64,000 nucleotides of DNA, from positions 1 to 64,000 of the forward strand of contig NZ_JAAORN010000002.1 in the NCBI RefSeq assembly GCF_017695975.1, written 5' to 3'. The position numbers were made by a program, and so were the translations under genes. Of the stretch, positions 1-64,000 are shown piece after piece; positions within the stretch are counted from its first letter, which is position 1, and every line of letters starts with the position of its first letter. The notes under the pieces were generated by a model. It saw nothing but the letters and a program-made list of their open reading frames with translations, was not told the DNA's origin and did not search any database. Source of the stretch: Prochlorococcus marinus CUG1417 (GTDB lineage Bacteria > Cyanobacteriota > Cyanobacteriia > PCC-6307 > Cyanobiaceae).

Positions 1-433
1 CACCCCAGTCTAAAATTGTACCGGTAGAGTTGGTCGCACCAGGAGCATTACCTGTTTCGATTCCAATGTTTAAATTGTCTTCACCAGTGAAACTAGTGTC
101 TAAGCTAAATCCAACTTGGTATTCTCCCATAAGAGCTTCTGCACTTCCGTTAGGAGCATCAGCTATACCTAGAAGAAACCCTGCTGAACCACTCATAGTT
201 GTGGTTTCAGAGAAACTACCAGCTTCAACTACGTTAAGTCTTGCTTCTAATCCATCAACACGGCTGTTTGTAACAGCTAGATCTTCTGGATAGAATTCGC
301 TAATGTTTTGGACTTCTTCAGAAGAAGAATAACCAGAAACCTCAGCTAAGTTAAGCTCATTAGCTGTTGCAGACATTGGTGCTAGAAGACCTAATGTTGC
401 AGGAGCAATAAGCAAGCTTTTGAAAAGCTTCAT
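1..433 (-). CDS. Outer-membrane porin (Som-type), 5' part only
   Basis: The gene runs off the left edge; about 144 N-terminal codons are visible. It starts at ATG (plus-strand cat 431-433) with a signal peptide ending near the ANEL residues. A coiled segment containing VDGLEARL follows, and then the first strands of a beta-barrel. Cyanobacterial porins of this type normally have an SLH domain of 50-60 residues between the signal peptide and the coil. Here only about 30 residues separate them, so the SLH domain looks deleted or replaced. The frameshifted porin at 23038 has the same coil and shares the TSFTGED strand. Likely role: passive uptake of small solutes through the outer membrane. Confidence 0.85.
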   Translation of the reverse strand, partial: MKLFKSLLIAPATLGLLAPMSATANELNLAEVSGYSSSEEVQNISEFYPEDLAVTNSRVDGLEARLNVVEAGSFSETTTMSGSAGFLLGIADAPNGSAEALMGEYQVGFSLDTSFTGEDNLNIGIETGNAPGATNSTGTILDWG

Positions 434-438
434 AAATT

Positions 439-447
439 TCCTCACAC
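439..447 (-). promoter_or_regulatory. Probable Yfr1 sRNA binding site in porin 5' UTR
   Basis: The porin mRNA leader carries GTGTGAGGA five bases before the ATG. This is fully complementary to the conserved UCCUCACAC core of the cyanobacterial sRNA Yfr1, which is reported to repress som porin mRNAs in Prochlorococcus by pairing near the start codon. The complementarity is seen in the sequence; the regulation is inferred. Yfr1 itself is not in this window. Confidence 0.6.
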
Positions 448-633
448 GAAATTTAAAGGACACTTCAATATAGAGTGTAATTAACCACAAAATCAAGTAT
501 CAACCGATACATTTTTAAAATATTTATGACAGTTTTTAAATTGCTACATTGAAATAATTTCTTGAAAAGTTTTGAAAATTAATAGAACGAAATTAAATGA
601 TTAGCTTAAAGGGTTTTTGAATTAAAAATTAAT

Positions 634-798
634 TTAAACTTTTTTTGAAATTTTGAATGAAACCTTTTGAGTTTTATATTTTTTTGTTTTTTTACTTCCT
701 ACTGAATCGACGTACCATCCAGAAGCTAATCTGGTATCAATTTCTTCATAACTTTCAACTCGATTCATTTTACTCAGAGATTTCTTCTTATAGTCCAT
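634..798 (-). CDS. Small basic hypothetical protein, 54 aa
   Basis: Open frame from ATG (cat 796-798) to TAA. The product has a central ESYEEIDTRLASGWYVDS segment and a lysine-rich tail. The composition (W, Y, G in the middle, not low-complexity) argues for a real gene. No family recognised. It stands alone between the porin and the next plus-strand gene. Confidence 0.5.
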   Translation of the reverse strand: MDYKKKSLSKMNRVESYEEIDTRLASGWYVDSVGSKKTKKYKTQKVSFKISKKV

Positions 799-1025
799 CA
801 GGTCTACATAAATAAAACTATTAAGATGAATATAGCATTAAAAAATACTTTAAACTTTATAAAGTCAGCAAAATATTTGAGCCCAATACAGATTCACGTA
901 AAAAAATAAAATTTAAATTTTTGAATTCTATAGAAAAAAGAAAAATTTAATATATTTAACCTCAACGAAAAAATTTATTAGTTATATTTTTTAAAACTTT
1001 ATAAACCTGAGGAGCACAAGGTTAA

Positions 1026-1130
1026 ATGACTCAACTAAACCTTATTGTCAATTCTTTACCAAGAGATTTACTTGAATTTACATTTTTTTTAGCAGTTGGA
1101 TTCACAGCTGGATCAATGGGATTAATTTAA
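1026..1130 (+). CDS. Small single-span membrane protein, 34 aa
   Basis: ATG at 1026 is preceded by a good ribosome-binding site (gaggag). The product starts MTQLNLIVNSLPRDLLEF and then has one hydrophobic helix ending in GSMGLI. The shape suggests a small subunit of a thylakoid complex, but no specific family is identified. It converges with the membrane gene on the other strand; the two stop codons overlap. Confidence 0.6.
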   Translation: MTQLNLIVNSLPRDLLEFTFFLAVGFTAGSMGLI

Positions 1131-1837
1131 TTAAGAAAATTACTAAACTTATTTTTTAAACTAGAAAATTTTTTTCCACAATTATCTACACAATGAAAAA
1201 ATATTCCTGTTGATAATAGAAATTCAAAAATTTCTTGATCGTTTCTAATTTGCTCTGTTGTTGAAGCCCATGAAATATCAAAATAAAAATAAAAAAGAGC
1301 GACAAATAAAAAGTATAGAGATAATTTTTTACTTGGAAAAGCATAAACATTTTTAAATTTTCTCCACCCAAACCAACCTAAAAAGATACAGCTTATTTCG
1401 AAAACTGGGTCCAATAAATAATTATGAAAAAAAGGTAAATTGTGAAAATTTGTTTCTCCTTGGACATTCAAGTTAGAAATGGTAGTGATTCCAATCCCAG
1501 TTATTCTTTCTCCCCAGCTTATTTCCTCTCCTGCTATTACAAAAGATAAAAGAGCTATGAGAAGCCAAATAAAAGAGTTAATTTCCTTTTTTTTCTTTTG
1601 TCTTAAATAAATAAAGGAAGCCAAAAGTCCCGATAAAACATATTCTAAAAACTGAAGCCATTCAAGAGGGCCGTCCTCACTTCTAAGCCAGTCAAACCAA
1701 CTTACGCCTATCAAACTTTTTCCGTAAGGGAGAATATAAACAAAACCATATATAAAAAGTAAATAATAAATAGGAAATAAACTCACCTCCGGACTAATTA
1801 TTCCAAAAGGAGTTTTAATATCTTTAGATATTTGCAT
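1127..1837 (-). CDS. Polytopic membrane protein with GEEISWGERI motif, 236 aa
   Basis: About six hydrophobic segments. Conserved-looking polar motifs lie at the membrane edge: EDGPLEWLQ near residue 55, GEEISWGERI near 102, and NVQGETNFHN shortly after. The EE-SWGE and HN motifs recur in a broad family of uncharacterised bacterial membrane proteins. The gene at 41458 has the same plan (DGG-E-Q motif after the first helix, then an acidic/His motif), so the two are probably distant paralogues. Function unknown; an integral-membrane enzyme is possible because charged residues sit in hydrophobic context. Confidence 0.75.
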   Translation of the reverse strand: MQISKDIKTPFGIISPEVSLFPIYYLLFIYGFVYILPYGKSLIGVSWFDWLRSEDGPLEWLQFLEYVLSGLLASFIYLRQKKKKEINSFIWLLIALLSFVIAGEEISWGERITGIGITTISNLNVQGETNFHNLPFFHNYLLDPVFEISCIFLGWFGWRKFKNVYAFPSKKLSLYFLFVALFYFYFDISWASTTEQIRNDQEIFEFLLSTGIFFHCVDNCGKKFSSLKNKFSNFLN

Positions 1838-1927
1838 ATGTACAGGATGAATAGTATTTCACTTTTAATTTTAGATTAAGCCTATTATCTAACCAAGTCT
1901 ATTTTAAAGATTAGACTTTGATTGAAT

Positions 1928-2440
1928 TCAGAATGATATAGATGATTCCACTGGGAAATTAAATTTATTTCTTCCTTTTAGCGTTAATAATTCCACAACA
2001 GTCAATAATCCCGAAATTTTTTTTTCGTTTCTTTTAAGTAAATTTGCTACACACTCAACTGTTCCTCCAGTAGCAAGTAAATCATCAACGATTGCAAAGG
2101 AATTATATTTTTTTAAAGAACTCTTTTGTATAGAGAGAGAATTTTCTCCGTACTCTAAATTGTATTTTCCTGTTACTATTTCACCCGGTAGCTTTCCTGG
2201 CTTTCTGGCAACAATCATTGGTTTAGCGGATTCTAGGGCAATTGCAGAGCCAAAAATAAAACCTCTAGCATCTATTGAAATTATCACTTCAGATCTTTTT
2301 ATAATCTGACTAGATGACATTTTATGAATCAGTTCACTGAAGACTTCAGGCTCCTGCATTATTTCAAGTACATCTTTGAAATTAATACCTTTTTTAGGAA
2401 AATCTTTATAGGTTGAAATCAGTTCTTTTAACTTTTTCAT
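1928..2440 (-). CDS. apt: Adenine phosphoribosyltransferase
   Basis: Salvages adenine with PRPP to AMP in the cytoplasm. The length, 170 aa, is normal for the family. Visible motifs are the N-terminal FPKKGINFKD, the IISIDARGFIFGSA segment, and the PRPP-binding loop AIVDDLLATGGT followed by VECV. The start ATG gives MKKLKELISTYKDFP, the usual APT beginning. Ordinary core gene; monocistronic in appearance. Confidence 0.95.
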   Translation of the reverse strand: MKKLKELISTYKDFPKKGINFKDVLEIMQEPEVFSELIHKMSSSQIIKRSEVIISIDARGFIFGSAIALESAKPMIVARKPGKLPGEIVTGKYNLEYGENSLSIQKSSLKKYNSFAIVDDLLATGGTVECVANLLKRNEKKISGLLTVVELLTLKGRNKFNFPVESSISF

Positions 2441-2746
2441 AAGAAATTTATTATATTTAGATAATTACCCTTTATAAACAAATTTAATAGATAAAACAGT
2501 ATAAGTAAGTTAATTTACGATATCTAAAATATTTTCAGAAATTTATTTAAGTATCTTCGTATAAATGACTATTATTAACTAAGTTCTTTTGAAAGGGAAT
2601 CGGAGCAGCTTAGTGCTTTGGAAGTATACCTTTTACTAAAAAGACCTATTGAAATAAGAGACTTTCTTACTTTTATAAAAATCTATAGAACTAGAGAAAG
2701 TGACAAAACTATATAATTACTCATAACTAATTAATGGTTTTAATAA
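2441..2746. other. Intergenic stretch without a convincing gene
   Basis: No credible coding frame. The segment around 2604-2627 (gagcagcttagtgctttgga) loosely resembles the D-arm to anticodon part of tRNA-Pro with a deletion. It could be a very old remnant or chance. Confidence 0.4.
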
Positions 2747-3640
2747 ATGTTTTTAAAGAAAATATTAGCTGGTACTTATACAAGAATTAAATTGCCTTTT
2801 TCAATTTTGAAGACCAAATTATTAATGTTCAAAACTAAATCAGTTAATTATAAAGAATGTAAATCAGTCTCTGATAATGGAGAATATCCTGAATTAGCCT
2901 TGAAAGCAGCCTTAGATCCTGTGACCTTTTCTGTTTTCAGAAGGCACCACAACTACACAAGGATTCTTGAACATGTTTCAAGGAAAGAAGGTGAACAATA
3001 TCTCAATATCATTAGGAGAGAATACAAGATGAAAGATGATGAGATATTTCAAATTCTTAAACCTTTAATGAAAGTAGGTAATCCGAAACTTTTGAGGCTT
3101 AAAGGCTTATCTAATAAAATTTCAACGACTGGATTAAGGTATCTAAAAATTGCCTTAGATATAAAAAAGATAACAGGAAGAAATATTGGAAATGTTGTTG
3201 AGATTGGTTGTGGATATGGAGGGCAAGCTATTATTCTTGATCAACTTATAAAAATAGAAAGTTATACATTTTATGATTTATGGCAAGTCAACCTACTTAT
3301 TAAAAGATTTATAGAAGATTCAAATTTCAGCACCACATATACTATCTCAACAATAAAAGAAGACTCATTCAAGTGTAGAAATTCATGGGACTTTTGCATT
3401 AGTAATTATGCCTTCAGCGAATTACCTAAGGCAATTCAAGAAATCTATATAAATAAAATTTTAAACAAGACAAAAAAAGGGTTCATGTTGATGAATAGCG
3501 GAGTAAGTGGAAAATTCGGAAAAATAAAAAATCACAGTCAAAAAGAGCTTTTGAATATTTTAAGAAATGCCTCAATATATAATGAGATTCCGTTAACTCA
3601 CATAAATAATTATCTTTTAACTTGGGGGGGAGATAATTAG
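2747..3640 (+). CDS. Putative sugar O-methyltransferase / SAM-dependent methyltransferase, 297 aa
   Basis: SAM-binding motif VVEIGCGYGGQ lies at residues 150-160. A second strand has SYTFYDLWQVNLL and a later WDFCISNYAFSELP motif, the pattern of putative sugar O-methyltransferases in surface-polysaccharide loci. The N-terminal 140 residues are helical and basic. Low GC matches the neighbours. It lies just upstream of the tRNA-Pro integration site, so it probably belongs to the variable region's border. The substrate cannot be told from sequence. Confidence 0.75.
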   Translation: MFLKKILAGTYTRIKLPFSILKTKLLMFKTKSVNYKECKSVSDNGEYPELALKAALDPVTFSVFRRHHNYTRILEHVSRKEGEQYLNIIRREYKMKDDEIFQILKPLMKVGNPKLLRLKGLSNKISTTGLRYLKIALDIKKITGRNIGNVVEIGCGYGGQAIILDQLIKIESYTFYDLWQVNLLIKRFIEDSNFSTTYTISTIKEDSFKCRNSWDFCISNYAFSELPKAIQEIYINKILNKTKKGFMLMNSGVSGKFGKIKNHSQKELLNILRNASIYNEIPLTHINNYLLTWGGDN

Positions 3641-3809
3641 GTATTAAAAAAAAGATTAATATAGTTACTATAATTTGTTTAATACATATCAATATAAAAT
3701 ATAGATAAATTAGCATCAAAAATTATTTTCTAGCCAAAAAAGTGTTTTTATGTACTATTTAGCATTTTAGTCTTTTCTAGATGACTGTTATGAACTAAAA
3801 TCTTATGAG

Positions 3810-3883
3810 CGGGGCGTGGCGCAGCTTGGTAGCGCGGGTGCTTTGGGAGCACTAGGTCGCAGGTTCGAATCCTGTCGCCCCGA
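3810..3883 (+). tRNA. tRNA-Pro (TGG anticodon)
   Basis: Full cloverleaf. The acceptor stem CGGGGCG pairs with CGCCCCG, with discriminator A. The D-arm is GCGC/GCGC. The anticodon stem GGTGC/GCACT encloses loop TTTGGGA (anticodon TGG). The T-arm is GCAGG TTCGAAT CCTGT. CCA is not encoded. Its 3' 47 bases are the attachment site of the element that follows, and degenerate copies of the same segment recur at 35-46 kb. Confidence 0.97.
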
Positions 3884-3884
3884 T
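3838..3884 (+). repeat. attL: 47-bp core shared with attR
   Basis: Identical to 12942-12988. It covers the anticodon arm, variable loop, T-arm and acceptor 3' strand of tRNA-Pro plus one base. Integration therefore leaves the tRNA intact at this end. Confidence 0.93.
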
Positions 3885-3935
3885 CAGTCATACCAATAGA
3901 TTAGAAATAATATAACTTGTCTCATATTGCGAAAA

Positions 3936-3955
3936 GGTAGCTAGAGGGGTAGCTA
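3936..3955 (+). repeat. Left subterminal repeat, candidate integrase arm site
   Basis: ggtagctagaggggtagcta, itself two ggtagcta units with a 12-bp period. It lies 51 bp inside the left end and is identical, in the same orientation, to 12797-12816 at the right end. Position and duplication fit arm-type binding sites of the tyrosine integrase. Confidence 0.75.
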
Positions 3956-4049
3956 GGATACAGTTGTTGCGATCGTCACTTACTTATCTAGTGCCTATTA
4001 TTGACAATTCCATCAATTAGGTTGATCCCCGAAAATTTTAGAACACTTA

Positions 4050-4682
4050 TTAATCAATAAGTGCAACCCATGAAAAGGCTGCTCCAATACCAATTAAAAT
4101 TCCCGAAACCAAATTTTTATTCTTTAAAATTTTTCCAATATGCTCTGATAAGTATAGGACTATTAAGAGCAAAGATCCTTGCCCTATAAATATTCCTAAA
4201 AAGTAACTTAATAGAGGACTTTGCTCAGCACCAACAATTGCACCTCCTATCAAGTAACCATGCAAAGAGATCATGGGTAAAAGTAATGAGCTAGGTAAAT
4301 AGCCCAAAATTATCAAACTTTCTAAAACTAAGCTTAAAGATACTAATGCTTCTGCGTAGGGAATCATAAATTCTGGCAATGACAAAATTTGCGCAATAGC
4401 ACTTCCAATTAAACCAAAACCTAATAAAGGTAATATCCATTTTTTTGGGAATCTCAATCCAATAAGACTTATTGCCAAAATAAAAAGGAGATGGTCTGGA
4501 CCTAATAAGGGATGACCAATACCACTGATAAATCCCTGCCAGGAAGTTAATGTGGAACTCTCACCCATACCAAATGGATGATGAGCAAATACTGGATTAT
4601 AGATACTCATAAAAAACAAATATATAGGGAAGATTATTAAAGAGACTTTTAAGTTCTTATGAAAAAAATTTTTAGAATTCAT
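4050..4682 (-). CDS. HupE/UreJ-family membrane protein
   Basis: Six or seven hydrophobic helices after a signal-like N-terminus, with HHPFGMGE following the first helix and the family motif GHPLLGPDHLLFIL. HupE/UreJ proteins are thought to move nickel or cobalt; related copies may handle other divalent metals. I chose the ATG at 4680-4682 because a longer frame would overlap the metallothionein gene, which ends 13 bp upstream. The pair forms an apparent operon at the tRNA end of the element and is best read as metal-homeostasis cargo. The metal is not determined. Confidence 0.82.
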   Translation of the reverse strand: MNSKNFFHKNLKVSLIIFPIYLFFMSIYNPVFAHHPFGMGESSTLTSWQGFISGIGHPLLGPDHLLFILAISLIGLRFPKKWILPLLGFGLIGSAIAQILSLPEFMIPYAEALVSLSLVLESLIILGYLPSSLLLPMISLHGYLIGGAIVGAEQSPLLSYFLGIFIGQGSLLLIVLYLSEHIGKILKNKNLVSGILIGIGAAFSWVALID

Positions 4683-4695
4683 TTTTCTATTTAAA

Positions 4696-4833
4696 TTAAT
4701 GATCTTTGCATGATGAACATTCTTCACAATCTGTACATTCGCAAGGACAAACACAACCGCAACCTGGACAAACTTCTTTCTCGTTTAAAATCAAAGTATC
4801 TGTTAATAAATGTTTTGTAAAAGTAATAACCAT
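4696..4833 (-). CDS. Metallothionein-like Cys-rich protein, 45 aa
   Basis: ATG at 4831-4833. Nine cysteines are packed into the 21 residues before the C-terminal KDH, in CxxC, CxC and CxxC spacings (for example CPGCGCVCPCEC). The N-terminal 20 residues have no Cys. This resembles a compact bacterial metallothionein rather than a zinc finger. It lies directly upstream of the HupE-like gene and downstream of Fur/Zur-like inverted repeats. Role inferred: zinc, copper or cadmium buffering. Confidence 0.75.
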   Translation of the reverse strand: MVITFTKHLLTDTLILNEKEVCPGCGCVCPCECTDCEECSSCKDH

Positions 4834-4927
4834 AATTTAAAAATTTATTTCTAAATATAAACAATATATGACTAAATAGCAACGCTAGTAATAATTTATA
4901 CATTTCATAAAATTAAAATAAAAAAAC

Positions 4928-4989
4928 GATTATCATTTTTATTTAATTCAAAAATATATTATTTAACAAAATTTAAAAATGATAATCAT
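4928..4989. promoter_or_regulatory. Fur/Zur-type inverted repeats upstream of metallothionein-hupE
   Basis: gattatcattttt (4928-4940) and its exact reverse complement aaaaatgataatc (4975-4987) face each other. The second overlaps atgataatcat (4979-4989), a palindrome around one central base that resembles the core of Fur and Zur boxes. A further tgattatt-type motif lies at 5056-5066. The position, about 100-150 bp upstream of the metallothionein ATG, suits metal-responsive control. Which Fur-family protein binds is unknown. Confidence 0.5.
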
Positions 4990-5085
4990 GTTCATGAATA
5001 TTATTTAGCAACACAATAACAAACCTTTTAAATAATATTTTGATAATTAAAATCATATTCATGATTATTATTTAAAAAGATAACT

Positions 5086-5541
5086 TCACTCAGCTTCTAT
5101 TTCAATAATTCTTTTACCTTCCAAAGCATTAATTCTTTCTTCTTGGAACTCAATAGCTTCTTTAATATCAACTTCAGATACGCTACTTCTATTTTCCGAA
5201 AGAATAGTTCTTGCAGCTTCGATTCTTGTATAAGCTCTATTGCGTGGATCTCTCATAATATCCCGTAAAGTCTTTACAGCTTCGGGTGCACTATCAATCA
5301 ATAAGTTATCTCTTTCCTCTAGTTTTGTATTTCTAATATCTTTTTGGTACGTCTTACAGTCTGGGTGCTGTTTTACATACTCCCGAAGTCTTTTGTAATT
5401 TGTGTTGGCTCGTTCTGCTGATTCTTTCCAGTTGAACCCCTGCCCCCTAAACTTCAACGCAAGAATAATATCTTCGGGAAGTGGTACTTCGGTTATATGT
5501 GGTCTACCTTTTTTATCTCTTTTCTTATCTTCTATTAGCAA
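5086..5541 (-). CDS. terS: Terminase small subunit-like protein (TerS), 151 aa
   Basis: An N-terminal HTH-like region (LKFRGQGFNWKESAERA, then YKRLREYVKQHP) is followed by a helical block with LIDSAPEAVKTLRDIMRD and AYTRIEAARTILSE. This is the layout of phage small terminases, with a DNA-binding head and an oligomerising helical core. No large terminase or capsid gene is present. The likely start is TTG at 5539-5541, with no in-frame ATG nearby; it directly follows the stop of the upstream gene, suggesting translational coupling. In phage satellites a private TerS redirects packaging to the satellite genome; here that is inference. A truncated second copy lies at 14606-14770. Confidence 0.65.
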   Translation of the reverse strand: MLIEDKKRDKKGRPHITEVPLPEDIILALKFRGQGFNWKESAERANTNYKRLREYVKQHPDCKTYQKDIRNTKLEERDNLLIDSAPEAVKTLRDIMRDPRNRAYTRIEAARTILSENRSSVSEVDIKEAIEFQEERINALEGKRIIEIEAE

Positions 5542-5543
5542 CT

Positions 5544-6026
5544 TTATGCACCTAACCCGATATCGTCAGATAACCCCCATTGTCTACGAGCTTTTTGTGC
5601 TTCAGGAGAATTAAAACTTATATTTTTTGTTGGGTGAAATCCTTGTGGCTTATTTCTAATAGCTTCTTCTCTAGCGTTATTTCTAGCAATCATTTCTTTT
5701 AATTTATTCTCTTCTATTTGTCTCCTACCCTCTTCCATTTGCTTTCTTAGATTTGCAGCAGTACCCGTAAATCCTTTTGCTTCTAGTGCTTCAACATCTG
5801 TAGTCCAATAGGCTTGTCTATTATGTCGATCCAAAACATCTGCTGGAAGTTCTGTTGGATCAGGTTGGACTAAGTTTTGGTATAGATAAGGATTAAATTC
5901 CTTCATTGCCATCTCATAAGCAAGTGGAATATCATCTCCCTTCTTTGGCATCTTATTTATTGGAAGTCCTGCCTTATTGCATACATCAATGTAAGCGGAA
6001 GTATTATCAATCATTGGTATATCCAT
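5544..6026 (-). CDS. Unknown protein coupled to terS, 160 aa
   Basis: Soluble protein; the middle (EALEAKGFTGTAANLRKQMEEGRRQ to KLKEMIAR) is probably coiled-coil. The C-terminus (SPEAQKARRQWGLSDDIGLGA) looks like a short interaction tail. The stop codon lies two bases before the terS start, and the start lies two bases after the stop of the Cys-rich gene, so the three genes form one tight unit. No family recognised; a packaging or helper-interaction role is possible from context only. Confidence 0.7.
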   Translation of the reverse strand: MDIPMIDNTSAYIDVCNKAGLPINKMPKKGDDIPLAYEMAMKEFNPYLYQNLVQPDPTELPADVLDRHNRQAYWTTDVEALEAKGFTGTAANLRKQMEEGRRQIEENKLKEMIARNNAREEAIRNKPQGFHPTKNISFNSPEAQKARRQWGLSDDIGLGA

Positions 6027-6028
6027 AA

Positions 6029-6268
6029 TTAGTAATAGAAAGGTTTAATTGGTCGTTGTTGATGCAGGGAATTAATATTCGGAGAACGATCCAACATCAA
6101 CTTATCTGGTGATACTTTGTTGTCTCTACATTTCTCCCAACACCAATCAGTCCAAGTAATTTGATCGTTGGTGTTATACGGAAATAGCTTTTTGGCACAT
6201 TGCTCGCATCTCCTGTAAAGGATTTGCTCAGGTCGCATAAAGCTATCTTTGTCGTATTCGTATTCCAT
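6029..6268 (-). CDS. Small CxxC protein, 79 aa
   Basis: RRCEQCAKKLFPY followed by TDWCWEKCRD gives a possible four-Cys zinc site. The C-terminus is basic and proline-containing (QQRPIKPFYY). First gene of the terS unit; its promoter must lie in 6269-6400. No known family. Confidence 0.65.
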   Translation of the reverse strand: MEYEYDKDSFMRPEQILYRRCEQCAKKLFPYNTNDQITWTDWCWEKCRDNKVSPDKLMLDRSPNINSLHQQRPIKPFYY

Positions 6269-6666
6269 ATCTAAATCTTACACTAAATATTATTTAGTAG
6301 GTATACATTTACCCCTTATTTATTACTTTGCGGTCGTATTCGTTGGCAATATTAGTAAATAATGTTATATTATATTTATCAGTAAGTCCCGTGACTAACG
6401 AACTGGATTCTGACACTTTCGAATCCTCCCCCTGTGTTACAGATAGGTAATATTAATATCACTATTTATTATTTAATAACGATAATTTATCAGCAATAAT
6501 AATATCTTTATTTGTTATCTTTTTTGCTTAATTAATAACTAATACTAAACACATATTGTTTGCGGTTGTCTGATATCGTCTGCGTATGTGACGTATAATT
6601 GTAGTAAGACGACAAGCGTTGCTACAGCTTGTGTCTGTATTCTCTTTAAAATTACTAACCTTACAA
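6269..6666. promoter_or_regulatory. Divergent control region between terS unit and small recombinase
   Basis: About 400 bp without a gene between divergent transcription units, so promoters for both must lie here. It contains AT-rich tracts, a 6-bp inverted repeat ggattc/gaatcc (6410-6431) and several tattatttaataa-type runs. A repressor site is likely but no specific operator could be recognised. Confidence 0.4.
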
Positions 6667-7257
6667 ATGTCTAAAACTAATCGTAAGGGTAAGTCGAAGG
6701 TATTAGATACGAACCAACTAGATAATCTGATATCAAACTTACCTCAAAAACATCACAAACTAATTGCATCTATCTGTAGAAATACAGCTTGTAGAATCTC
6801 CGAAGCCTGTCAACTCAAATGGGAAGATTTAAGACCTGATAATTATTATCCTGCTATTTACTTTCCAAAAGAAATTACAAAAGGAAAGTTGAAGCCAAGA
6901 GAAATTCCCGTTTCACGAGACTTAATGAACGAATTAATGCAATATAAAGAAGATTGTTGGTATTTAAAGGCCGAAAGTACCGAGCCTAATTGTTATTTAT
7001 TCAAGTCTAGAAATCCAAACGAGCATTTTAGTGTTCGAGGTTTTCAACACGCTTTAAAGGCCGCCATTGAACGAACTAACCTTCAGGGTGCTTCTAGTCA
7101 TTCATTCAGGAGGACGAGCCTTACAAGTGCACATAACGCTGGCGTACCAACAAGACACTTAATGGCGGTAAGTGGTCATGCTTCTATGGATACTCTTGCA
7201 GGATATTTAGAAGTTAAGGACGAAGATATGGTCAATGCCACTAATAAATTTGCTTAG
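6667..7257 (+). CDS. Small tyrosine recombinase, catalytic domain only, 196 aa
   Basis: All expected catalytic residues are visible. They are R43 (TACRISEA), a beta-hairpin lysine near 72-76, H145-x-x-R148 (SSHSFRRT), H171 (VSGHAS) and Y180 (LAGYLEV). There is no N-terminal core-binding or arm-binding domain, so it is much shorter than the integrase at 11411. Start chosen at ATG 6667 (MSKTNRKGK); an in-frame leader reaching 6619 has a poor composition. Such short recombinases occur on phages and mobile elements and may resolve multimers or invert DNA rather than integrate. It is the only gene on this strand in the element. Confidence 0.85.
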   Translation: MSKTNRKGKSKVLDTNQLDNLISNLPQKHHKLIASICRNTACRISEACQLKWEDLRPDNYYPAIYFPKEITKGKLKPREIPVSRDLMNELMQYKEDCWYLKAESTEPNCYLFKSRNPNEHFSVRGFQHALKAAIERTNLQGASSHSFRRTSLTSAHNAGVPTRHLMAVSGHASMDTLAGYLEVKDEDMVNATNKFA

Positions 7258-7463
7258 TTAACTTCTTCAAGTCCTTCGGGCATCTTCTCTGTTAATAAGT
7301 CGGGGTCTTTTTCCTCTACACGAACCACAAGCTCCCATTGATTGAACTCTGGTTGTGGATCATTAGCCCCGATTATCTTCATTGATAGGGTTGGAGGTCG
7401 TTGTACGAAAGTAATTGCATCTAGCCTATTTCTCATTCTTTCCATCTTTGTATCGAACTTCAT
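7254..7463 (-). CDS. Hypothetical protein, 69 aa
   Basis: Starts at ATG 7461-7463 (MKFDTKMERMRNRLD), ends in an acidic tail (EKMPEGLEEVN), and overlaps the end of the recombinase gene tail-to-tail by four bases. It probably folds as a small alpha/beta protein. No family known. Confidence 0.5.
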   Translation of the reverse strand: MKFDTKMERMRNRLDAITFVQRPPTLSMKIIGANDPQPEFNQWELVVRVEEKDPDLLTEKMPEGLEEVN

Positions 7464-7596
7464 TAAACAATTCCCCAATTATTTTTTTCTATACAATTTT
7501 AGCGTACTTTTAAATAACGAAAAATCCGAGAATCGTTCCAAAGACTACCTTTACGGGGGTATATATAAAGTTAATTAAGATTATCATTTCCCTTCT

Positions 7597-7678
7597 GCTG
7601 GAACGTATTACGGAAAAAGGATAGAAAATTAATTCGTTAAGTATACGCTGAGATTGATTGTGCTGGAACGTAATTCGG
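7597..7678 (+). repeat. Two direct copies of GCTGGAACGTAWTWCGG
   Basis: 7597-7613 and 7662-7678 match at 15 of 17 positions. An inverted copy of the core (tggaacgtatt on the minus strand) lies at 12870-12880 near attR. They sit in a 300-bp gap downstream of the ATPase gene and could be origin iterons or regulator sites. Confidence 0.4.
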
Positions 7679-7769
7679 CAACAACTTCACGAGCATTAAG
7701 ATGAAGATGATTTGCTAACAATAGTCGTACCAATGGAAGAGCTTATCTTAATTAATTTCCAGAATGAGC

Positions 7770-9845
7770 CTACTTAGAGTTAATTGACCTCGTGTAGTAA
7801 GGATTAATCCTATACATTCCCTTTTTGTTGGGTACTTTTTGAAGTTTTGGCATCTTTCCAGTACTCATTCGGCTTAAATTATTCGAAACAGTACCTTTAG
7901 CAGTCCATTTCTTAGTTTGTTTAACCGCTAAGAATATTTCATCAACGCTTACGTTATTTTTATTGTTGCTTTTGCACTCCTGCATAAATTTATAGATAAG
8001 TCCCGATACATCATTGATAATTTCTGTCCCATCACAACATTTCAATCGTCCATCTTCTCCAATCTCATAATTCAACCTCCTTTCATCTCCTTTCCTGCTT
8101 TTGTGGATAGTTATTATCCTTCTGTCGGATACTTGATTCCCTTCTTCATCTTTAGGCTTAACTATTCCGAGAATAAAACTTGGTATTTCCTCCCACGCTT
8201 TCGCACCTCCTGATCTTCCACTAGCTGATCCATCATGTGCACAAACAATAATCGTGCAATATGGTGCAATAACTTCTTTCAAAAAGAGTAGATATTGGGT
8301 TACGTCTTTATTGTTGGTGTAATCGAGATTATCTTCTCGGCCAAAGATAGCTTTTGCAGAATCCTGAATAATACAAGCACCCTTATTTTCTTTAGCCCAT
8401 TCATATAGTTCAATCCTCGATCTAAGATCAACACCCCACGCTTCTTGTTGGCTTTCTGGATCGTGACACCAAAGCTCCCAATTTTCGTGCTCACTAAATT
8501 CGGTATGTAATCCAGCAGCTTCCAACTCTTCTTCGATTGGTGCTCTACCACTATCCGAAGCAATGTATAAAACTTTGGTTGGTTCAGGTTTAATATTTCG
8601 ATCCAAAAAAGAATCTCCTGTCATTAACGAATAAGCAATCTCCAACGCTAATCGTGTCTTTCCTGATCCTCTTTCGCCCCAATGCACATTCACATCATTT
8701 GCTATTGCAAAGCCACACAAAGCCCAATCAATACCCGTTCCAGTTAATCGAACATTCCTTCTCTTTCTTGGTTTGGCTGTAATCGTATTACGTCCCAAAC
8801 ATTTACTTTGCAATAGGTCATAACAATGCTTTTCCTGTAAATCTGACTTTGCACCAAACTTCATAAAGCACTCTCTTTTCAACTCCATCTCTCGGTTTAT
8901 ATCGTTGTCGGCAATCGCTTTATATAACTTTTCTATGTATCTTTGATATTCAACTTTATCTACCAATTCTTTATCTGCTGACCAATAACACCTCTTAAGA
9001 AAATCAATTTCCTCGATTGATGTTAGAAAATCTTTTTCCTCTGGATTTTCGGGGTCTTTAACTGTTGATCTAATCAATCTTGCACAAATTCCAAATTCTG
9101 CGTGGAACTTATCTAGTAATAAACGAGCCTTAAATTCTTCTATTGGTTCTATTTCGTTCTCCCCTGATCTAATACGATTCAACAACTTTGGATTGTTGTA
9201 CTCTTCCGCTTTATATTCAATCTCCTTATTCCATTCTTCGTTATATGGATCAGCGTGTGCGTCTAAAGCTGTAAGAAGTCCAATAGCTACTTTCCAATAC
9301 TTATTCCACTTACTATCATTTTTAAAATCTTTCGGGATACGATCAAATTGCCCTTGTAGTGACCAATATTCCTTCATTGCTTCACTATGTTTGTATTTTG
9401 GGTCGTTATCCCTTTCCAATAACTCTTCATCTGTAAGAGAATCCAATTCCTCTGCGGTCATAACGCATCTAGTTGCACTTGCTTCCCTATAAGCTGATCT
9501 ATCCCCGTAATGCTTCATCAATAAATTCTCTGCCCGATAGCACCAATCCTCCACATCTATATCGAAGAGTTCATCATTCCATTCTTTTATCTTGTCCTCG
9601 TAATTCCATCTCCTGAAGATGTGATAGGACTTGAAATGTAATTCCTCTAACTTGTCGAATAGTCCCCAATCATCTTCCGTCCAATCGTCCGTCTGTTGGT
9701 TCATCTCTAACGAAAGTAAACTCTCAAAGATATCTCCCATTGATTCAAAGAATGTCGAACCAAACTTTCTAAATTCTTCTTTGGTTAATTCGTCTAAAGT
9801 TCTTAAAACTTCAATCTCCTTAAATAAATTAGCAGGACGTGTCAT
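7770..9845 (-). CDS. RepA/RecA-type AAA ATPase (replicative helicase-like), 691 aa
   Basis: The first 360 residues are mostly helical and acidic, with no recognised motif. The C-terminal half holds a Walker A loop GERGSGKT at 390-397, a VLYIASDSGRAPIEEEL strand and a Walker B-like ACIIQDSAKAIFG, as in the AAA_25/RepA-like helicases of plasmids and phage satellites. The last 100 residues may form a winged helix (FLAVKQTKKWTAKGTVSNNLSRM). It is the largest gene of the element and the best candidate for driving its replication. A primase zinc motif is not seen in the N-terminus, so primase activity should not be assumed. Confidence 0.75.
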   Translation of the reverse strand: MTRPANLFKEIEVLRTLDELTKEEFRKFGSTFFESMGDIFESLLSLEMNQQTDDWTEDDWGLFDKLEELHFKSYHIFRRWNYEDKIKEWNDELFDIDVEDWCYRAENLLMKHYGDRSAYREASATRCVMTAEELDSLTDEELLERDNDPKYKHSEAMKEYWSLQGQFDRIPKDFKNDSKWNKYWKVAIGLLTALDAHADPYNEEWNKEIEYKAEEYNNPKLLNRIRSGENEIEPIEEFKARLLLDKFHAEFGICARLIRSTVKDPENPEEKDFLTSIEEIDFLKRCYWSADKELVDKVEYQRYIEKLYKAIADNDINREMELKRECFMKFGAKSDLQEKHCYDLLQSKCLGRNTITAKPRKRRNVRLTGTGIDWALCGFAIANDVNVHWGERGSGKTRLALEIAYSLMTGDSFLDRNIKPEPTKVLYIASDSGRAPIEEELEAAGLHTEFSEHENWELWCHDPESQQEAWGVDLRSRIELYEWAKENKGACIIQDSAKAIFGREDNLDYTNNKDVTQYLLFLKEVIAPYCTIIVCAHDGSASGRSGGAKAWEEIPSFILGIVKPKDEEGNQVSDRRIITIHKSRKGDERRLNYEIGEDGRLKCCDGTEIINDVSGLIYKFMQECKSNNKNNVSVDEIFLAVKQTKKWTAKGTVSNNLSRMSTGKMPKLQKVPNKKGMYRINPYYTRSINSK

Positions 9846-9885
9846 AATGTAATTAATAGAAATAGTGAGCAGCTATTTTGATTTA

Positions 9886-9917
9886 CCTGTAGTTGGAGCT
9901 ACGGGTATTTTTTTGTC
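9886..9917 (+). terminator. Weak hairpin with T-run
   Basis: cctgtag-ttggag-ctacggg followed by tattttttt. It is oriented for the plus strand, against the flanking genes, so it may limit antisense transcription. Confidence 0.35.
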
Positions 9918-10136
9918 TTAAATAGGGTTATCTAAATCCCAACCCAGTTGCTTCGATCCAACTTCTGCAAGAAGTCTCATCATTTCGCTTGGATTAGAAT
10001 TATGTATCATAGATTTCATTTGTAAGTTGGCTGCAAAAGGTTTAGAAACACGGATTGTAACTACAGTATTAATAGCTAAATGTCTTTCTTTTTCCCTGCG
10101 GTCTTGTAGTTCTTTCATAACGAAATGTGTATACAT
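9918..10136 (-). CDS. Small ribbon-helix-helix-like DNA-binding protein
   Basis: About 66-72 aa. A basic N-terminus is followed by INTVVTIRVSKPFAAN, which fits a beta-ribbon, and two helices with SNPSEMMRLLAEVG. That is the layout of RHH (CopG/Arc-type) regulators. An internal ATG at 10116-10118 (MKELQDRREKER) may be the true start. It is likely a regulator of the element's early genes; only the fold is suggested by sequence. Confidence 0.55.
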   Translation of the reverse strand: MYTHFVMKELQDRREKERHLAINTVVTIRVSKPFAANLQMKSMIHNSNPSEMMRLLAEVGSKQLGWDLDNPI

Positions 10137-10175
10137 TAATTATACTTAGTAAATGTAATTAGTTCTTAATAAATA

Positions 10176-10367
10176 TTATTTAATAACTGTTTTATACTTA
10201 GTTAAAAGTATATGTTTAACGTCTACAATTCCAGCCTTATAGTTATTAGTTTCCCTTTCTAAACACTCTTTGTAAAATCGTTCAGCGTCCCTAATACTAC
10301 GTCTATAATTTGCAATCATTTCTATACATTGTTTCTTCGATAAATTTTTAAATTGCTTATTTGTCAC
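10176..10367 (-). CDS. Small coiled-coil protein, 63 aa
   Basis: Charged helix (CIEMIANYRRSIRDAERFYKE) with no recognised domain. The start overlaps the end of the DUF4326 gene by 11 bp, so it is translated from the same transcript. Confidence 0.55.
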   Translation of the reverse strand: MTNKQFKNLSKKQCIEMIANYRRSIRDAERFYKECLERETNNYKAGIVDVKHILLTKYKTVIK

Positions 10368-10920
10368 TATCCTCGTCCCCTAATAGAAATAACTGTTCTA
10401 ACTTTTCTACGTTCTCCTCTTTTAACCTCTTCTCCTTAGCTTCTTCTATAAACCTTTCCTCGATACTGCCAAAGAAAAGTGCACTATCTACTATTGCATC
10501 TTCGTCCGTGCGATCAATCAAAAACCCCTTAGCTTTTCGGTTAGCTAACTCAATGATTAAGTCCTTTAGTATGTCCCCGTGACACGCTTTGGGCTTGCAC
10601 GAACATTGAAGCTCAATGTCTTTCCCTTCGAGGTATAAATCAACAACCTCCAAAAGCCAAGCCTTAACAGATGGATAGTTATTGCTTATATAGATAAGTT
10701 CTAAACCTATCCTCGAATGAGCTAACCAAAAGATATTAACGAAGGCTTCAAACGCTTCAATAACATCTTCTCTGGTTCGACCCTCCGTCATTTCGAAAGG
10801 ATTACCAACTGGACTTTTCCTGTCGATCTTCTTTCGAATTACGTCTGGGTGCTTCTTCTTGTGCCAACGATTAACAACTCTAATCGTTCCTTTCTTGAAC
10901 TTCTTTTTCTTATTTCGCAC
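10357..10920 (-). CDS. DUF4326 protein, 187 aa
   Basis: Shows the DUF4326 signature: a basic N-terminus with RVVNRWHKK, the KSPVGNPF motif, then LQCSCKPKACHGDIL with the conserved C-x-C-x4-CHGD pattern. The family is common in phages and is of unknown function; the Cys/His set suggests a metal site. An acidic C-terminal tail (EEENVEKLEQLFLLGDED) is extra. Start overlaps the HTH gene's end by 11 bp. Confidence 0.75.
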   Translation of the reverse strand: MRNKKKKFKKGTIRVVNRWHKKKHPDVIRKKIDRKSPVGNPFEMTEGRTREDVIEAFEAFVNIFWLAHSRIGLELIYISNNYPSVKAWLLEVVDLYLEGKDIELQCSCKPKACHGDILKDLIIELANRKAKGFLIDRTDEDAIVDSALFFGSIEERFIEEAKEKRLKEENVEKLEQLFLLGDEDSDK

Positions 10921-11182
10921 TTTCCTGCACCTGAGCTTGTTTAGCTATTTCTAAAACTTGCTTTGTAGGCTTTTTCCAGAAAGTAAATACTTCTAAAGTT
11001 CGGTCGTGATGCCAGCGAAATTGACTTCGTTTTAACGTACCAATCCTTATGTAGTGATACCCTTCAACGAAGTATCCATCTTTACGTCTACGCCATAGCG
11101 TATCTTCACTTACTCCAAAGATTTCACAAACCTCGTTTGTGCTCAGGAGCTTCAACCCTTTCGGGGAAGTTGCTGTCTGCAT
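10910..11182 (-). CDS. Excisionase/AlpA-like HTH protein, 90 aa
   Basis: The core LLSTNEVCEIFGVSEDTLWRR followed by KDGYFVEG is a MerR/AlpA-type winged helix as in phage excisionases. It sits between the integrase and the replication genes, the usual place for a directionality factor. The basic tail is SQFRWHHDRTLE. Likely role: binds near the att sites to favour excision, and may regulate the operon below it. Confidence 0.7.
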   Translation of the reverse strand: MQTATSPKGLKLLSTNEVCEIFGVSEDTLWRRRKDGYFVEGYHYIRIGTLKRSQFRWHHDRTLEVFTFWKKPTKQVLEIAKQAQVQESAK

Positions 11183-11410
11183 TGTTTTAATTAGTTATTG
11201 GACTTGTTCTCAGGTATGGGTGGCCTTGTTGAACGAATGTTTTGTCTTTCTGTGCGTCTTTTGTGCTTTTTACAGCCCCGTGTCTTTTTGTGCCTATTGG
11301 GTCGATTGTGACCTGTATTGTCTTGTGGCTCTAACGAGCATTTATTCAATACAGCAATCTGTATTAATAAAGGTATACATCATTTTGGAAAAGTCGACAA
11401 CCGCAAGAGG

Positions 11411-12775
11411 TCAAATGCGGTCGCTTTTAATATTTATCGCTTGTTGTTCTGCACGTTCCATAGCATCATCTAATATTTCTTCGGTTATATAGCGAGAGTA
11501 TTCTTTGATATGTACCTCGACAGAATGACCCATCATTGGAGCAACATCACGAAAGTGCATCTTATAAAATTCATGTGCTCTTAATCCGTAGGAATGTCTA
11601 AAACTTTTCGCAACCACTTTCGAGTTGGCTTTCTTCAATTCGTTCCAAACATCATTATTTTTCAAATAACTTCTAAATCCTTCCCCTGCTCCTGAATTAC
11701 ATTCGGGTAATTTATCTCCACGTTTTACCCTCTTAACTAACTCCCACTTCTCTGCCCATTCTCTATGTAGTGGATACAGCTTTCGTCCTTTTGTTGTTGT
11801 TACCCCTGCCCTCTTTCCGTAGTTGCAATAAAGACTATCTTTACCATTCTTACGAACTTCTAAATAGAAAATCTCTATTGGCCTTAATCCATAAACTACG
11901 CATAACTTTATTGCTAAGTCCCATTCTCTAGCTCTTTCTCTAACATCACTTCTCGTATCATCTATCGGTAGAGAATCAATTAACTTCAACAAATCCTTAT
12001 CGGATATTCCTGCTGTTGGTTCTGCCGTTTTTGCTTCTAATTCTTCTGACTTTCTGCCCTTATATCTTGTAATTCCTCCTTTAATCGGAGGACTCCAATT
12101 CTCACTTTCCAATAAAAAATTAGACTCGGTATTGGTGCAATATTCTAAAAATTCTCTTATTTGAGTTAATCTATTTGCTCTCATTCTTGATCCAGCTTCT
12201 CCTGATATCTTGCCCATCTCTATAAACAAATCATTGGAATTACTTGGGGGCTTACATTCGATTACTCCACTTCTAGTTACAAACTTATCTCCAATAACAA
12301 CAGCTTTTAATCTTGTATAAGTTTTGCCCATAACCCTATCTCTAACCCCTTCTAATATTTCTCCTCCATATTCGTTGTTCCAATTATTGATACTAGATAC
12401 ATCTCCCGTTACTAATCTTTTATATTCTTCAAATTTTGCCCAAGCATCTAAAAGAATCTTTGGATTAGTTTTCTTTCTTGGCTGTTTATCTTTTGGTGCG
12501 TTACGTTTGGTTCTCTCAAATGCTTCATCAATATCTATGTTCTTCTTTATGTGTAGATAGTGGATTGCTTCTATAAAATGTTTAATCTCGTTTGCATTAC
12601 CACGTTGCCATTTGTACGGAAGATATTTGTAGGTTCTCGATCCATCATCAAATCTTATCCCCAACATTACCTTCTCTTTATTCTTCGTTATCTGCCAATT
12701 TTTATTCCCAAGAGTATCCCTAATAAATACCCTTAGAGATATAACCCAATCTTCATTTTGTCGTAGGACAGGCAT
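11411..12775 (-). CDS. int: Tyrosine integrase of the tRNA-Pro element, 454 aa
   Basis: Full-length tyrosine recombinase. There is an N-terminal arm-binding-like part (1-105), a core-binding helical part (about 175-255) and a catalytic domain (about 257-440). Visible catalytic residues are R298 (YGLRPIEIF), a lysine at 329 or 332, R393 (KSFRHSYG), H417 (MMGHSVEV) and Y426 (KEYSRYI), nine residues after H417 as usual. The position of the first His of the HxxR motif is K390, an unusual substitution. The gene lies 166 bp inside attR and reads inward, so its promoter region contains the 20-bp subterminal repeat, suggesting autoregulation through its own arm sites. Confidence 0.92.
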   Translation of the reverse strand: MPVLRQNEDWVISLRVFIRDTLGNKNWQITKNKEKVMLGIRFDDGSRTYKYLPYKWQRGNANEIKHFIEAIHYLHIKKNIDIDEAFERTKRNAPKDKQPRKKTNPKILLDAWAKFEEYKRLVTGDVSSINNWNNEYGGEILEGVRDRVMGKTYTRLKAVVIGDKFVTRSGVIECKPPSNSNDLFIEMGKISGEAGSRMRANRLTQIREFLEYCTNTESNFLLESENWSPPIKGGITRYKGRKSEELEAKTAEPTAGISDKDLLKLIDSLPIDDTRSDVRERAREWDLAIKLCVVYGLRPIEIFYLEVRKNGKDSLYCNYGKRAGVTTTKGRKLYPLHREWAEKWELVKRVKRGDKLPECNSGAGEGFRSYLKNNDVWNELKKANSKVVAKSFRHSYGLRAHEFYKMHFRDVAPMMGHSVEVHIKEYSRYITEEILDDAMERAEQQAINIKSDRI

Positions 12776-12796
12776 TTGGCACTCGGTTGTTCGTGG

Positions 12797-12816
12797 GGTA
12801 GCTAGAGGGGTAGCTA
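12797..12816 (+). repeat. Right subterminal repeat, candidate integrase arm site
   Basis: Exact match to 3936-3955 in direct orientation. It lies 22 bp upstream of the integrase start codon and 125 bp inside attR. Confidence 0.75.
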
Positions 12817-12941
12817 AGTGACGACCTCATGCTATTGTAAGCGGTCGTAAGATGCAATAGTTAGTCTCAAATACGTTCCAACACAATAGAAAAGTCTAGT
12901 TATAATCTATATTCTTATATTTTTCTCAAAGTTACATACAA

Positions 12942-12988
12942 GTGCTTTGGGAGCACTAGGTCGCAGGTTCGAATCCTGTCGCCCCGAT
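12942..12988 (+). repeat. attR: 47-bp copy of tRNA-Pro 3' end
   Basis: Identical to 3838-3884, but the preceding bases (catacaa) cannot complete a tRNA, so this is the duplicated attachment site and not a tRNA gene. Downstream bases (agtcatagcagtcgatctcag) resemble the flank seen after the degenerate att copies further right. Confidence 0.92.
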
Positions 12989-13375
12989 AGTCATAGCAGT
13001 CGATCTCAGATATACCAAAATAGAGTCTCAAAAGTATCCGTGGAATTTCCGTGGAATATGTTGGATTTGTAATAAAAAAGCCACGGAACTTCGAAACCAT
13101 GTGTGCATCTTCAGGTTGAATTAGTTCAGATCTCGGCAATAATAAAGTTGTCAGATATTTGCGACCTTCAAACAGCCCACAGTAGTGACCTTCGACTTTA
13201 TTTGATGCACCTTCGATAAGTGCGGGGATTATCAACAAACAACTCCATATATATTGAGAACACGCAACAGACCACCAAATCTTCCAGTTCTTTCAGAAAA
13301 GATCAAAGCAAATATTCAAGTAAGAAGAAATAATATTATTAGGCGTTCAAAGTAGTAAGCTTTTCATTTATTGGC
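12989..13375 (-). pseudogene. Gene-free stretch with a possible gene fragment (13070-13238)
   Basis: The minus-strand frame from 13238 begins with a plausible protein-like stretch (GHYCGLFEGRKYL, RSELIQPEDAHMVSKF). It then runs into antisense tRNA sequence (GDRIRTCDLVLPKHL), which cannot be native. It is read as the 5' fragment of a gene disrupted by integration or decay. The remaining 140 bp to 13375 hold nothing recognisable. Confidence 0.35.
13038..13057 (+). repeat. Tandem ccgtggaat repeat next to attR
   Basis: ccgtggaat-tt-ccgtggaat, 11-bp period, starting 49 bp to the right of attR. The left arm repeat of the intact element sits at almost the same distance (51 bp) from attL. It could be the left arm site of a second element with a different integrase. 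Confidence 0.5.
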
Positions 13376-13543
13376 TTATAAAAATTTCAGAGGATAATCA
13401 ACATTTTTGGGTTCAAGATGTTTTGTGTAACAAGCTGTTGTGCAATCCACTCCTTCACTATTAATGCTGCAAGAAGTTATGCATTCAAAAAAACTTTCCA
13501 AAGCATCTGTATCTTTAATATTTGAATAAATGTCTTTTTTCAT
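13376..13543 (-). CDS. Small Cys-containing hypothetical protein, 55 aa
   Basis: Start at ATG 13541-13543 (MKKDIYSNIKDTDALESF). Four cysteines (FECITSCS, VDCTTACY) occur as two CxxxC pairs, which could form a helical hairpin. A 56-aa protein at 43823 has a weaker CxxxxC arrangement. No known function. Confidence 0.6.
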   Translation of the reverse strand: MKKDIYSNIKDTDALESFFECITSCSINSEGVDCTTACYTKHLEPKNVDYPLKFL

Positions 13544-13630
13544 TGTTAAACCTCTACTTTGAAGCTTATTTAGCAAATATTTAAATATGAAGTCAAATTT
13601 TTGGTAAAGTACCTAGTCCTAATTATTTAT

Positions 13631-13879
13631 TTAAAAATAGCTATTAAATATAGAAGTTTTCTTCCAACCCTCCTGTAGTAACTTCTTATATTCTTCTCTT
13701 GCAGCTTCAACAGTTTCTACCCTCGAACCTTTCATAACTGGTTTACTACTCCTTTTATAAACACAACCATAACTAACCATCATTGCATCAATACTCGGAG
13801 ATGGTTTCGATACATCTTCAAATGGTTCAAAGACTTTTATTCTGTTTCTGTCCTTATTAATAAGAGTAAATTTCTCCAC
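13631..13879 (-). CDS. DUF1651 protein, 82 aa
   Basis: Ends with the DUF1651 signature: VETVEAAREEYKKLLQEGWKKT, that is an alpha helix and a GW motif. The family is nearly confined to marine Synechococcus and Prochlorococcus. The start is GTG 13877-13879, immediately after the TAA of the upstream 37-aa gene, a stop-start junction that implies coupled translation. A second member is at 56935. Confidence 0.65.
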   Translation of the reverse strand: MEKFTLINKDRNRIKVFEPFEDVSKPSPSIDAMMVSYGCVYKRSSKPVMKGSRVETVEAAREEYKKLLQEGWKKTSIFNSYF

Positions 13880-13993
13880 TTACTGATATGTATTGAGTAA
13901 GAAAATATAAATCCCCAACAATACTGCGGTTGCTACACCTACACCGATAAATATATTTGGTTGATTATTCCAAAGGTCAGTTAAATACTCCAT
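13880..13993 (-). CDS. Single-span membrane peptide, 37 aa
   Basis: MEYLTDLWNNQPN followed by one hydrophobic helix (FIGVGVATAVLLGIYIFLL). Its stop codon abuts the GTG start of the DUF1651 gene, giving a two-gene unit. It may anchor or accompany the DUF1651 protein; unknown. Confidence 0.55.
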   Translation of the reverse strand: MEYLTDLWNNQPNIFIGVGVATAVLLGIYIFLLNTYQ

Positions 13994-14014
13994 TTACTGT
14001 TTTTGCTGTTGCTC

Positions 14015-14182
14015 TTACTGGGTTACTGTCTGTTGAAATTCTAGTTTTCTTGCAAGTCTATGTATGGCTGACCAAGTTGCGGTTTTCCGTTTAGATAATA
14101 GGACTACTTGCTGTTTGTTCTTAGGGGTTAACTTATATTTATTTAAGACTTTTCCAAGTGCTAAAGGATTTACAAGGGTCAT
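14015..14182 (-). CDS. Small basic hypothetical protein, 55 aa
   Basis: MTLVNPLALGKVLNKYKLTPKN then KRKTATWSAIHRLARKL: basic, helical, possibly HTH-like. No family identified. Just upstream of the DUF1651 pair on the same strand. Confidence 0.5.
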   Translation of the reverse strand: MTLVNPLALGKVLNKYKLTPKNKQQVVLLSKRKTATWSAIHRLARKLEFQQTVTQ

Positions 14183-14225
14183 TTATTTAGGATCTCTACT
14201 CATTAAAAATTACTCCAACTCAATA

Positions 14226-14570
14226 TTAATCTATTCCCTCAAGATTTCTCATATATTTTATTTCTTTAGGGTCTAAATTTAATTTTTTGACTAATGGATG
14301 ATTTTCATCAATCAATCTCCAAAAAGGAATCTCTTTCCCATGTTCTTCAATTGCTTTCCTGAGGAAGATTCCTGTTGAGACTGGACAAGAATTATCCGCG
14401 CCCATTACTTTTGCTAAATCTAATCTCATTTCTTTTGAAGTCTTATGTATGCCTTCTGGAATATTCTTAATGTATTCAGCTATCTTTTCTGGGGAAGAAA
14501 TAAGCATTTTCTGCCCAGCTTTTAAGTCTGAAAAGTTTTTTTCAAGAATTTTTATTATATTTCTAGACAT
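14226..14570 (-). CDS. MGMT-like/conserved hypothetical protein, 114 aa
   Basis: Contains SPEKIAEYIKNIPEGIHKTSK, MRLDLAKVMGADNSCPVSTG and an IPFWRLIDENH segment. The pattern resembles small proteins distantly related to the helical domain of alkylguanine-DNA methyltransferases. The PCHR active-site motif is absent; the only Cys is in NSCPVS. Function unclear. Confidence 0.55.
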   Translation of the reverse strand: MSRNIIKILEKNFSDLKAGQKMLISSPEKIAEYIKNIPEGIHKTSKEMRLDLAKVMGADNSCPVSTGIFLRKAIEEHGKEIPFWRLIDENHPLVKKLNLDPKEIKYMRNLEGID

Positions 14571-14605
14571 TTTTTTTACCTTATTCCTTACATATAGAGT
14601 ACTTT

Positions 14606-14770
14606 TTAATTTGCTTCTACATCAATAATTCTTCTAACTTCCAAAGCATTAATTCTCTCTTCTTGAAATTCAATAGCTTCTTTAATATCAACTTCAGATA
14701 CACTACTTCTATTTTCCGAAAGAATAGTTCTTGCAGATTCGATTCTTGTATAAGCTCTATTCCGTGGATT
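14606..14770 (-). pseudogene. Truncated second copy of terS (3' end only)
   Basis: Closely matches the last third of the terS-like gene at 5086, both in DNA and in protein (AYTRIESARTILSENRSSVS, then INALEVRRIIDVEAN). The match breaks off at about 14769, in the codons for NPRN. No start or upstream part exists. It shows that another terS-bearing element once occupied this side of attR. Confidence 0.85.
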
Positions 14771-14772
14771 AA

Positions 14773-14901
14773 TTAATAATGTGGAGGTTCTGATTCTTCT
14801 GGAGGAAAATAGGTATCCTCATCATTACCTTTTTTCTTCTTTCTGAAATATTCTTCGGATGGATCTAACCCATCATTATCGTAATTGGTTTCCTTTTCCA
14901 T
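14773..14901 (-). CDS. Acidic hypothetical protein, 42 aa
   Basis: Starts MEKETNYDNDGLDPSEEYF, has a KKKK patch and ends FPPEESEPPHY. It is disordered in character. The frame begins exactly where the terS fragment ends, so it may be a native gene at the break point. Confidence 0.45.
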   Translation of the reverse strand: MEKETNYDNDGLDPSEEYFRKKKKGNDEDTYFPPEESEPPHY

Positions 14902-14934
14902 TTACTTATTTAAGTTGTCTAAGTATTAAGCGTT

Positions 14935-15702
14935 TCATTTATTTCCATTTAATACGGATTTGACATCACTTAGAAAGTTTTCTGCATTTTCAATCTCTTG
15001 AGATCGTATATCACCCTTCCCAAAAAATGCCCAACGAGGGTGTGGAATTTCAAGTGCTCGTTGCGTATTTTTTCTATTATCTATTCGATCAAACCATGCT
15101 TTTAAATTAGGTAGACCATCAATAGGGACATTTGCCCAATAATAAGTTCTTGCCCAAGGATAAGTAGCAATATCAGCAATTGTAAATTCGTTACTGACGA
15201 TAAATTCATGTGATGCAAGTTGTTTATCAAGCACTTCAAATAAACGACGACTTTCATCTACATAACGCTTTATAGAAAACTGATTATTCTCGCCATTTAA
15301 AGCAGCAATCCTTTGAAAATACATCGCTTGACCCATCATTGGACCTATTCCACCAACTTGAAACATCAACCATTGCATTGTTATAGATTTTTCATTGGCA
15401 TTCCTAGGTAAGAACTTATTATATTTTTCGGCGAGATACCATAAAATTGCTCCACTCTCGAAAACTCGGAAATCATTATTTGAACGATCAATAATAGAAG
15501 GGATTCTTCCATTGGGATTTATATTTTTGATGTAATCTTTATCCTTCTGTTCGTTCTTAGAAAAATCAACATACGTAAGATCATATTCAATGCCTGCTTC
15601 CTCAAGAAAGATTACTGGTTTCCATCCATTCATAGTTGGAGCAGTATAAAGATGTATATCTTTTTGAGAAGTTTCCTCTACTTTTTTTGCAGGTTCTTTC
15701 AT
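14935..15702 (-). CDS. Glutathione S-transferase family protein, 255 aa
   Basis: Two-domain GST. A thioredoxin-like N-domain has IHLYTAPTMNGWKPVIFLEEAG, the cis-proline region GRIPSIIDRS and the ES motif RVFESGAILWYLAEKY. A helical C-domain has IGPMMGQAMYFQR and FTIADIATYPWAR. This is the YghU/Ure2-like subgroup (disulfide-bond reductase or peroxide defence). ATG at 15700-15702 overlaps the stop of the upstream 34-aa gene (TAATG). Confidence 0.85.
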   Translation of the reverse strand: MKEPAKKVEETSQKDIHLYTAPTMNGWKPVIFLEEAGIEYDLTYVDFSKNEQKDKDYIKNINPNGRIPSIIDRSNNDFRVFESGAILWYLAEKYNKFLPRNANEKSITMQWLMFQVGGIGPMMGQAMYFQRIAALNGENNQFSIKRYVDESRRLFEVLDKQLASHEFIVSNEFTIADIATYPWARTYYWANVPIDGLPNLKAWFDRIDNRKNTQRALEIPHPRWAFFGKGDIRSQEIENAENFLSDVKSVLNGNK

Positions 15703-15806
15703 TAAAAATCTTCTTTTTGATTAGGAGAATAAGAAGAAGATGCTCTTGTTCTTAATCCAGTTGCTTTAACAGGTTCTTTTTTACTATTTCTCTTTAGATC
15801 AATCAT
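15702..15806 (-). CDS. Short leader-like ORF before GST, 34 aa
   Basis: MIDLKRNSKKEPVKATGLRT and a Ser-rich end. It overlaps the GST start by one base, typical of translational coupling. It could be a real small protein or a leader peptide. Confidence 0.45.
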   Translation of the reverse strand: MIDLKRNSKKEPVKATGLRTRASSSYSPNQKEDF

Positions 15807-15913
15807 GACTTTATTAAATCCAGCAAGAGAGATTCATCATTCATAGATTATCTAGATTAGAAACTATTAACAAAATTTATTTATTAATGATTACTCAAAT
15901 TAAAAATTAAATA

Positions 15914-15935
15914 AGAGGGCATTTGTTTGCCCTCT
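15914..15935. terminator. Hairpin agagggc/gccctct
   Basis: A perfect 7-bp stem with an 8-base loop, but no long T-run directly after it. It lies upstream of the minus-strand GST unit and could end transcription arriving from the plus side. Confidence 0.4.
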
Positions 15936-16085
15936 TCGAGTCGTATGCACTTCCTTGTCCACAAAGTCGATGAAGTGCTTTTGACTCCTGAATTATTTCT
16001 ACTCCTACTGAACGAGAAAAGATAGTCGTGACAACCACAAAGCACTAATACTCGGGTAGAAATACCCTATGAATTTCAAGTAAAA

Positions 16086-16268
16086 ATGGAGGACAATATA
16101 AGTGTAGATATAGGAGGTCTTATGAAACTCATCACTCCTTTCACAATTCTCAATCGAAAATTCAATGAAATGGATTTGATTAGAGATGCAATGAAGAAAA
16201 GAAAGTTAGCAACTGAAAGATTGCATGACGATTACAGAAAAATGTATAAAAGCCACCAATTTGCTTAA
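16086..16268 (+). CDS. Small basic hypothetical protein, 48-60 aa
   Basis: Frame from ATG 16086 with a second ATG at 16122 preceded by aggagg-like sequence (gtagatataggaggtctt), which makes 16122 the likelier start (MKLITPFTILNRKFNEMD). The C-terminus is basic helical (MKKRKLATERLHDDYRKMY). Unknown. Confidence 0.5.
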   Translation: MEDNISVDIGGLMKLITPFTILNRKFNEMDLIRDAMKKRKLATERLHDDYRKMYKSHQFA

Positions 16269-16411
16269 CTTTATTGAAGCAGTTAAGGTGTAAAAATTTT
16301 TTAGATAATTTAATTAGTTTATTTAAAGATGTGTTTTAAACCGTTATTCTTTCAAAAATAATAATCAAAAAGAATGTATTATTTTTGAGTTTTCTAAAAA
16401 ATAAATTAAAT

Positions 16412-16570
16412 ATGAAAGAAGAGAGAAAAAAGAAACTCCCTAATAAAAAAGCAATCAATTCTGTAAAGTTTGAAGCAAGGGAACAATTCACTAAATCTGC
16501 ATTAGAAAATTTAAAAAATGAAAATAAAAAAATCATGGACTCACTCAAAGAATCTGGAGAAGTCGCATAA
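16412..16570 (+). CDS. Small charged hypothetical protein, 52 aa
   Basis: MKEERKKKLPNKKAINSVKF followed by a helical C-terminus. Lysine-rich, no recognised domain; may be a small nucleic-acid or chaperone-type protein. Confidence 0.4.
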   Translation: MKEERKKKLPNKKAINSVKFEAREQFTKSALENLKNENKKIMDSLKESGEVA

Positions 16571-16581
16571 ATTTTTAAAAT

Positions 16582-17151
16582 TTAAATTGAGGTTCCTTTT
16601 TTTTGATTTGGGTAAAGTTCATTTTCTGGAAAAATTTCTTTTAAATCTTTTGGAAAGAAAAATTCTAATTGCCTTCTCATATCTTCTTCATATAAATATT
16701 CTTTGTTGGGGACTTTAAAAGTATCTCTTATTAATCGAACATTTATTTTTTCCTTTTTACCTGCCTCATTTACTCTTAATAAGACTAACTTAATTGGCTT
16801 ATCTTTTGGTCCTTTTATGAGAGAAACTGCTTCTGTTATACCCATTCCTCTCGTAGATTTCCCATCTATTTTGATAATTACATCATTTGGTTGAATGTCA
16901 GCAGAAGCAGCAGGAGAATCATTTATTACAGATTGAATAGTTAATTCAGCAGTATCACTATTAAGAAAAAGCCTTATTCCAATCCCTGAAATTTCCTTAT
17001 CTTTTTTGTGAGATAGTTTTTTATTAGTTTTCACACAACCTGCATAATCTCGTGCTTCTAAACATTTTTTATGCATTTCATCAGAAACTTCAGCATTAAC
17101 AAAAGTAGTTAAAGCTAATGCAGCCAGTAGTGGCAGTAGAAACCTTCTCAA
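16582..17151 (-). CDS. Exported PDZ-domain protein, 189 aa
   Basis: Signal peptide (MRRFLLPLLAALALTTFVNA), then a Cys pair (CLEARDYAGC). A PDZ domain from about 50 to 145 has the carboxylate loop GIGIRLF, SPAASADIQPNDVIIKIDGK and MGITEAVSLIKG. The last 40 residues are charged. PDZ domains of this kind usually belong to S41 or HtrA proteases, but no protease domain is present, so it is a stand-alone periplasmic binding module. Confidence 0.8.
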   Translation of the reverse strand: MRRFLLPLLAALALTTFVNAEVSDEMHKKCLEARDYAGCVKTNKKLSHKKDKEISGIGIRLFLNSDTAELTIQSVINDSPAASADIQPNDVIIKIDGKSTRGMGITEAVSLIKGPKDKPIKLVLLRVNEAGKKEKINVRLIRDTFKVPNKEYLYEEDMRRQLEFFFPKDLKEIFPENELYPNQKKGTSI

Positions 17152-17220
17152 AATACAGAGTTAATTAACAAGCATGATAGAAATTATTTCTTGTTAGGAC
17201 AATAATTTATTAAGGATGCT

Positions 17221-17400
17221 TTATTCCTTTGCGTCTTTTGTAGTTGGTCTAGTTTTAACTACTCCTCCCTCGATATAAAGCTCAGACTCAAAGCCAGCCC
17301 TAAGACCGCTATAGTTTCTTACTTATTGATATTATTATTTTCAATTCGTTCCATAGCCTCTCTTAATTTCTTCAAAAATTTTTTCTTTAACTTTACTTAA
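17221..17400 (-). pseudogene. Debris of two gene ends
   Basis: The minus strand reads SGLRAGFESELYIEGGVVK then RPTTKDAKE and a stop at 17221, with no start. Immediately upstream, LREAMERIENNNINK ends near 17325. That resembles the tail of the integrase at 11411 (DDAMERAEQQAINIK) and shares the 11-mer gctatggaacg. Both have in-frame stops upstream and look like decayed gene ends. Confidence 0.4.
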
Positions 17401-17439
17401 CCATAGGTGAATATTATTTACTGAATAACAACTGAGGGA

Positions 17440-17646
17440 ATGTTTAAATATAAGGATTTCATTGCTCAAATCAAATATAAAGAAGTAATATCTTCCCCTG
17501 TATATTTTATTCCTGTTTTGCTTCTATCCATAATGATTATTATTGAAGGTTTTCACATCTTTAACCACAAACAAAACTGCAAAACTAAAGCTGAGTGGAT
17601 GGAACAATCAGGAATGACTTATGACAGGGAATCAGAAGTTAATTAA
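17440..17646 (+). CDS. Single-span membrane protein, 68 aa
   Basis: Basic N-terminus, one hydrophobic helix (FIPVLLLSIMIIIEGFHIF), then a polar C-terminus (KTKAEWMEQSGMTYDRE). No family recognised. It converges on arsR. Confidence 0.55.
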   Translation: MFKYKDFIAQIKYKEVISSPVYFIPVLLLSIMIIIEGFHIFNHKQNCKTKAEWMEQSGMTYDRESEVN

Positions 17647-17664
17647 TAAAATCTAAAATATAAT

Positions 17665-17985
17665 TTATTCGCAACAACGTTTTCTATTTGAGGAATAATC
17701 TGTCAAAGAAGTTATCCATTCCTTTATCAAAAAGAGAGATTCTTTATTTAGGCTGTAATACACCCATCTACCTTCTTGCCTGTCTGCGATAAGACCAGCT
17801 TCCTTCAAAATTTTTATGTGATATGAAATTCTTGATTGAGATAAATTAGTTAATTTCATAATATCGCAAACACAAACTTCTCCATCCATCATTAGGTCAA
17901 TTATTTCTAGCCTAAAAGGATCAGAAAATGAAACCATCAACTTAGATATATTTTCTTTTTTTACTTTGCTAATATCTTCTAACAA
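17665..17985 (-). CDS. arsR: ArsR-family repressor
   Basis: Winged-helix repressor of 106 aa. The arsenite-binding helix has the EVCVCDIM motif (the ELCVCDL signature), then LSQSRISYHIKILKEAGLI as recognition helix and a beta-wing (RQEGRWVYYSL). A further Cys pair ends the protein (KRCCE). It is divergent from gap-arsJ, with two operators in between. It should release DNA when As(III) binds, inducing gap-arsJ and itself. Confidence 0.92.
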   Translation of the reverse strand: MLEDISKVKKENISKLMVSFSDPFRLEIIDLMMDGEVCVCDIMKLTNLSQSRISYHIKILKEAGLIADRQEGRWVYYSLNKESLFLIKEWITSLTDYSSNRKRCCE

Positions 17986-18039
17986 TTTTAAATTAATTAA
18001 ATTTTCCTAAATATAGCTTAAATAAAAAAGATTTCATTA

Positions 18040-18073
18040 ATCAAAACATCTTGATGCATCAAATTATTTTGAT
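18040..18073. promoter_or_regulatory. Twin ArsR operators, ATCAA-N6-TTGAT
   Basis: Perfect copies at 18040-18055 and 18058-18073, centres 18 bp apart. This is the operator form described for cyanobacterial ArsR. A tataat -10 box follows at 18075-18080, so bound repressor would cover the -35 region of gap. Confidence 0.8.
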
Positions 18074-18102
18074 GTATAATTTATGTAGAAAATTTCAAAG
18101 TT

Positions 18103-19125
18103 ATGAAAATTGGAATTAATGGTTTTGGAAGAATTGGCAGATTAGTTTTCAGAGCATTATGGGATAGAGCTGATATAGAAATAACTCACATTAATGAGAT
18201 AGCAGGAGATTCGAATGCCGCTGCGCATTTACTCGAATTCGATTCAGTCCATGGTAGATGGGTGAAAGATATAAAGGTCAAAGAAGAAGAAATAATAATC
18301 GATGGAAAGAAATTAGCCTACACATCTTTTAAAAATTACCTAGATGTTCCTTGGGAAAAATCTTCTGTAGATATTATTTTGGAATGTACAGGAAAGAATA
18401 AAAAGCCAGACAAACTAAATCCCTATTTTGATTCTCTAGGGATGAAAAGAGTAATAGTAGCTTGTCCAGTTAAAGGAATTGTTGCAGCAGCTGAATCACT
18501 TAATGTTGTTTATGGCATAAATCAAAGTCTTTATGACCCTTCCAAACATAAATTAGTAACTGCAGCATCCTGCACTACAAATTGTTTAGCTCCGATAGTA
18601 AAGGTAATTAATGAAAATTTTTCAATTAAACATGGCGCTATTACAACTATTCACGATGTAACGAACACTCAAGTCCCAGTAGATTTTTATAAAAGTGATT
18701 TGAGGAGAGCAAGAGGATGTATGCAAAGTTTAATACCTACTACCACTGGATCTGCCAAAGCTATCGCTGAGATCTTTCCAGAATTAAAAGGAAAATTAAA
18801 TGGCCATGCTGTAAGAGTTCCTCTACTTAATGGTTCTTTAACAGATGCAGTTTTTGAATTAAATAATAAAGTGACAGTTGAACAAGTAAATTTGGCACTT
18901 AAAGAAGCTTCAGAAACTTATTTAAAAGGAATTCTTGGCTACGAAAAAAGACCTTTAGTTTCTGCAGATTATGTAAATGACTCTAGAAGTTCAATAGTTG
19001 ATAGTTTATCGACGATGGTTGTTAATTCAAATTTATTAAAGATATACGCTTGGTATGACAACGAGTGGGGTTACAGCTGCAGACTTGCAGATCTTACTGA
19101 ATACGTAATCAAAAAAGAAATTTAA
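18103..19125 (+). CDS. gap: Glyceraldehyde-3-phosphate dehydrogenase of the arsenate pathway
   Basis: Complete 340-aa GAPDH: Rossmann motif [16 protein letters not shown], catalytic C157 in TAASCTTNC, and the C-terminal [11 protein letters not shown]. It is linked to arsR and arsJ. With arsenate in place of phosphate, GAPDH forms 1-arseno-3-phosphoglycerate, which ArsJ exports; this pairing is established for gap-arsJ operons. It is therefore a specialised copy. The housekeeping enzyme would be elsewhere. Confidence 0.93.
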
Positions 19126-19136
19126 TTTATGTCTTT

Positions 19137-20396
19137 ATGAAGTTATCTAATATTCAACAATATAGTGTTGTAACAGCTAACTATTGGGCGTTCACGCTTA
19201 CTGACGGCGCATTAAGATTATTAGTTGTTGGGCACTTTCATGAGCTAGGTTACACAACTCTTCAAATTGCTTTACTTTTCCTTTTTTATGAGTTTTTTGG
19301 GATAATAACTAATCTTTATGGTGGTTGGATAGGAGCAAGATATGGATTAAGGCTTACTTTGTGGATTGGGACTATCCTGCAAATCATCGCTCTTTTTATG
19401 CTTATTCCAGTTAAGGAAGATTGGCCGTTAATTTTTAGTGTCGCATACGTTATGGTTGCTCAAGCAGTTAGTGGGATAGCAAAAGATTTAAACAAAATGA
19501 GTGCTAAAAGTGCTGTTAAGACAGTAGTTCCAGAGACAAATGATGGCAACGATACTGGCCAAAAACAACTTTTTAAATGGGTTGCTATTTTAACTGGATC
19601 AAAAAATGCTCTTAAGGGAGTTGGCTTTTTCTTAGGTGGACTTTTATATAAGTTATTTGGATTCAATAATGCTGTAGGAATTATGGGTTTTGGACTCTGC
19701 TTAGCCTTTTTATTGACATTAATTTTGCCTGGAGAAATTGGCAAGATGAAAACCAAACCAGCTTTTAATGATCTTTTTTCAAAATCAAATGCAATAAATA
19801 TTCTTTCAGCAGCAAGATTTTTTCTTTTTGGAGCAAGAGATGTTTGGTTTGTTGTAGCTCTTCCAGTATTCCTAGATATGGCCTTTGGTTGGGACTACAT
19901 GGAAATAGGATTATTTCTTGGGGCCTGGGTAATAGGTTATGGAATTGTTCAGGCTTCGGCTCCAGCAATTAGAAAGATATGGGGCCAGAAAGAAAGTCCA
20001 GATCGTAAAGCTATCCAATTTTGGAGTGCCGTATTAATGGTAATACCATCTTTGATAGGAGTTGCATTATGGAGAGAAAGTTCTCCATCGATAGCAATAA
20101 TTTTAGGACTTACTATTTTTGGATTTGTTTTTGCAATGAATTCCTCTACACATTCTTATATGATTTTGGCCTACTCTGATAATGAAAAAGTCAGTTTAAA
20201 TGTTGGCTTCTATTACATGGCAAATGCTGCTGGAAGACTAGTTGGAACATTACTATCTGGCTTACTATTTATGATTGGAAGAAATCCGAGTATTGGTCTT
20301 CAATATTGTCTTTATTTTTCATCACTTCTAATATTATTATCTTGGATTTCGAGTCTTAAATTACCATCAATCAAACAAAGCTTATCATCACCATAA
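19137..20396 (+). CDS. arsJ: ArsJ organoarsenical efflux permease (MFS)
   Basis: About 12 membrane segments over 419 aa, starting YWAFTLTDGALRLLVVGHFHELG, the typical ArsJ N-terminus, with GGWIGARYGL after the second helix. It lies 11 bp downstream of gap in the same operon. It exports 1-arseno-3-phosphoglycerate, which breaks down outside, so the pair acts as an arsenate efflux route in a phosphate-starved ocean where arsenate leaks in through Pst. Confidence 0.92.
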   Translation: MKLSNIQQYSVVTANYWAFTLTDGALRLLVVGHFHELGYTTLQIALLFLFYEFFGIITNLYGGWIGARYGLRLTLWIGTILQIIALFMLIPVKEDWPLIFSVAYVMVAQAVSGIAKDLNKMSAKSAVKTVVPETNDGNDTGQKQLFKWVAILTGSKNALKGVGFFLGGLLYKLFGFNNAVGIMGFGLCLAFLLTLILPGEIGKMKTKPAFNDLFSKSNAINILSAARFFLFGARDVWFVVALPVFLDMAFGWDYMEIGLFLGAWVIGYGIVQASAPAIRKIWGQKESPDRKAIQFWSAVLMVIPSLIGVALWRESSPSIAIILGLTIFGFVFAMNSSTHSYMILAYSDNEKVSLNVGFYYMANAAGRLVGTLLSGLLFMIGRNPSIGLQYCLYFSSLLILLSWISSLKLPSIKQSLSSP

Positions 20397-20426
20397 AAAC
20401 TAATTTTTTGAAATTAGAATATTTAA

Positions 20427-21653
20427 ATGGCAAAAATATCCTTAATTGAACTTGCAAAAATTTTCCTAAAAATTGGTATTTTAAGTTTTGGAGGACCGTA
20501 TGCTCATATTTCCTTATTCGAAGATGAAATTATCAATAATAAAAAATTGATTTCAACTCAATCTTTTGAAAAAGGAATTGGATTATGTCAAATACTTCCA
20601 GGTCCAATATCTACTCAATTAGCAATATATATAGGTCTTAAAATTAATGGATATCTTGGTGGATTGGTATCCGGTATAAGTTTCATTATCCCAGGATTCG
20701 TTTCGGTATTAGCTCTTAGTTTTTTTTGGCAAATTGGATCAGGATCAAAATTCTTAACAGATTTAATTTATTTCAATCCTCCTATTATTGCAGGAATTAT
20801 TTTTTCATTCTCTTTAGTTCTATTAAAAAAAAGATTAAAGTTTGATCGAATATTATTCTCTAGCTCAATATTATTTCTACTTATATTTGCCAAATATAAT
20901 AGTATTCAATTTCCACTCATAACAATTCTTACTATTGCAGGATTGATAAATATATTATTACGGAAATTCAAAGATAATTTTTACAGCTTGATCCCTTTAT
21001 CTATATTTTCAACAACCTCATTTTTGAGTAGTACACTCTTTTTAGATATTTTTAAATTCTATAATTTTTTGAAGGATTCTTTAAACTCAAAGTTTTTAAT
21101 AAATTATCTTAATCTGTTTTTTTTCTTCTTCAAATCGGGACTTTTTATTTTTGGAGGGGGACTAGTAATCATTCCTCTAATGAGTGATTATGTTGTCTCA
21201 CAAGGATGGTTAACAAATAATGAATTTATAGATGGGATAATGATTGGCCAGATAACACCTGGTCCTGTCTTATTAACTACAAGTTTTATTGGATACAAAG
21301 CTGGGTTTACGATCGGAGGAATAAATGAAGCTTTAAAGTATTCATTTATATCAACTTTTGCAATTTTTTTACCAAGCTTTTTATTGATTTTTGTTTTTGG
21401 GAAAGGCTTCATAAAAAACAGAATTAAATCGATTAATTACTTTATCGAAGGAGTCATCAATACAATTCCTGGAGCAGTTATTTTCTCTGGCTTTAATTTA
21501 ATTGAAGATAGTTTTTCATCAAAATTCTTTTTAATTAGCTCTATTTTTATAGTTTTAATCTCCACAGTATTATCGTTTTTAAAATTAGTTCCAACATACA
21601 TACTTATTCTTTTTTCTTTAATATTAGGTTTATCAAAATATTTTTTTGCATAA
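20427..21653 (+). CDS. chrA: ChrA-type chromate transporter
   Basis: A long-chain CHR protein with two homologous halves. The first half has [17 protein letters not shown] and [15 protein letters not shown]; the second has [17 protein letters not shown] and [16 protein letters not shown]. About ten helices in 408 aa. It probably extrudes chromate or another oxyanion. It follows arsJ by 30 bp and may be co-transcribed. Confidence 0.9.
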
Positions 21654-21685
21654 AAAAAGGAGGAAATAAATTCCCCCTTTTAAAT
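21654..21685. terminator. Bidirectional terminator between chrA and pstS
   Basis: aaaaaaaggagg-aaataaatt-cccccttttt-like stem with A-tract and T-tract on either side, between convergent genes. Confidence 0.6.
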
Positions 21686-21699
21686 GTTTGTCTTACGAT

Positions 21700-22695
21700 T
21701 TATTTACCGATTCTTTTTACTGCAGCTCTTGATTTCTCAAGAATTTCGCCTTTCAAAGGAACAAATCCAAGTGATGGAGCTTTATCTTGATACTCATCAC
21801 TTAACAATGTATTAAAGGCTTGTTTGATAGCTTTAGTGTTTCTACCATTACCCTCTTCATAAGCAAGTATCCATGTCAATGAAGCTATAGGATATGCTCC
21901 TTTTGCTTTTGGATTGGGATTTTTACCAGCAAGATTTTCATCTAAAGTAATACCATTAAGAGCCTTAGCTCCTGCTTCTACAGATGGTTTTAGAAACTCA
22001 CCTGAAAGATTCTGAAGTGCAGCAGCTTTGACATTACCTTTTATGTAAGACTGGTTAACATAACCAATTGCGCCAGGAGTATTTTGTATAACACCTGCCA
22101 CACCTGAATTACCTTTTGCTCCAACGCCTGCTGGCCACTTAACTGATTTACCTGTTCCTAGTGTCCAGGTTTTTGAAAAAGCTTCCATAGAGTTAGTAAA
22201 AGCTTTGGTTGTGCCTGATCCGTCAGAACGATGTGCCCAAGTTAACTTACCTGATTTACAGCCTAATTCTTTCCAGTTTTTAACCATACCCATAGCAACT
22301 CTTACTGCTTGCTCTTGAGTAAGTTTCAAATCGCAATCATAGTTGTAACCGAAAGCAATAGTTCCACCAACCATTGGGATTTGAACTAAACCTCTCGTAA
22401 CCTTTGCTATATCTTTATCTTTCATAGGATCATCTGATGCACCGAAGTTAACAGTTTGATCAATAAATGCTTTTCTTCCAGAGCCAGAGCCGACAGCTTG
22501 ATAATTAACTCTTGGACCACCTGAAGAGGCTAAATCTTTGAACCAACGAGTGTAAATTTTGGCAGGGAATGATGCTCCAGCACCACTTAATCTTGTTCTA
22601 GCAGAAACACTTGTGCCAGGAACACTTGTACCAGCAGCAATGGCTACTGCAGAAGTGAAAACCAAAGCTTTCTTAGCTATGTTCATGGATGTCAT
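21700..22695 (-). CDS. pstS: Phosphate-binding protein PstS/SphX
   Basis: Signal peptide after MTSMNIAKKALVF, then GAGASFPAKIYTRWF at the mature N-terminus, VGSGSGRKAFI and HRSDGSGTTKAFTNSM. The last is the S-G-S-G/T phosphate-binding loop of cyanobacterial PstS and SphX. Start taken at ATG 22693-22695; a GTG further up is less likely. Periplasmic receptor of the high-affinity phosphate ABC transporter; the pstCAB genes are not in this window. It is divergent from the porin, with Pho boxes in the shared 340-bp region. Confidence 0.92.
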   Translation of the reverse strand: MTSMNIAKKALVFTSAVAIAAGTSVPGTSVSARTRLSGAGASFPAKIYTRWFKDLASSGGPRVNYQAVGSGSGRKAFIDQTVNFGASDDPMKDKDIAKVTRGLVQIPMVGGTIAFGYNYDCDLKLTQEQAVRVAMGMVKNWKELGCKSGKLTWAHRSDGSGTTKAFTNSMEAFSKTWTLGTGKSVKWPAGVGAKGNSGVAGVIQNTPGAIGYVNQSYIKGNVKAAALQNLSGEFLKPSVEAGAKALNGITLDENLAGKNPNPKAKGAYPIASLTWILAYEEGNGRNTKAIKQAFNTLLSDEYQDKAPSLGFVPLKGEILEKSRAAVKRIGK

Positions 22696-22781
22696 AGTTA
22701 AATTAAACACTCCATATATATAGCATTGAATTTATACATAAATATTCTTTAATTGAAAGTTTAGCCTTCTATTAATTATTC

Positions 22782-22800
22782 CTTAAACTCTTCTTAAATT
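22782..22800 (+). promoter_or_regulatory. Pho-box-like repeat pair (distal)
   Basis: cttaaact and cttaaatt start 11 bp apart, matching the cyanobacterial PhoB/SphR repeat spacing. It lies 90 bp from pstS and 250 bp from the porin, so its target is ambiguous. Confidence 0.5.
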
Positions 22801-22914
22801 AATTAACAGCTGTGGCATTATTTCGTTAAGTTTTGAATATATTTAAAAATAAATATGTGTAAATTATTAACTCTGATTTAATAAATTTCTAAAGATTAAC
22901 AAGATTTTTATATT

Positions 22915-22958
22915 TAATTTAAGACAAGTTTAAACTCTCTTTAAATTTTTCTTATTTA
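22915..22958. promoter_or_regulatory. Pho box array between pstS and porin
   Basis: On the plus strand tttaaact (22929), tttaaatt (22940) and cttattta (22951) follow an 11-bp period. On the minus strand gtttaaac and cttaaatt overlap it with the same spacing. The array can therefore serve both divergent genes. Confidence 0.65.
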
Positions 22959-23037
22959 CTTTATTTCTTACCCGTTTCTTAACTTTTATTCGTTCTCATA
23001 GATTTGGATATTTATCCATTTTTACGTGTTGAGGTTC

Positions 23038-24365
23038 ATGAAACTTTTTCAAAAATTAATAGCTGCTCCTGCCATCATTTCTATGGCATCAGGTTTTGCA
23101 GTAAACGCCGCTGAGATCAATTCAACAGATCTTAGTGACTATTCAAACTCTAGCAATCTAGTATCTTTAGGTGATTTCAAATCCGATACTTTATTCCCAG
23201 GAGATTGGCTTACGATTCATTAAAGGATCTTACAAATAGCCCAAAATTTAATGGTAACTCAGTTACTCGTTTAGATGCTGCTGCTGAATTAAACAACTTA
23301 ATTGCAGGTGGTGAAGGCTTAATGAACGGAGCTGCAATAGATAGGCTAAGTGATGAGCTTGGTTCTGAGTTGGCAATTATTAAAGGAAGAGTTGATGGAC
23401 TTGAAGCTCGTGTTAATGGACTTGAAGCTAGTAGTTTCTCATCAACAACAACTATGGATGGTGGAGTTGATGTTCTCATAGGAGCAACTGATGGTGGGGC
23501 AAGTGAAGCTTTTCAATTCCAATACGTTTGGGATATTGATTTAGATACAAGTTTCACTGGCGAAGATAAACTTGAAGTTGGTATTGCAGCTGGTAATGCT
23601 TCAATTGAAACTGGGGGAGTTCTTGATTTTGGTGAACCTACTAGTGATGAACTTAAGGTTATTGATGTAAATTACACATTTCCTTTAGGTGACAACCTTA
23701 CAATGAAAGTTGGTGATTCCCTAAAAATCAGCAAAAATTTTGATAACGCCTGTGCTTACGATGGACTAACAGATGAATTAGGACATTGCGGAGATCACAA
23801 AGCTCATCAAGTTGGAGGAGATGTTTCTTTTGGTGGTCAATATGACTTTGGTAACGGCTTTACATTTGGTGCAGGAATCGCTGGCGCTTCTGATGGACTT
23901 TTGACGAAGGAAGACTCTAGTGCGTATGGTTTAAACGCTGCATATTCCGGAGACAATTACGGGATTTCTGTTGCTTATGCAATGGTTGAAGCCGAAACTG
24001 CAACAAGCGGTACTAAAAATGATAGTACTTATTGGGGAGTAATTGGTTCGTACTCATTTGATGATGCTCCACTTTCTTCTGTTTCGATAGGATATGGAAC
24101 TGGAGATACTGAAGGTAGTTCAACCAATAGTTCAAGTTGGTTTGCAGGATTAATGTTTGATGAAGTAGGTCCAGGTAAAGTGGGTCTTGCTGTAGGAACA
24201 GATGGTTTACACGCAAGTAATGCTACAGAGGATATGCTTTACGAAGCATATTATTCCTACGATATTAATGATGGCATGTCACAGACATTAGGAGTTTACT
24301 ACCAAGAGAACAATAGCGGAACTGATGAAACTGGTGTTGTTGCTGTAACATCATTTAGCTTCTAA
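23038..24365 (+). pseudogene. Phosphate-stress porin with -1 frameshift
   Basis: ATG 23038 opens a signal peptide (MKLFQKLIAAPAIISMASGFAVNA) and the start of an SLH-like region ending LFPGDW. The frame then slips: one g is missing at 23207-23208 (gattgg, where gattggg would be needed). The rest, AYDSLKDLTNSPKF to the terminal TSFSF, continues in another frame. That part holds the VDGLEARV coil and a full barrel. Restoring one base gives a porin of about 442 aa next to pstS, like the Pho-regulated porin of Prochlorococcus. The barrel shows no other damage, so this is a recent mutation, a phase-variable G-run or a sequencing error. The leader (acgtgttgaggttc) has an imperfect Yfr1-like match. 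Confidence 0.8.
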
Positions 24366-24394
24366 ATCTGAAAGCTAATACTTTTATACACATT

Positions 24395-24427
24395 AAAAGG
24401 ACCTCCAAATTAGAAGGTCCTTTTTTT
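24395..24427 (+). terminator. Rho-independent terminator after porin
   Basis: aaaaggacct, loop, aggtcctttt followed by a T-run: a strong 10-bp stem directly after the stop codon. Confidence 0.9.
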
Positions 24428-24445
24428 GCTTACCTTTTTTTAAAC

Positions 24446-24486
24446 CTTAAATTGTTCTTAATAAATTAATTTTTTTTTCTTAACTT
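24446..24486 (+). promoter_or_regulatory. Pho boxes upstream of phytase-like gene
   Basis: cttaa begins at 24446, 24457 and 24479, that is at 11- and 22-bp steps, each followed by AT-rich triplets. It ends 40 bp before the start codon. The spacing matches PhoB-binding direct repeats. Confidence 0.7.
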
Positions 24487-24525
24487 TTTAAAGGGAATAT
24501 AAAAGTGTGTCTTCTTACGCACTAA

Positions 24526-26808
24526 ATGAAAAAACCCCTAGCTGCTGCAAGTTTTTCAGCATTACTTGCAATTGTCGCCTCCTCTACAAGTAGCGGATTT
24601 GCAAATTGGAATACAAAATATTGGGCAAATGAAAAAAACTTCAACAGAATTTCTTCTTTTAATGTAAGTGATAATTTACCAAAAGGATCAAAATCTACAA
24701 CCAAAACTTCTTCAGAAGTTGTTACAGCATCAGAAGATGGTAAGACTTTGATGTATACAGATAGCGATCTAGGAGTAGTAGGTTTAGTTGATATCTCAGA
24801 CCCTGCGAAACCTAAAGCATTGGGAGTTGTTGAACTGGAAGCAGAACCAACTGGAATTGCAGCACTTGGAAACAATGCTTATATAGGTTCGAATACATCT
24901 GAAAGTTATACAAATCCTTCAGGAGCATTAGTTCAATATAATTTAGAAACAAGAAAAGCAGTAAAAGAATGTGATTTAGGTGGGCAGCCTGATAGCGTTT
25001 TTGTTTCACCAGACGGAACATTTCTAGCTGTCGCTATAGAAAATGAGAGGGATGAAGAATATAAAAATGGATTTATCCCTCAATTAGATGAGGAAGGTAA
25101 ACAAATTAATCCTCCAGGTTATGTTTCTCTTGTGAAGTTAAACAAAAGAGGAAAAATACAATGCAATTCAATAAAAAAAGTTGATTTATCAGGATTATCT
25201 GAAATAGCTCCTAGCGATCCCGAACCAGAATTCGTTGCTATTAATGATCTTGGTGAAACAGTTGTCTCTCTTCAAGAAAACAACCATCTTGCAGTAATTG
25301 ATAAAGATGGAAATGTAATATCACATTTCTCGGCAGGAGTTGTAAAACAAATGGCAGGAATGGATACAAAGAAAGATGGAGCACATAAATTTAAAAGCAA
25401 ACTAAAGAATGTAAGAAGAGAACCCGATGGTCTTACTTGGATTGATAATGACCATTTTGCAACAGCAAATGAAGGCGATTACAAGCATATTGATCCAAAT
25501 CAGGCAAAAAGAGGTGGTTCAAGATCCTGGACTATTTTTAAAAAAGATGGAACAGTAGTTTATGAAGATGCAAATAGACTAGAAAGAGCAATTGCACAAA
25601 TAGGTCATTTCCAAGATGGGAGAGCAGGTAAAAAGGGAGTAGAACCTGAGTCAGTTACATATTCAAAAATTAATGGAACGCCTTATTTATTTGTTGGTGC
25701 TGAACGAGCTGGGATAGTAGCTGTTTACGATATCACAGAACTAAATCAACCTTTGCTTACTCAATTACTTCCATCAGGCATTGGACCAGAGGGATTTGTC
25801 GCAATTCCAGAGAGGGGATTAATTGCCTCAGCAAATGAAAAAGACTACAACAAAAAAGAACCTGGTTTATCTTCTCATGTGACTATTTATCAACTACAAG
25901 ATGCTCCTGCTTCATACCCACATTTAACAAATGAAAATGGCCTTGAATTTGTATCTTGGGGTGCGATAAGTGGAATGGTGGCTGGTGATGACGGTAAAAT
26001 TTATGCTGTAAATGATGGGACTTTTAAAACTCAGCCAAGAATTTACGTTATTGATCCTTCATCTTCCCCAGCACTATTAGAAAGAGCTATAGATATAAAG
26101 CTAGATGGTAAGACCGCATTATTTATGGATCAAGAGGGTATTACTACTGATGGTAATGGTGGATTCTATATTTCTACTGAAGGAATTAAGAAAAAGCTAG
26201 ATGAACATCCTCCTGCAATCTACCATGTAAGCTCAGATGGTGAAATTTTAGAGAAGATAACTCCACCACCTTCCTATCTTAATTATGCTAAAAACCCTGG
26301 TTTTGAAGGTATAACAAGAAATGGGGATATTCTTTATATTGCTCAACAGAAGCCTTGGGGTGATGATGCTTTCAATACTACTAAGATCCTCTCCTATAAT
26401 TTAAAAACCAAACAATGGGGGGCCGTAAATTATCAATTAGATAGGATCAAAAAAGGCGGCGTTGGCATTTCAGAATTGACTTACCATGACGGGGCACTTT
26501 ATGTAATCGAAAGAGATAGTTTCTATGGGAAGAAAGCAAAATTGAAAGCTATATATAAAGTAGATTTAGATGATGTTATTTTCGAAGGTCTTCAGACTAA
26601 TATTCCCCCCATACTTTATCCTTTAGTTGAAAAAGAGTTAGTTACTGATCTAAAACCAGTAATGCAATCTACGGGTGGTTTTATCCTTGAAAAAGTTGAA
26701 GGCTTAGCAATAACAAGCGATGGGCAAGCATGGATTTCAACTGACAACGACGGGACTGGAAAGAAATCAACTGGTGAAACTCTTTTCCTAAATATTGGAA
26801 AAATTTAG
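24526..26808 (+). CDS. Secreted beta-propeller / phytase-like phosphatase, 760 aa
   Basis: Signal peptide (MKKPLAAASFSALLAIVASS), then a propeller-like N-half with LVDISDPAKPKALGVVELE and FVSPDGTFLAVAIENERDEE (the 'choice-of-anchor I' pattern). The C-half carries the esterase-like phytase pattern (DQEGITTDGNGGFYISTEG, then GFEGITRNGDILYIAQQ). Genes of this type next to pstS and the porin have been annotated as phoA/alkaline phosphatase in Prochlorococcus. With Pho boxes upstream, it most likely hydrolyses organic phosphate in the periplasm or outside. The enzymatic assignment is not provable here. Confidence 0.8.
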   Translation: MKKPLAAASFSALLAIVASSTSSGFANWNTKYWANEKNFNRISSFNVSDNLPKGSKSTTKTSSEVVTASEDGKTLMYTDSDLGVVGLVDISDPAKPKALGVVELEAEPTGIAALGNNAYIGSNTSESYTNPSGALVQYNLETRKAVKECDLGGQPDSVFVSPDGTFLAVAIENERDEEYKNGFIPQLDEEGKQINPPGYVSLVKLNKRGKIQCNSIKKVDLSGLSEIAPSDPEPEFVAINDLGETVVSLQENNHLAVIDKDGNVISHFSAGVVKQMAGMDTKKDGAHKFKSKLKNVRREPDGLTWIDNDHFATANEGDYKHIDPNQAKRGGSRSWTIFKKDGTVVYEDANRLERAIAQIGHFQDGRAGKKGVEPESVTYSKINGTPYLFVGAERAGIVAVYDITELNQPLLTQLLPSGIGPEGFVAIPERGLIASANEKDYNKKEPGLSSHVTIYQLQDAPASYPHLTNENGLEFVSWGAISGMVAGDDGKIYAVNDGTFKTQPRIYVIDPSSSPALLERAIDIKLDGKTALFMDQEGITTDGNGGFYISTEGIKKKLDEHPPAIYHVSSDGEILEKITPPPSYLNYAKNPGFEGITRNGDILYIAQQKPWGDDAFNTTKILSYNLKTKQWGAVNYQLDRIKKGGVGISELTYHDGALYVIERDSFYGKKAKLKAIYKVDLDDVIFEGLQTNIPPILYPLVEKELVTDLKPVMQSTGGFILEKVEGLAITSDGQAWISTDNDGTGKKSTGETLFLNIGKI

Positions 26809-26824
26809 TTAAAACTACTAATGA

Positions 26825-26856
26825 AAGTCACCTTTTACATAAGGTGGCTTTTTTTG
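26825..26856 (+). terminator. Rho-independent terminator
   Basis: agtcacctt-ttacat-aaggtggct followed by ttttttt, just downstream of the phytase-like gene. Confidence 0.88.
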
Positions 26857-26885
26857 CAGTTCTTATAATTAAAAAAAGTTAAATC

Positions 26886-27212
26886 ATGAAATACCTAATA
26901 TTTATTATTTTATTCATCGCCCCAGTTAAAGCTGAAACAAAATATTATTGGCAGAGTGTCAGGCATTATTTAAATCGACCCAAACTAATGATAGAAGCAT
27001 GCAAAGATATGAAAGAAGAAAATGACATTGGAACATCAGCTTTCGAGAGTATGTACATGCCAACATTACCTGATAGGCTTTGGTTAGCTATTGGCAAAAG
27101 AGATTCTTATTGGGCAGATGACTCCAAAGAAGGAAGCATTCTTTTTACAAGAGAAGGGGTTTTGAATTTAAAAAAATTTATTGCAGAAAAATCATGTCCT
27201 AATATTTTTTAA
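26886..27212 (+). CDS. Small secreted protein, 108 aa
   Basis: Signal peptide MKYLIFIILFIAPVKAE, then a compact soluble domain with two cysteines (IEACKDM, EKSCPNIF) that could pair. No family recognised. It converges with phoR, within the phosphate block. Confidence 0.65.
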   Translation: MKYLIFIILFIAPVKAETKYYWQSVRHYLNRPKLMIEACKDMKEENDIGTSAFESMYMPTLPDRLWLAIGKRDSYWADDSKEGSILFTREGVLNLKKFIAEKSCPNIF

Positions 27213-27219
27213 ATTTTCC

Positions 27220-28377
27220 CTATAAATCTTTATCGAGACATGGAAAGATAGTTTCAAAAATTGCTCCACCATCTTTATGATTAAATGCTTTTATAAAACC
27301 TTTATTGTTATTAATTATTTTTTTTGTAATTGAAAGACCTAAACCACTTCCACTTTTCTTGAATTTAGTCCTTGATGGATCACCTCTATAAAAACGAGAA
27401 AAAATATCATTAAATTCATTTTCTTCTAATCCAATACCTTTATCCCTAACTCTCATAACAACCGAGCTATCTCTTTTAAAAATTTCAATTTGAATTTCTT
27501 CATTAGCTGGGGAATAACGAATAGCATTATCCAAAATATTTATAAAAGCTCTTTTTAAATTTTCAATATCTGCAGATATAAAATATTTTGTTGGTATCAG
27601 TAGATTTATTTTTATATCTTTTTTTTCTGCAAGTGGTTTTAAGGTTTGCCAAGATTCCATCACTAAATCTGAAATAGATATTTTTTTATTTTTATTAAAA
27701 GCCTCGCTACTTTCTAGCTTAGAAAGTTCTAAAGTTTCTTCAACCATTTTTCTTAATCTTTTAGATTCTTTCTTAAGTCTTTTAACGAGATATCTATCTT
27801 TCTTTGATACTACTGATTCCAGTCTTTCGCCTATCAAAATAAGAGATGTAAGAGGTGTTTTCAGTTCATGAGACACATCGTTGATTAATTGATTCTGTCT
27901 TTTTTTTATGGATTCAATTGATAATTTACTCTCCAACAATATTAAATAATTTTTTTTCCTTGCTCTAACAATATTTACAGAAATGGGTTCCCCCGAAATA
28001 GTGCAATCTAGGCTGATTGGGAAATCTTTTTTTCTTGAATATAAAATCTTATTTCTTAGTACTTCAAGCTCATTAATATCATTAATTGCTTTTCCAATAA
28101 CATCCTTATATTTAATAAACTTAATGAGAGATAAACCTTTCTGATTGATAAATTTTATTGTTAGATCAGATGACAAAATAATCCATCCTTGAGATGAATA
28201 ATCTAACCAAGATAAAAGTTGCTGTGGTTTAACTTTATCAAATGGAAAATCAAAAATTTGTTGGTTCTTATTTTTAGTTAATTCAATATTTTTATTATTT
28301 TTTGAAAATCCTTTAACCTTGGTTTTCCATTTCTCATAAAAGAAAGTTAATACCTGTTGTAGTGTTTTCATTCTCAT
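27220..28377 (-). CDS. phoR: Phosphate sensor kinase PhoR/SphS
   Basis: A PAS-like sensor part (about 55-145, GWIILSSDLTIKFIN) precedes HisKA with H170 in NDVSHELKTPLTSL. The HATPase domain has AFINILDNAIRYSP, RDKGIGL and GSGLGLSITKK. 385 aa; no clear transmembrane segment, as expected for the cyanobacterial type. The ATG overlaps the phoB stop (ATGA), so the pair is co-translated. Confidence 0.9.
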   Translation of the reverse strand: MRMKTLQQVLTFFYEKWKTKVKGFSKNNKNIELTKNKNQQIFDFPFDKVKPQQLLSWLDYSSQGWIILSSDLTIKFINQKGLSLIKFIKYKDVIGKAINDINELEVLRNKILYSRKKDFPISLDCTISGEPISVNIVRARKKNYLILLESKLSIESIKKRQNQLINDVSHELKTPLTSLILIGERLESVVSKKDRYLVKRLKKESKRLRKMVEETLELSKLESSEAFNKNKKISISDLVMESWQTLKPLAEKKDIKINLLIPTKYFISADIENLKRAFINILDNAIRYSPANEEIQIEIFKRDSSVVMRVRDKGIGLEENEFNDIFSRFYRGDPSRTKFKKSGSGLGLSITKKIINNNKGFIKAFNHKDGGAIFETIFPCLDKDL

Positions 28378-29102
28378 CCAAACTTATATCCAAAACCTCT
28401 TACAGTTTTCAGAAGTTTTGGCGCTGAGGGATCTTCTTCTAATTTCTCTCTAAGCCATCTAACATGGACATCTACTGTTTTAGTATCACCAATAAAGTCA
28501 ATTTCCCATATTTTTTCCAGAATTAAATCCCTTGACCATACTCTTTTTGGACTTTGCATAAATAACTCTAATAATTTAAATTCTTTTGGAGATAAAGTTA
28601 TTTCCCTATCAAAAGAAGTTACTCTGCATTCTTCTAAAAACATTTTTATATGATTAAACTCGATGATAGATTGCGTTTTTTCTATATATTTTTTATTACG
28701 TTTAGATCTTCTTATTAATGCTCTTGATCTGGCAATTAATTCATTTAAACCAAAAGGTTTTGTTAAATAATCATCAGCACCAACCTCTAATCCAAGAACC
28801 CGGTCTGATTCATTATCTTTGGCACTCAAAATTAATATGGGCGTATAATTTTCTTCATTTCTTATTTTTCTGCATAACTCTAATCCATTTAACCCTGGTA
28901 ACATTAAATCGAGAATTATAAGGTCAACATCATTTTTAGTATTTTCGCCAATAAAATTTGAAGCACTTAAACCGTCTTTAAAAGTTAAAACTTCAAAACC
29001 TTCGCCTTTCAATGATTCACTAACTGTCAGCCTAATACTCTTATCATCCTCTACAAGAAGAATCTTTGAGCCCTGCAAACTTTTATGATCTTTAATAGTC
29101 AT
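28374..29102 (-). CDS. phoB: Phosphate response regulator PhoB/SphR
   Basis: Receiver domain with phospho-acceptor D65 (LIILDLMLPGLNG), acidic pair ED18-20, and switch residues in ILSAKDNESDRVLGLEVGADDYLTKPF. The C-terminal OmpR-type winged helix has SPKEFKLLELFMQSPKRVWSR and VDVHVRWLREKLE. Start set at ATG 29100-29102 (MTIKDHK); an upstream TTG is less likely. It should bind the Pho boxes listed for the porin, the phytase-like gene and phoX. Confidence 0.93.
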   Translation of the reverse strand: MTIKDHKSLQGSKILLVEDDKSIRLTVSESLKGEGFEVLTFKDGLSASNFIGENTKNDVDLIILDLMLPGLNGLELCRKIRNEENYTPILILSAKDNESDRVLGLEVGADDYLTKPFGLNELIARSRALIRRSKRNKKYIEKTQSIIEFNHIKMFLEECRVTSFDREITLSPKEFKLLELFMQSPKRVWSRDLILEKIWEIDFIGDTKTVDVHVRWLREKLEEDPSAPKLLKTVRGFGYKFG

Positions 29103-29316
29103 TTGAAAACCCAACAAATTAATTTTATATAATCAAATTTATTTGATGTAATTATTTCATAATTAATTTACATTGAATTATTATTTTTTTCATTAAATCT
29201 TATTCCCTTTTTAATTTTCCCTTAAACCCTTTTATCTAAATTTTTCGTCTCTTTAATCTTCCTCACACATAATTTTAATGAGACAAATTTATTGAATTTA
29301 ATAATAGATATTAAAA

Positions 29317-29484
29317 CTAATATCCCATCGAAGCATAATAATAATCGTCATCTTCATCTATATTTGTCACTACCCATTCTGGCGGAAAGTCACCAATTTT
29401 TACGTATTGATAAAGCTTATCAACATCTGGATCGTAATAAGTATCATTAATTTTTGGATCTTTGATTACTTTGCTTGGATGCAT
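29317..29484 (-). CDS. Acidic Tyr-rich small protein, 55 aa
   Basis: MHPSKVIKDPKINDTYYDPDVDK-type start and an acidic-aromatic end (DEDDDYYYASMGY). Not low-complexity overall (FPPEWVVTNI in the middle). No known family. Confidence 0.55.
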   Translation of the reverse strand: MHPSKVIKDPKINDTYYDPDVDKLYQYVKIGDFPPEWVVTNIDEDDDYYYASMGY

Positions 29485-29581
29485 AATAAAAAATATTTCT
29501 ACTCTTTTTTTATAGATTATTTAGTTTAAAGCAGCTTTAAATCTCATTTAAATATTTTCATTTGATCTAGTTGACCCAAGA

Positions 29582-29983
29582 CTAATTTAACTTGTAATTA
29601 GTCATGATTGTTTTAATTACCGATTTTTTCGGATCTTTATTTGGATAACAATTAACAATTTTATATTTACCACCTTTTCTATCTGTCTCAACAAGAGTAA
29701 ATTGAACAAATTTTTCTTTTTCAACATTTGAAAAATCCTTTACTTCTATTTTGATTATTTCTTCATTTTTACTTTCAATTATTCTGGATTTACCTCCACA
29801 AAGACGAACAGCCGTTTCTTTAGTTACATAAAATAATTTTTTTTCATCATTAATGGATGATTTACCTTTCGTAATCGAAATTTCATCTTTTGTAATGGAT
29901 AATTCTTCTTGGGTAATGGATAATTCATCTTTTGTACTGCAAGAAGTAAGAATAAAAATAAATACAGCCAGTAGCTTTTTCAT
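29582..29983 (-). CDS. Lipoprotein with short internal repeats, 133 aa
   Basis: MKKLLAVFIFILTSC is a classic lipobox signal, with the lipidated Cys as the last residue quoted. Directly behind it are three 7-residue repeats (ELSITQE, ELSITKD, EISITKG). The globular part has VRLCGGKSRII and VNCYPNKD. I chose the ATG at 29981-29983 because it starts just after the stop of the upstream 50-aa gene. The repeats may act as a spacer from the membrane. Confidence 0.65.
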   Translation of the reverse strand: MKKLLAVFIFILTSCSTKDELSITQEELSITKDEISITKGKSSINDEKKLFYVTKETAVRLCGGKSRIIESKNEEIIKIEVKDFSNVEKEKFVQFTLVETDRKGGKYKIVNCYPNKDPKKSVIKTIMTNYKLN

Positions 29984-29990
29984 ATTTTTT

Positions 29991-30143
29991 TTAAATGATA
30001 AATTCACTTGTAATTGCTTTTAATTGTTTTTTATTTAGTTGGGTAAGATAGCTATGAATTTCTTTTCTACATAATCTGTCTTCAACTCTTTTACTTTCAA
30101 GAATTGAAAATGTAATGAAGTTAATAAGTTGATTTTTGTTCAT
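29991..30143 (-). CDS. Small basic hypothetical protein, 50 aa
   Basis: MNKNQLINFITFSILESKRVE and a basic helical remainder. It ends seven bases before the lipoprotein start, forming a two-gene unit. Confidence 0.5.
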   Translation of the reverse strand: MNKNQLINFITFSILESKRVEDRLCRKEIHSYLTQLNKKQLKAITSEFII

Positions 30144-30363
30144 GTTTATCTTATAGGTCTCTATTGTTAACTTTGAATTAAATTCTTATTAAATAAACTT
30201 TGACTATTAGAAAAATATTTAGTTTAGAAATTTAGAAGTTTTTTAAACAAATTTATTTTCTGCTTAATAACTTCTTAATCAAATAATCTTAAATTTTAGA
30301 AAGTCTTCTATATTTTTACGCCTTGAATATTGAAGACATTAAATAAAAAAGAATAATAAGATA

Positions 30364-30618
30364 ATGACTTCAAAAAATTCAACTTCACCCAAAAGCTCTA
30401 ATCAAGAAAAAGAGATAGGGCATATCAAATATTCTTATGAAGAAAGTTTTAAAAGAGAAAATATATCTCTTTTGGATGATTCGGTATTAATCAAAAATTA
30501 TAATGATTCTCTTAAATCACCTCAATCTAGGAGATTTTACAAAACATTAGATAATGAAGACTATCATGACACAATCATGGTCCAAAATATTTTACCTCTA
30601 GATAAAATTTCTATTTGA
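30364..30618 (+). CDS. Hypothetical soluble protein, 84 aa
   Basis: Ser/Lys-rich beginning, then YEESFKRENISLLDDSVLI and KSPQSRRFYKTLDNED. Hydrophilic and probably partly disordered. No family recognised. Confidence 0.5.
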   Translation: MTSKNSTSPKSSNQEKEIGHIKYSYEESFKRENISLLDDSVLIKNYNDSLKSPQSRRFYKTLDNEDYHDTIMVQNILPLDKISI

Positions 30619-30716
30619 AATCCTTTCACTTAAGAACTACTTTTTAATATTTTTTACCTACACTCAATAAAAAACATTTTTCTGGGGGGACTAGATCTTA
30701 AAAAACTACTTGATTA

Positions 30717-31001
30717 TTAATCATCCTCATCATCCTCATCATCCTCATCATCCTCATCAATACTAGAAGTTATTAAACTCTTTTTTGCAAGGTTTTCAGA
30801 ACCATCATTTATTACTTCTTCGTCAGTTTCTTTAACTGCCTTCTCAATTTCCTTTTGAAACTCTCCAGAAGCTTGTTGCAAGCTTTTCAATGTTTTTCCA
30901 ATTGAACGTCCTAGTTCTGGTAGTTTTTTAGGTCCAAATATTAAAAGAGCTAAAACAAAAATTACAGCAATTTCTGGAATTCCAACACCAAATATATTCA
31001 T
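30717..31001 (-). CDS. tatA: TatA/E twin-arginine translocase subunit
   Basis: Short N-terminal helix (IPEIAVIFVLALLIFGPKKLPELG), amphipathic helix with GRSIGKTLKS, then a charged tail. The tail ends in a run of Asp-Glu-Asp triplets encoded by a 9-bp repeat (30721-30758). It lies 31 bp downstream of phoX, whose product carries a Tat signal, so the two probably form an operon supplying a dedicated pore component. Confidence 0.9.
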   Translation of the reverse strand: MNIFGVGIPEIAVIFVLALLIFGPKKLPELGRSIGKTLKSLQQASGEFQKEIEKAVKETDEEVINDGSENLAKKSLITSSIDEDDEDDEDDEDD

Positions 31002-31032
31002 GTTTTCAGCCTAATTTTTTTGTTTTTATACA

Positions 31033-32841
31033 TTATCCAATTGCTCTTCCATTATTTCTTGTGATGGCAATAACTGTAGACCTTGGAACGCTATTACCTC
31101 CATCAGGGAAATGACAACTATCTGGATTTTTTTCTCCAGGATGTTGTACACCTACAAACATTGTCTTCTTATCCGAACTCCAAGTTATGCCAGTAATTTC
31201 ACATTCCTTAGGACCAACAAGAAATCTACTAATTTCTCCTGTCCTTGGATTTGCACAAAGCATTTGATTATTTCCCATTCCTGCAAATTTTCCAGAATTA
31301 CTATATTTACCATCTGTCTGAATCCACAGATTGCCTTTAGAGTCAAAGGCAATCCCATCAGGCGAATTAAACATATTATCTTTGTTTATATTTTCTGAAC
31401 CTTTGTATAATCCTTCTGCTGTTTCAGGATTTCCAGCCATTACAAAAAGATCCCATTTGAAATCTACTGATGCATGATCTGAATTGCTAGGTGTCCATCT
31501 AACTATCTGTCCGTAAGGATTATTTTCTCTTGGATTTACTGCGTTAATTGGTTGATTATCTTTAACTCCTCTATTTTTGTTATTGGTTAAGGCACAGTAT
31601 GCTTCTACTTTTTTGGGATTAACAGCGACCCACTCAGGTCTATCCATAGTTGTAGCTCCAACTTTAGTAGCTGCGAGTCGTGTAAAAATTGCGATTTCAG
31701 GCTCACTCATTCCAGATTCTTTTAAATTTATCCATTTACCTGTTCCATCATCATTAAAAACAGCAACAAATAACTCCCCCTCAGTTAATAAATCGTAGTT
31801 AGAAGAAGCACCTTTTTTATATTTTCCTTTGGATACGAACTTATATAGATGCTCACCTCGTTCATCATCTCCCATATAAGCAACAACTTGTCCATTTTTA
31901 GAAATAGATACTTCACAATTCTCATGCTTAAACCTACCCATTGCAGTATGTTTCCTTGGCATTGATTGTGGCTTTGAAGGGTCAATTTCAGTTATGTATC
32001 CGTGCCTATTAACTTCGTTTGGATTCTTAACTAAATCAAATCTATCTTGATTCATAACCCAGTTGTAACCTTTGTCTTTTGTCTTTAGACCATATCTTGC
32101 TTGTTCTGGGGGAATAGAGGCGGATGGATTGGAAGGTGAAGAAAAGTAACCATGAAAATTTTCCTCGCAAGCTAGATAAGTTCCCCATGGAGTTCTGCCG
32201 TTCCCACAATTATTAAAAGTACCTTTTGCAACTTTTCCGGTTAGATCCTCATCAGTTTTCATTAAATAGAACCCAGCTGCTGGTCCATCTAAAGCTATTT
32301 TGGTATCACCTGTAATTTTTCTGTTGTAAAGTGAATCTTTTTTTATTTTCCATTTTCCTAATTTCTTTTCTATTTCAAAAATAGAAACTCCATGCGAAGC
32401 AATTCCTTTGCGTACGTCATCAGATGTTTCTGGTAATCCGCTAGCTCTATTTCCATAAATTATTTTCCTATTGCAATATTCATTATTGACTGCAAGAATT
32501 GATTTCCCCTCAATATCAAAGAGGCTCATGCCATCATTATTATCCCCAAAAGACCCTTCCTGAGATTCTCCTGTTCCTCGTGTTATTTGATCAAAATCAT
32601 CCACTCCGCTCCATAATGGATCACCCCATGATGCAACTTTATGCCAACTAAATCCCTTTGGAAGAGTAATTGTATCTTTACCATTAGCTGGCACAGGATT
32701 AAAACTTATACCATTAAAACCACTTAAGAAACTAGTTGCTTTCGCAGGACCAATTGTCGCAGCAATAAATGCTCCAGAGCCTAAAGCAAATGAACCTTGC
32801 AAAAATTTTCTTCTTGAAACAACATCATTAAAATCAGCCAC
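31033..32841 (-). CDS. phoX: PhoX-type alkaline phosphatase (Tat-exported)
   Basis: The twin-arginine signal SRRKFLQGSFALGSGAFIAA opens the 602-aa protein. PhoX/DUF839 landmarks include GFSWHKVASWGDPLWSG, WGTYLACEENFHGYF, GRFKHENCEVSISKNG and SPDGIAFDSKGNLWIQTDG. PhoX enzymes are Ca/Fe-dependent phosphomonoesterases that cleave phosphate from organic esters outside the cytoplasm. Pho boxes sit 40 bp upstream. Confidence 0.93.
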   Translation of the reverse strand: MADFNDVVSRRKFLQGSFALGSGAFIAATIGPAKATSFLSGFNGISFNPVPANGKDTITLPKGFSWHKVASWGDPLWSGVDDFDQITRGTGESQEGSFGDNNDGMSLFDIEGKSILAVNNEYCNRKIIYGNRASGLPETSDDVRKGIASHGVSIFEIEKKLGKWKIKKDSLYNRKITGDTKIALDGPAAGFYLMKTDEDLTGKVAKGTFNNCGNGRTPWGTYLACEENFHGYFSSPSNPSASIPPEQARYGLKTKDKGYNWVMNQDRFDLVKNPNEVNRHGYITEIDPSKPQSMPRKHTAMGRFKHENCEVSISKNGQVVAYMGDDERGEHLYKFVSKGKYKKGASSNYDLLTEGELFVAVFNDDGTGKWINLKESGMSEPEIAIFTRLAATKVGATTMDRPEWVAVNPKKVEAYCALTNNKNRGVKDNQPINAVNPRENNPYGQIVRWTPSNSDHASVDFKWDLFVMAGNPETAEGLYKGSENINKDNMFNSPDGIAFDSKGNLWIQTDGKYSNSGKFAGMGNNQMLCANPRTGEISRFLVGPKECEITGITWSSDKKTMFVGVQHPGEKNPDSCHFPDGGNSVPRSTVIAITRNNGRAIG

Positions 32842-32879
32842 AAGATAAAAGTGATAACTAATTTAAAAATTGTTCTCTA

Positions 32880-32909
32880 GGTTTAAATTGAATATAAGTA
32901 AAGTTTAAA
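32880..32909 (-). promoter_or_regulatory. Pho boxes upstream of phoX
   Basis: On the minus strand tttaaact, cttatatt and tttaaacc begin 11 bp apart. Three consecutive repeats 40-70 bp before the start codon, in the orientation of phoX. Confidence 0.72.
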
Positions 32910-33137
32910 TTTTGATTAGCATTAGTAAATAAAGATACGTAGCTAAAATTTTTTTTATAATTAATTAACATTCAGATTTTTTTAATTAATTTAATCAAAA
33001 ATATTTTTAACTTCCACTTAATAAAATTGCCTTATAAGTTAATTAAAAAAAAAACTTTTGTTATTTTTAAATATTTCTTAATTCAATTCAATTAATCTTG
33101 TATTGTCTCCAATAATGAATCCTTACTAGGAAACCTC

Positions 33138-33749
33138 ATGAAACTTTTTAATAAGAATGAAATGAGAAAAATTTTATTAATTGATGCACATCCTGATAGC
33201 GACAGACTTACCAGTTCTTTAGTAGATGCTTACAAGCGAGGTGCACTTCAAAGTGGATACGACGTAAGAACTATAATCATAAGAGATATGGAATTTAATC
33301 CTAATCTTAAGTTTGGTTATAAGAAGCGCATTAATCTAGAACCCGATCTGCTTATGGCTATTGATGAAATTAAAGCATGTGAGCACATGGTTTGGTTTCA
33401 TCCTGTTTGGTGGGGCAGTTTACCAGCACTTCTAAAAGGATTTATTGATAGAACTTTTCTCCCTTCCATTGTTTTTGATTACAACGAATCGAAGCTTGGC
33501 GGGATGGGATGGGATGGATATCTTGAAGGAAAATCAGCGCGTATTATAGCCACTATGGATACCCCAACTTTCTTGTACCATTGGATTTATAATGCCCCTA
33601 GCGTGAATCAGTTGAAGAAAGCGACGCTTGGATTCTGTGGAGTAAAGCCTGTAAAGGTAACTGAATTTTCTCCGGTAAAAGGCTCCAAACCAAATACTCG
33701 AGATCGATGGATTAAGAAAGTTTTTCAACTAGGACTTAAAGGTAAGTGA
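33138..33749 (+). CDS. NAD(P)H-dependent oxidoreductase, flavodoxin fold, 203 aa
   Basis: KILLIDAHPDSDRLTSSLVDA (FMN-binding loop), MVWFHPVWWGSLPALLKGFIDRTF and TMDTPTFLYHWIY are the usual marks of the KefF/NQO1-like quinone reductases. It probably reduces quinones with two electrons. It stands alone after the phosphate block. Confidence 0.85.
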   Translation: MKLFNKNEMRKILLIDAHPDSDRLTSSLVDAYKRGALQSGYDVRTIIIRDMEFNPNLKFGYKKRINLEPDLLMAIDEIKACEHMVWFHPVWWGSLPALLKGFIDRTFLPSIVFDYNESKLGGMGWDGYLEGKSARIIATMDTPTFLYHWIYNAPSVNQLKKATLGFCGVKPVKVTEFSPVKGSKPNTRDRWIKKVFQLGLKGK

Positions 33750-33916
33750 GAATAATTAAAGTGAAAAGAGTAGAAAGTAAGTTACAAGATTCAGTAAAAG
33801 AATCTTCTATTAGATAAAAAAAGGAAGTGGAGGAGCTTTCTTATTAGTGAAGTAATCACAATTAGGACTAACTCTTTTTAAGTTGTTTTTAAAATATTTT
33901 TTAACTTCATAATAAA

Positions 33917-33956
33917 AGGAGCTTATTTCCCTTATTTTAGATCGACTGTCAATCAA
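33917..33956 (-). promoter_or_regulatory. Palindrome-plus-hairpin leader, copy 1
   Basis: On the minus strand attgacagtcgatctaaaat is followed by an agggaaat-type half hairpin and an ATG at 33907-33909 that opens only a short decayed frame. Same architecture as the leaders of the genes at 34840 and 44496. Confidence 0.5.
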
Positions 33957-34061
33957 TTAATAATTAATTTTTTTATTTAATTTATTTATATTTAACCCAA
34001 TGAAAAGCATCCAAATAATTGCAAAGACTATTGGTAAGAAAACGATAGCAAGTTTAATCAT
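33957..34061 (-). CDS. Single-span membrane peptide, 34 aa (PsbY-like shape)
   Basis: MIKLAIVFLPIVFAIIWMLF then a basic tail. The helix with a P and a W in these positions recalls PsbY, but the similarity is too short to name it. Its stop codon touches leader copy 1. Confidence 0.45.
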   Translation of the reverse strand: MIKLAIVFLPIVFAIIWMLFIGLNINKLNKKINY

Positions 34062-34132
34062 TTTAAAAATAGTTTTATTTGCTAAAAATAATAACCTTTA
34101 AATAAATAACTCAGGATAGGTACTTTATCTAA

Positions 34133-34267
34133 TTAATTAGGTAGTTGATGGGTGGGCGGTGCATGAAACTTTCTTTTCTTTCTCTTTAATCTCTTATAAA
34201 AAACAAATACTCCTAAAACTAATAAAGGCATTAATAAACCTTCTATAAACATTGGAAAGTTAATCAT
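34133..34267 (-). CDS. Single-span membrane protein, 44 aa
   Basis: MINFPMFIEGLLMPLLVLGV, then a strongly basic stretch (YKRLKRKKRKF) and a proline-rich end. The start overlaps the previous gene's stop by eight bases (ATGATTAA). Confidence 0.55.
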   Translation of the reverse strand: MINFPMFIEGLLMPLLVLGVFVFYKRLKRKKRKFHAPPTHQLPN

Positions 34268-34388
34268 ATTCTTTATCCCTATCTACAAGCTCTCTCATAA
34301 ATCTTTTATCTGTTATGTAGTTGTCTACAAGTTCTTGATTGTAACCGTTTTCTCTAATTTCTTTAATGATTTCGTCTAAATTTTCCAT
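34260..34388 (-). CDS. Small charged protein, 42 aa, paralogue of 48501
   Basis: MENLDEIIKEIRENGYNQEL, then YITDKRFM and a DRDKEYD end. The ENGYN-EL-D-YI core and the DR-KEY end recur in the 38-aa protein at 48501. Both are followed, in overlapping frames, by a small membrane protein. Confidence 0.6.
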   Translation of the reverse strand: MENLDEIIKEIRENGYNQELVDNYITDKRFMRELVDRDKEYD

Positions 34389-34737
34389 AATCGTCAACTC
34401 CCATGCGACAGTTTTTAGAGGGAAATAAGCCCAAACAAGCCAGTAATAGAAATATCTAGAGCAAATTAGAGCCTATATACGCATACTTACGAATAAATAA
34501 GAAAAAAGCAAGAATTCCCTCCAGAAATTCAAACCACCAGAGAGGTTATTAAATTGACCCGTACTATATAAGAAAGGTTTTATCCATCCAATTTTAGATC
34601 GACTGTCAATAAATAAAATTATAGATCGAGGGTATATAAACATCATGCAGACTAGCGACCTAAAGGCAAAATGCTAGAAAGAAAATAGTAATCAGTTAGC
34701 CATAAAGTATTTAAATATTTTTTTATTTATTTATCCT
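34389..34737. other. Gene-free stretch with two copies of the leader repeat
   Basis: 34407-34430 is an inverted partial copy (gacagtttttagagggaaat), and 34575-34606 is a further copy (ttttagatcgactgtcaat) in the orientation of copy 1. No coding frame is convincing. The nearest ATG after the second copy does not open a gene, so these may be promoter relics left after gene loss. Confidence 0.5.
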
Positions 34738-34818
34738 TTACTTGTTAATTATTTGGTCAAGGTATTTGGCAAATAATAAAAAACTAACAAACCCAATATT
34801 AATTGCTATGCCGTACAT
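34738..34818 (-). CDS. Possible 26-aa membrane peptide
   Basis: MYGIAINIGFVSFLLFAKYL and a short polar end; only the hydropathy supports it. Confidence 0.25.
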   Translation of the reverse strand: MYGIAINIGFVSFLLFAKYLDQIINK

Positions 34819-34839
34819 ATTCTGACTATTAATTACCAG

Positions 34840-35229
34840 CTAATCCCATAAAGATAAATCTGAATCTCCAGTTGATCTTTGCATCCAATGGATTTTCCAA
34901 ATCCCATTAATCTTTTTGAAGATAGAAGTCACAGTTGGCAAATCATCATTAGGAGTTCCTTTGTAAGAGAATTTTGCCCCAAGAGTAAAAACACACATTG
35001 CTACATCGTCAGAGAGAAATTCAAACTTATGAATTTTTGTAATTTCTGCTTTTTCCTGAACAACATCGCCAGAATTCATCATTTCCTCGAATCCCTTTGC
35101 ATCTATTGGATTCCCACTAGGCCTGATTAGTAAAAAATCTGGAGTAGAATTTTTTACAAAAAATGAGCCCATATTCTGAGGTGTTGCTAACTCATACAAC
35201 ATCGATTCGATTGTTTCTCTATCTGTCAT
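34840..35229 (-). CDS. DUF4440/SnoaL-like protein, 129 aa
   Basis: NTF2-like cone fold: TDRETIESMLYELATPQ, FLLIRPSGNPIDAKGFEEMM, then alternating strands to SIFKKINGIWKIHWMQRS. A small ligand-binding or enzymatic fold with no assignable substrate. Its leader has the shared palindrome and a hairpin ending in T8 right at the ATG. Confidence 0.75.
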   Translation of the reverse strand: MTDRETIESMLYELATPQNMGSFFVKNSTPDFLLIRPSGNPIDAKGFEEMMNSGDVVQEKAEITKIHKFEFLSDDVAMCVFTLGAKFSYKGTPNDDLPTVTSIFKKINGIWKIHWMQRSTGDSDLSLWD

Positions 35230-35230
35230 A

Positions 35231-35277
35231 AAAAAAAGGGTTTTATCCCTCTAAGTTTAGGTCCACTGTCAATCAAT
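35231..35277 (-). promoter_or_regulatory. Palindrome-plus-hairpin leader, DUF4440 gene
   Basis: Minus strand: attgacagtggacc, taaact (possible -10), then agggataaaaccct followed by tttttttt and ATG. The hairpin plus T-run directly before the start could attenuate transcription. Confidence 0.55.
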
Positions 35278-35328
35278 AAATTTATAAATTCAACAATCTA
35301 GTGCTCTTAGGGGCACTATGTTGCTTTT

Positions 35329-35350
35329 GAGAGAGATTTGAGAGAGATTT
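35329..35350 (+). repeat. Perfect 11-bp tandem repeat gagagagattt x2
   Basis: Two exact units, starting 145 bp upstream of the degenerate att copy at 35474. This is the same distance at which the right arm repeat of the intact element starts before attR. It is four bases after a further partial att-like piece (35300-35324). Confidence 0.5.
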
Positions 35351-35473
35351 TGCTTATTCATGCCCAACCTTACTATATCTTTCTACTTTTTTAGACTCAT
35401 AAATTTACTTTTATTGTCAGTTATTTATCGCCTCACTTATTTATTTAGCCTACTGTCGCAAATTGCCTAACGA

Positions 35474-35520
35474 GTTCATTGGGAGTACTAGTTCACAGGT
35501 TCGAATCCTGTCGCTGCGAA
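35474..35520 (+). repeat. Degenerate tRNA-Pro att remnant 1
   Basis: 39 of 47 positions match the att core, including ggttcgaatcctgtcg. The upstream ctgtcgcaaattgc (35453-35466) is identical, at the same spacing, to that before the remnant at 45441. It cannot fold as tRNA. Confidence 0.8.
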
Positions 35521-35541
35521 TCTTAAAAACTAATTCATACT

Positions 35542-35567
35542 AGCGAGGAAACCAGCCTCGCTTTTTT
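35542..35567 (+). terminator. Strong Rho-independent terminator
   Basis: agcgagg-aaacca-gcctcgct followed by six Ts, between the att remnant and the next gene's ATG. Confidence 0.85.
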
Positions 35568-35568
35568 A

Positions 35569-35925
35569 ATGCAAAAAGAAGAACACTCTAATTGTGGTCA
35601 GACAGTGGGCAAATTTATTGACAGCCTATCTAAAATAAAGGGCAATTATCACCTTTTTTCTATGCCTAATACATTAGTTGTCTCTACCTTTGGTTGTCCT
35701 TTTTCTGAATTTGAAATGATGGTAAAAAAAGTCGATAAAGAACAAGGATACGTTTTTTGTTCTGAGCTAGAAATTATCAAAGTAACTGAACATAAAGCAA
35801 TGATTCTTATGAACTGTTCTGATTTAGAAAAGTTTGGTGCAATGCTTGAACAACCAGAATTAAAGCAATGGGATATTGATAACAACTGTGTAGACACAGT
35901 TTATAATCTTGAACTTGTTGAGTAA
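35569..35925 (+). CDS. Hypothetical protein, 118 aa
   Basis: Soluble alpha/beta protein with several Cys (SNCGQTVG, FGCPFSEF, MNCSDLEKF). The C-terminal half (KAMILMNCSDLEKFGAMLEQ, then DNNCVDTVYNLE) resembles small ferredoxin-fold stress proteins such as the DUF3303 and ABM types nearby. ATG is two bases after the terminator's T-run, so transcription must start very close or the terminator acts as an attenuator. Confidence 0.6.
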   Translation: MQKEEHSNCGQTVGKFIDSLSKIKGNYHLFSMPNTLVVSTFGCPFSEFEMMVKKVDKEQGYVFCSELEIIKVTEHKAMILMNCSDLEKFGAMLEQPELKQWDIDNNCVDTVYNLELVE

Positions 35926-36051
35926 ATAAAAGGATTACTACTCCCACTACTAGCTACTATCGCTTTACCTACTGCTGTTAATACTGAGAGTTACAAATCT
36001 GGCTTGGCTAAATTGCAATATAAAAAAATTCCGTTGGGGGAAAATTCTTGA
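35926..36051 (+). pseudogene. Remnant of a small secreted protein
   Basis: Reads GLLLPLLATIALPTAVNTES, an intact signal-peptide end, then YKSGLAKLQYKKIPLG and a stop, but has no start codon. Next to it, 36052-36245 holds nothing recognisable. Confidence 0.45.
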
Positions 36052-36245
36052 AGATTTATTTTGAGAGGCGATAAGGAGTTGGCATATAGATAGTAAGGTG
36101 GCTAATTAAAAATTTTACTTTTAGCCAATTTTTATAATGGAACTTATATAGGTCCACCATCTAATTTTTAAGATTGCTTCGAAGTTAGAGTAAATTCACT
36201 AAGACGTTCTGTAATCAAGCGAATATTCGGGCTAAAAAGTTATCT

Positions 36246-36386
36246 TCACTCCTTAGCAAACTCAAGCTTAAACAAATACTTTTCACCATCATCATTATCA
36301 TCGTCATCATCATTGAAAGAGGCGATCAAAACATAAACGCCTCCCAGCCCAAGGATCATTGATAAGTAAAGAATAGGATCAGTCAT
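36246..36386 (-). CDS. Acidic single-span membrane protein, 46 aa
   Basis: One helix (LYLSMILGLGGVYVLIASF), a run of Asp/Asn residues, then a charged end. Small stress-island gene of unknown role. Confidence 0.5.
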   Translation of the reverse strand: MTDPILYLSMILGLGGVYVLIASFNDDDDDNDDGEKYLFKLEFAKE

Positions 36387-36603
36387 TATTTAATTTTGAT
36401 CAATCAAAAACAAATCCGGGGAAGCTTTTTCATATCTCCATGATCTTTTAATTATTAACTTCAACTTTAAAAATAAATTACTTACTGTTACGTATCTGTA
36501 TCAGAATTGCCATAATAGTACTGAATTACACATATTTTTAACCTTTTTCTTTACATTAGTTAATAAGAATGTTACGTTTGTTAACAATTAAATTATTTAA
36601 CTT

Positions 36604-36813
36604 ATGACTAATTCTTCATACATAACTACAGAATCAGGCGGAAGGCAAAATATTTTCCCAACTGAGCCTCGTCCTTATGTTGATCAATCTGTTTCTTATG
36701 ATGGATACCCTCAAAACGCAGAAAAAGTTAATGGTCGTTGGGCAATGATTGGTTTAATTGCACTTTTGGGAGCTTATGTAACTACAGGTCAAATAATTCC
36801 AGGTATTTTTTAA
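36604..36813 (+). CDS. hli: High-light-inducible protein
   Basis: 69 aa with the chlorophyll-binding helix motif EKVNGRWAMIGLIALLGAYV and the terminal GQIIPGIF. Hlips bind chlorophyll and carotenoid and protect photosystems under high light or stress. It overlaps the next hli by one base (TAATG). Nearly duplicated at 57367. Confidence 0.92.
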   Translation: MTNSSYITTESGGRQNIFPTEPRPYVDQSVSYDGYPQNAEKVNGRWAMIGLIALLGAYVTTGQIIPGIF

Positions 36814-37073
36814 TGTCTCCTCTTTCAGGCTTTTTGGTTGTAATCGTATCCTTAACAGCTACACTCGTTGCTTATCTAACCAAGCAATTTCAAAACGAAA
36901 ATTTAAACTATCTACCTTCAAATCCAATGAAAAATTCAAACCCTAAAGTAAAAACAATCGAGAAAGAAAAAGTTGTTGCAGAAACTCTTAATGGCAGATT
37001 CGCAATGCTTGGATTAATTGCTGCTTTAGGAGCTTACTTAACAACAGGCCAGATAATTCCAGGTTTCGTTTAA
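36813..37073 (+). CDS. hli: High-light-inducible protein with extra N-terminal helix
   Basis: 86 aa: an N-terminal hydrophobic helix (FLVVIVSLTATLVAYL), a charged linker, then ETLNGRFAMLGLIAALGAYL and GQIIPGFV. Two helices rather than the single Hlip span. It is the second gene of the cassette, read directly into the next gene. Confidence 0.9.
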   Translation: MSPLSGFLVVIVSLTATLVAYLTKQFQNENLNYLPSNPMKNSNPKVKTIEKEKVVAETLNGRFAMLGLIAALGAYLTTGQIIPGFV

Positions 37074-37304
37074 ATGCTTTTACTCTCTGTACCATTTTAC
37101 GATTTTCCATCTTCGCCCATACTAATAATTGGCGCGATAGGGATTGTTGTAGCACTAGCTGTATTTTTTCTAGCTTACAAAAAGTACTTTAATTCTCCAT
37201 TTAACAAAGAACTTCAATTAAAGAAAAAAGCTTTATTGAAGGAGAAAACAGAACTTAACAAAAAACTTGAGAAAATAGAGCAAGATTTAAAAAATTTATC
37301 GTGA
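37074..37304 (+). CDS. Membrane protein with C-terminal coiled coil, 76 aa
   Basis: One helix (LIIGAIGIVVALAVFFLAY) and a long Lys/Glu coil (LKKKALLKEKTELNKKLEKI). The ATG directly follows the hli stop codon. Probably a cassette partner, perhaps tethering Hlips. Confidence 0.7.
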   Translation: MLLLSVPFYDFPSSPILIIGAIGIVVALAVFFLAYKKYFNSPFNKELQLKKKALLKEKTELNKKLEKIEQDLKNLS

Positions 37305-37399
37305 AATCCATGAACATTGACATTTTCCTAATTTCTTTTTTTACTTATCTCTTAGTACCAGTAGTGATGATCGCTAAAGGGAAAAAAGCAACTAACTAA
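37301..37399 (+). CDS. Tiny membrane peptide, 29-32 aa
   Basis: GTG 37301 overlaps the preceding TGA (GTGA), and ATG 37310 is the alternative start. A single helix (IFLISFFTYLLVPVVMIA) and KGKKATN. Last gene of the hli cassette. Confidence 0.5.
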   Translation: MKSMNIDIFLISFFTYLLVPVVMIAKGKKATN

Positions 37400-37495
37400 A
37401 AAAGATTTAGGCTCCCAAAAATAAGAATTTAAACTCTATTCAATACTTACAAAGTCGTTATAGAGTCTTCAGATAAGTTTAAGGAGGGTAATCTT

Positions 37496-37654
37496 ATGAC
37501 CAACCTCGCTATCGAGCTACTGTTCTTGACTTTAGTTTTAGTAAATTTTGGAGCAATCCTTACAGCTAATATCTACTCAAAATCAGTAAAGGAATTTAGA
37601 CGTAATAGATTATTTTGCAGTAAGTCTTTCAGTAATCCTTATTGCATTATCTGA
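37496..37654 (+). CDS. Small membrane protein, 52 aa
   Basis: Strong ribosome-binding site (aaggaggg). Helix IELLFLTLVLVNFGAILTAN, then a basic Cys-containing tail. Another frame over the last 80 bases also reads as a hydrophobic helix (YFAVSLSVILIALSD), so a frameshift is possible. Confidence 0.5.
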   Translation: MTNLAIELLFLTLVLVNFGAILTANIYSKSVKEFRRNRLFCSKSFSNPYCII

Positions 37655-38060
37655 TAAAAATTTGCTTCATTAAGCACTATGTCGTAAGCAGGCGACAAAC
37701 CGTCAAGGATTTGGATACCTAAGGCTATTTTGTATATCTTAGGCAAATTTTTGAGACTAACAATTTCTTAGGTATTCCAACGAAATTGTCATATCCTTAT
37801 TCGTTTACTTAGCAGACTTTCTCAAATTGGAGTGCGGGTGCTTTGGTAGAACTAGGTGGCAGGTTCGAATCATTCACCCCGATCAGTTATCGCGTTAAGT
37901 CTCAGCTAATAATAAATTACACCAAAAAATCTGTACCCAAAATGCAGCCAAAAGAATAAACTTTTAAAAAATGCGTTCTTAAAATATTAAGTCTGTTCGA
38001 ATAAGCTCATTTATAAATTCTCACTTAAGAAAATGATGATAACATTAAGAAAAAATTTTA
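37655..38060. other. Gene-free stretch with att remnant
   Basis: Holds the inverted pair ggatacctaag/cttaggtattcc (37718-37728, 37769-37780), a weak att-like piece at 37671-37692 and the clear remnant at 37838. No coding frame. Confidence 0.5.
37838..37883 (+). repeat. Degenerate tRNA-Pro att remnant 2
   Basis: One base shorter than the core, with gtgctttgg, actaggtggcaggttcgaat and accccgat conserved. The preceding agtgcggg still matches the tRNA D-stem, so more of the tRNA is retained here than in other remnants. Flank cagttat...aagtctcagctaata follows. Confidence 0.8.
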
Positions 38061-38735
38061 ATGAAAAAACTACTGCTTACAACTCCTATATTATTAACTT
38101 CTTTATCAGCTCCATTACTAGCAGAAGAATTAAAAAATATTTATTTATCTGTTGGAGGAGGTATAGCCTCCCCAAGTGATGTAGAAGGTGATACTACTCT
38201 TGGCGGGACTAAATATGATGCAACCTTTCCTACCGATAATACTGGTTTCTATTCGGCAGCAATAGGAAAAAAATTCAATGATTTCAGGATTGAATTTAAC
38301 TATTCTCGAGCAGATGTTGAGACTGATTCAATAACACTAACTACTGGAGGGAATGGAGTAACAGCTTCAATCTCGCCAAACTTAGAAGCAGAAGTAAAAA
38401 GTTACATGTTTTATGGGTACAAAGACCTCCCAAACGAATCAAAATTCACTCCATATATCGGATTAGGCTTAGGTTCTTCAACTTTTTCTGCAAAAGATCA
38501 AACAGCAACAGTTTCTGGAACCAGGTATAGTTTAAAAGGTACTGAAGAGTCTGTATTCTCATATGCTGTAAAAGGCGGTGCTGACTATGAAATATCAGAT
38601 AATACTTCATTATATTCAGAAGTTACGTATCAAAAATTTGCCTCATACAACGTTACAGATCCTGGTTATGAAACAGTCAATTATGACTCGAATAACTTAT
38701 TCGCTGTTTCTTTAGGTTTAAAATTTAATTTCTAA
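38061..38735 (+). CDS. Outer-membrane beta-barrel protein (opacity/OmpW-like), 224 aa
   Basis: Signal peptide (MKKLLLTTPILLTSLSAPLLA), then an eight-strand-like barrel: NIYLSVGGGIASPSD, FRIEFNYSRAD, TPYIGLGLGSSTFS and the C-terminal strand LFAVSLGLKFNF ending in F. Small barrels of this type may alter phage or grazer recognition. It fills the whole segment between two att remnants, so it is probably imported cargo. Confidence 0.82.
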   Translation: MKKLLLTTPILLTSLSAPLLAEELKNIYLSVGGGIASPSDVEGDTTLGGTKYDATFPTDNTGFYSAAIGKKFNDFRIEFNYSRADVETDSITLTTGGNGVTASISPNLEAEVKSYMFYGYKDLPNESKFTPYIGLGLGSSTFSAKDQTATVSGTRYSLKGTEESVFSYAVKGGADYEISDNTSLYSEVTYQKFASYNVTDPGYETVNYDSNNLFAVSLGLKFNF

Positions 38736-38740
38736 ATTTT

Positions 38741-38760
38741 CACCTAAAATACACCTAAAA
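38741..38760 (+). repeat. Tandem cacctaaaa repeat
   Basis: cacctaaaa-ta-cacctaaaa, 11-bp period, 107 bp upstream of att remnant 3. Same layout as the arm repeats of the intact element but different sequence. Confidence 0.5.
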
Positions 38761-38847
38761 GTGATAATTTGATTCTGATTTAGTCGATTTTCTAATCAGC
38801 AATGCTTGTTATGAGTATAAGTCTCAGTTAAATCTTTGTTTTAGCTA

Positions 38848-38893
38848 GTGTTTAGGAGCACTAGGTTGCAGGTTCGAATCCTCTCGTCCTGAT
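38848..38893 (+). repeat. Degenerate tRNA-Pro att remnant 3
   Basis: gtgtttaggagcactaggtt and gcaggttcgaatcctctcg survive. The downstream cagttataacagtaagtctc is nearly identical to the flanks of remnants 2, 5 and 6. Confidence 0.8.
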
Positions 38894-39055
38894 TCAGTTA
38901 TAACAGTAAGTCTCAGCTAATAGATTCTCCCTCAAAAAAGCTTTCCTTCGTATTTACGAAAAAAAGTAATTAGTTGAAATAGTATTAAAAATTTTGTAAT
39001 TATATGAATAATCTGGGTTTATCATATACATTTGAATTTTTAAACAATTTTGCAG

Positions 39056-40939
39056 ATGATTAATAATTATTCCAAAGGAAAATATAAGTCAGAACTAGAT
39101 GGTTTGAGAGCAATTGCATTGATAGCGGTTATCGCAAATCACTTTAATGAAAAATTTTTAGAAAGTGGTTTCTTGGGAGTGGATATGTTTTTTGTTATTT
39201 CTGGTTATGTTATTTCTTATTCAACAGAAACAAAGATAAACAATCTTATAAATATTCCTAGCTTTTTCATTGATTTTTATTGGCGAAGAATTATTCGTTT
39301 AATACCAGCCTTAATTTTATATGTATTTACTATTAGTATTTTATTATCGTTATTTAATCCTGCACCCGATAGATTCATCTTTTCTGGGATAACATCCCTT
39401 TTCGGAGTATCAAACTTATATTTTTTAAATCAATCCACTGATTATTTTGCAAGCAATGTTGAATTTAATCCATTTCTTCAAACATGGTCGCTAGGGGTTG
39501 AACAACAGTTTTATATTTTTTTCCCTTTTATAATTTTATTTTCAGGTTATTTAAAAAAAACAAAAAATGCTCGTAAAAATTTATTATCATTTAACTTAAT
39601 CTTATTTTCAATCTCATTTTTTCTTTATCTTTACTTAAGTAATAATAATCAAAGTGCTTCGTACTTTTTGATGCCCGCTCGATTTTGGGAAATTTCAGCG
39701 GGATCAATACTCTTCATAAACTCGCAAAGAAATAAAAATTTTTTTAGAAATTTTGATAAAATTCCCTCTTTATTAATAATCTCTCTTATCGTTATTACCT
39801 TTAAATTTTCAACTAATTATATTGTCATATCAACAGTAATTATTGTATTTTTGACCACTACTCTCATTAATTGTTTAGAAGAAGGTGATATTGCTTATAA
39901 ACTACTTTCTCTAAAAGTACTAAAATTTGTTGGAAAAACTTCCTATTCATTTTATCTTTGGCATTGGGGAGTACTGACTATAAGCAAATGGACTATAGGA
40001 ATTTTTTGGTGGACTATACCTCTACAGATCATCTTAATTTTAATAATTGGAATTGCTTCTAATAAATTAATTGAGGATCCAATAAGAAAAAGTGATTTCT
40101 TTAAAAAAGGGTTTAAATCATTTTTAATTGTTTTTTCATCAGTAATAATAACTATTTTAATTTTAATTACCGGAATCTATACTTCATTTAAAAAAATATT
40201 GTACAGAGGAAGTGAAACTGATTTTGGCACCTTTAATTATCCCAAAGAAGGCTACTATAAGAATAAAAAAAATTCATCAGGCAATAAATTAATTGTAATT
40301 GGAGATAGTTTTGCAGGGCATTTATTAACTCTATTTAAGGAACTTTCAGATGAATATAATTATAGTTTGTACCTTCATACTAATAGGAATGGTTTTAAGA
40401 AAGATTTAAGTAAAGAGGGTAATTATAAATACCTTTATTATTCATTAAAAGATTATTCTTCAAGTTTAAAAAATAATGATATTTTGATTATTAATTTAGG
40501 GCAGATAGATGAATTAAAATTAAAATCAAAGCAACAGGATCTTCTTAATCTGACAAATCTTATTGATGATTTAAATATAAAAACAGTATTTATTGGTCCA
40601 ACTCCAAGATTTAGAGAGGGCTTGTATACAATTTGTTCTGAGGAATGGTTTAGACCATATTTTTCTATAAGAAAAGAATGTTCACCCACACCTAGAGTAA
40701 AGATCAAAGATGATTTGCTTTTCTATAGCACTTTCTTGAAAAATCTATCTAGCAAAAGCACTAATATATATTTTTTTAAAGCTTTTTCTATACTTTGCCC
40801 AGATCAAGTTAAATACTGTCCCTTAAAAAATGAACTAGGACATATCTATTATGATGAACATCATTTAACGACTAATGGGTCTTTGTTATTAAAGGATGAA
40901 TTAATAAACTTTTTAATTATGAATAAAATACTAAAATAA
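39056..40939 (+). CDS. OafA/YrhL-type acyltransferase with SGNH domain
   Basis: Acyltransferase-3 domain: ELDGLRAIALIAVIANHF, GVDMFFVISGYVIS, FYWRRIIRLIPALIL and WSLGVEQQFYIFFP, with about ten helices. It is followed from about residue 400 by an SGNH hydrolase-like domain (LIVIGDSFAGHLL and the D-x-x-H pair in YYDEHHLTTNGS). It O-acetylates surface polysaccharide or LPS. ATG 39056 preferred over a TTG two codons earlier. It lies alone between att remnants 3 and 4, as cargo that would change the cell surface. Confidence 0.9.
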   Translation: MINNYSKGKYKSELDGLRAIALIAVIANHFNEKFLESGFLGVDMFFVISGYVISYSTETKINNLINIPSFFIDFYWRRIIRLIPALILYVFTISILLSLFNPAPDRFIFSGITSLFGVSNLYFLNQSTDYFASNVEFNPFLQTWSLGVEQQFYIFFPFIILFSGYLKKTKNARKNLLSFNLILFSISFFLYLYLSNNNQSASYFLMPARFWEISAGSILFINSQRNKNFFRNFDKIPSLLIISLIVITFKFSTNYIVISTVIIVFLTTTLINCLEEGDIAYKLLSLKVLKFVGKTSYSFYLWHWGVLTISKWTIGIFWWTIPLQIILILIIGIASNKLIEDPIRKSDFFKKGFKSFLIVFSSVIITILILITGIYTSFKKILYRGSETDFGTFNYPKEGYYKNKKNSSGNKLIVIGDSFAGHLLTLFKELSDEYNYSLYLHTNRNGFKKDLSKEGNYKYLYYSLKDYSSSLKNNDILIINLGQIDELKLKSKQQDLLNLTNLIDDLNIKTVFIGPTPRFREGLYTICSEEWFRPYFSIRKECSPTPRVKIKDDLLFYSTFLKNLSSKSTNIYFFKAFSILCPDQVKYCPLKNELGHIYYDEHHLTTNGSLLLKDELINFLIMNKILK

Positions 40940-40949
40940 TCTTATTCTG

Positions 40950-40977
40950 ATAACTTCAAATAGAAGTTATTTTTTTA
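40950..40977 (+). terminator. Rho-independent terminator
   Basis: ataacttc-aaata-gaagttat followed by ttttttatt, just after the acyltransferase stop. Confidence 0.85.
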
Positions 40978-41006
40978 TTTAATCTAGGTTTTTAATTAGA
41001 AGGCCG

Positions 41007-41053
41007 GTTCTTTGGAAGCACTAGGTCGCAGGTTCGAATCCTGGCGCCTCGAA
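41007..41053 (+). repeat. Degenerate tRNA-Pro att remnant 4
   Basis: 42 of 47 positions match the att core, the best of the decayed copies (agcactaggtcgcaggttcg intact). The remaining gene-free DNA to 41457 holds a small inverted repeat taggaa/ttccta (41072-41086) and otherwise nothing recognisable. Confidence 0.85.
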
Positions 41054-41457
41054 TCTAATAATTCATTACATAGGAAGGTTTCCTAACATATCTTTTTTAT
41101 TGGGTAGAAAATGAAATCAAACCTTTGATATCATTTTGATGTCAAATTGACCTATTAAGGAAGTTGCGTTACCTATAGCATCTTTCAGAAACTCACTAAA
41201 TAAATCATTAGAAGTTTAATTCAATTAATTATTATAAAATTTGTTTTTTCTAATATTAATAGAGCAAGTTTTTTCCTAAATTAATTTAATTCACAGTAGA
41301 TCTTGTATTAAATTTTCTCTAATTCATCCTTATTAATCTATAAGTATCAAAAAATTCATAATAATAAAATTTTATACAAACATAAATTTTATTAGAATCA
41401 CCTAATTTTTTTAAGGACACTTAGAATTATCTATTAACTTATTTGCAAAATCTTCAA

Positions 41458-42174
41458 ATGATAAATAAATCCTATAAATTATTTACCTTACTTATTTTAA
41501 GTACGATTATCGTACACATCTCAGCATGGGTATTAAATTATAAATTAGGTTCATTTCTAGATATTTCACCAGATATAGATAAATTTTATAACATGCTATA
41601 TCCAGCTAAAGATGGAGGATATTTTGAACATTTTCAGTACATATTGTTACTGTGGTGTTCATTATTATCTTTCATTTGGATCTTTACAAGAAAAAAGATT
41701 GAAGCATTATCAATTCCATTAGTTTACTTATATTTATTTTTTGATGATTCCCTCCGATTGCATGATCAATTAACTGGAAACTTCTTAGTAAAGTTTATAG
41801 TGGAGCATCAATTTTTCGAACAAGATATTGTTAGGAATAAAGATATTTCAGAATGGTTGTACTGGTTATTTATTTTAATAGTCTCATTAATAATTTCTAT
41901 TCCTGGTTTTAAAAGCTCTTCATTTGAAGTAAGACAATTCTTGAAGCATAATTATATTTTATTTTTAGTTTTGTCATTCTTCGGTGCATTTATTGATTTA
42001 TTGAATGCAAACCTAAATACATTGTTGCCACCCTTTTCGCAAAGTCCGATATTAATCGAGATTTTAATATTTATTGAGGAATTAGGAGAAATATTAACCA
42101 TTGCCTTTATGTGCATTTGGTTATTCAAAATTGTTATGGATAATAAACCAAGTAAAAAGAAATTACTCTTCTAA
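41458..42174 (+). CDS. Polytopic membrane protein, 238 aa
   Basis: About six helices. After the first lies a D-G-x-x-E-x-x-Q motif (AKDGGYFEHFQYILLL), then LFFDDSLRLHDQLTG at a membrane edge. The plan resembles the protein at 1127, although identity is low. Start at ATG 41458 (MINKSYKLF). Sole gene between att remnants 4 and 5; function unknown. Confidence 0.7.
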   Translation: MINKSYKLFTLLILSTIIVHISAWVLNYKLGSFLDISPDIDKFYNMLYPAKDGGYFEHFQYILLLWCSLLSFIWIFTRKKIEALSIPLVYLYLFFDDSLRLHDQLTGNFLVKFIVEHQFFEQDIVRNKDISEWLYWLFILIVSLIISIPGFKSSSFEVRQFLKHNYILFLVLSFFGAFIDLLNANLNTLLPPFSQSPILIEILIFIEELGEILTIAFMCIWLFKIVMDNKPSKKKLLF

Positions 42175-42621
42175 TACTCATAATTAAATTAATTTCTAGT
42201 AGTCTTATGAACAAATAATCTAAGAAAAAGGCTTCTTACGCAGTTCTGAGTATTTTGAAGTGAACCCAGGTGCAAACTCAAATTGGTTTACAAAATTTTC
42301 CAATTATGTATTTCTACATTTCATTAGGTAACCTCAGAATAATAAGGTATTTTTTTCTCAGGGAAAGTTTCTAATATTATTGTTCAGAGCGACTTAATAA
42401 AAAAAAAGGTTTATATAAGAACGATTCTTGCAGTTTAGAAGTAAATAAAAAAATTCTCTAGAGGATTTATTTCAAAATCAAGTTTTTTTCATTTACGTTG
42501 TATTAAATATAAGCCAATAAAATAAACAACAAATACTAATAAGTTCGTCATGCCAAACCCTACGATACCCCGCAACTATTTAGTCTGGATTGTAGTCATG
42601 TTGCTCTGCCAGACTAGTAAA
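42175..42621. other. Gene-free stretch before att remnant 5
   Basis: Only a 20-codon hydrophobic frame on the minus strand (42490-42552) and AT-rich runs. Nothing convincing. Confidence 0.4.
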
Positions 42622-42667
42622 GTGCTTCGTAAGCAATGATCCAAGTTTCAAATCCTCTCGCCCCGAT
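42622..42667 (+). repeat. Degenerate tRNA-Pro att remnant 5
   Basis: Most decayed clear copy: gtgctt, caaatcctctcgccccgatt conserved. The flank cagttat..gaagtctta and the cttataaaactttcc region match those after remnant 3 and show common origin. A tttccctaata/tttccccaaat pair with an 11-bp period follows at 42717. Confidence 0.7.
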
Positions 42668-42781
42668 TCAGTTATGGGAGGAAGTCTTAGTCAATAATAA
42701 TTGGCCCTTATAAAACTTTCCCTAATATTTCCCCAAATATAAAGAATAAATATTTGAGATTTTGACCATACACCTTCAAAT

Positions 42782-43477
42782 CTACTTATATTCAAATAAA
42801 AGCTCTCTATTAATGGAATCTTTTGTTTTATCCCAATTTTTATAAACAGTTTTCCATGCTTTCACTGTTTCTTTACCAATCTCATTAATTCTTAGACCTG
42901 TGGAACCATAACTAGAAATCATAATAAATGCCTTCCCATTTATAATTGGATAGTCTGCTAAAGAATTAGCCACAATTTTATTAACATCAAAAACACCATC
43001 ACATCCATTTACAACAATATAGCTTCCATCATTTGTTAATAAACCTAAGGAGGTGACATCATTTGAGCCTGTTGTTGATCTTCCTCCTAATCTTCCCTGG
43101 AAAATAGATTGTTCAGAGATTCTTATTTCGCTACGCCCGAAAAAAGATGCGACTCTAAAAGTTTTATTATAGTTTCTATCAAATACTGCTAATGTCTCTC
43201 CTTTAATTGGATTTTCAATTATTAAAGGTTCTGACAATGGGAATTCATCACTATCTAGTCCTTGTGTTCTCCAGTCTTCATCAATAATAAATCTTTGTAT
43301 ATTTGGGAATTTTCCATCTAGTTTTGTCTTTTTTATTTTTATGTATTCTTCTCTTCTTGTAGGACTACATAAACCCATATCGTTTTCCTTCCCAAATATT
43401 TCCGGACCAGTTTCATAAGCAAACGATAAAGGAATTATTGATTGCAAAGCAATTAAAGCTAATAATTTAATTTTCAT
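42782..43477 (-). CDS. Secreted hypothetical protein, 231 aa
   Basis: Signal peptide (MKIKLLALIALQSIIPLSFA), then a mostly beta protein with GLCSPTRREEYIKIKK, SIFQGRLGGRSTTGSNDV and VVNGCDGVFDVNKIV. Two Cys could form a disulfide. No family recognised. Probably periplasmic cargo between remnants 5 and 6. Confidence 0.65.
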   Translation of the reverse strand: MKIKLLALIALQSIIPLSFAYETGPEIFGKENDMGLCSPTRREEYIKIKKTKLDGKFPNIQRFIIDEDWRTQGLDSDEFPLSEPLIIENPIKGETLAVFDRNYNKTFRVASFFGRSEIRISEQSIFQGRLGGRSTTGSNDVTSLGLLTNDGSYIVVNGCDGVFDVNKIVANSLADYPIINGKAFIMISSYGSTGLRINEIGKETVKAWKTVYKNWDKTKDSINRELLFEYK

Positions 43478-43640
43478 TGAGCAAAAATATTTAGAAAAAT
43501 TATAAATAAACTACTGTGGTTAATTTTGTATAAATTAATATGATTCAATTATTGAAATTTAATTTTTCAAAATTTTAAATTCTGAGTTAAGAAAAATAAT
43601 ACCCTGATATTCCTCTCAAATTTCTAATATTTAATTCAAA

Positions 43641-43787
43641 ATGGCGCAGATTAAATACCTTACATTACCTAATGAAACAGTAGGTCTTAATTATAGCTTC
43701 GTTTTAGCGAGTTATATAGACTCTCTTTTTTTATTACCAACTATAAGAAAGTTAAGGTTTAGCGATTATTTACCATTCCTTGCATAA
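43641..43787 (+). CDS. Small hypothetical protein, 48 aa
   Basis: MAQIKYLTLPNETVGLNYSF, a moderately hydrophobic middle and a basic-aromatic end (IRKLRFSDYLPFLA). Supported by composition only. Confidence 0.4.
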   Translation: MAQIKYLTLPNETVGLNYSFVLASYIDSLFLLPTIRKLRFSDYLPFLA

Positions 43788-43822
43788 AACCTCACTCCCA
43801 CAATAGCTTTAATAAATACAAT

Positions 43823-43993
43823 TTAGTAATGATAAAAAGGCACTTCCTCAACTTGTTTTAGAGAATAGTCACATATACCGAACTGCATACATTCCATTTG
43901 GGAGTCACTTAATTTCCTTTCAAATGAAATCGCATCAAAAAAATAATTAAAAGCATTTTGGAACTTATGTTTAATAGGATTTCCGCAAGTCAT
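43823..43993 (-). CDS. Small Cys-containing hypothetical protein, 56 aa
   Basis: Perfect ribosome-binding site (aaggaggt, seven bases before ATG). MTCGNPIKHKFQNAFNYFFD and SQMECMQFGICDYS. General size and Cys pattern recall the protein at 13376. Unknown function. Confidence 0.6.
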   Translation of the reverse strand: MTCGNPIKHKFQNAFNYFFDAISFERKLSDSQMECMQFGICDYSLKQVEEVPFYHY

Positions 43994-44181
43994 AATTAAC
44001 CTCCTTCGATATGGAAGTTTTTAGTATCACTTATTCTTAAAATCAAGAGTTAAAATACCTAAAGTAAAATTATCAATTTAATCAGTTTTTAATATTTCAC
44101 TATCTTTATAAAGAGTATTTTTGCTCTAGGAAATTTTAATCATTACATCTAACTTAGTTCTACTGATTGAGGTTTTACTTC

Positions 44182-44289
44182 ATGAGCACTTACAAAACGA
44201 AATACTTCAAAAATACAAAAAATCTCGACAACACACTTTGGTTAGACAAATTAATTAATCAACTCGAGAAAAAAGCCAAAGGGGGTTAA
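44182..44289 (+). CDS. Small protein, 35 aa, paralogue of 48358
   Basis: MSTYKTKYFKNTKNLDNTLW, then LDKLINQLEKK. The YFK-N-x-WLD-LINQ-E core is repeated in the protein at 48358. ATG follows a weak GA-rich site. Confidence 0.55.
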   Translation: MSTYKTKYFKNTKNLDNTLWLDKLINQLEKKAKGG

Positions 44290-44292
44290 TTT

Positions 44293-44463
44293 ATGAATAC
44301 GTTCAGGAACAAACAATTCAAAAACGAATTAGATCCAAAGTATGCGTTTTATGATTGTCTCCGAAGTTGCGAACTTAAAAGTTCTTCTGAAAAAACTTTA
44401 GAAGAAGGCAAGGACAGTTGTGATTGGGAACCCTCGTCAGATGATATAGATTTCTGGAATTAA
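44293..44463 (+). CDS. Small acidic protein, 56 aa
   Basis: Three bases after the previous stop, so same operon. Three Cys (FYDCLRSCELK, DSCDWEP) and an acidic-aromatic end (DDIDFWN). No family recognised. Confidence 0.55.
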   Translation: MNTFRNKQFKNELDPKYAFYDCLRSCELKSSSEKTLEEGKDSCDWEPSSDDIDFWN

Positions 44464-44467
44464 ATAA

Positions 44468-44500
44468 TGTTAATTCCTCTTTTTTAGATCAACTGTCAAT
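44468..44500 (-). promoter_or_regulatory. Palindrome leader copy (orphan)
   Basis: Minus strand attgacagttgatctaaaaa then gaggaatt. It overlaps the stop codon of the ABM-like gene and is followed by no minus-strand gene, so it may be a relic or may drive an antisense or small RNA. Confidence 0.45.
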
Positions 44501-44804
44501 CATGATAACCCACTTTAGAAACAATACTACCTGAAACAGGATCAGTTACTCCAAGTTCGGGAGACAACTCTTCCATAAATCCTCTAACCTCATTAAGATG
44601 AGCAATCATAGCTGGTCTTTGAGCTGCAATAGCTTCTTCACTTTTCCAGATACCAACAAAACAGTAATCATAATTACCAGTTTTAGCGATATATCTTTGA
44701 GTCATCCCCTCAAAACTTGTTTTATCTATTATTTCAAAATACTTATTTACACAATCTGACTTTAATTTAAATCGAACAACATTCATAAAATTTCGAGAAG
44801 TCAT
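44496..44804 (-). CDS. ABM-like (antibiotic monooxygenase fold) protein, 102 aa
   Basis: Dimeric ferredoxin-like fold: FMNVVRFKLKSDCVNKYFEI, GNYDYCFVGIWKSEEAIAAQ and a C-terminal ELGVTDPVSGSIV. Related folds act on quinones or reactive carbonyls or are stress proteins; substrate unknown. Leader with perfect palindrome upstream. Confidence 0.72.
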   Translation of the reverse strand: MTSRNFMNVVRFKLKSDCVNKYFEIIDKTSFEGMTQRYIAKTGNYDYCFVGIWKSEEAIAAQRPAMIAHLNEVRGFMEELSPELGVTDPVSGSIVSKVGYHD

Positions 44805-44806
44805 AA

Positions 44807-44848
44807 AATAAGAGGGATTTACTCCCTCTAATATAGATTGACTTTCAA
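44807..44848 (-). promoter_or_regulatory. Palindrome-plus-hairpin leader, ABM-like gene
   Basis: Minus strand: attgaaagtcaat (perfect 5-3-5 palindrome), tatatt (possible -10), agaggga-gtaaa-tccctct hairpin, then tattttATG. The best preserved member of the leader family. Confidence 0.6.
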
Positions 44849-44889
44849 TAACTAACTTTTAGAGATGCGAATAGTTTGAGTTTTAGTTG

Positions 44890-45195
44890 TTAATCACAAC
44901 AACTTTCTTTTGTTAATGAAGCAGTCCAAGAGGATTCTTCCATTGTTAACAAGTCAACTCTATGAGTTGCCATCCAGTCACCATTTGCCTCCACAAACTT
45001 TTGAACATTACCTTCTGGCGCTTGATGAATAACAATAATTTTTTGAGGATCTTTTTTGCTTACTCCTCTGAAAATAGGCTTAATATCAAATTCAGAATGC
45101 CTTTTATTAGCTTCTGCACTATCAAATATTGCAGCCCATTCATCGAAAGTGCTTTCAATTTTAAAAGTAAACACGGAGGTAACTAAGCAAGACAT
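44890..45195 (-). CDS. DUF3764 protein, 101 aa
   Basis: TFKIESTFDEWAAIFDSAEA, then FDIKPIFRGVSKKDPQKIIV and IHQAPEGNVQKFVEANG are the DUF3764 pattern, a picocyanobacterial ferredoxin-fold family. It ends with two Cys (KESCCD). A partial leader motif (tctaaaataagggtgaatta) precedes the ATG. Confidence 0.8.
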   Translation of the reverse strand: MSCLVTSVFTFKIESTFDEWAAIFDSAEANKRHSEFDIKPIFRGVSKKDPQKIIVIHQAPEGNVQKFVEANGDWMATHRVDLLTMEESSWTASLTKESCCD

Positions 45196-45518
45196 AAGAA
45201 AAGAGATAATTCACCCTTATTTTAGAAAGAAAATCTTTATGAACCACCTTAAATTAATATGACGTAGTGCTCTATATGCACTAGCACCAGGTTATGGTTT
45301 TCCGATTATTTGCATACATATGCAATGCATTGCTGCATGTTGGAGCAATAATATTGAGACTCAATTAAATCCTAATTGTCCCAACTTATAAGCTATAAAC
45401 CATCTTATTTTTGAAGAGTCTGTCGCAAATTGCGTACTTGGTGCTTTGGGAGTACAAAGTCACAGGTTCAAATCCTGACGCCCCGATTAAGCTATAGCAG
45501 TAAGTCTCAGCTAATAAC
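45196..45518. other. Gene-free stretch with att remnants
   Basis: Contains a second weak att-like piece (45264-45304), a perfect palindrome gcaatgcattgc (45322-45333) about 110 bp before the clear att remnant, and that remnant itself. No gene. Confidence 0.5.
45441..45487 (+). repeat. Degenerate tRNA-Pro att remnant 6
   Basis: 41 of 47 positions match the core. The upstream ctgtcgcaaattgc (45420-45433) is shared with remnant 1 at identical spacing; the downstream agtaagtctcagctaataac is shared with remnants 2 and 3. Confidence 0.85.
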
Positions 45519-46190
45519 TCAAAAATGCCAAACCAGAATAACTTCCAAGGTTTTAGCATCCAGATTCCCTTCTTTAGAAATCACTTTTCCTATTCCAGTT
45601 TGAAGACTGAAGTCTTTATTGATATTGTATTCCAACCCGACACTTGGTTTGTACAATAAGCTATTACCGACATCAACACCTCCTCCCCCTCCGGTACCTA
45701 TGAGCATTTCACTGAAGAGTTGCCAGTTCTTCCATTTTGGACCAAGAAAGCCTACACCCAAGTGCCCCTCAGAGTAGCCGCCAGCGTCCCCTCCATAAGC
45801 GATTAATCCCTGCCCTGTAAGGTACCACCAATCTCCTCTCATCCAATCAATCTTACCTCCGAAAAGTTGCATATTGCTTGAAGATCCTTCATTACGTTGC
45901 GCATCAAAATACCATTGATGAGCATTGCGAAAGCGCCAATTTAGAGGCTCAATCTTGGCTGAATTGTCCCCCACAAGTTTAAAACCTTCTTCTTTTTTAT
46001 TTTTAAAAAAATTTTCTTCCCCTTTGTAAGATTTCCAAATAATCTTTTTAGGTGGTTCATCTTTATTTTTTTTAATTTTTTCCCATTTAATAGAATTAAA
46101 TTCAGAAGAATCTTTTATAACTTTTTCTGCAAAAACGTTCAAAAAGTTTAAGATTTGAGCAATTATGAAAAAATAAAATGCAAACTTCAT
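45519..46190 (-). CDS. Outer-membrane beta-barrel-like protein, 223 aa
   Basis: Signal peptide (FAFYFFIIAQILNFLNVFA), a basic polar stretch, then amphipathic strands (WWYLTGQGLIAYGGDAGG, GHLGVGFLGPKWKNWQLFSE, FSLQTGIGKVI) and a C-terminal LEVILVWHF ending in F. Lipid-A deacylase-like and other small barrels share this form, but no active-site pattern is clear. Its end abuts att remnant 6. Confidence 0.65.
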   Translation of the reverse strand: MKFAFYFFIIAQILNFLNVFAEKVIKDSSEFNSIKWEKIKKNKDEPPKKIIWKSYKGEENFFKNKKEEGFKLVGDNSAKIEPLNWRFRNAHQWYFDAQRNEGSSSNMQLFGGKIDWMRGDWWYLTGQGLIAYGGDAGGYSEGHLGVGFLGPKWKNWQLFSEMLIGTGGGGGVDVGNSLLYKPSVGLEYNINKDFSLQTGIGKVISKEGNLDAKTLEVILVWHF

Positions 46191-46651
46191 TTCATAAATC
46201 TTTTTATATTTGATTTATTATCTATCAATAATGATACTCCTATGGATAGATATCAAACAATTAATTAGAAAAGTCATTAAGTTGTGTAATTTGCCATTTA
46301 ATTAGCTTTTGCTCTAAAGAAATTAAAATCATATAAATTTGCAGATCACATTCTATAAACAAATCCCGCTTTCCATTTATCATTGATAGTTTTTTTTCTA
46401 TTTTATGGAATCATTAAAAAAGAAATCCAAATCATTCTCCAAATATATCTATATTTTTGTAATTAATTTTTGAGGTTGTTTTCAAAGGACTAGTTGTATT
46501 ACTTTCTAGAATTTATTTATGGATTTTATCCATTAATTAATTTAATCGTTGGTCCTCTATCCGTATATTTTTGTGCCTCAAACCGAACATTTTAAAAGGT
46601 CGTTTGTTTTATAGACTGAGTTAGAACTTAGTAGTAGCAAAAATAAATTAA
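46191..46651. other. Gene-poor stretch
   Basis: A 22-codon plus-strand frame at 46405-46473 (MESLKKKSKSFSKYIYIFVI) is the only candidate. Otherwise AT-rich spacer. Confidence 0.4.
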
Positions 46652-46837
46652 ATGCCTTCAACACCGATCAAATCTTGTAACAAATATGTATTGAGTTACA
46701 AAGATTCTTCAAATAATACACATGAAGTCGGCTTCTATGCTCGCGATGCATACGATTGCCTAATGCTTGCGAGAGAATTCAACTCTTTCGTACATGACAA
46801 TCCAGGATCTGTAATCAGAATACAACAAAAATTTTGA
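46652..46837 (+). CDS. Conserved small hypothetical protein, 61 aa
   Basis: MPSTPIKSCNKYVLSYKDSS, then EVGFYARDAYDCLMLAREFN and SVIRIQQKF. It looks like a compact alpha/beta fold and is of the kind seen in many marine picocyanobacteria. Followed 11 bp later by the next gene. Confidence 0.7.
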   Translation: MPSTPIKSCNKYVLSYKDSSNNTHEVGFYARDAYDCLMLAREFNSFVHDNPGSVIRIQQKF

Positions 46838-46847
46838 GAAAATTATT

Positions 46848-47012
46848 ATGAATTTTAAAAAATCACCATTCGCAATTCAAGATAAAAATTTAAGAGATCT
46901 TGATAATGCAAAAGATTATCCAACAATTGCTGATTTAATGAGAGAACAGACAGTTCGACAAGATGACGGAAATACAGTTCACCATCGTAGAGATTTAGAC
47001 TCTCTGGGTTAG
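46848..47012 (+). CDS. Small hypothetical protein, 54 aa
   Basis: MNFKKSPFAIQDKNLRDLDN and a charged, His-containing C-terminus (NTVHHRRDLDSLG). Likely co-transcribed with the 61-aa gene. The 290 bp after it contain no gene. Confidence 0.55.
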   Translation: MNFKKSPFAIQDKNLRDLDNAKDYPTIADLMREQTVRQDDGNTVHHRRDLDSLG

Positions 47013-47303
47013 TTAATGAGAATGGGTATTTACTGATTTTCAAAAATTTACTATCAAGATGAATGCGATTTTCGTTTCATTCATAAGATAATATTTTTTC
47101 TCAAGTTTTTTTAAGCTCTATAAGCGATAGGCAATACCCTTATTTATTTCGTTAATTGCATATCTATACTTTTAAGGTTCAGCCAGAAGCATTTTATTAA
47201 ATTGTGTTGACTTTCAATTTCTTCAGAAGAAAATTTCCCCTTAAAAAAAGAGGTATCCTCCATTAATGAAAAATTTACCGTCAGCCACTTAAAAAATTAA
47301 CTA

Positions 47304-47615
47304 TTAATGGGAAGATGCTGCAATTTCTTTATGGACCGAGAGAAATTCTTGATCTGTTAAAACTGGAGTAACTTCAATTTCTACGCCAAAATTGTCGACC
47401 CAAATACTACTCCATTTCCAAATATTCTGATGGTTTGAAGATTCAACTATTGCCCAACCATTAGCTCCCTCAGGATTTACTACTCGATTAAGAACTTTAA
47501 ACCCATCAAATTCATCACCTGCGCATCCGCCTTCCACAAAGCCCGCGAAAGCTTCTGCCCCTTGCATATGACTTTCTTGGTCTGGGAATTGCCAGTGTAC
47601 GATGTAAGTTTGCAT
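47304..47615 (-). CDS. DUF3303 protein, 103 aa
   Basis: YIVHWQFPDQESHMQGAEAF, FKVLNRVVNPEGANGWAIVE and VEIEVTPVLTDQEFLSVH match the DUF3303 pattern (ABM-like fold, PV-TD-E motif at the end). Small stress-island protein of unknown function. Confidence 0.75.
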   Translation of the reverse strand: MQTYIVHWQFPDQESHMQGAEAFAGFVEGGCAGDEFDGFKVLNRVVNPEGANGWAIVESSNHQNIWKWSSIWVDNFGVEIEVTPVLTDQEFLSVHKEIAASSH

Positions 47616-47717
47616 GAATAAAATTATTTTTTTAATTATTAATTATCAAATTTAAAAATTAAATAAAAAGTCTTTAAACACTAATTAAAACGAATAAACC
47701 TAAAAGGCAAAAATTAC

Positions 47718-47912
47718 AAAAAAAAAGACTCTTACGAGCCTTGGTGATGGGGACTCCTATAATGACAAATTAAACAGAAACAAACAACCCCATCAATAGG
47801 TAATTTTTTATACTTACAAACACCATATGTAGTGCTAAAATCATAAAAAGGCTGGGTGATGGGGATTTTTCCTGGTTTTTTATTGGGGCGAAGCTAACGT
47901 CCCTTTTTTTTA
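47718..47912. ncRNA. Candidate small RNA locus between outward terminators
   Basis: No coding frame. A minus-strand terminator (ggctc-gtaa-gagtc plus T9) lies at 47718-47740, and a plus-strand terminator (ggggcg-aagctaa-cgtccc plus T8) at 47885-47911. Between them ggtgatgggga occurs twice (47743, 47855) and its near-complement ccccatca once (47791). Two outward terminators around a gene-free, internally repetitive segment suggest one or two sRNAs. Strand and ends are unknown. Confidence 0.45.
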
Positions 47913-48107
47913 TAAAAAATTTACTTTAATAAATAAGTATAGATCCAGGATTAAGCATTTGAACCTTTTGAAGATAGTTCAAAGCTCTCCCTATGATGAA
48001 TATTATTTTAATTGTTTTTTAATTTTTAGCTTTTATATTAGACATAAAAAACCACCAAAGGGAAATGCTGATCTAACCAAAAGTAATTAGTTTGCAATAA
48101 GAATAAA

Positions 48108-48212
48108 TCACTTTTTCTTATTTCTCATTTGATACTGAAGAACAGCTTTTAGGTGTTTTACTTCTTTTTCTAAAGTATTAATTCTTTTTTCTAGTTCTTC
48201 ATTAGTTACCAT
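48108..48212 (-). CDS. Coiled-coil peptide, 34 aa
   Basis: MVTNEELEKRINTLEKEVKH, then LKAVLQYQMRNKKK: a clean heptad-type coil similar to SlyX-like peptides. Unknown role. Confidence 0.5.
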   Translation of the reverse strand: MVTNEELEKRINTLEKEVKHLKAVLQYQMRNKKK

Positions 48213-48357
48213 GTTTTTGGGAGATAAATACTTTAATATTTATACTATTAGAGAAATAATGTGTTATCCGTGGCAAATTACAAATAAGTATTTGAGCCTA
48301 TTGATTGGCATAATTTATCTAGATAAATTATGCCAAGTATAAATTCAGGGGGAATTT

Positions 48358-48501
48358 ATGAGTGGAGATTTTGAGACACTAGAAATCAATCAACCCAAAG
48401 TTACATATTTTAAGAAAAGATCCGAAAATAACACAGAATGGTTAGATGAATTAATCAACCAAATTGAATACATGAAAAACAATATATCCAAATCTGCTTA
48501 A
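48358..48501 (+). CDS. Small protein, 47 aa, paralogue of 44182
   Basis: Good RBS (gggggaa). MSGDFETLEINQPKVTYFKK, then TEWLDELINQIE. First gene of an overlapping series: its TAA shares an A with the next ATG. Confidence 0.6.
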   Translation: MSGDFETLEINQPKVTYFKKRSENNTEWLDELINQIEYMKNNISKSA

Positions 48502-48617
48502 TGACAGAAAAAGAGTTGAAGGAATTAGAGAAATTTGCAAAAGAAAATGGATACAATGACGAGCTAAAAGATATATATATAAGAGAAGTTATTGACAGAA
48601 ATAAAGAATACGAATGA
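48501..48617 (+). CDS. Small charged protein, 38 aa, paralogue of 34260
   Basis: KELEKFAKENGYNDELKDIY and RNKEYE. Overlaps both neighbours by one and four bases. Very likely translated as part of the operon. Confidence 0.6.
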   Translation: MTEKELKELEKFAKENGYNDELKDIYIREVIDRNKEYE

Positions 48618-48844
48618 GATCAAATTTTCGACCAAATATTCGACTAGCTACAAACATTCTTTTAGTTATTGGTACTTTTGCTATTGCTTTAAAGATTGCT
48701 CCAATAGCAGAGGTATATCAAGAAAAAAATTTATGTATTAAATATTTAAAACATCAAATAGATCGAGACAAACTTATCAAAAGACTAAAAATAGTTAAAC
48801 AAGCAAATCCATCTAGTATTTGTGACTCTATCCTTAAAAGTTAA
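48614..48844 (+). CDS. Single-span membrane protein, 76 aa
   Basis: ATGA overlap with the previous gene. One helix (IRLATNILLVIGTFAIALKI) and a basic tail with two Cys (KNLCIKYL, SSICDS). Two bases before the MauE/DoxX-like gene. Confidence 0.65.
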   Translation: MRSNFRPNIRLATNILLVIGTFAIALKIAPIAEVYQEKNLCIKYLKHQIDRDKLIKRLKIVKQANPSSICDSILKS

Positions 48845-48846
48845 AA

Positions 48847-49299
48847 ATGAAGATTAAGTCATTTACTCCCTTAATTGCAGTCTTTGGTACCTCATTTCTG
48901 ATAACCATTTCATTGCTTAAAAGTTTCCAAATTTTTATGGGGATATCAATTTGTCTTTTAGCGATGCTCAAGCTTATGGATATTGAAGCTTTTGGAAAAA
49001 GTTTTGAGAAATATGATTTAATATCTTCTAAATTTGATGGCTGGATATATATTTATCCTTTTTGCGAATTATTAATTGGAGTAAGTTTTCTTAATTCTTC
49101 TCCACCCTCATTAATTATTTTTATTGCCCTAATTTTAGGAATTTCTGGAATGTTTTCAGTATTTAAAGCTGTTTATTTGGATAAATTAAAATTAAATTGT
49201 GCATGTATTGGTGGATATGCAAAAACTCCTTTGGGAATAATTAGTTTTATCGAAAATCTTTTAATGGCAATTATGAGTTTCTTAATTTTGATTAAATAG
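48847..49299 (+). CDS. MauE/DoxX-family redox-associated membrane protein
   Basis: Four helices over 150 aa with the family's CxC motif in LNCACIGGYAKTPLGIISFIENLLM. MauE/DoxX proteins support disulfide or thiol chemistry of partner proteins. The downstream DUF411 protein has a CGCC motif, an obvious candidate partner. Core of the operon 48358-50384. Confidence 0.8.
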   Translation: MKIKSFTPLIAVFGTSFLITISLLKSFQIFMGISICLLAMLKLMDIEAFGKSFEKYDLISSKFDGWIYIYPFCELLIGVSFLNSSPPSLIIFIALILGISGMFSVFKAVYLDKLKLNCACIGGYAKTPLGIISFIENLLMAIMSFLILIK

Positions 49300-49360
49300 C
49301 GATTTAATAAATTTTCATTTATGGTTGATTTAGATATTAAATTTAATCGTCGTAATTAGT

Positions 49361-49879
49361 ATGGCACTTAATAAAATATTTATCAAAAGAGGATTTTTAA
49401 ATTATCTAATTTTTTCTGGAATTCTTTTTACAAATATAATCAATCCAAATAAGAGTATTGCTTTAGCTCAAGAAAATATAGATATCCCAAGAGTTGTTTC
49501 TTACAGATCAGCATCATGTGGTTGTTGCAAAAAATGGATCAATCATTTAAGAGATAATGGATTAGAAGTTGTTGATAATATAGTTGAGAATGTTTCAGTA
49601 ATTAAAAACCAATATGAAATTCCCAATAATCTGAGATCATGTCACTCCGCTCAAATAGCTAACTATACGATTGAAGGACATGTCCCGATTGAATCAATCA
49701 ACAAACTTTTTAGAGAAAAACCAAATGTCAATGGAATAGCCGTACGCGGCATGCCACTTGGCTCCCCAGGAATGGAAATGCATACTCACGACTCGCACTC
49801 TCATGATTATGATAACTACAAAGTAGTTTCATTTAGCGAAACTGGCAAAACAAAAATATTTGATAAAATCTCTCCTTAA
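49361..49879 (+). CDS. DUF411 metal-binding protein
   Basis: Exported (signal helix near 10-35). The DUF411 signature has SASCGCCKKWINHLRDNG, LRSCHSAQIANYTIEGHVP and GIAVRGMPLGSPGMEM. The C-terminus is His-rich (HTHDSHSHDYDN). DUF411 proteins are linked to copper and other metal handling. The extra His cluster suggests added metal binding. Confidence 0.87.
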   Translation: MALNKIFIKRGFLNYLIFSGILFTNIINPNKSIALAQENIDIPRVVSYRSASCGCCKKWINHLRDNGLEVVDNIVENVSVIKNQYEIPNNLRSCHSAQIANYTIEGHVPIESINKLFREKPNVNGIAVRGMPLGSPGMEMHTHDSHSHDYDNYKVVSFSETGKTKIFDKISP

Positions 49880-49901
49880 TACAAATACTTAATTTGAAAT
49901 A

Positions 49902-50123
49902 ATGCATTTTTTTCTTAGAAATTTTAAATTTTTTATTTTTTTATTTTCCTTATCTCTAAATTTTAATAGTTTTTCGCATGCACATATGAGGGGTACATTT
50001 CTTTCTGAAGAGGACGCCGAAAATAGATCTTTAGAACTTGGTTGCGAAGGGATACATAAGAATCAAGATAAATGGATGCCATGCAAAAACGAAAAAGAAT
50101 TACATATCTATTTGAGGAAATAG
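49902..50123 (+). CDS. DUF3721 exported protein, 73 aa
   Basis: Signal peptide, then FLSEEDAENRSLELGCEGIH and KWMPCKNEKE, the GC-x-H and WMPC motifs of DUF3721 from marine picocyanobacteria. Its Cys pair and place after DUF411 suggest a periplasmic metal or thiol role. Confidence 0.8.
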   Translation: MHFFLRNFKFFIFLFSLSLNFNSFSHAHMRGTFLSEEDAENRSLELGCEGIHKNQDKWMPCKNEKELHIYLRK

Positions 50124-50384
50124 ATGAAAAAATTAAAACCAAATCAAAGAAAAATTCACAGAAAAATAACCGCAATTTCAGCAATCCCTTTATTAATTAC
50201 TATTTTATCTGGGACTATTTATAGTATTCTTCAACCACTAGGAATAGATGCTTTTTGGTTAATAAAATGGCATACAGGTAATTTTGGCATTATTAATTTG
50301 CAACCTTTTTACTCGATATTTCTTGGTATAGCTTCAATAATATCAATAATATCTGGCGTTAAACTATTACAAAAAAAATCTTAG
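50124..50384 (+). CDS. PepSY-type membrane protein, 86 aa
   Basis: ATG directly after the DUF3721 stop. RKIHRKITAISAIPLLITIL and IKWHTGNFGIINLQPFYSIF carry the His positions seen in the membrane parts of PepSY-TM proteins, which are often tied to iron or copper reduction. Two helices only, so a minimal form. Confidence 0.7.
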   Translation: MKKLKPNQRKIHRKITAISAIPLLITILSGTIYSILQPLGIDAFWLIKWHTGNFGIINLQPFYSIFLGIASIISIISGVKLLQKKS

Positions 50385-50407
50385 ATATACTATAAGCCAA
50401 AATCTAA

Positions 50408-50608
50408 CTAATTAATACTATTTGCGCCCCCACTTACTAAGAAAATTATCGCTCCTAGTGCCATTGTTGCTACACCCATATAAGGGTATTTCTTAATTCT
50501 TGATTTAGTAACTGGAAGCCATGAAAGGTATCTATCAGATTTATTTAATTCAACTTTTTTTTGTCTAGGTGGCAATCCTAATTCCTCTCTTCTTTTAGCT
50601 TCACCCAT
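50408..50608 (-). CDS. DUF2839 protein, 66 aa
   Basis: Starts with the family hallmark MGEAKRREELGLPPR, followed by a polar linker and one C-terminal helix. Converges with the PepSY gene. A second member is at 52802. Confidence 0.85.
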   Translation of the reverse strand: MGEAKRREELGLPPRQKKVELNKSDRYLSWLPVTKSRIKKYPYMGVATMALGAIIFLVSGGANSIN

Positions 50609-50711
50609 AATCTTAAATTTATTTGTATATCAATATTAAAAATTATGTTCTGCACCTGCGAGTTAATTTATTTAAAAATAGGTCTTTTAATAAGGATAAA
50701 TTATTTAAAAT

Positions 50712-50858
50712 TTATTTGGCCTTCTTTAAATATAGATTTTTTGTATTTGCCTGATCTGAAGTAAATAACAAAATTAATATAGTTCCAACTAGAAATGAAA
50801 AAATCATGGTTAAACCAATAACTTCAACCATCTGACTAGGTAGATAATTAAGAAACAT
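50712..50858 (-). CDS. Single-span membrane protein, 48 aa
   Basis: MFLNYLPSQMVEVIGLTMIF, then FLVGTILILLF and a polar tail. Small membrane peptide, no family. Confidence 0.5.
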   Translation of the reverse strand: MFLNYLPSQMVEVIGLTMIFSFLVGTILILLFTSDQANTKNLYLKKAK

Positions 50859-51012
50859 AATTAATAGATCTCTTATTTTAAACTTAGCAATTGTATTTTT
50901 TATGTAAAGTAATTATTCATCCTCAAATTTCGTAAATAACTCAGTGAAACTGCATACTCTTTGACTATTTCAATTTTCAAGATAAATCTTGTCTTAGTCC
51001 ATCACAATTTTC

Positions 51013-51303
51013 TTACTTAGCTATGCCTATTTTCTTTAGCAATTTTAGGTAAGGCAAGGCCCAATTACCAAAGGTAAAAGAGATTGTAGTATTTTTTTTA
51101 GTTGGAAATAATTTATTAGAACGAATAGAGGCTAATTTAGAGAATGTCTTAATAGTCTCTGCTTCTAAATTATCCATATACAATTTTTTCTGAACACCTC
51201 GATCTTTCTTCTGGGGCAAATAATTTTCTATAAACCATAATATTTTATCTAAACTTGATTTATTTGATGAGTTGTAAAATTGATTATATTTGTTTTTAAA
51301 CAT
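51013..51303 (-). CDS. Hypothetical basic protein, 96 aa
   Basis: Soluble, Lys-rich; KKDRGVQKKLYMDNLEAETI and ISFTFGNWALPYLKLLKKIG. No recognised domain. Confidence 0.55.
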   Translation of the reverse strand: MFKNKYNQFYNSSNKSSLDKILWFIENYLPQKKDRGVQKKLYMDNLEAETIKTFSKLASIRSNKLFPTKKNTTISFTFGNWALPYLKLLKKIGIAK

Positions 51304-51453
51304 CTTTATTAATCTCTTAAAACCCTAAATTAAATTTGCCATTTATATGTTTGAACGCAAGAGTTAAGAAATTAATATTTGGTTATTTTAATAATTTAAA
51401 TAAGATAAAAAATTATTAAAAATCTTTTTATTAGTATATTATTTACAAAAAAA

Positions 51454-51478
51454 AGAGGGTATGAAACCCTCTCTTTAT
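51454..51478. terminator. Bidirectional terminator
   Basis: agagggt-atgaa-accctct with an A8 tract before and T-rich sequence after, between the 56-aa gene and the 96-aa gene. Confidence 0.75.
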
Positions 51479-51500
51479 GATCAGTTATAAAATTAAGAAT

Positions 51501-51671
51501 TTAATTTTTAGATTCTTTAAGTCTCATTTCTTCTTGAGCTTGTCTCATTCTTTCTTCAAAAACTGATCTTCTATATGGAGTAACTTCTCCATTTTTAGTT
51601 GCTAAAAGTTGAGCATTATAAAGCCTATTGGCTTTTTTGATTTTTTCTCTTATTTGTAAGAGGTTATTCAT
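51501..51671 (-). CDS. Helical small protein, 56 aa
   Basis: MNNLLQIREKIKKANRLYNA and RSVFEERMRQAQEEMRL: two charged helices around GEVTPYR. Picocyanobacterial small gene of unknown role. Confidence 0.6.
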   Translation of the reverse strand: MNNLLQIREKIKKANRLYNAQLLATKNGEVTPYRRSVFEERMRQAQEEMRLKESKN

Positions 51672-51860
51672 AGTATTTTGCAGTTAATGAGAATCCCGTT
51701 CCCTATTCCCATGTCATGCGTCCAGAGATATAAGCTTGGATGAACGTTTTAGAATGATAACTCCTTTAAAAAAATTGCGCGAGAGTAATTCTTACTAATT
51801 TTTTTTTCAAGCAATAAATACAGAATAAATTTGAAAAAGAATAATTTAGTATTGAGAATA

Positions 51861-52136
51861 TTAGGATAAGAAAATCGTCTGCGAAGCATCATTATTATCC
51901 TGAATCAATATTTTTTTATCTGGAAAAATATCTGATAATATTTTTTTTAAATTGGAATTATCAGGAGGGACTATATCACTCACATTATTTATATTAATTT
52001 TCCAATTTTCATCTACAAATAGTTCTTTACCCTCACTATTTTTAGTTTCAATTGAGGTCTTATTCAAAATCTTAAGTAATAATTCGGAATCATAAGCTCT
52101 AAATTCTTTAGTATTTTCTTTGAAATTTTCAGTCAT
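51861..52136 (-). CDS. Hypothetical acidic protein, 91 aa
   Basis: FRAYDSELLLKILNKTSIET, then ININNVSDIVPPDNSNLKKI and a short C-terminal ILIQDNNDASQTIFLS. Soluble; no family. Confidence 0.5.
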   Translation of the reverse strand: MTENFKENTKEFRAYDSELLLKILNKTSIETKNSEGKELFVDENWKININNVSDIVPPDNSNLKKILSDIFPDKKILIQDNNDASQTIFLS

Positions 52137-52322
52137 TATTTAGAAATCTAATATTTCTAAATATTGCTTCAAAAATTTTAAGAAGACAAGGTATTAATTA
52201 CCTAAAAATTTTTTTCTAAAAAATTTAACTTTTAAATTACCAAAGTCTTATATTTAAAAAAATCAATTAATCATTTACAACTATTATTGGCTTGTTAAGT
52301 TGCAAATAAGATATTTGAGGAA

Positions 52323-52454
52323 ATGCCAAGAGTCATTAACAAAAAAATTAGATTTCTAAGATGGTTGAACTCAGGAATGATATTACCATTTGTTTTTATG
52401 GCTGCATCCTCAACTATTATCCTTTATGGGGTTCTATCTATTGTAATAAAATAG
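52323..52454 (+). CDS. Single-span membrane protein, 43 aa
   Basis: Basic N-terminus (MPRVINKKIRFLRWLNSG), then one helix to the end. RBS ttgaggaa. Convergent with the 44-aa helical gene. Confidence 0.55.
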   Translation: MPRVINKKIRFLRWLNSGMILPFVFMAASSTIILYGVLSIVIK

Positions 52455-52464
52455 TTTTTCCAAT

Positions 52465-52599
52465 TTAAGCAGCCAAGTTTTCCTCAGATTTTGACATAAT
52501 CATTGAAGCTTTTTTTAATAAACTGACTACTTCTTTTCTGCCAACTGCATTATCAGCTTGGCGCATTAATTCAGCATATTTTTTATTTATTTTTTTCAT
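52465..52599 (-). CDS. Small helical protein, 44 aa
   Basis: MKKINKKYAELMRQADNAVG, then RKEVVSLLKKASMIM. Two amphipathic helices; of a kind frequent in Prochlorococcus. Unknown role. Confidence 0.55.
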   Translation of the reverse strand: MKKINKKYAELMRQADNAVGRKEVVSLLKKASMIMSKSEENLAA

Positions 52600-52801
52600 A
52601 AAAAATTTTAACTTATTCCAAAATTACAACACCACAAGATAGTGTCAATCGCAAATAAGTCTCATGTATAATTTTTCATCTTTTATTGCATAATTATATT
52701 TGATAGTTTTTTATCATTAAAAAATTTTTTATGCATTATTAATAAATAACCATTTATACCAAAACCTAGAGAAATTATTATTAAATTTACAATCCTTACA
52801 A

Positions 52802-53017
52802 TTATGCAATCTTAAAGGATTTAAAAACATAAAATATACCTCCAATTAGGATAACTATTGCAGCACCATAAAAAACAAAAGGGATAATTGGATATTTATA
52901 TAATGTAGACCTAACTTTTTTTTGTATGGCTTTTTTATCCAGTTCAGGTAACTTTATATCTTCAGTTTTTTCTCTAGGAGGAATGCCTAAATTTTTTCTT
53001 CTCTTTGCTTCGCCCAT
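52802..53017 (-). CDS. DUF2839 protein, 71 aa
   Basis: MGEAKRRKNLGIPPREK opens the protein. I chose this ATG (53015-53017) because the longer frame would overlap the upstream gene, which ends at 53020. One C-terminal helix (YPIIPFVFYGAAIVILIGGI). Confidence 0.82.
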   Translation of the reverse strand: MGEAKRRKNLGIPPREKTEDIKLPELDKKAIQKKVRSTLYKYPIIPFVFYGAAIVILIGGIFYVFKSFKIA

Positions 53018-53019
53018 AT

Positions 53020-53250
53020 TTAAAACTGAATTATGCCAATACATTTAAAATAATTATTATCCGCAAAATCTAATAATTGCTCCAATTCTTCACGAGGTGT
53101 TTCTAAATGATTTTTGAAATCTTTTTCAAATTTGAGCAAACATCTTTTTTCTATATTTTCTGGTGAATTATAATTTCGTAAAAAAGTTAAGCTCAAATAA
53201 GATAATGATGAAAAAGCTATAATTAGCCTAGCAGCCTTAAAATAATTCAT
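53020..53250 (-). CDS. Small anchored protein, 76 aa
   Basis: N-terminal helix (ARLIIAFSSLSYLSLTFL), then a soluble part with two Cys (KRCLLKFEKDF, YFKCIGI). Co-transcribed with the DUF2839 gene two bases below. Confidence 0.55.
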   Translation of the reverse strand: MNYFKAARLIIAFSSLSYLSLTFLRNYNSPENIEKRCLLKFEKDFKNHLETPREELEQLLDFADNNYFKCIGIIQF

Positions 53251-53332
53251 ATCTAAGATAATTTTTCCTTATATACAATTATGGTTAGTTTAAGTTTTAT
53301 AATTTGTTTAATCCATTATAAAGAATTATTCA

Positions 53333-53530
53333 ATGATAAATTCTGTAAATTTTAATCATTTGCCTATTCAGGATTTAGTAGTTTCAGGTTTAATTATCTT
53401 TATCATGTCGACAATGATTGCCAACATTTATGACCCATTATTAGGTATAGTTTATGGATTAGGCAATATACTTACTCTTACCTTTTTGAGTTGGTTATAC
53501 CAAGAAACTTGGAGTGATCCAAGTAAATAA
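53333..53530 (+). CDS. Two-helix membrane protein, 65 aa
   Basis: LVVSGLIIFIMSTMIANIYD and GIVYGLGNILTLTFLSWLYQ. No family; small membrane gene. Confidence 0.55.
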   Translation: MINSVNFNHLPIQDLVVSGLIIFIMSTMIANIYDPLLGIVYGLGNILTLTFLSWLYQETWSDPSK

Positions 53531-53563
53531 TATTAATTAAAAAAAAAATAAATAGAAAACAAT

Positions 53564-53677
53564 CTACTTCTGTGTTTTAAACTTTGAAGAATATTTTATA
53601 TTGACAATGTATGTTGCTACTAGAGATAGTATTAAAAAAAATAATAAGCTCTCCAAAGTAGATTGGGGCATAACCAT
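53564..53677 (-). CDS. Single-span membrane peptide, 35-37 aa
   Basis: MPQSTLESLLFFLILSLVAT and a short basic tail; two ATGs two codons apart. Confidence 0.45.
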   Translation of the reverse strand: MVMPQSTLESLLFFLILSLVATYIVNIKYSSKFKTQK

Positions 53678-53816
53678 AATTAGTACCAAAAATAATATAT
53701 TCCTAGAGAAACGAATTCTGAACAAAAATCAACCCTTTAATAAATTTTTATTTTCAAATTAATAAATTTAATAAGCTTAAAAAATATCTTAGATAAAATT
53801 TTTCAATATTTAACAA

Positions 53817-54116
53817 TTACCCAATAACAAGTCCTTTTTCAAGAAGTAAATCGAAAACTTCCACACTTTTCGTTTTCCCTGATGTAGTTGGCTTATGTGA
53901 ATCTAATATTTCAGCAAGACACATAATCCAGGAAGTATTTTTTTTTAATTTAAGCCTTTCACAAATATGGGAGGGGGCTGATTTAAAACAACCAAATTCT
54001 GCTGAAATATTAATGTTCATGATTTGAGTTTCAAGTTCCAAACTTAATAGTTCAATTTCTTGCTCAGAAAGAGCTGTCCCAAATGAATATGATTCAATTA
54101 AAAGTTGATAATTCAT
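53817..54116 (-). CDS. Hypothetical protein, 99 aa
   Basis: IESYSFGTALSEQEIELLSL, then CFKSAPSHICERLKLKKNTS and MCLAEILDSHKPTTSGKT. Mostly helical with three Cys; might be a small regulatory or leader-type protein, but no family match is evident. Confidence 0.55.
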   Translation of the reverse strand: MNYQLLIESYSFGTALSEQEIELLSLELETQIMNINISAEFGCFKSAPSHICERLKLKKNTSWIMCLAEILDSHKPTTSGKTKSVEVFDLLLEKGLVIG

Positions 54117-54268
54117 AAAAAGTTTATTTTTAAGAAAAATTAAAGTTTTCTTCTATCTAATATCGAAAGTATTGGCAAAAAGCCATCCCTAATTAAATCT
54201 ATATAAAATAGAAACGTATTTTAAATTTTAAAAAATTTCAAATTAATCAAGAATAGATAACAAAATTG

Positions 54269-55972
54269 ATGACAAGCAAATCTGATTCATTAAAAGAGAA
54301 TATTACGGAAAATTTTTCTGATTTCTCTCAACTATCCGACTATTCTTTTATGAATTCTCTTAATGCAGATCCTCTATCAACAAAAGATGGGAATGATCAT
54401 AAGCCACGTTCAGTATATTCTGGCCATTACGTGCCAGTTGTTCCAACAGCGATTCCAGAACCAGAATATATTTCTCACAGTAATAAACTTTTTGAAGAAC
54501 TGGGACTAAGCTCAGACCTTACAAAAGACCCAGATTTTTGCCGTTTTTTCTCAGGAGATATATCTGTAGCAGATTATCCCATGAGTTCAGTTGGTTGGGC
54601 AACAGGTTATGCATTATCAATTTACGGCACTGAATATACACAACAATGTCCCTTTGGTACTGGAAATGGTTATGGAGATGGCAGAGCAATTTCTATATTT
54701 GAGGGATTATTTAATGGCAAAAGAATGGAAATGCAACTCAAAGGAGGAGGTCCTACTCCCTACTGTCGAGGAGCAGATGGCAGAGCGGTATTACGTTCAA
54801 GTGTTAGAGAATTTCTTGCACAGGAATTTATGGATGCCTTGGGAATTCCTACCTCAAGATCTTTAACTCTTTATGTCTCTCGATCAGAAATAGTTAGGAG
54901 GCCATGGTATTCCAAAGGATCAAAGTATTTTGAACCTGACATCATGATTGATAATAAAGCCGCAATTACTACTAGAGTCGCTCCATCTTTTTTACGAGTC
55001 GGCCAGCTTGAACTTTTTTCGAGACGAGTTCGCAATAATGCTTATGATGAAGCCCTTAATGAACTAGAGATGATAGTTCAGCATCTTATAGATAGAAACT
55101 ATAAAGAAGAAATTGAATATGATATTTCACTTGAAAGGAAGGCAATAAAACTGGCTTCTTTATACAGATCAAGACTCATATCACTTATAGCCAACTGGAT
55201 GCGAGTTGGTTATTGCCAGGGTAACTTCAATAGTGATAATTGTGCTGCTGGAGGCTATACCTTGGATTATGGCCCCTTTGGATTCTGTGAATTGTTTGAT
55301 CCAAGATTCCAACCATGGACAGGTGGAGGTAAACATTTCTCATTTTTTAATCAACCTTCTGCTGCAGAAATAAACTTTAAAACATTCTGTTCTTCTCTAA
55401 GCCCCTTACTTTCAAAAAGTAAACAAGCTCAAGAAAAGTTAGATCAAATCGAAAAGGATTTTTCAGAATTGATGAACAAAGAGTTGAAGAAAATGTGGGC
55501 GAGCAAACTTGGTTTAGAGCATTACAACGAAACTCTTATTAATGAATTCTTTAATCTTATGCTCATTTCAAAAGCAGACTACACAATTTTGTTCCGTAAA
55601 CTCACTGACATACCTAAGAACTTAGATTCTTTAAAAGAGAGTTTTTATTTACCAATTAATGATGAGCTCAAGATTAGATGGGAAGTCTGGCTTGAAAACT
55701 GGCAATCAGTCTTAAAGAAAGAGGAAAATATCAAAGCAAAATCAGAATCCATGAAATCCCTCAACCCAGTCTATACATGGCGTGAATGGATGATCGTACC
55801 TGCATATGAAGAAGCTGAAAAAGGAAATTACAAAAAAATAAAAGAGTTGCAGGATGTTTTTAGAAACCCATATGTAGAACAACCCTCAGAAATAGATCAA
55901 AAATATAATCGACTAAAGCCAAGCAAGTATTTTAACTATGGAGGAGTATCTCACTACAGCTGCTCTTCATAA
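54269..55972 (+). CDS. selO: SelO/YdiU protein adenylyltransferase (pseudokinase)
   Basis: 567 aa from ATG 54269; an adjacent upstream TTG is unlikely. Diagnostic segments are PRSVYSGHYVPVVPTAIPEP, GYALSIYGTEYTQQCPFGTG, YGDGRAISIFEG, MQLKGGGPTPYCRGADGRAV, GNFNSDNCAAGGYTLDYGPF and GFCELFDPRFQPW. SelO transfers AMP to proteins and takes part in redox stress responses. Full length, no damage. Followed by gene debris on the other strand. Confidence 0.93.
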   Translation: MTSKSDSLKENITENFSDFSQLSDYSFMNSLNADPLSTKDGNDHKPRSVYSGHYVPVVPTAIPEPEYISHSNKLFEELGLSSDLTKDPDFCRFFSGDISVADYPMSSVGWATGYALSIYGTEYTQQCPFGTGNGYGDGRAISIFEGLFNGKRMEMQLKGGGPTPYCRGADGRAVLRSSVREFLAQEFMDALGIPTSRSLTLYVSRSEIVRRPWYSKGSKYFEPDIMIDNKAAITTRVAPSFLRVGQLELFSRRVRNNAYDEALNELEMIVQHLIDRNYKEEIEYDISLERKAIKLASLYRSRLISLIANWMRVGYCQGNFNSDNCAAGGYTLDYGPFGFCELFDPRFQPWTGGGKHFSFFNQPSAAEINFKTFCSSLSPLLSKSKQAQEKLDQIEKDFSELMNKELKKMWASKLGLEHYNETLINEFFNLMLISKADYTILFRKLTDIPKNLDSLKESFYLPINDELKIRWEVWLENWQSVLKKEENIKAKSESMKSLNPVYTWREWMIVPAYEEAEKGNYKKIKELQDVFRNPYVEQPSEIDQKYNRLKPSKYFNYGGVSHYSCSS

Positions 55973-56024
55973 AAAATTCAATCCTCAAAATGCAGATTGA
56001 ACAAATTACAAAAATATTATTTAT

Positions 56025-56340
56025 TTATTGTCGTAGGCATTCCAACGACTGATAAAACACCAACTTTAAGCATAGCCATCTTCTTTCCAATACTTTTCAC
56101 ATATTGGGAGCCCCCATTATTACTTCACACAAATGCATCGCTTTACAGAAATTAATTTCTTACCTTTTAGCTTGCTCTAATCTCCCTTTTGTGAAATGAA
56201 TCAACATTGGGTCAGGTTGCTTATGAATTAGGGTTTCTATCCCTGCTGGAAACTTTACTTTTAAAAGTCTTAATTCAGGCTTACCTTCTTGATAATTAAA
56301 GTTTTTGCCACTTAATCCTTTTGCAGTTTGAATAATAAAT
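56025..56340 (-). pseudogene. Cupin gene remnant and second fragment
   Basis: 56160-56340 reads KGLSGKNFNYQEGKPELRLL, then VKFPAGIETLIHKQPDPMLI and HFTKGRLEQ. It has the two histidines of a cupin metal site but no start and an early stop. 56025-56110 reads SVVGMPTTINK before a stop, also without a start. Together they look like a decayed gene pair. Confidence 0.55.
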
Positions 56341-56367
56341 AGGTAGTTTGCAAAAATAAAAACTAAT

Positions 56368-56529
56368 TTATTTTTTATATAACTTTTCTAATTGCTTAAT
56401 TTCCTTTCTTAAATCATTACCTCTCTTATTTAATTTTTTATTCTTAATAACTATTGGGATAATCCACCAAGCTTGAAGACCTGAAAAGATAAATACTAGA
56501 ATCAATAATTCAAAAGTTCCAGGCTGCAT
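56368..56529 (-). CDS. Membrane protein with coiled-coil tail, 53 aa
   Basis: MQPGTFELLILVFIFSGLQA then a Lys-rich coil (KEIKQLEKLYKK). Same design as the hli-cassette gene at 37074. Unknown function. Confidence 0.55.
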   Translation of the reverse strand: MQPGTFELLILVFIFSGLQAWWIIPIVIKNKKLNKRGNDLRKEIKQLEKLYKK

Positions 56530-56602
56530 TTAATAAATTTACCTTCTTTGTAAATAGCAATATTCTAAAAGCTATTAAATATTCATGAGATTTGCAATAT
56601 TT

Positions 56603-56785
56603 CTAGGCTGCTTTTAATTCAATGTTAAGTTCAATGCCCTTTAAAATGATTGCTTCTTTAAATTCAATAAGCTTGGAAATTATTCTTTGTTTCTCATGAT
56701 CAGTTTTATAGATATCCTCTACAACTTCTTGCATTGCAAGTGTTATTTTTTGTAGTTTAATTTCTAAATCTTCCCTGTAATTCAT
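56603..56785 (-). CDS. Coiled-coil protein, 60 aa
   Basis: MNYREDLEIKLQKITLAMQE start chosen at 56783-56785; an upstream TTG is possible. Regular heptads through KQRIISKLIEFKEAI. No family. Confidence 0.5.
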   Translation of the reverse strand: MNYREDLEIKLQKITLAMQEVVEDIYKTDHEKQRIISKLIEFKEAIILKGIELNIELKAA

Positions 56786-56934
56786 GAGCTTAGAAAAATT
56801 ATCTTTTCTATTAAAAAACAAAATAATTATAAGTAAATAAGTACTTAACCTTAAAAGGATTGACAGCGAAACAATAAGAATATAACCTATAGTACAAATG
56901 TATTGTTAATCAACCAGTCTTTCAAGGCAAAAGC

Positions 56935-57204
56935 ATGGAGCCTAAGTACTCATTTGGATGTAGCACTAGCAAGCCAAACGGATGCCTACTAAATCCTGAA
57001 GGCAGCAGAATGATCTTTTTCGAAGAATGCAAAAAATCCCCTAAACCTAATCTAAAAATTCATACTCATCTTTTTTATGCAAACCACTTTGGAGAACCTG
57101 GAGGGTACAAATCCTCAGAAAAACTAAACATAGATACAGCCTGGGAAAAGTGGCAAGAACTTCAGCAAAAAGGTTGGACGGAGGTGTCTTACCATTACGG
57201 ATGA
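56935..57204 (+). CDS. DUF1651 protein, 89 aa
   Basis: GCLLNPEGSRMIFFEECKKS, THLFYANHFGEPGGYKSSEK and the terminal TAWEKWQELQQKGWTEV fit DUF1651. Longer N-terminus than the copy at 13631. Precedes the hli cassette. Confidence 0.75.
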   Translation: MEPKYSFGCSTSKPNGCLLNPEGSRMIFFEECKKSPKPNLKIHTHLFYANHFGEPGGYKSSEKLNIDTAWEKWQELQQKGWTEVSYHYG

Positions 57205-57366
57205 AGATTCCCCGTTAAAAAATACTCAAAAATCTAGTATTTAATTATATATGCAACGATATTGCTACATTTATGTAGCATATATCTTGAAAATAACTTA
57301 TTTTTGACCTATTGATTTACATTTATTAATATTAGTGTTACATTAATTAACAATTACACAACTACA

Positions 57367-57573
57367 ATGGTTAATTCAAACGTTACTACTGAATCAGGTG
57401 GCAGACAGAATATGTTTCCAACTGAGACACGTCCTTACATAGATGAGTCTGTTTCTTACGACAGCTACCCACAAAATGCGGAAAAAGTTAATGGTCGTTG
57501 GGCAATGATTGGGCTTGTTGCGTTAGTAGGTGCTTACGTTTCAACCGGACAAATTATTCCTGGCATTTTTTAA
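57367..57573 (+). CDS. hli: High-light-inducible protein
   Basis: 68 aa, differing from the hli at 36604 at a modest number of residues; EKVNGRWAMIGLVALVGAYV and GQIIPGIF. One-base overlap with the next gene, as in the first cassette. Confidence 0.92.
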   Translation: MVNSNVTTESGGRQNMFPTETRPYIDESVSYDSYPQNAEKVNGRWAMIGLVALVGAYVSTGQIIPGIF

Positions 57574-57833
57574 TGAGTCCACTTTCAGGTTTCTTAGCCG
57601 TAATTGTATTCTTTACAGCCATACTCGTTACTTATTTAACCAAGCAATTTCAAAACGAAAATTTAAACTATTCATCTTCTAATCAAATGAAAAACACAAA
57701 CACAAAAGTCAAAACAATCGAAAAAGAAAAAGTTGTTGCTGAAACTCTTAACGGCAGATTCGCAATGCTTGGATTAATTGCTGCTGTTGGAGCATACCTA
57801 ACAACAGGTCAAATAATTCCTGGTTTCGTTTAA
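57573..57833 (+). CDS. hli: High-light-inducible protein with extra helix
   Basis: 86 aa, close paralogue of 36813 (FLAVIVFFTAILVTYL helix, ETLNGRFAMLGLIAAVGAYL). Long stretches are identical in DNA, so the two cassettes are a recent duplication or were homogenised. Confidence 0.9.
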   Translation: MSPLSGFLAVIVFFTAILVTYLTKQFQNENLNYSSSNQMKNTNTKVKTIEKEKVVAETLNGRFAMLGLIAAVGAYLTTGQIIPGFV

Positions 57834-57868
57834 AAACCTACTATTTAACATTTCTACAAATCTGAAAA

Positions 57869-57997
57869 ATGGAAAATTCAAAAACAACTTATTGGCAAAA
57901 CGCCGAGAGAACTAATGGAAGAATGGCAATGATGGGCTTATTTGCATTAGTTGTAAATTATGGCTTGTTCGGATGGATAATCCCAGGAATTTTTTAA
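57869..57997 (+). CDS. hli: Short high-light-inducible protein
   Basis: 42 aa: AERTNGRMAMMGLFALVVNY then GLFGWIIPGIF. Nearly just the chlorophyll-binding helix. Absent from the first cassette. Confidence 0.88.
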   Translation: MENSKTTYWQNAERTNGRMAMMGLFALVVNYGLFGWIIPGIF

Positions 57998-57998
57998 A

Positions 57999-58178
57999 AT
58001 GAATTTAGGCTTACTTTTTCTTAAAGTAAATACTTTGGGAGTTATAACTCTCTCTGAACTTGATTGGATAACTAACCATCAATCTGAATTTTCAAGGCTA
58101 GATATGGCTTTAGTTATTAAAATCGGCCGTCTTATGGATTCTGGAGTAGTGGAAATTGATAATAGATTGCCTGTTTAA
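57999..58178 (+). CDS. Hypothetical protein of hli cassette, 59 aa
   Basis: Begins one base after the hli stop. MNLGLLFLKVNTLGVITLSE, then MALVIKIGRLMDSGVVEIDN. Helical, no membrane span. Possible cassette partner or regulator. Confidence 0.7.
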   Translation: MNLGLLFLKVNTLGVITLSELDWITNHQSEFSRLDMALVIKIGRLMDSGVVEIDNRLPV

Positions 58179-58200
58179 TTTTTAAAAAGTGATCGTTATG

Positions 58201-58237
58201 AGTGTTTGTCAATAGGGATACTGACAAACACTTTTTT
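58201..58237 (+). terminator. Strong Rho-independent terminator of hli cassette
   Basis: agtgtttgtca-atagggatac-tgacaaacact followed by ttttt; an 11-bp perfect stem. Confidence 0.92.
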
Positions 58238-58263
58238 ATGAGAAAAAATATTTGTAAAAAAAA

Positions 58264-58295
58264 AGAGATTGTTTCTTAGCTAAAAACAATCTCTC
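58264..58295 (-). terminator. Second hairpin, minus-strand side
   Basis: agagattgttt and aaacaatctct flank a short loop, with an A8 tract to the left that would be a T-run for minus-strand transcripts from the membrane genes at 58388-59251. Confidence 0.7.
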
Positions 58296-58387
58296 AATTA
58301 CCTAATTCTTACATGAAAATTTCAAGTAAGCTTTCAGATCTTAACTGATTTGATTTTATAGTAAATCCGTAAAAATGCTTTTGTAAT

Positions 58388-58603
58388 TTATCTTTTTAAA
58401 CCACCTCTTTTTATCCAGAGGAACCATGTCACCCAAATAGGAGGAAGGAATCTGATTAAAAAAGAAATTTTATATACATAGAATGGGGAATTTTCACTTT
58501 GAAATAAATTCATCAAAAAGGAAGATATAGTTACCCAAAGTAAAATTATTAATATATTTGCTCCCAACAAAGCGAACTTATTTTGTTTGAATATTTTTGG
58601 CAT
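58388..58603 (-). CDS. Two-helix membrane protein, 71 aa
   Basis: LLGANILIILLWVTISSFLM and FLIRFLPPIWVTWFLWI with a basic end. Unknown. Confidence 0.6.
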   Translation of the reverse strand: MPKIFKQNKFALLGANILIILLWVTISSFLMNLFQSENSPFYVYKISFLIRFLPPIWVTWFLWIKRGGLKR

Positions 58604-58661
58604 AAAATAAATTTTTTATATTCTTAATTTTAAATAATCTCGGGAAATAAATTATAGATTT

Positions 58662-58913
58662 TCAAAAAAACTTCAAATTTAAAATCCATATCCAAATAAA
58701 AAAAGTACTAAATTTCAATCCTTCTCCAAATAACAATCCAAAAGCGATAGGAGGAGAAAATATTAAAAAAAGGATAGAGAATAAACTAAATAACGCAAAT
58801 GATCCTCTTAGAAAAAAATTCTTTCTTTTTGTTCTTCTTAGATTTTTTAAAGTATTCCACTCCCATTCGATAAACTTATAGAACTTTTCTGATAATAAAA
58901 AAAAATACTTCAT
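58662..58913 (-). CDS. Membrane protein, 83 aa
   Basis: Amphipathic start (FYKFIEWEWNTLKNLRRTKR), then two hydrophobic segments. Probably same transcript as its neighbours. Confidence 0.55.
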   Translation of the reverse strand: MKYFFLLSEKFYKFIEWEWNTLKNLRRTKRKNFFLRGSFALFSLFSILFLIFSPPIAFGLLFGEGLKFSTFFIWIWILNLKFF

Positions 58914-58966
58914 TAATATTATTAATTTCTATCGGCTTTTCTTATTTATAAAATTAATTTCACCTG

Positions 58967-59251
58967 TTAGCAATAAACCTTATCCCCTTCTTCAGAAAGA
59001 TAGTAAATTTTATTTTCTAAACTTACGAAGAAAGTTAATCCCTTATATTGTGATCTTTTAAATTTATCTAATCTAAGTTTGTGTAAATCCCAATTATCAG
59101 TACTTATGTCAGGATTAAATTCTTGTTCTTTTAAGAAAGGTACATAAGTTGGACTAATTGTTGTTTTTTGGGCTAACCCTCTATTTCGTTTTGAATAAAA
59201 AAGTAATAAAAATAAAAGTACAAAAAAAAGAATTAATAATATATTTGTCAT
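58967..59251 (-). CDS. Anchored small protein, 94 aa
   Basis: MTNILLILFFVLLFLLLFYS anchor, then a soluble part with LDKFKRSQYKGLTFFVSLEN and YLSEEGDKVYC. No family. Confidence 0.6.
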   Translation of the reverse strand: MTNILLILFFVLLFLLLFYSKRNRGLAQKTTISPTYVPFLKEQEFNPDISTDNWDLHKLRLDKFKRSQYKGLTFFVSLENKIYYLSEEGDKVYC

Positions 59252-59392
59252 AGTCAATTTTTCTAATTTAAAAACTTTATTTGGAGAATCAAGAACTTTT
59301 CACAATAAATTTATTAGTAAGTAAAAAATCCTATTTTTATATTCTTGTATTTTTGAATACTTATCAAGGGGTTACCTAAATCAGATCATAAA

Positions 59393-59554
59393 ATGAGTCG
59401 CATTTTCAACATGACTCAAAATTCCATGAATACTCCTTATGCAAAAAGAGTAGCTGAAAAATTTAGAGAGGCTCAAAACTATTTAAAAACTAATGGTTTT
59501 AGTAGATCAACTAAACATTTACTGGAAGATATTGAAAATTCTGTTGAAAAATAA
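59393..59554 (+). CDS. Small helical protein, 53 aa
   Basis: YAKRVAEKFREAQNYLKTNG, then FSRSTKHLLEDIENSVEK. A second ATG at 59411 gives 47 aa. Unknown. Confidence 0.55.
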   Translation: MSRIFNMTQNSMNTPYAKRVAEKFREAQNYLKTNGFSRSTKHLLEDIENSVEK

Positions 59555-59717
59555 TGCCAATACCCCCTTACTTACCACAACTACAATATGGCTAAGATAA
59601 TGGCTTTACAACCATTGTTTTTGAATACATAGGAAGTTGCTTAGAATGTATCTTAATTTTATTAATTTTTTTTGAATTCAAATTCAAAAAGCAAAATAGT
59701 AAGCCTTAAGAGACTTA

Positions 59718-60809
59718 CTAAACGTTAAATAAGAACTCCATTACATCACCTTCGTTAACAATATATTCCTTACCTTCACTTCTTAAAAGACCTTTAGTTT
59801 TTGCATTGGCAATTGAACCTGAATTAATTAAATTTTGATAAGAAATAGTCTGAGCTCTTATAAATCCTTTTTCAAAATCAGTATGAATTACTCCTGCTGC
59901 CTGTGGCGCAGTCATACCATCTTTTATTGTCCAAGCTTTTGTCTCCTTTTCTCCGGTAGTGAAATAAGTTTTTAATCCCAATAATTTATATGTTGATCTA
60001 ATTAAAGAACTTAATCCCCCTTCTTCTACTCCTAATCCAATAAGGTAGTCTTTTTTATCTTCTGGTTCTAACTCTATTAATTCAGATTCGACTTGCGCTG
60101 ATATTTTTATACATTCTGTATTTTCATTGCTTGCAAAACTCTGAACTGTTGATGAAAAATCATTACCTTCAGCTAAATCATTTTCATTCAAATTAGTTGC
60201 GTAAATAATTGGTTTGGCAGTAAGGAAGCCTAATTGCTTAATTATTAAATTTTCTTCTTCATTCAAAGGTATTGATCTAACTGAAAGGCCTTTCTCTAGC
60301 TCTTCTTCAATTTTTTCTAGTAAGGTATCTTCTTTAGCTGCCTCTTTACTTGTTCTAACCTGTTTTTTAATTCTTTCTCTTCTTTTTTGGAGTTGAGATA
60401 AATCAGCTAAATTCAATTCCAGATTAATTATCTCAATGTCATCCAGGGGATCTACCTTTCCAGAAACATGAATTACATCACTATCTTCAAAGCACCTTAC
60501 AACATGGACTATTGCATCAACCTCCCTAATATTTGATAAAAATTTATTTCCCAAACCTTCTCCTTTACTAGCTCCTTTTACTAATCCTGCGATATCTACA
60601 AATTCAATTTTTGTTGGGATAATATTTTGGCTAGAACTTAAATTACCTAACTCTTGCAGCCTTTGATCTGGGACTGAAACTATGCCTTTATTAGGTTCTA
60701 TAGTACAAAAGGGAAAATTAGCCGCTTGGGCCTTAGCATTTTCTACAAGTGCATTAAATAGAGTTGATTTTCCAACATTTGGTAATCCAATAATACCTGC
60801 TTTTAACAT
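59718..60809 (-). CDS. ychF: Redox-regulated ATPase YchF (OLA1 family)
   Basis: 363 aa. P-loop GLPNVGKSTLFNAL, switch FVDIAGLVKGASKGEGLGNK, an altered G4 that favours ATP (TNLNEND), and the C-terminal TGS-like domain with FTTGEKETKAWTIKDGMTAP and HTDFEKGFIRAQTISY. Binds ribosomes and acts in stress control. Ordinary core gene. Confidence 0.96.
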   Translation of the reverse strand: MLKAGIIGLPNVGKSTLFNALVENAKAQAANFPFCTIEPNKGIVSVPDQRLQELGNLSSSQNIIPTKIEFVDIAGLVKGASKGEGLGNKFLSNIREVDAIVHVVRCFEDSDVIHVSGKVDPLDDIEIINLELNLADLSQLQKRRERIKKQVRTSKEAAKEDTLLEKIEEELEKGLSVRSIPLNEEENLIIKQLGFLTAKPIIYATNLNENDLAEGNDFSSTVQSFASNENTECIKISAQVESELIELEPEDKKDYLIGLGVEEGGLSSLIRSTYKLLGLKTYFTTGEKETKAWTIKDGMTAPQAAGVIHTDFEKGFIRAQTISYQNLINSGSIANAKTKGLLRSEGKEYIVNEGDVMEFLFNV

Positions 60810-60953
60810 TTGAAAAAATTTATGGAAGAATTATCAAGAAAACATCTTCTAGTAATATAGTATTTACTTAACCAATCTTGGATAAGTTAATTATAATCGT
60901 TTTGATTATTTATTTAGTTCCTAAATATTCTCTACTTCTGCTTTTAAAAAGAA

Positions 60954-62015
60954 ATGTTTGATTTAATAAAAAAAAATATAAATCTAAGAAGTGGAATAAT
61001 ATTGCTTTCTCTAACTATATTTTTCGTTTTTATAACTAATTCCTTCAAGAAAAATAAGTCAAAAGATATTTCTGATTTTGTAGTTCAAGTTGAAAAAGGA
61101 ATCCTCTCAGATTCAATTAATACTAGTGGTGAAGTAAAAGCAATAAGGACAAGCAATATTGGGCCTCGCAAGCAAGGCGTAATAAAAGAAATCAAAGTAG
61201 ATGAGGGCGATCTTGTAAAAAAAGATCAGGTTTTAGCTTCTCTTGATGATGAAGACTTTATCTATAAAATTGAAGAGCTTGAATTAAATGTAGAAAAACA
61301 AAAATCTGAATTTTTAAGAAGGGAATATTTATATCAAGAAGGCGTGGTAAGTAAAGAAGACTATGAAAGTTATAAAAACAACTACAACATTAGTAGCGCA
61401 AAACTTAATGATGCAAAAGCTGAAAAAAGTTTCTATCTAATTAAAGCCCCTTATGGAGGAAAGATAACTGCAAAATATGCTGAGATAGGATCTTATGTCA
61501 CACCAAGTACAAACTTAAGTTCAGACACTAAAACCAAAAACTTTATTTTTGAACTATCAGAGGGCCTAGAAATTGTTGCTAAAGTTCCTGAGAGTGACAT
61601 TGGCAGAATAAAAATAGGTCAAGAAGCCTCAGTAAGAATTGAGGCTTATCCCTCAAAAAAATATAGTGCCATAGTTAAAAAAATAGCTACAAGAGCTGTA
61701 AAAGATAACAATGTAACCTCATTCGAAGTAACTTTAAATTTTAAAGATATTTCTGAAGAAATTAAAATTGGAATGACTGCAGATCTTGAATTTAGAGTCG
61801 AAGGTAATGAAGAGAAAATCTTAGTGCCAACAGTTTCTATTGTCACTGAAAAAGGTGAAAAAGGAATTTTGAAAGTTGATAAAAACAATTCTCCCAAATT
61901 TGAAAAAATCGAAATTGGTATTAGTAGTGGAAATAAAACTTCAGTCATTGATGGATTAGAACCCGGAGAGCAAATCTTTATTGATATTCCACCTTGGGCT
62001 AAGAAGAGAAAATGA
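60954..62015 (+). CDS. HlyD/MFP-type efflux adaptor
   Basis: 353 aa. Membrane anchor (IILLSLTIFFVFITNSF), lipoyl half-motifs GPRKQGVIKEIKVDEGDLVK and IKAPYGGKITAKYAEIGSYV around a short alpha-hairpin, then beta-barrel and membrane-proximal domains (LEPGEQIFIDIP). It links an inner-membrane transporter to the outer membrane; no transporter gene follows here. Its stop overlaps the polA start (ATGA), so the two are translationally coupled. Confidence 0.88.
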   Translation: MFDLIKKNINLRSGIILLSLTIFFVFITNSFKKNKSKDISDFVVQVEKGILSDSINTSGEVKAIRTSNIGPRKQGVIKEIKVDEGDLVKKDQVLASLDDEDFIYKIEELELNVEKQKSEFLRREYLYQEGVVSKEDYESYKNNYNISSAKLNDAKAEKSFYLIKAPYGGKITAKYAEIGSYVTPSTNLSSDTKTKNFIFELSEGLEIVAKVPESDIGRIKIGQEASVRIEAYPSKKYSAIVKKIATRAVKDNNVTSFEVTLNFKDISEEIKIGMTADLEFRVEGNEEKILVPTVSIVTEKGEKGILKVDKNNSPKFEKIEIGISSGNKTSVIDGLEPGEQIFIDIPPWAKKRK

Positions 62016-64000
62016 GTTTAAAATCTGAAAACTCTAAAAAACCAATTTTACTTTTAGTCGATGGCCACTCACTTGCTTTTAGAAGCTTCTATGCATTTAG
62101 CAAAGGGATTGATGGAGGTTTAACTACCAAAGAGGGATTTCCAACAAGTGTCACTTATGGATTCCTAAAAAGTCTTCTGGATAATTGCAAAAATATTAGT
62201 CCTGAGGGTGTTTGTATTACGTTTGATACCGAAAAACCAACTTTCAGACATGAATTAGATCCAAATTATAAGGCCAACAGAGATGTGGCACCAGATGTTT
62301 TTTTTCAGGATATTGAACAACTAGAAATTATCTTAGAAGAAAGCCTTAATTTACCAATTTTTAAATCTCCAGGATACGAAGCAGATGATCTCCTAGGCAC
62401 AATTGCAAATGATGCTTCCTCTAAAGGATGGTGCGTGAATATTCTTTCTGGAGATAGGGACTTATTTCAATTAGTAGATGATCAAAAAGATATTTATGTA
62501 CTTTATATGGGTGGTGGTCCATATGCGAAAAGTGGAAATCCAACTCTTATGAATGAAAATGGAGTAAAAGAAAAATTAGGTGTTGCGCCAGAAAGAGTAG
62601 TTGATCTTAAAGCCCTAACTGGTGATAGTTCTGATAATATTCCGGGTATTAAAGGGGTTGGTCCAAAAACTGCAATTAATCTACTAAAAGAGAACGACAC
62701 GCTTGATGGAATCTATCAGGCTTTGGACAAGGTTCAGCAAAACAACGATAAGAAATATAAAGGATTCATCAAAGGTTCAGTTATAGAAAAGCTAAGAAAC
62801 GATAAACATAATGCTTTTCTTTCTAGGGATTTAGCAAAAATAAATACTGAGGTTCCTTTAATTTTAAGTAACGGATATGAATTAAAAAATATAAATCAAG
62901 AACTACTTTCAGAGTCACTGAAAAAATTAGAACTATCAACACTACTTAGACAAATTGATATTTTCAATTCAACTTTCAGCAAAGGTGGTTTTGACAAAAA
63001 TCATGTAGCTAAAGAGGAGGAGAAGGCTCCAAAAGTCGCAGCCAATAATGAATTAGAAAATAGTGAAAATAAAATCCCTAAAATCAACGTAACTGTTGTA
63101 AATGATTTCGAATTACTTGATAAATTAATTGAAAGATTAGACAAGACTAATCAAATAGTTTCTTTAGATACAGAGACCAATAGTTTGAATCCAATCGATG
63201 CGGAACTTGTTGGGATAGGGTTATGTCTTGGAGAAGAAGATGATGATTTATTTTATATACCTCTTGGTCATCAAACAAAAAAGGAGACCTCCAATCAATT
63301 ATCAATAGAAGATGTTTTCTCAAAGCTTAGAAATTGGATAGAAGATCCAAAAAAAGAAAAGGCACTCCAAAATTCAAAATTTGATAGGCAAATATTTTTT
63401 AATCATGGACTTGATCTTAAAGGCGTAACCTTTGACACCTTGTTAGCAGACTACCTTCTTAATAATCAGGAGAAACATGGGTTAAGTGAAATTAGTTTTA
63501 GATTATTTGGATTTAAGCCTCCTTCATTTAAGGAGACAGTTGGAAAAAATAAAGACTTTTCATTTGTTGATATTGATGAAGCAAGTATTTACTGCGGTTA
63601 TGATGTTTTTCTAACTTTTAAGATTGTCAAAATTTTTAAAGAAAGTTTTTCAAATGAAAAAGATGAATTAATCAAATTGTTCGAAGAAATCGAGCTGCCT
63701 TTAGAGCCGGTATTGTCCCAAATGGAAATGAATGGCATAACCATCGACATCCCTTATTTAGAAAAACTCTCAAAAGAATTAAAAAGTACCTTAGAAGATA
63801 TTGAAAGTAAAGTTTATGAGTTAGCAGAGGAGAGTTTCAATCTATCTTCACCAAAACAACTTGGTGAGATCTTGTTTGAAAAATTAAATTTAGATAAGAA
63901 AAAATCACGTAAAACAAAAACAGGATGGAGTACAGATGCAGTAGTTTTGGAAAGATTAGTCGACGAACATGAAATAATCCAATATTTAATAAAACATAGA
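62012..64000 (+). CDS. polA: DNA polymerase I, 5' part (663 codons)
   Basis: Runs off the right edge. The N-terminal 5'-3' exonuclease domain shows LLVDGHSLAFRSFYAF, PGYEADDLLGTIA, LSGDRDLFQLV and LTGDSSDNIPGIKGVGPKTA. The 3'-5' exonuclease domain starts near 350 with VSLDTETNSLNP (acidic DxE present) and DTLLADYLLNNQEKHGL, so proofreading looks active. The polymerase domain has just begun (KKSRKTKTGWSTDA). Replication and repair. Confidence 0.96.
   Translation, partial: MSLKSENSKKPILLLVDGHSLAFRSFYAFSKGIDGGLTTKEGFPTSVTYGFLKSLLDNCKNISPEGVCITFDTEKPTFRHELDPNYKANRDVAPDVFFQDIEQLEIILEESLNLPIFKSPGYEADDLLGTIANDASSKGWCVNILSGDRDLFQLVDDQKDIYVLYMGGGPYAKSGNPTLMNENGVKEKLGVAPERVVDLKALTGDSSDNIPGIKGVGPKTAINLLKENDTLDGIYQALDKVQQNNDKKYKGFIKGSVIEKLRNDKHNAFLSRDLAKINTEVPLILSNGYELKNINQELLSESLKKLELSTLLRQIDIFNSTFSKGGFDKNHVAKEEEKAPKVAANNELENSENKIPKINVTVVNDFELLDKLIERLDKTNQIVSLDTETNSLNPIDAELVGIGLCLGEEDDDLFYIPLGHQTKKETSNQLSIEDVFSKLRNWIEDPKKEKALQNSKFDRQIFFNHGLDLKGVTFDTLLADYLLNNQEKHGLSEISFRLFGFKPPSFKETVGKNKDFSFVDIDEASIYCGYDVFLTFKIVKIFKESFSNEKDELIKLFEEIELPLEPVLSQMEMNGITIDIPYLEKLSKELKSTLEDIESKVYELAEESFNLSSPKQLGEILFEKLNLDKKKSRKTKTGWSTDAVVLERLVDEHEIIQYLIKHR

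Follow-up and report, generated by a model that had tools for sequence, protein, structure and literature searches.

A probable layered array of site-specific insertions at a Prochlorococcus tRNA-Pro gene, with cassettes mostly lacking a detected recombinase

The window analyzed here, 64,000 nt of Prochlorococcus marinus CUG1417, contains a tRNA-Pro(UGG) gene followed downstream by seven same-strand copies of its 3'-terminal 47 nt (Table 1). Besides one near-intact copy (attR), six copies had been listed in the original prediction, at positions that agree with our ungapped core starts to within 2 nt; as claimed, they share the orientation of the tRNA and lie some 32–42 kb away (31.6–41.6 kb from the tRNA copy). 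They match the core at 27–43 of 47 positions, the best reaching 43 rather than the predicted maximum of 42, and the weakest aligns to the core with indels. A chance origin was ruled out: with the 40-nt 3' end as the probe, the six scored 26–37, compared with 21 for the highest-scoring position elsewhere on the two strands. In a search of the genome with a 90-nt query, for which the copy at 42620 is too weak, every match with E < 0.01 fell inside this window.

Table 1. Features of the tRNA-Pro locus in the window (att starts are those of the ungapped 47-nt core; L and R denote left and right end classes)
Feature	Position	Strand	Evidence or remarks
Decayed copy of tRNA promoter region and 5' half, scar of mirror-image class	2559..2633 (approximate)	+	nhmmer 33.0 bits, E 1.6e-8; BLAST 2545-2614
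Single ORF, 297 aa, between mirror scar and tRNA; putative 5'-side cassette	2747..3640	+	
tRNA-Pro(UGG), attachment gene	3810..3883	+	ARAGORN, Rfam
Unit 0, recombinase-bearing element, 9 kb	3884..12942		L3/R0
HupE/UreJ family cargo gene	4050..4754	-	PF04955
Second, short tyrosine recombinase, 212 aa	6619..7257	+	phrog_216, phrog_1; PF00589
AAA_25 ATPase	7770..9845	-	PF13481; DNA helicase phrog_6012 E 4e-5
Divergent tyrosine recombinase, 454 aa	11411..12775	-	phrog_216 E 0.003
att copy 1 (attR)	12941..12987	+	46/47
Phosphate/arsenate gene cluster unit, 22.5 kb	12988..35474		L4/R0; possibly composite
att copy 2	35473..35519	+	39/47
Unit 2: ORF 35569-35925, ORFs 36604-37073, ORF 37074-37304	35520..37838	+	L0/R0
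att copy 3	37837..37882	+	36/47 ungapped
Unit 3: one outer-membrane beta-barrel gene 38061-38735	37883..38848	+	L1/R2; PF13505
att copy 4	38846..38892	+	37/47
Unit 4: one acyltransferase-SGNH gene 39050-40939	38893..41007	+	L1/unclassified; PF01757, PF19040
att copy 5	41006..41052	+	43/47
Unit 5: one ORF 41443-42174, hydrophobic by eye	41053..42622	+	L0/R1
att copy 6	42620..42666	+	27/47 ungapped, with indels
Unit 6: ORFs 42782-43477, 44496-44804, 44890-45195 (DUF3764)	42667..45441	-	L1/R0
att copy 7, last copy detected	45440..45486	+	41/47

The unit next to the tRNA contains hupE cargo, a short integrase, an AAA_25 protein that may be replication-like, an HTH protein and a divergent tyrosine recombinase, with 117 bp separating the end of its stop-to-stop frame from attR to the right. 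A Pfam search found no family in this 454-aa protein, so PF00589 can miss such enzymes. Its identity as a tyrosine recombinase is suggested by weak family matches, homology and residues: the Arg of GLRP, the Arg of FRH, the His of MGH and a Tyr are invariant in nine aligned homologues, the window's own included. In other genomes, homologues likewise adjoin att. A phage origin was not borne out, as the protein matched none of 50,697 phage records and viral contigs yielded no confirmed relative; two exact att-plus-left-end patterns also gave nothing in viral contigs, which is weak evidence because the patterns were exact.

The phosphate unit has a left end as in recombinase-bearing elements and a right end that is not theirs. 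It may have lost its integration module, or this may be an established form, because a phosphate unit in genome G047 has the same end classes. Farther out, the prediction that one gene often lies between scars is true of three of the five intervals, whereas each of the remaining two contains three ORFs of 75 aa or more; with mechanical ORF calling, exactly one such ORF was present in 73 of 172 set 1 intervals shorter than 6 kb (sets defined below). ORFs 36604-37073 of unit 2 had weak chlorophyll-binding matches and may be high-light-inducible-like. Unit 3 has an 87.6% nucleotide match in G053 that begins at att, and the Pfam search found no family in the ORF of unit 5. The end pairing of unit 6 is unusual, and this unit is possibly composite. 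On the 5' side of the tRNA, the single ORF of the putative mirror-image cassette had a methyltransferase match below the Pfam cut-off.

We compared the window with other Prochlorococcus genomes: set 1 comprised 26 genomes including the window's, and set 2 a further 18. The additional genomes in both sets (25 and 18) were hand-picked on the basis of completeness, length of the contig or a large number of copies and are non-random. The tRNA pattern was missing in six of 48 genomes, among them G024, which was retained for its copies. Set 1 held 222 copies including the tRNA genes, of which 215 were in tRNA orientation; the other seven were all in G044 and were excluded from unit and decay analyses. 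Ends were sorted into recurring families, those with fewer than three members being left unclassified; the families of set 1 also served to classify the ends in set 2, and set 2 units shorter than 200 nt were dropped. The downstream flank that had been noted for four of the six remnants (the second, third, fifth and sixth) is real and represents one of several left-end families; the flank after attR, described as a version of it, is related but belongs to a different family, L4.

Among the 189 set 1 intervals, 151 had both ends in recurring families, and 140 of these 151 showed one of six pairings. Left and right ends were matched inside units (mutual information 0.89 bits vs 0.11, SD 0.03) and independent across an att (0.14 vs 0.11, p 0.21), and set 2 gave the same picture (inside units 0.67 vs 0.17, SD 0.05; across att 0.09, p 0.71). 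The stretches between copies thus behave as discrete insertions. A terminator-like hairpin occurred in 100 of 112 L0 left ends, compared with 34 of 1560 random 56-mers and none among 58 from four other left-end families. Copy number rose with the distance from the tRNA to selO (rho 0.64, p 0.004; 18 genomes with selO in the fetched stretch).

Homologous units start and stop at copies. Set 1 contained 50 homologous unit pairs between genomes. At the median, alignments began 46 nt ahead of the unit (49 pairs) and ran on for 45 nt after it (45 pairs), which places both edges at the outer limits of the flanking 44-nt cores. Seven pairs were at the same rank; 47 pairs were testable for neighbors, and none of these had a common neighbor (0 of 68 neighbor comparisons homologous). 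Gene content therefore changes at the scars, as had been predicted, and stable content between strains, which would speak for a conserved repeat unrelated to att, was not found. More than half of the pairs (28 of 50) came from one cluster of eight units, all in the deeper half of their arrays; it may represent one old insertion passed on by inheritance, around which the neighbors have turned over. End class differed in 19 of the 50 pairs, so ends have in part been swapped or misclassified.

The copies also decay with distance from the tRNA. In set 1, mean rho was −0.74 (21 genomes, 180 copies; permutation SD 0.08), with G013, G014, G048, G062 and G066 left out for having fewer than four copies besides the tRNA. 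In set 2, stretches of about 20 kb gave no significant trend (−0.25, null SD 0.195, six genomes), and the extended stretches gave rho −0.29 (nine genomes, 82 copies, p 0.004); G066 entered once extended, the run was made without G045, G063, G142 and G186, and seven others in it had fewer than four copies. Combined, mean rho was −0.60 over 30 genomes and negative in 26, the trend being weaker in set 2. Within the window it is weak (rho −0.33), and well-kept copies deep in some arrays (G066, G078 and G146) run counter to it. Overall, the better-kept scars tend to lie near the tRNA, as would be expected of arrays that run from young to old.

Recombinases were rare and consistently placed. Detection covered homologues of the 454-aa recombinase and PF00589 only, and on this basis a recombinase was present in 10 of the 189 set 1 units (nine full length and one truncated, in G024) and undetected in the remaining 179. 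The homologue was absent from 16 of the 26 regions, inside a unit in nine and just upstream of the tRNA in G013; the full-length genes in units and the one in G013 are all on the minus strand, 96–174 bp left of an att or tRNA copy. In G040, a recombinase fragment of 90 residues lies directly beside a copy in partial decay; it was not counted among the 10. Most recombinase-free units look, from their ends, like complete, non-autonomous cassettes: 145 of the 179 have both family ends. As a general rule, the predicted loss of integration modules with retention of cargo is not supported, but it may fit some cases such as the phosphate unit and the G040 fragment.

We interpret the region, with a probability of about 0.82, as an array built up in layers by site-specific insertion at tRNA-Pro, with cassettes that mostly carry no detected recombinase. 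Each element would bring the 3' part of the tRNA in its left end; insertion into the anticodon stem-loop would rebuild a working tRNA, and the displaced 3' piece would become a scar at the far end. As new elements would enter at the intact tRNA, those near it would be young and those far from it old, which would explain why the scars decay with depth. A few elements carry the divergent recombinase next to the right end, and most, at 1–3 kb with few genes and the same kinds of ends, would probably be moved in trans by larger ones, whose enzyme they would borrow since no insertion enzyme was found in most of them. In favor of such a helper–passenger link, G014 has a 1.38-kb module-free unit, with 44/44 copies on either side, whose hupE cargo and two ends are those of the window's 9-kb element; deletion or gain of a module would each fit this pair. 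The mirror-image class would enter from the 5' side and supply the promoter region and 5' half. What the sequences show directly are the att copies, the matched ends, unit boundaries at att, the change of context, the decay trend and where and how rarely the recombinase occurs; entry at the tRNA, this recombinase as catalyst, mobilization in trans, excision and a route between cells are what we infer from these patterns. The fossil record of serial insertions at one tRNA that had been proposed is supported by the change of content at scars, the decay and the matched ends. If the layered-array reading is right, flexible genes beside tRNA-Pro arrived as successive small cassettes whose order the scars record, a strain-by-strain reconstruction of acquisition histories (e.g., for phosphate genes) would be possible, and a helper–passenger relation is predicted between recombinase-bearing elements and small cassettes.

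Every interval might instead be what is left of a complete element that brought its own recombinase and later lost it while keeping the cargo. The phosphate unit, with a recombinase-class left end lacking the matching right end, fits this account, as do the fragment in G040 and the truncated gene in G024. However, a recombinase was detected in none of 129 units of the four main end classes, and of 91 intervals flanked by well-kept copies (43/44 or better on each side), 83 had no detected recombinase, 77 of these 83 retaining both family ends. Whole module-free units also recur in different genomes without common neighbors, and we regard general remnant status as improbable.

Following uptake of DNA, cassettes might be shuffled mainly by homologous recombination between att repeats and common ends, and less often be inserted site-specifically; such shuffling is compatible with a layered array. 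It would account for the 19 of 50 pairs with differing end classes and for hupE, which has an L3 left end in the window and G014 and L0 over the first 50–60 nt in G049. It would, however, predict weak end matching and no relation between decay and depth, both contradicted in the data, and the common end homology is short, with coverage dropping to interior level some 125 nt inward of the left end and 250 nt inward of the right. As the main process, shuffling is unlikely. That the copies are a dispersed tRNA-derived repeat (retro-copied or an RNA-gene family) unrelated to insertion might be suggested by the many short tRNA-like copies of uniform length, but it was ruled out with near certainty by the single locus and strand of own-genome copies with E < 0.01, the homologous blocks ending at copies and the ends matched within units.

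Tycheposons, reportedly described by Hackl et al. (2023, Cell), are an obvious comparison for an array in this genus, and Coleman et al. (2006) are said to have noted a repeated 48-bp tRNA-Pro piece in MIT9312. The published work cited below by PMC number is represented by excerpts, and on these the systems closest in kind are tycheposons, CIMEs and the Dehalococcoides ssrA islands; among titles and abstract openings we found none on matched ends or decay order at tRNA-Pro, and we claim no priority. The 9-kb element and the L4/R3 elements fit tycheposons in genus, tRNA gene at the border, cargo and tyrosine recombinase, and 9 kb lies within the 4–200 kb given for tycheposons (cited second-hand in PMC10872708). 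In contrast, most units here have no recombinase found and lie mostly below that range (156 of 189 set 1 units < 4 kb); because a recombinase was undetected in 179 of 189 units, we do not class the small cassettes with tycheposons.

The Dehalococcoides islands are similarly in tandem at one RNA gene, split by 3'-end repeats, and 15 of 31 have no integration module and were proposed to be possibly cis-mobilizable (PMC3146451). They differ in using a serine recombinase and tmRNA rather than a tyrosine recombinase and tRNA-Pro, and the apparently small units, matched end families and two-sided insertion distinguish the array here. CIMEs, which have attL and attR, no integration genes and stack at one site, resemble the att-flanked units here (considering only the recombinase) but are described as decayed elements (PMC5704250), whereas here intact module-free units recur from genome to genome, pointing to movement in trans; the 0 of 68 common neighbors of shared units speaks against CIME-like joint transfer. 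Additive flexible genomic islands also vary by cassette addition (PMC5217437), and those of Methylophilaceae have 20-bp tRNA-Lys repeats, likewise tRNA-end repeats (PMC10872708), but end families, decay order and recombinase position are not described in those excerpts. Multiple partial tRNA copies inside a Prochlorococcus island had already been noted, with a 36-bp piece present five times in MIT9313 alongside five pseudo-tRNA-Met (PMC2784084), although no unit structure is derived in that excerpt.

Integron cassette arrays and CALINs resemble the array in their small cassettes between recombination sites, some without their own recombinase (PMC11389934), whereas the sites here are tRNA-derived and recombinase genes lie inside some mobile units. 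Whether Prochlorococcus has a functionally comparable system, with a tRNA dock, matched-end cassettes of one to a few genes that do without their own recombinase and are moved in trans by recombinase-bearing elements already resident or newly arriving, entry from both sides of the anticodon stem-loop restoring promoter or terminator, and an ordered, roughly datable record of acquired genes, those for phosphate stress among them, we consider an even bet. The integron feature of an integrase at a fixed platform beside the dock was not found here; a distant chromosomal recombinase is possible. PF00589 matches occur elsewhere in the chromosome in all 26 set 1 genomes, and one of these proteins, rather than the array recombinase, could be the catalyst. 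Within the fetched set 1 regions, the located PF00589 places (G000, G077, G078 and G171) were all in units already counted.

In the window, seven copies of the tRNA-Pro 3' end lie downstream of the tRNA, all on its strand. The original prediction had read six of them as scars of serial insertions that lost their integration modules and kept their cargo, and these six copies are real, reaching 26-37 on the 40-nt 3' end against 21 at the best other place; all matches with E < 0.01 in the strain's own genome fall inside the window. Of the 266 genomes from the genus, 240 match the tRNA 3' end with its flank (about three places were scored per genome; this is not a copy count, and the tRNA itself can match). 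Outside the genus but within its family, more than one perfect copy on a contig occurs in some genomes (e.g., G339). We compared two hand-chosen, non-random sets: set 1, the window and 25 fetched regions, and set 2, 18 more. Set 1 contained 222 copies (tRNA genes counted), 215 of them in tRNA orientation and spaced at a median of 2.0 kb (interquartile range 1.3-3.2 kb; n = 189). The other seven were all in one genome, G044 (L080-L081), where the middle copies are well kept and the outer ones more decayed; an inversion within the array may account for them.

Features of the tRNA-Pro array and other elements in the window
Feature	Position (nt)	Strand	Matches or content
Mirror-class copy (tRNA 5' side)	~2559-2633		
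tRNA-Pro(UGG)	3810-3883		
9-kb element	3884-12942		hupE, short integrase, AAA_25 ATPase, HTH protein, recombinase
20-nt stretch, left	3936-3955		identical to right stretch
Short tyrosine recombinase	6619-7257		
Long recombinase	11411-12775		454 aa
20-nt stretch, right	12797-12816		identical to left stretch
att copy (tRNA last 47 nt)	12941	as tRNA	46/47
Phosphate/arsenate gene cluster, one att-bounded unit	12988-35474		
att copy	35473	as tRNA	39/47
att copy	37837	as tRNA	36/47
att copy	38846	as tRNA	37/47
att copy	41006	as tRNA	43/47
att copy	42620	as tRNA	27/47
att copy	45440	as tRNA	41/47
Glutamine-II riboswitch	51687-51749	-	
Yfr19 RNA	58251-58331	-	

The flanks immediately right and left of the copies group into few families, and both ends belonged to a family of at least three members in 151 of the 189 units (stretches between consecutive copies) of set 1. 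Left and right ends were tightly paired within units (mutual information 0.89 bits; shuffles 0.11, SD 0.03, maximum 0.25), whereas flanks across a copy were unrelated (0.14 versus 0.11, p = 0.21, n = 131). Set 2 (53 units, of which 39 had both ends assigned to a family) behaved likewise, with 0.67 versus 0.17 within units (SD 0.05, maximum 0.48) and no relation across copies (0.09, p = 0.71). This indicates that the stretch between two copies mostly acts as a single insertion. In the left-end family L0, a hairpin followed by T5 was present in 100 of 112 members, which are related to one another and thus not independent, compared with 34 of 1560 random 56-mers and none of the 58 left ends that belong to four other families; L0 elements would thereby supply a terminator for the rebuilt tRNA.

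Homologous units have their boundaries at the copies. For the 50 homologous pairs between different genomes of set 1 (at least 60% of both interiors covered; 12 clusters, 35 units), alignments were read if anchored no more than 60 nt from the unit ends. The median start was 46 nt before the unit (49 pairs) and the median stop 45 nt beyond it (45 pairs), which is where the 44-nt cores have their outer edges; 4 of 49 overran by more than 20 nt on the left, and 0 of 45 extended over 60 nt beyond the core to the right. By the same coverage measure, neighbors were homologous in 0 of 68 comparisons (47 pairs testable on at least one side), and seven pairs had the same rank. A single cluster of eight units contributed 28 of the 50 pairs; it lies in the deeper half of every array concerned, and may therefore be an old insertion whose neighbors have since been replaced. 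The window's beta-barrel cassette matches that of G053 at 87.6% (37838 to 38949), from the first base of the left copy to 57 nt beyond the right copy, a stretch in which the next left end belongs to the same family in both genomes; the flanking copies in G053 match at 44/44 and 43/44.

Entry of new elements at the tRNA would be expected to leave older scars farther away and more decayed. In set 1 genomes with at least four copies, order and identity were negatively correlated (mean Spearman's rho = −0.74; 21 genomes, 180 copies; permutation mean 0.00, SD 0.08). In set 2, mostly covering the first 20 kb, the correlation was not significant (rho = −0.25; 6 genomes, 37 copies); after extension it was −0.29 (p = 0.004; 9 genomes, one from set 1; 82 copies). 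Pooling all 30 genomes gave −0.60, with negative values in 26; the window alone is a weak example (−0.33). Additionally, more copies accompanied a larger tRNA-to-selO distance (rho = 0.64, p = 0.004; 18 genomes with selO in the fetched stretch).

Homologs of the window's long recombinase were found in 10 of 189 set 1 units; nine are full length, and the one in G024 is truncated. A further one lies directly upstream of the tRNA in G013, and tblastn detected a 90-residue fragment adjoining a copy in G040. All full-length recombinases are on the minus strand, 96-174 bp left of att (in G013, of the tRNA copy), and nine aligned homologs keep the GLRP arginine, the FRH arginine, the MGH histidine, and one tyrosine. 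Two Prochlorococcus genomes encode relatives at 92-93% identity, on which the assignment of the window to this genus is based. This homolog search detected no recombinase in 145 of the 151 set 1 units with two family ends, nor in any of the 129 units in the four main end classes. PF00589 proteins are encoded elsewhere in all 26 set 1 genomes and could serve as alternative catalysts. Unlike the long recombinase, the short one in the 9-kb element matches PF00589 strongly.

Both end classes of the 9-kb element also occur on module-free units of 1.30 kb (G003) and 1.38 kb (G014), with identities of 96/100 and 92/98 at the left end and 88/113 and 97/120 at the right. The hupE gene of the 9-kb element is also present in the G014 unit (left 1.2 kb, 96%; right 212 nt, 86%). 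In G049, hupE occurs with a similar right end, but the first 50-60 nt there are L0-like. Cargo and ends thus occur both with and without the module, and either form could be the earlier. The identical 20-nt stretches within both ends of the 9-kb element are possible recombinase arm sites.

The predicted loss of an integration module may fit the phosphate unit, which encodes a GAPDH, an MFS transporter, a chromate transporter, a PstS-like binding protein, a porin, a phytase-like protein, a histidine kinase, and PhoX. It shares 338 nt of its left end (98.5%) with the phosphate elements that carry a recombinase in G041 and G066, and lacks their right end. However, the G047 phosphate unit has the same end classes, and its right end aligns with that of the window (80% over 164 nt), so the window's unit may instead be an older, established form. 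The cluster is absent from many fetched genomes; in others it is flanked by two copies, at varying rank, or, in G042, by a 5'-side scar on one side and a copy on the other. Single genes can deviate from this pattern: G046 and G173 have porin-like genes (43-45% identity) upstream of the tRNA, and in G024, whose tRNA is outside the stretch, pstS is to the left of the first copy. Elsewhere the cluster is either full or a 4.3-kb GAPDH-MFS-pstS version.

A mirror class, comprising the tRNA promoter region and 5' half, was represented by 13 copies in 10 of 21 upstream stretches (3.9 to 20 kb). In the three genomes with two such copies, the more distant copy has the lower score; the difference is clear in G183 and G003 and marginal in G142. 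The 3' and 5' classes overlap solely around the anticodon stem-loop, which would place the crossover there. The 5'-side elements of G042 (L141-L142), G045 (L143-L144), and G063 (L147) share a starting junction; in G042 and G045, about 27.7 kb separate the tRNA 5' half from the full tRNA, and in G042 this stretch includes the phosphate cluster.

Coleman 2006 reportedly described tRNA-end repeats in Prochlorococcus islands. Such repeats are already published (PMC2784084), and tycheposons, as described second-hand (PMC10872708), are known elements close in kind to those of the tRNA-Pro array. Tandem islands without integration modules are described for Dehalococcoides ssrA (PMC3146451) and as CIMEs (PMC5704250). 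The combination of matched-end, mostly recombinase-free cassettes, decay order, and two-sided entry was not found in the part of the literature covered. The window also contains a Glutamine-II riboswitch and a Yfr19 RNA.
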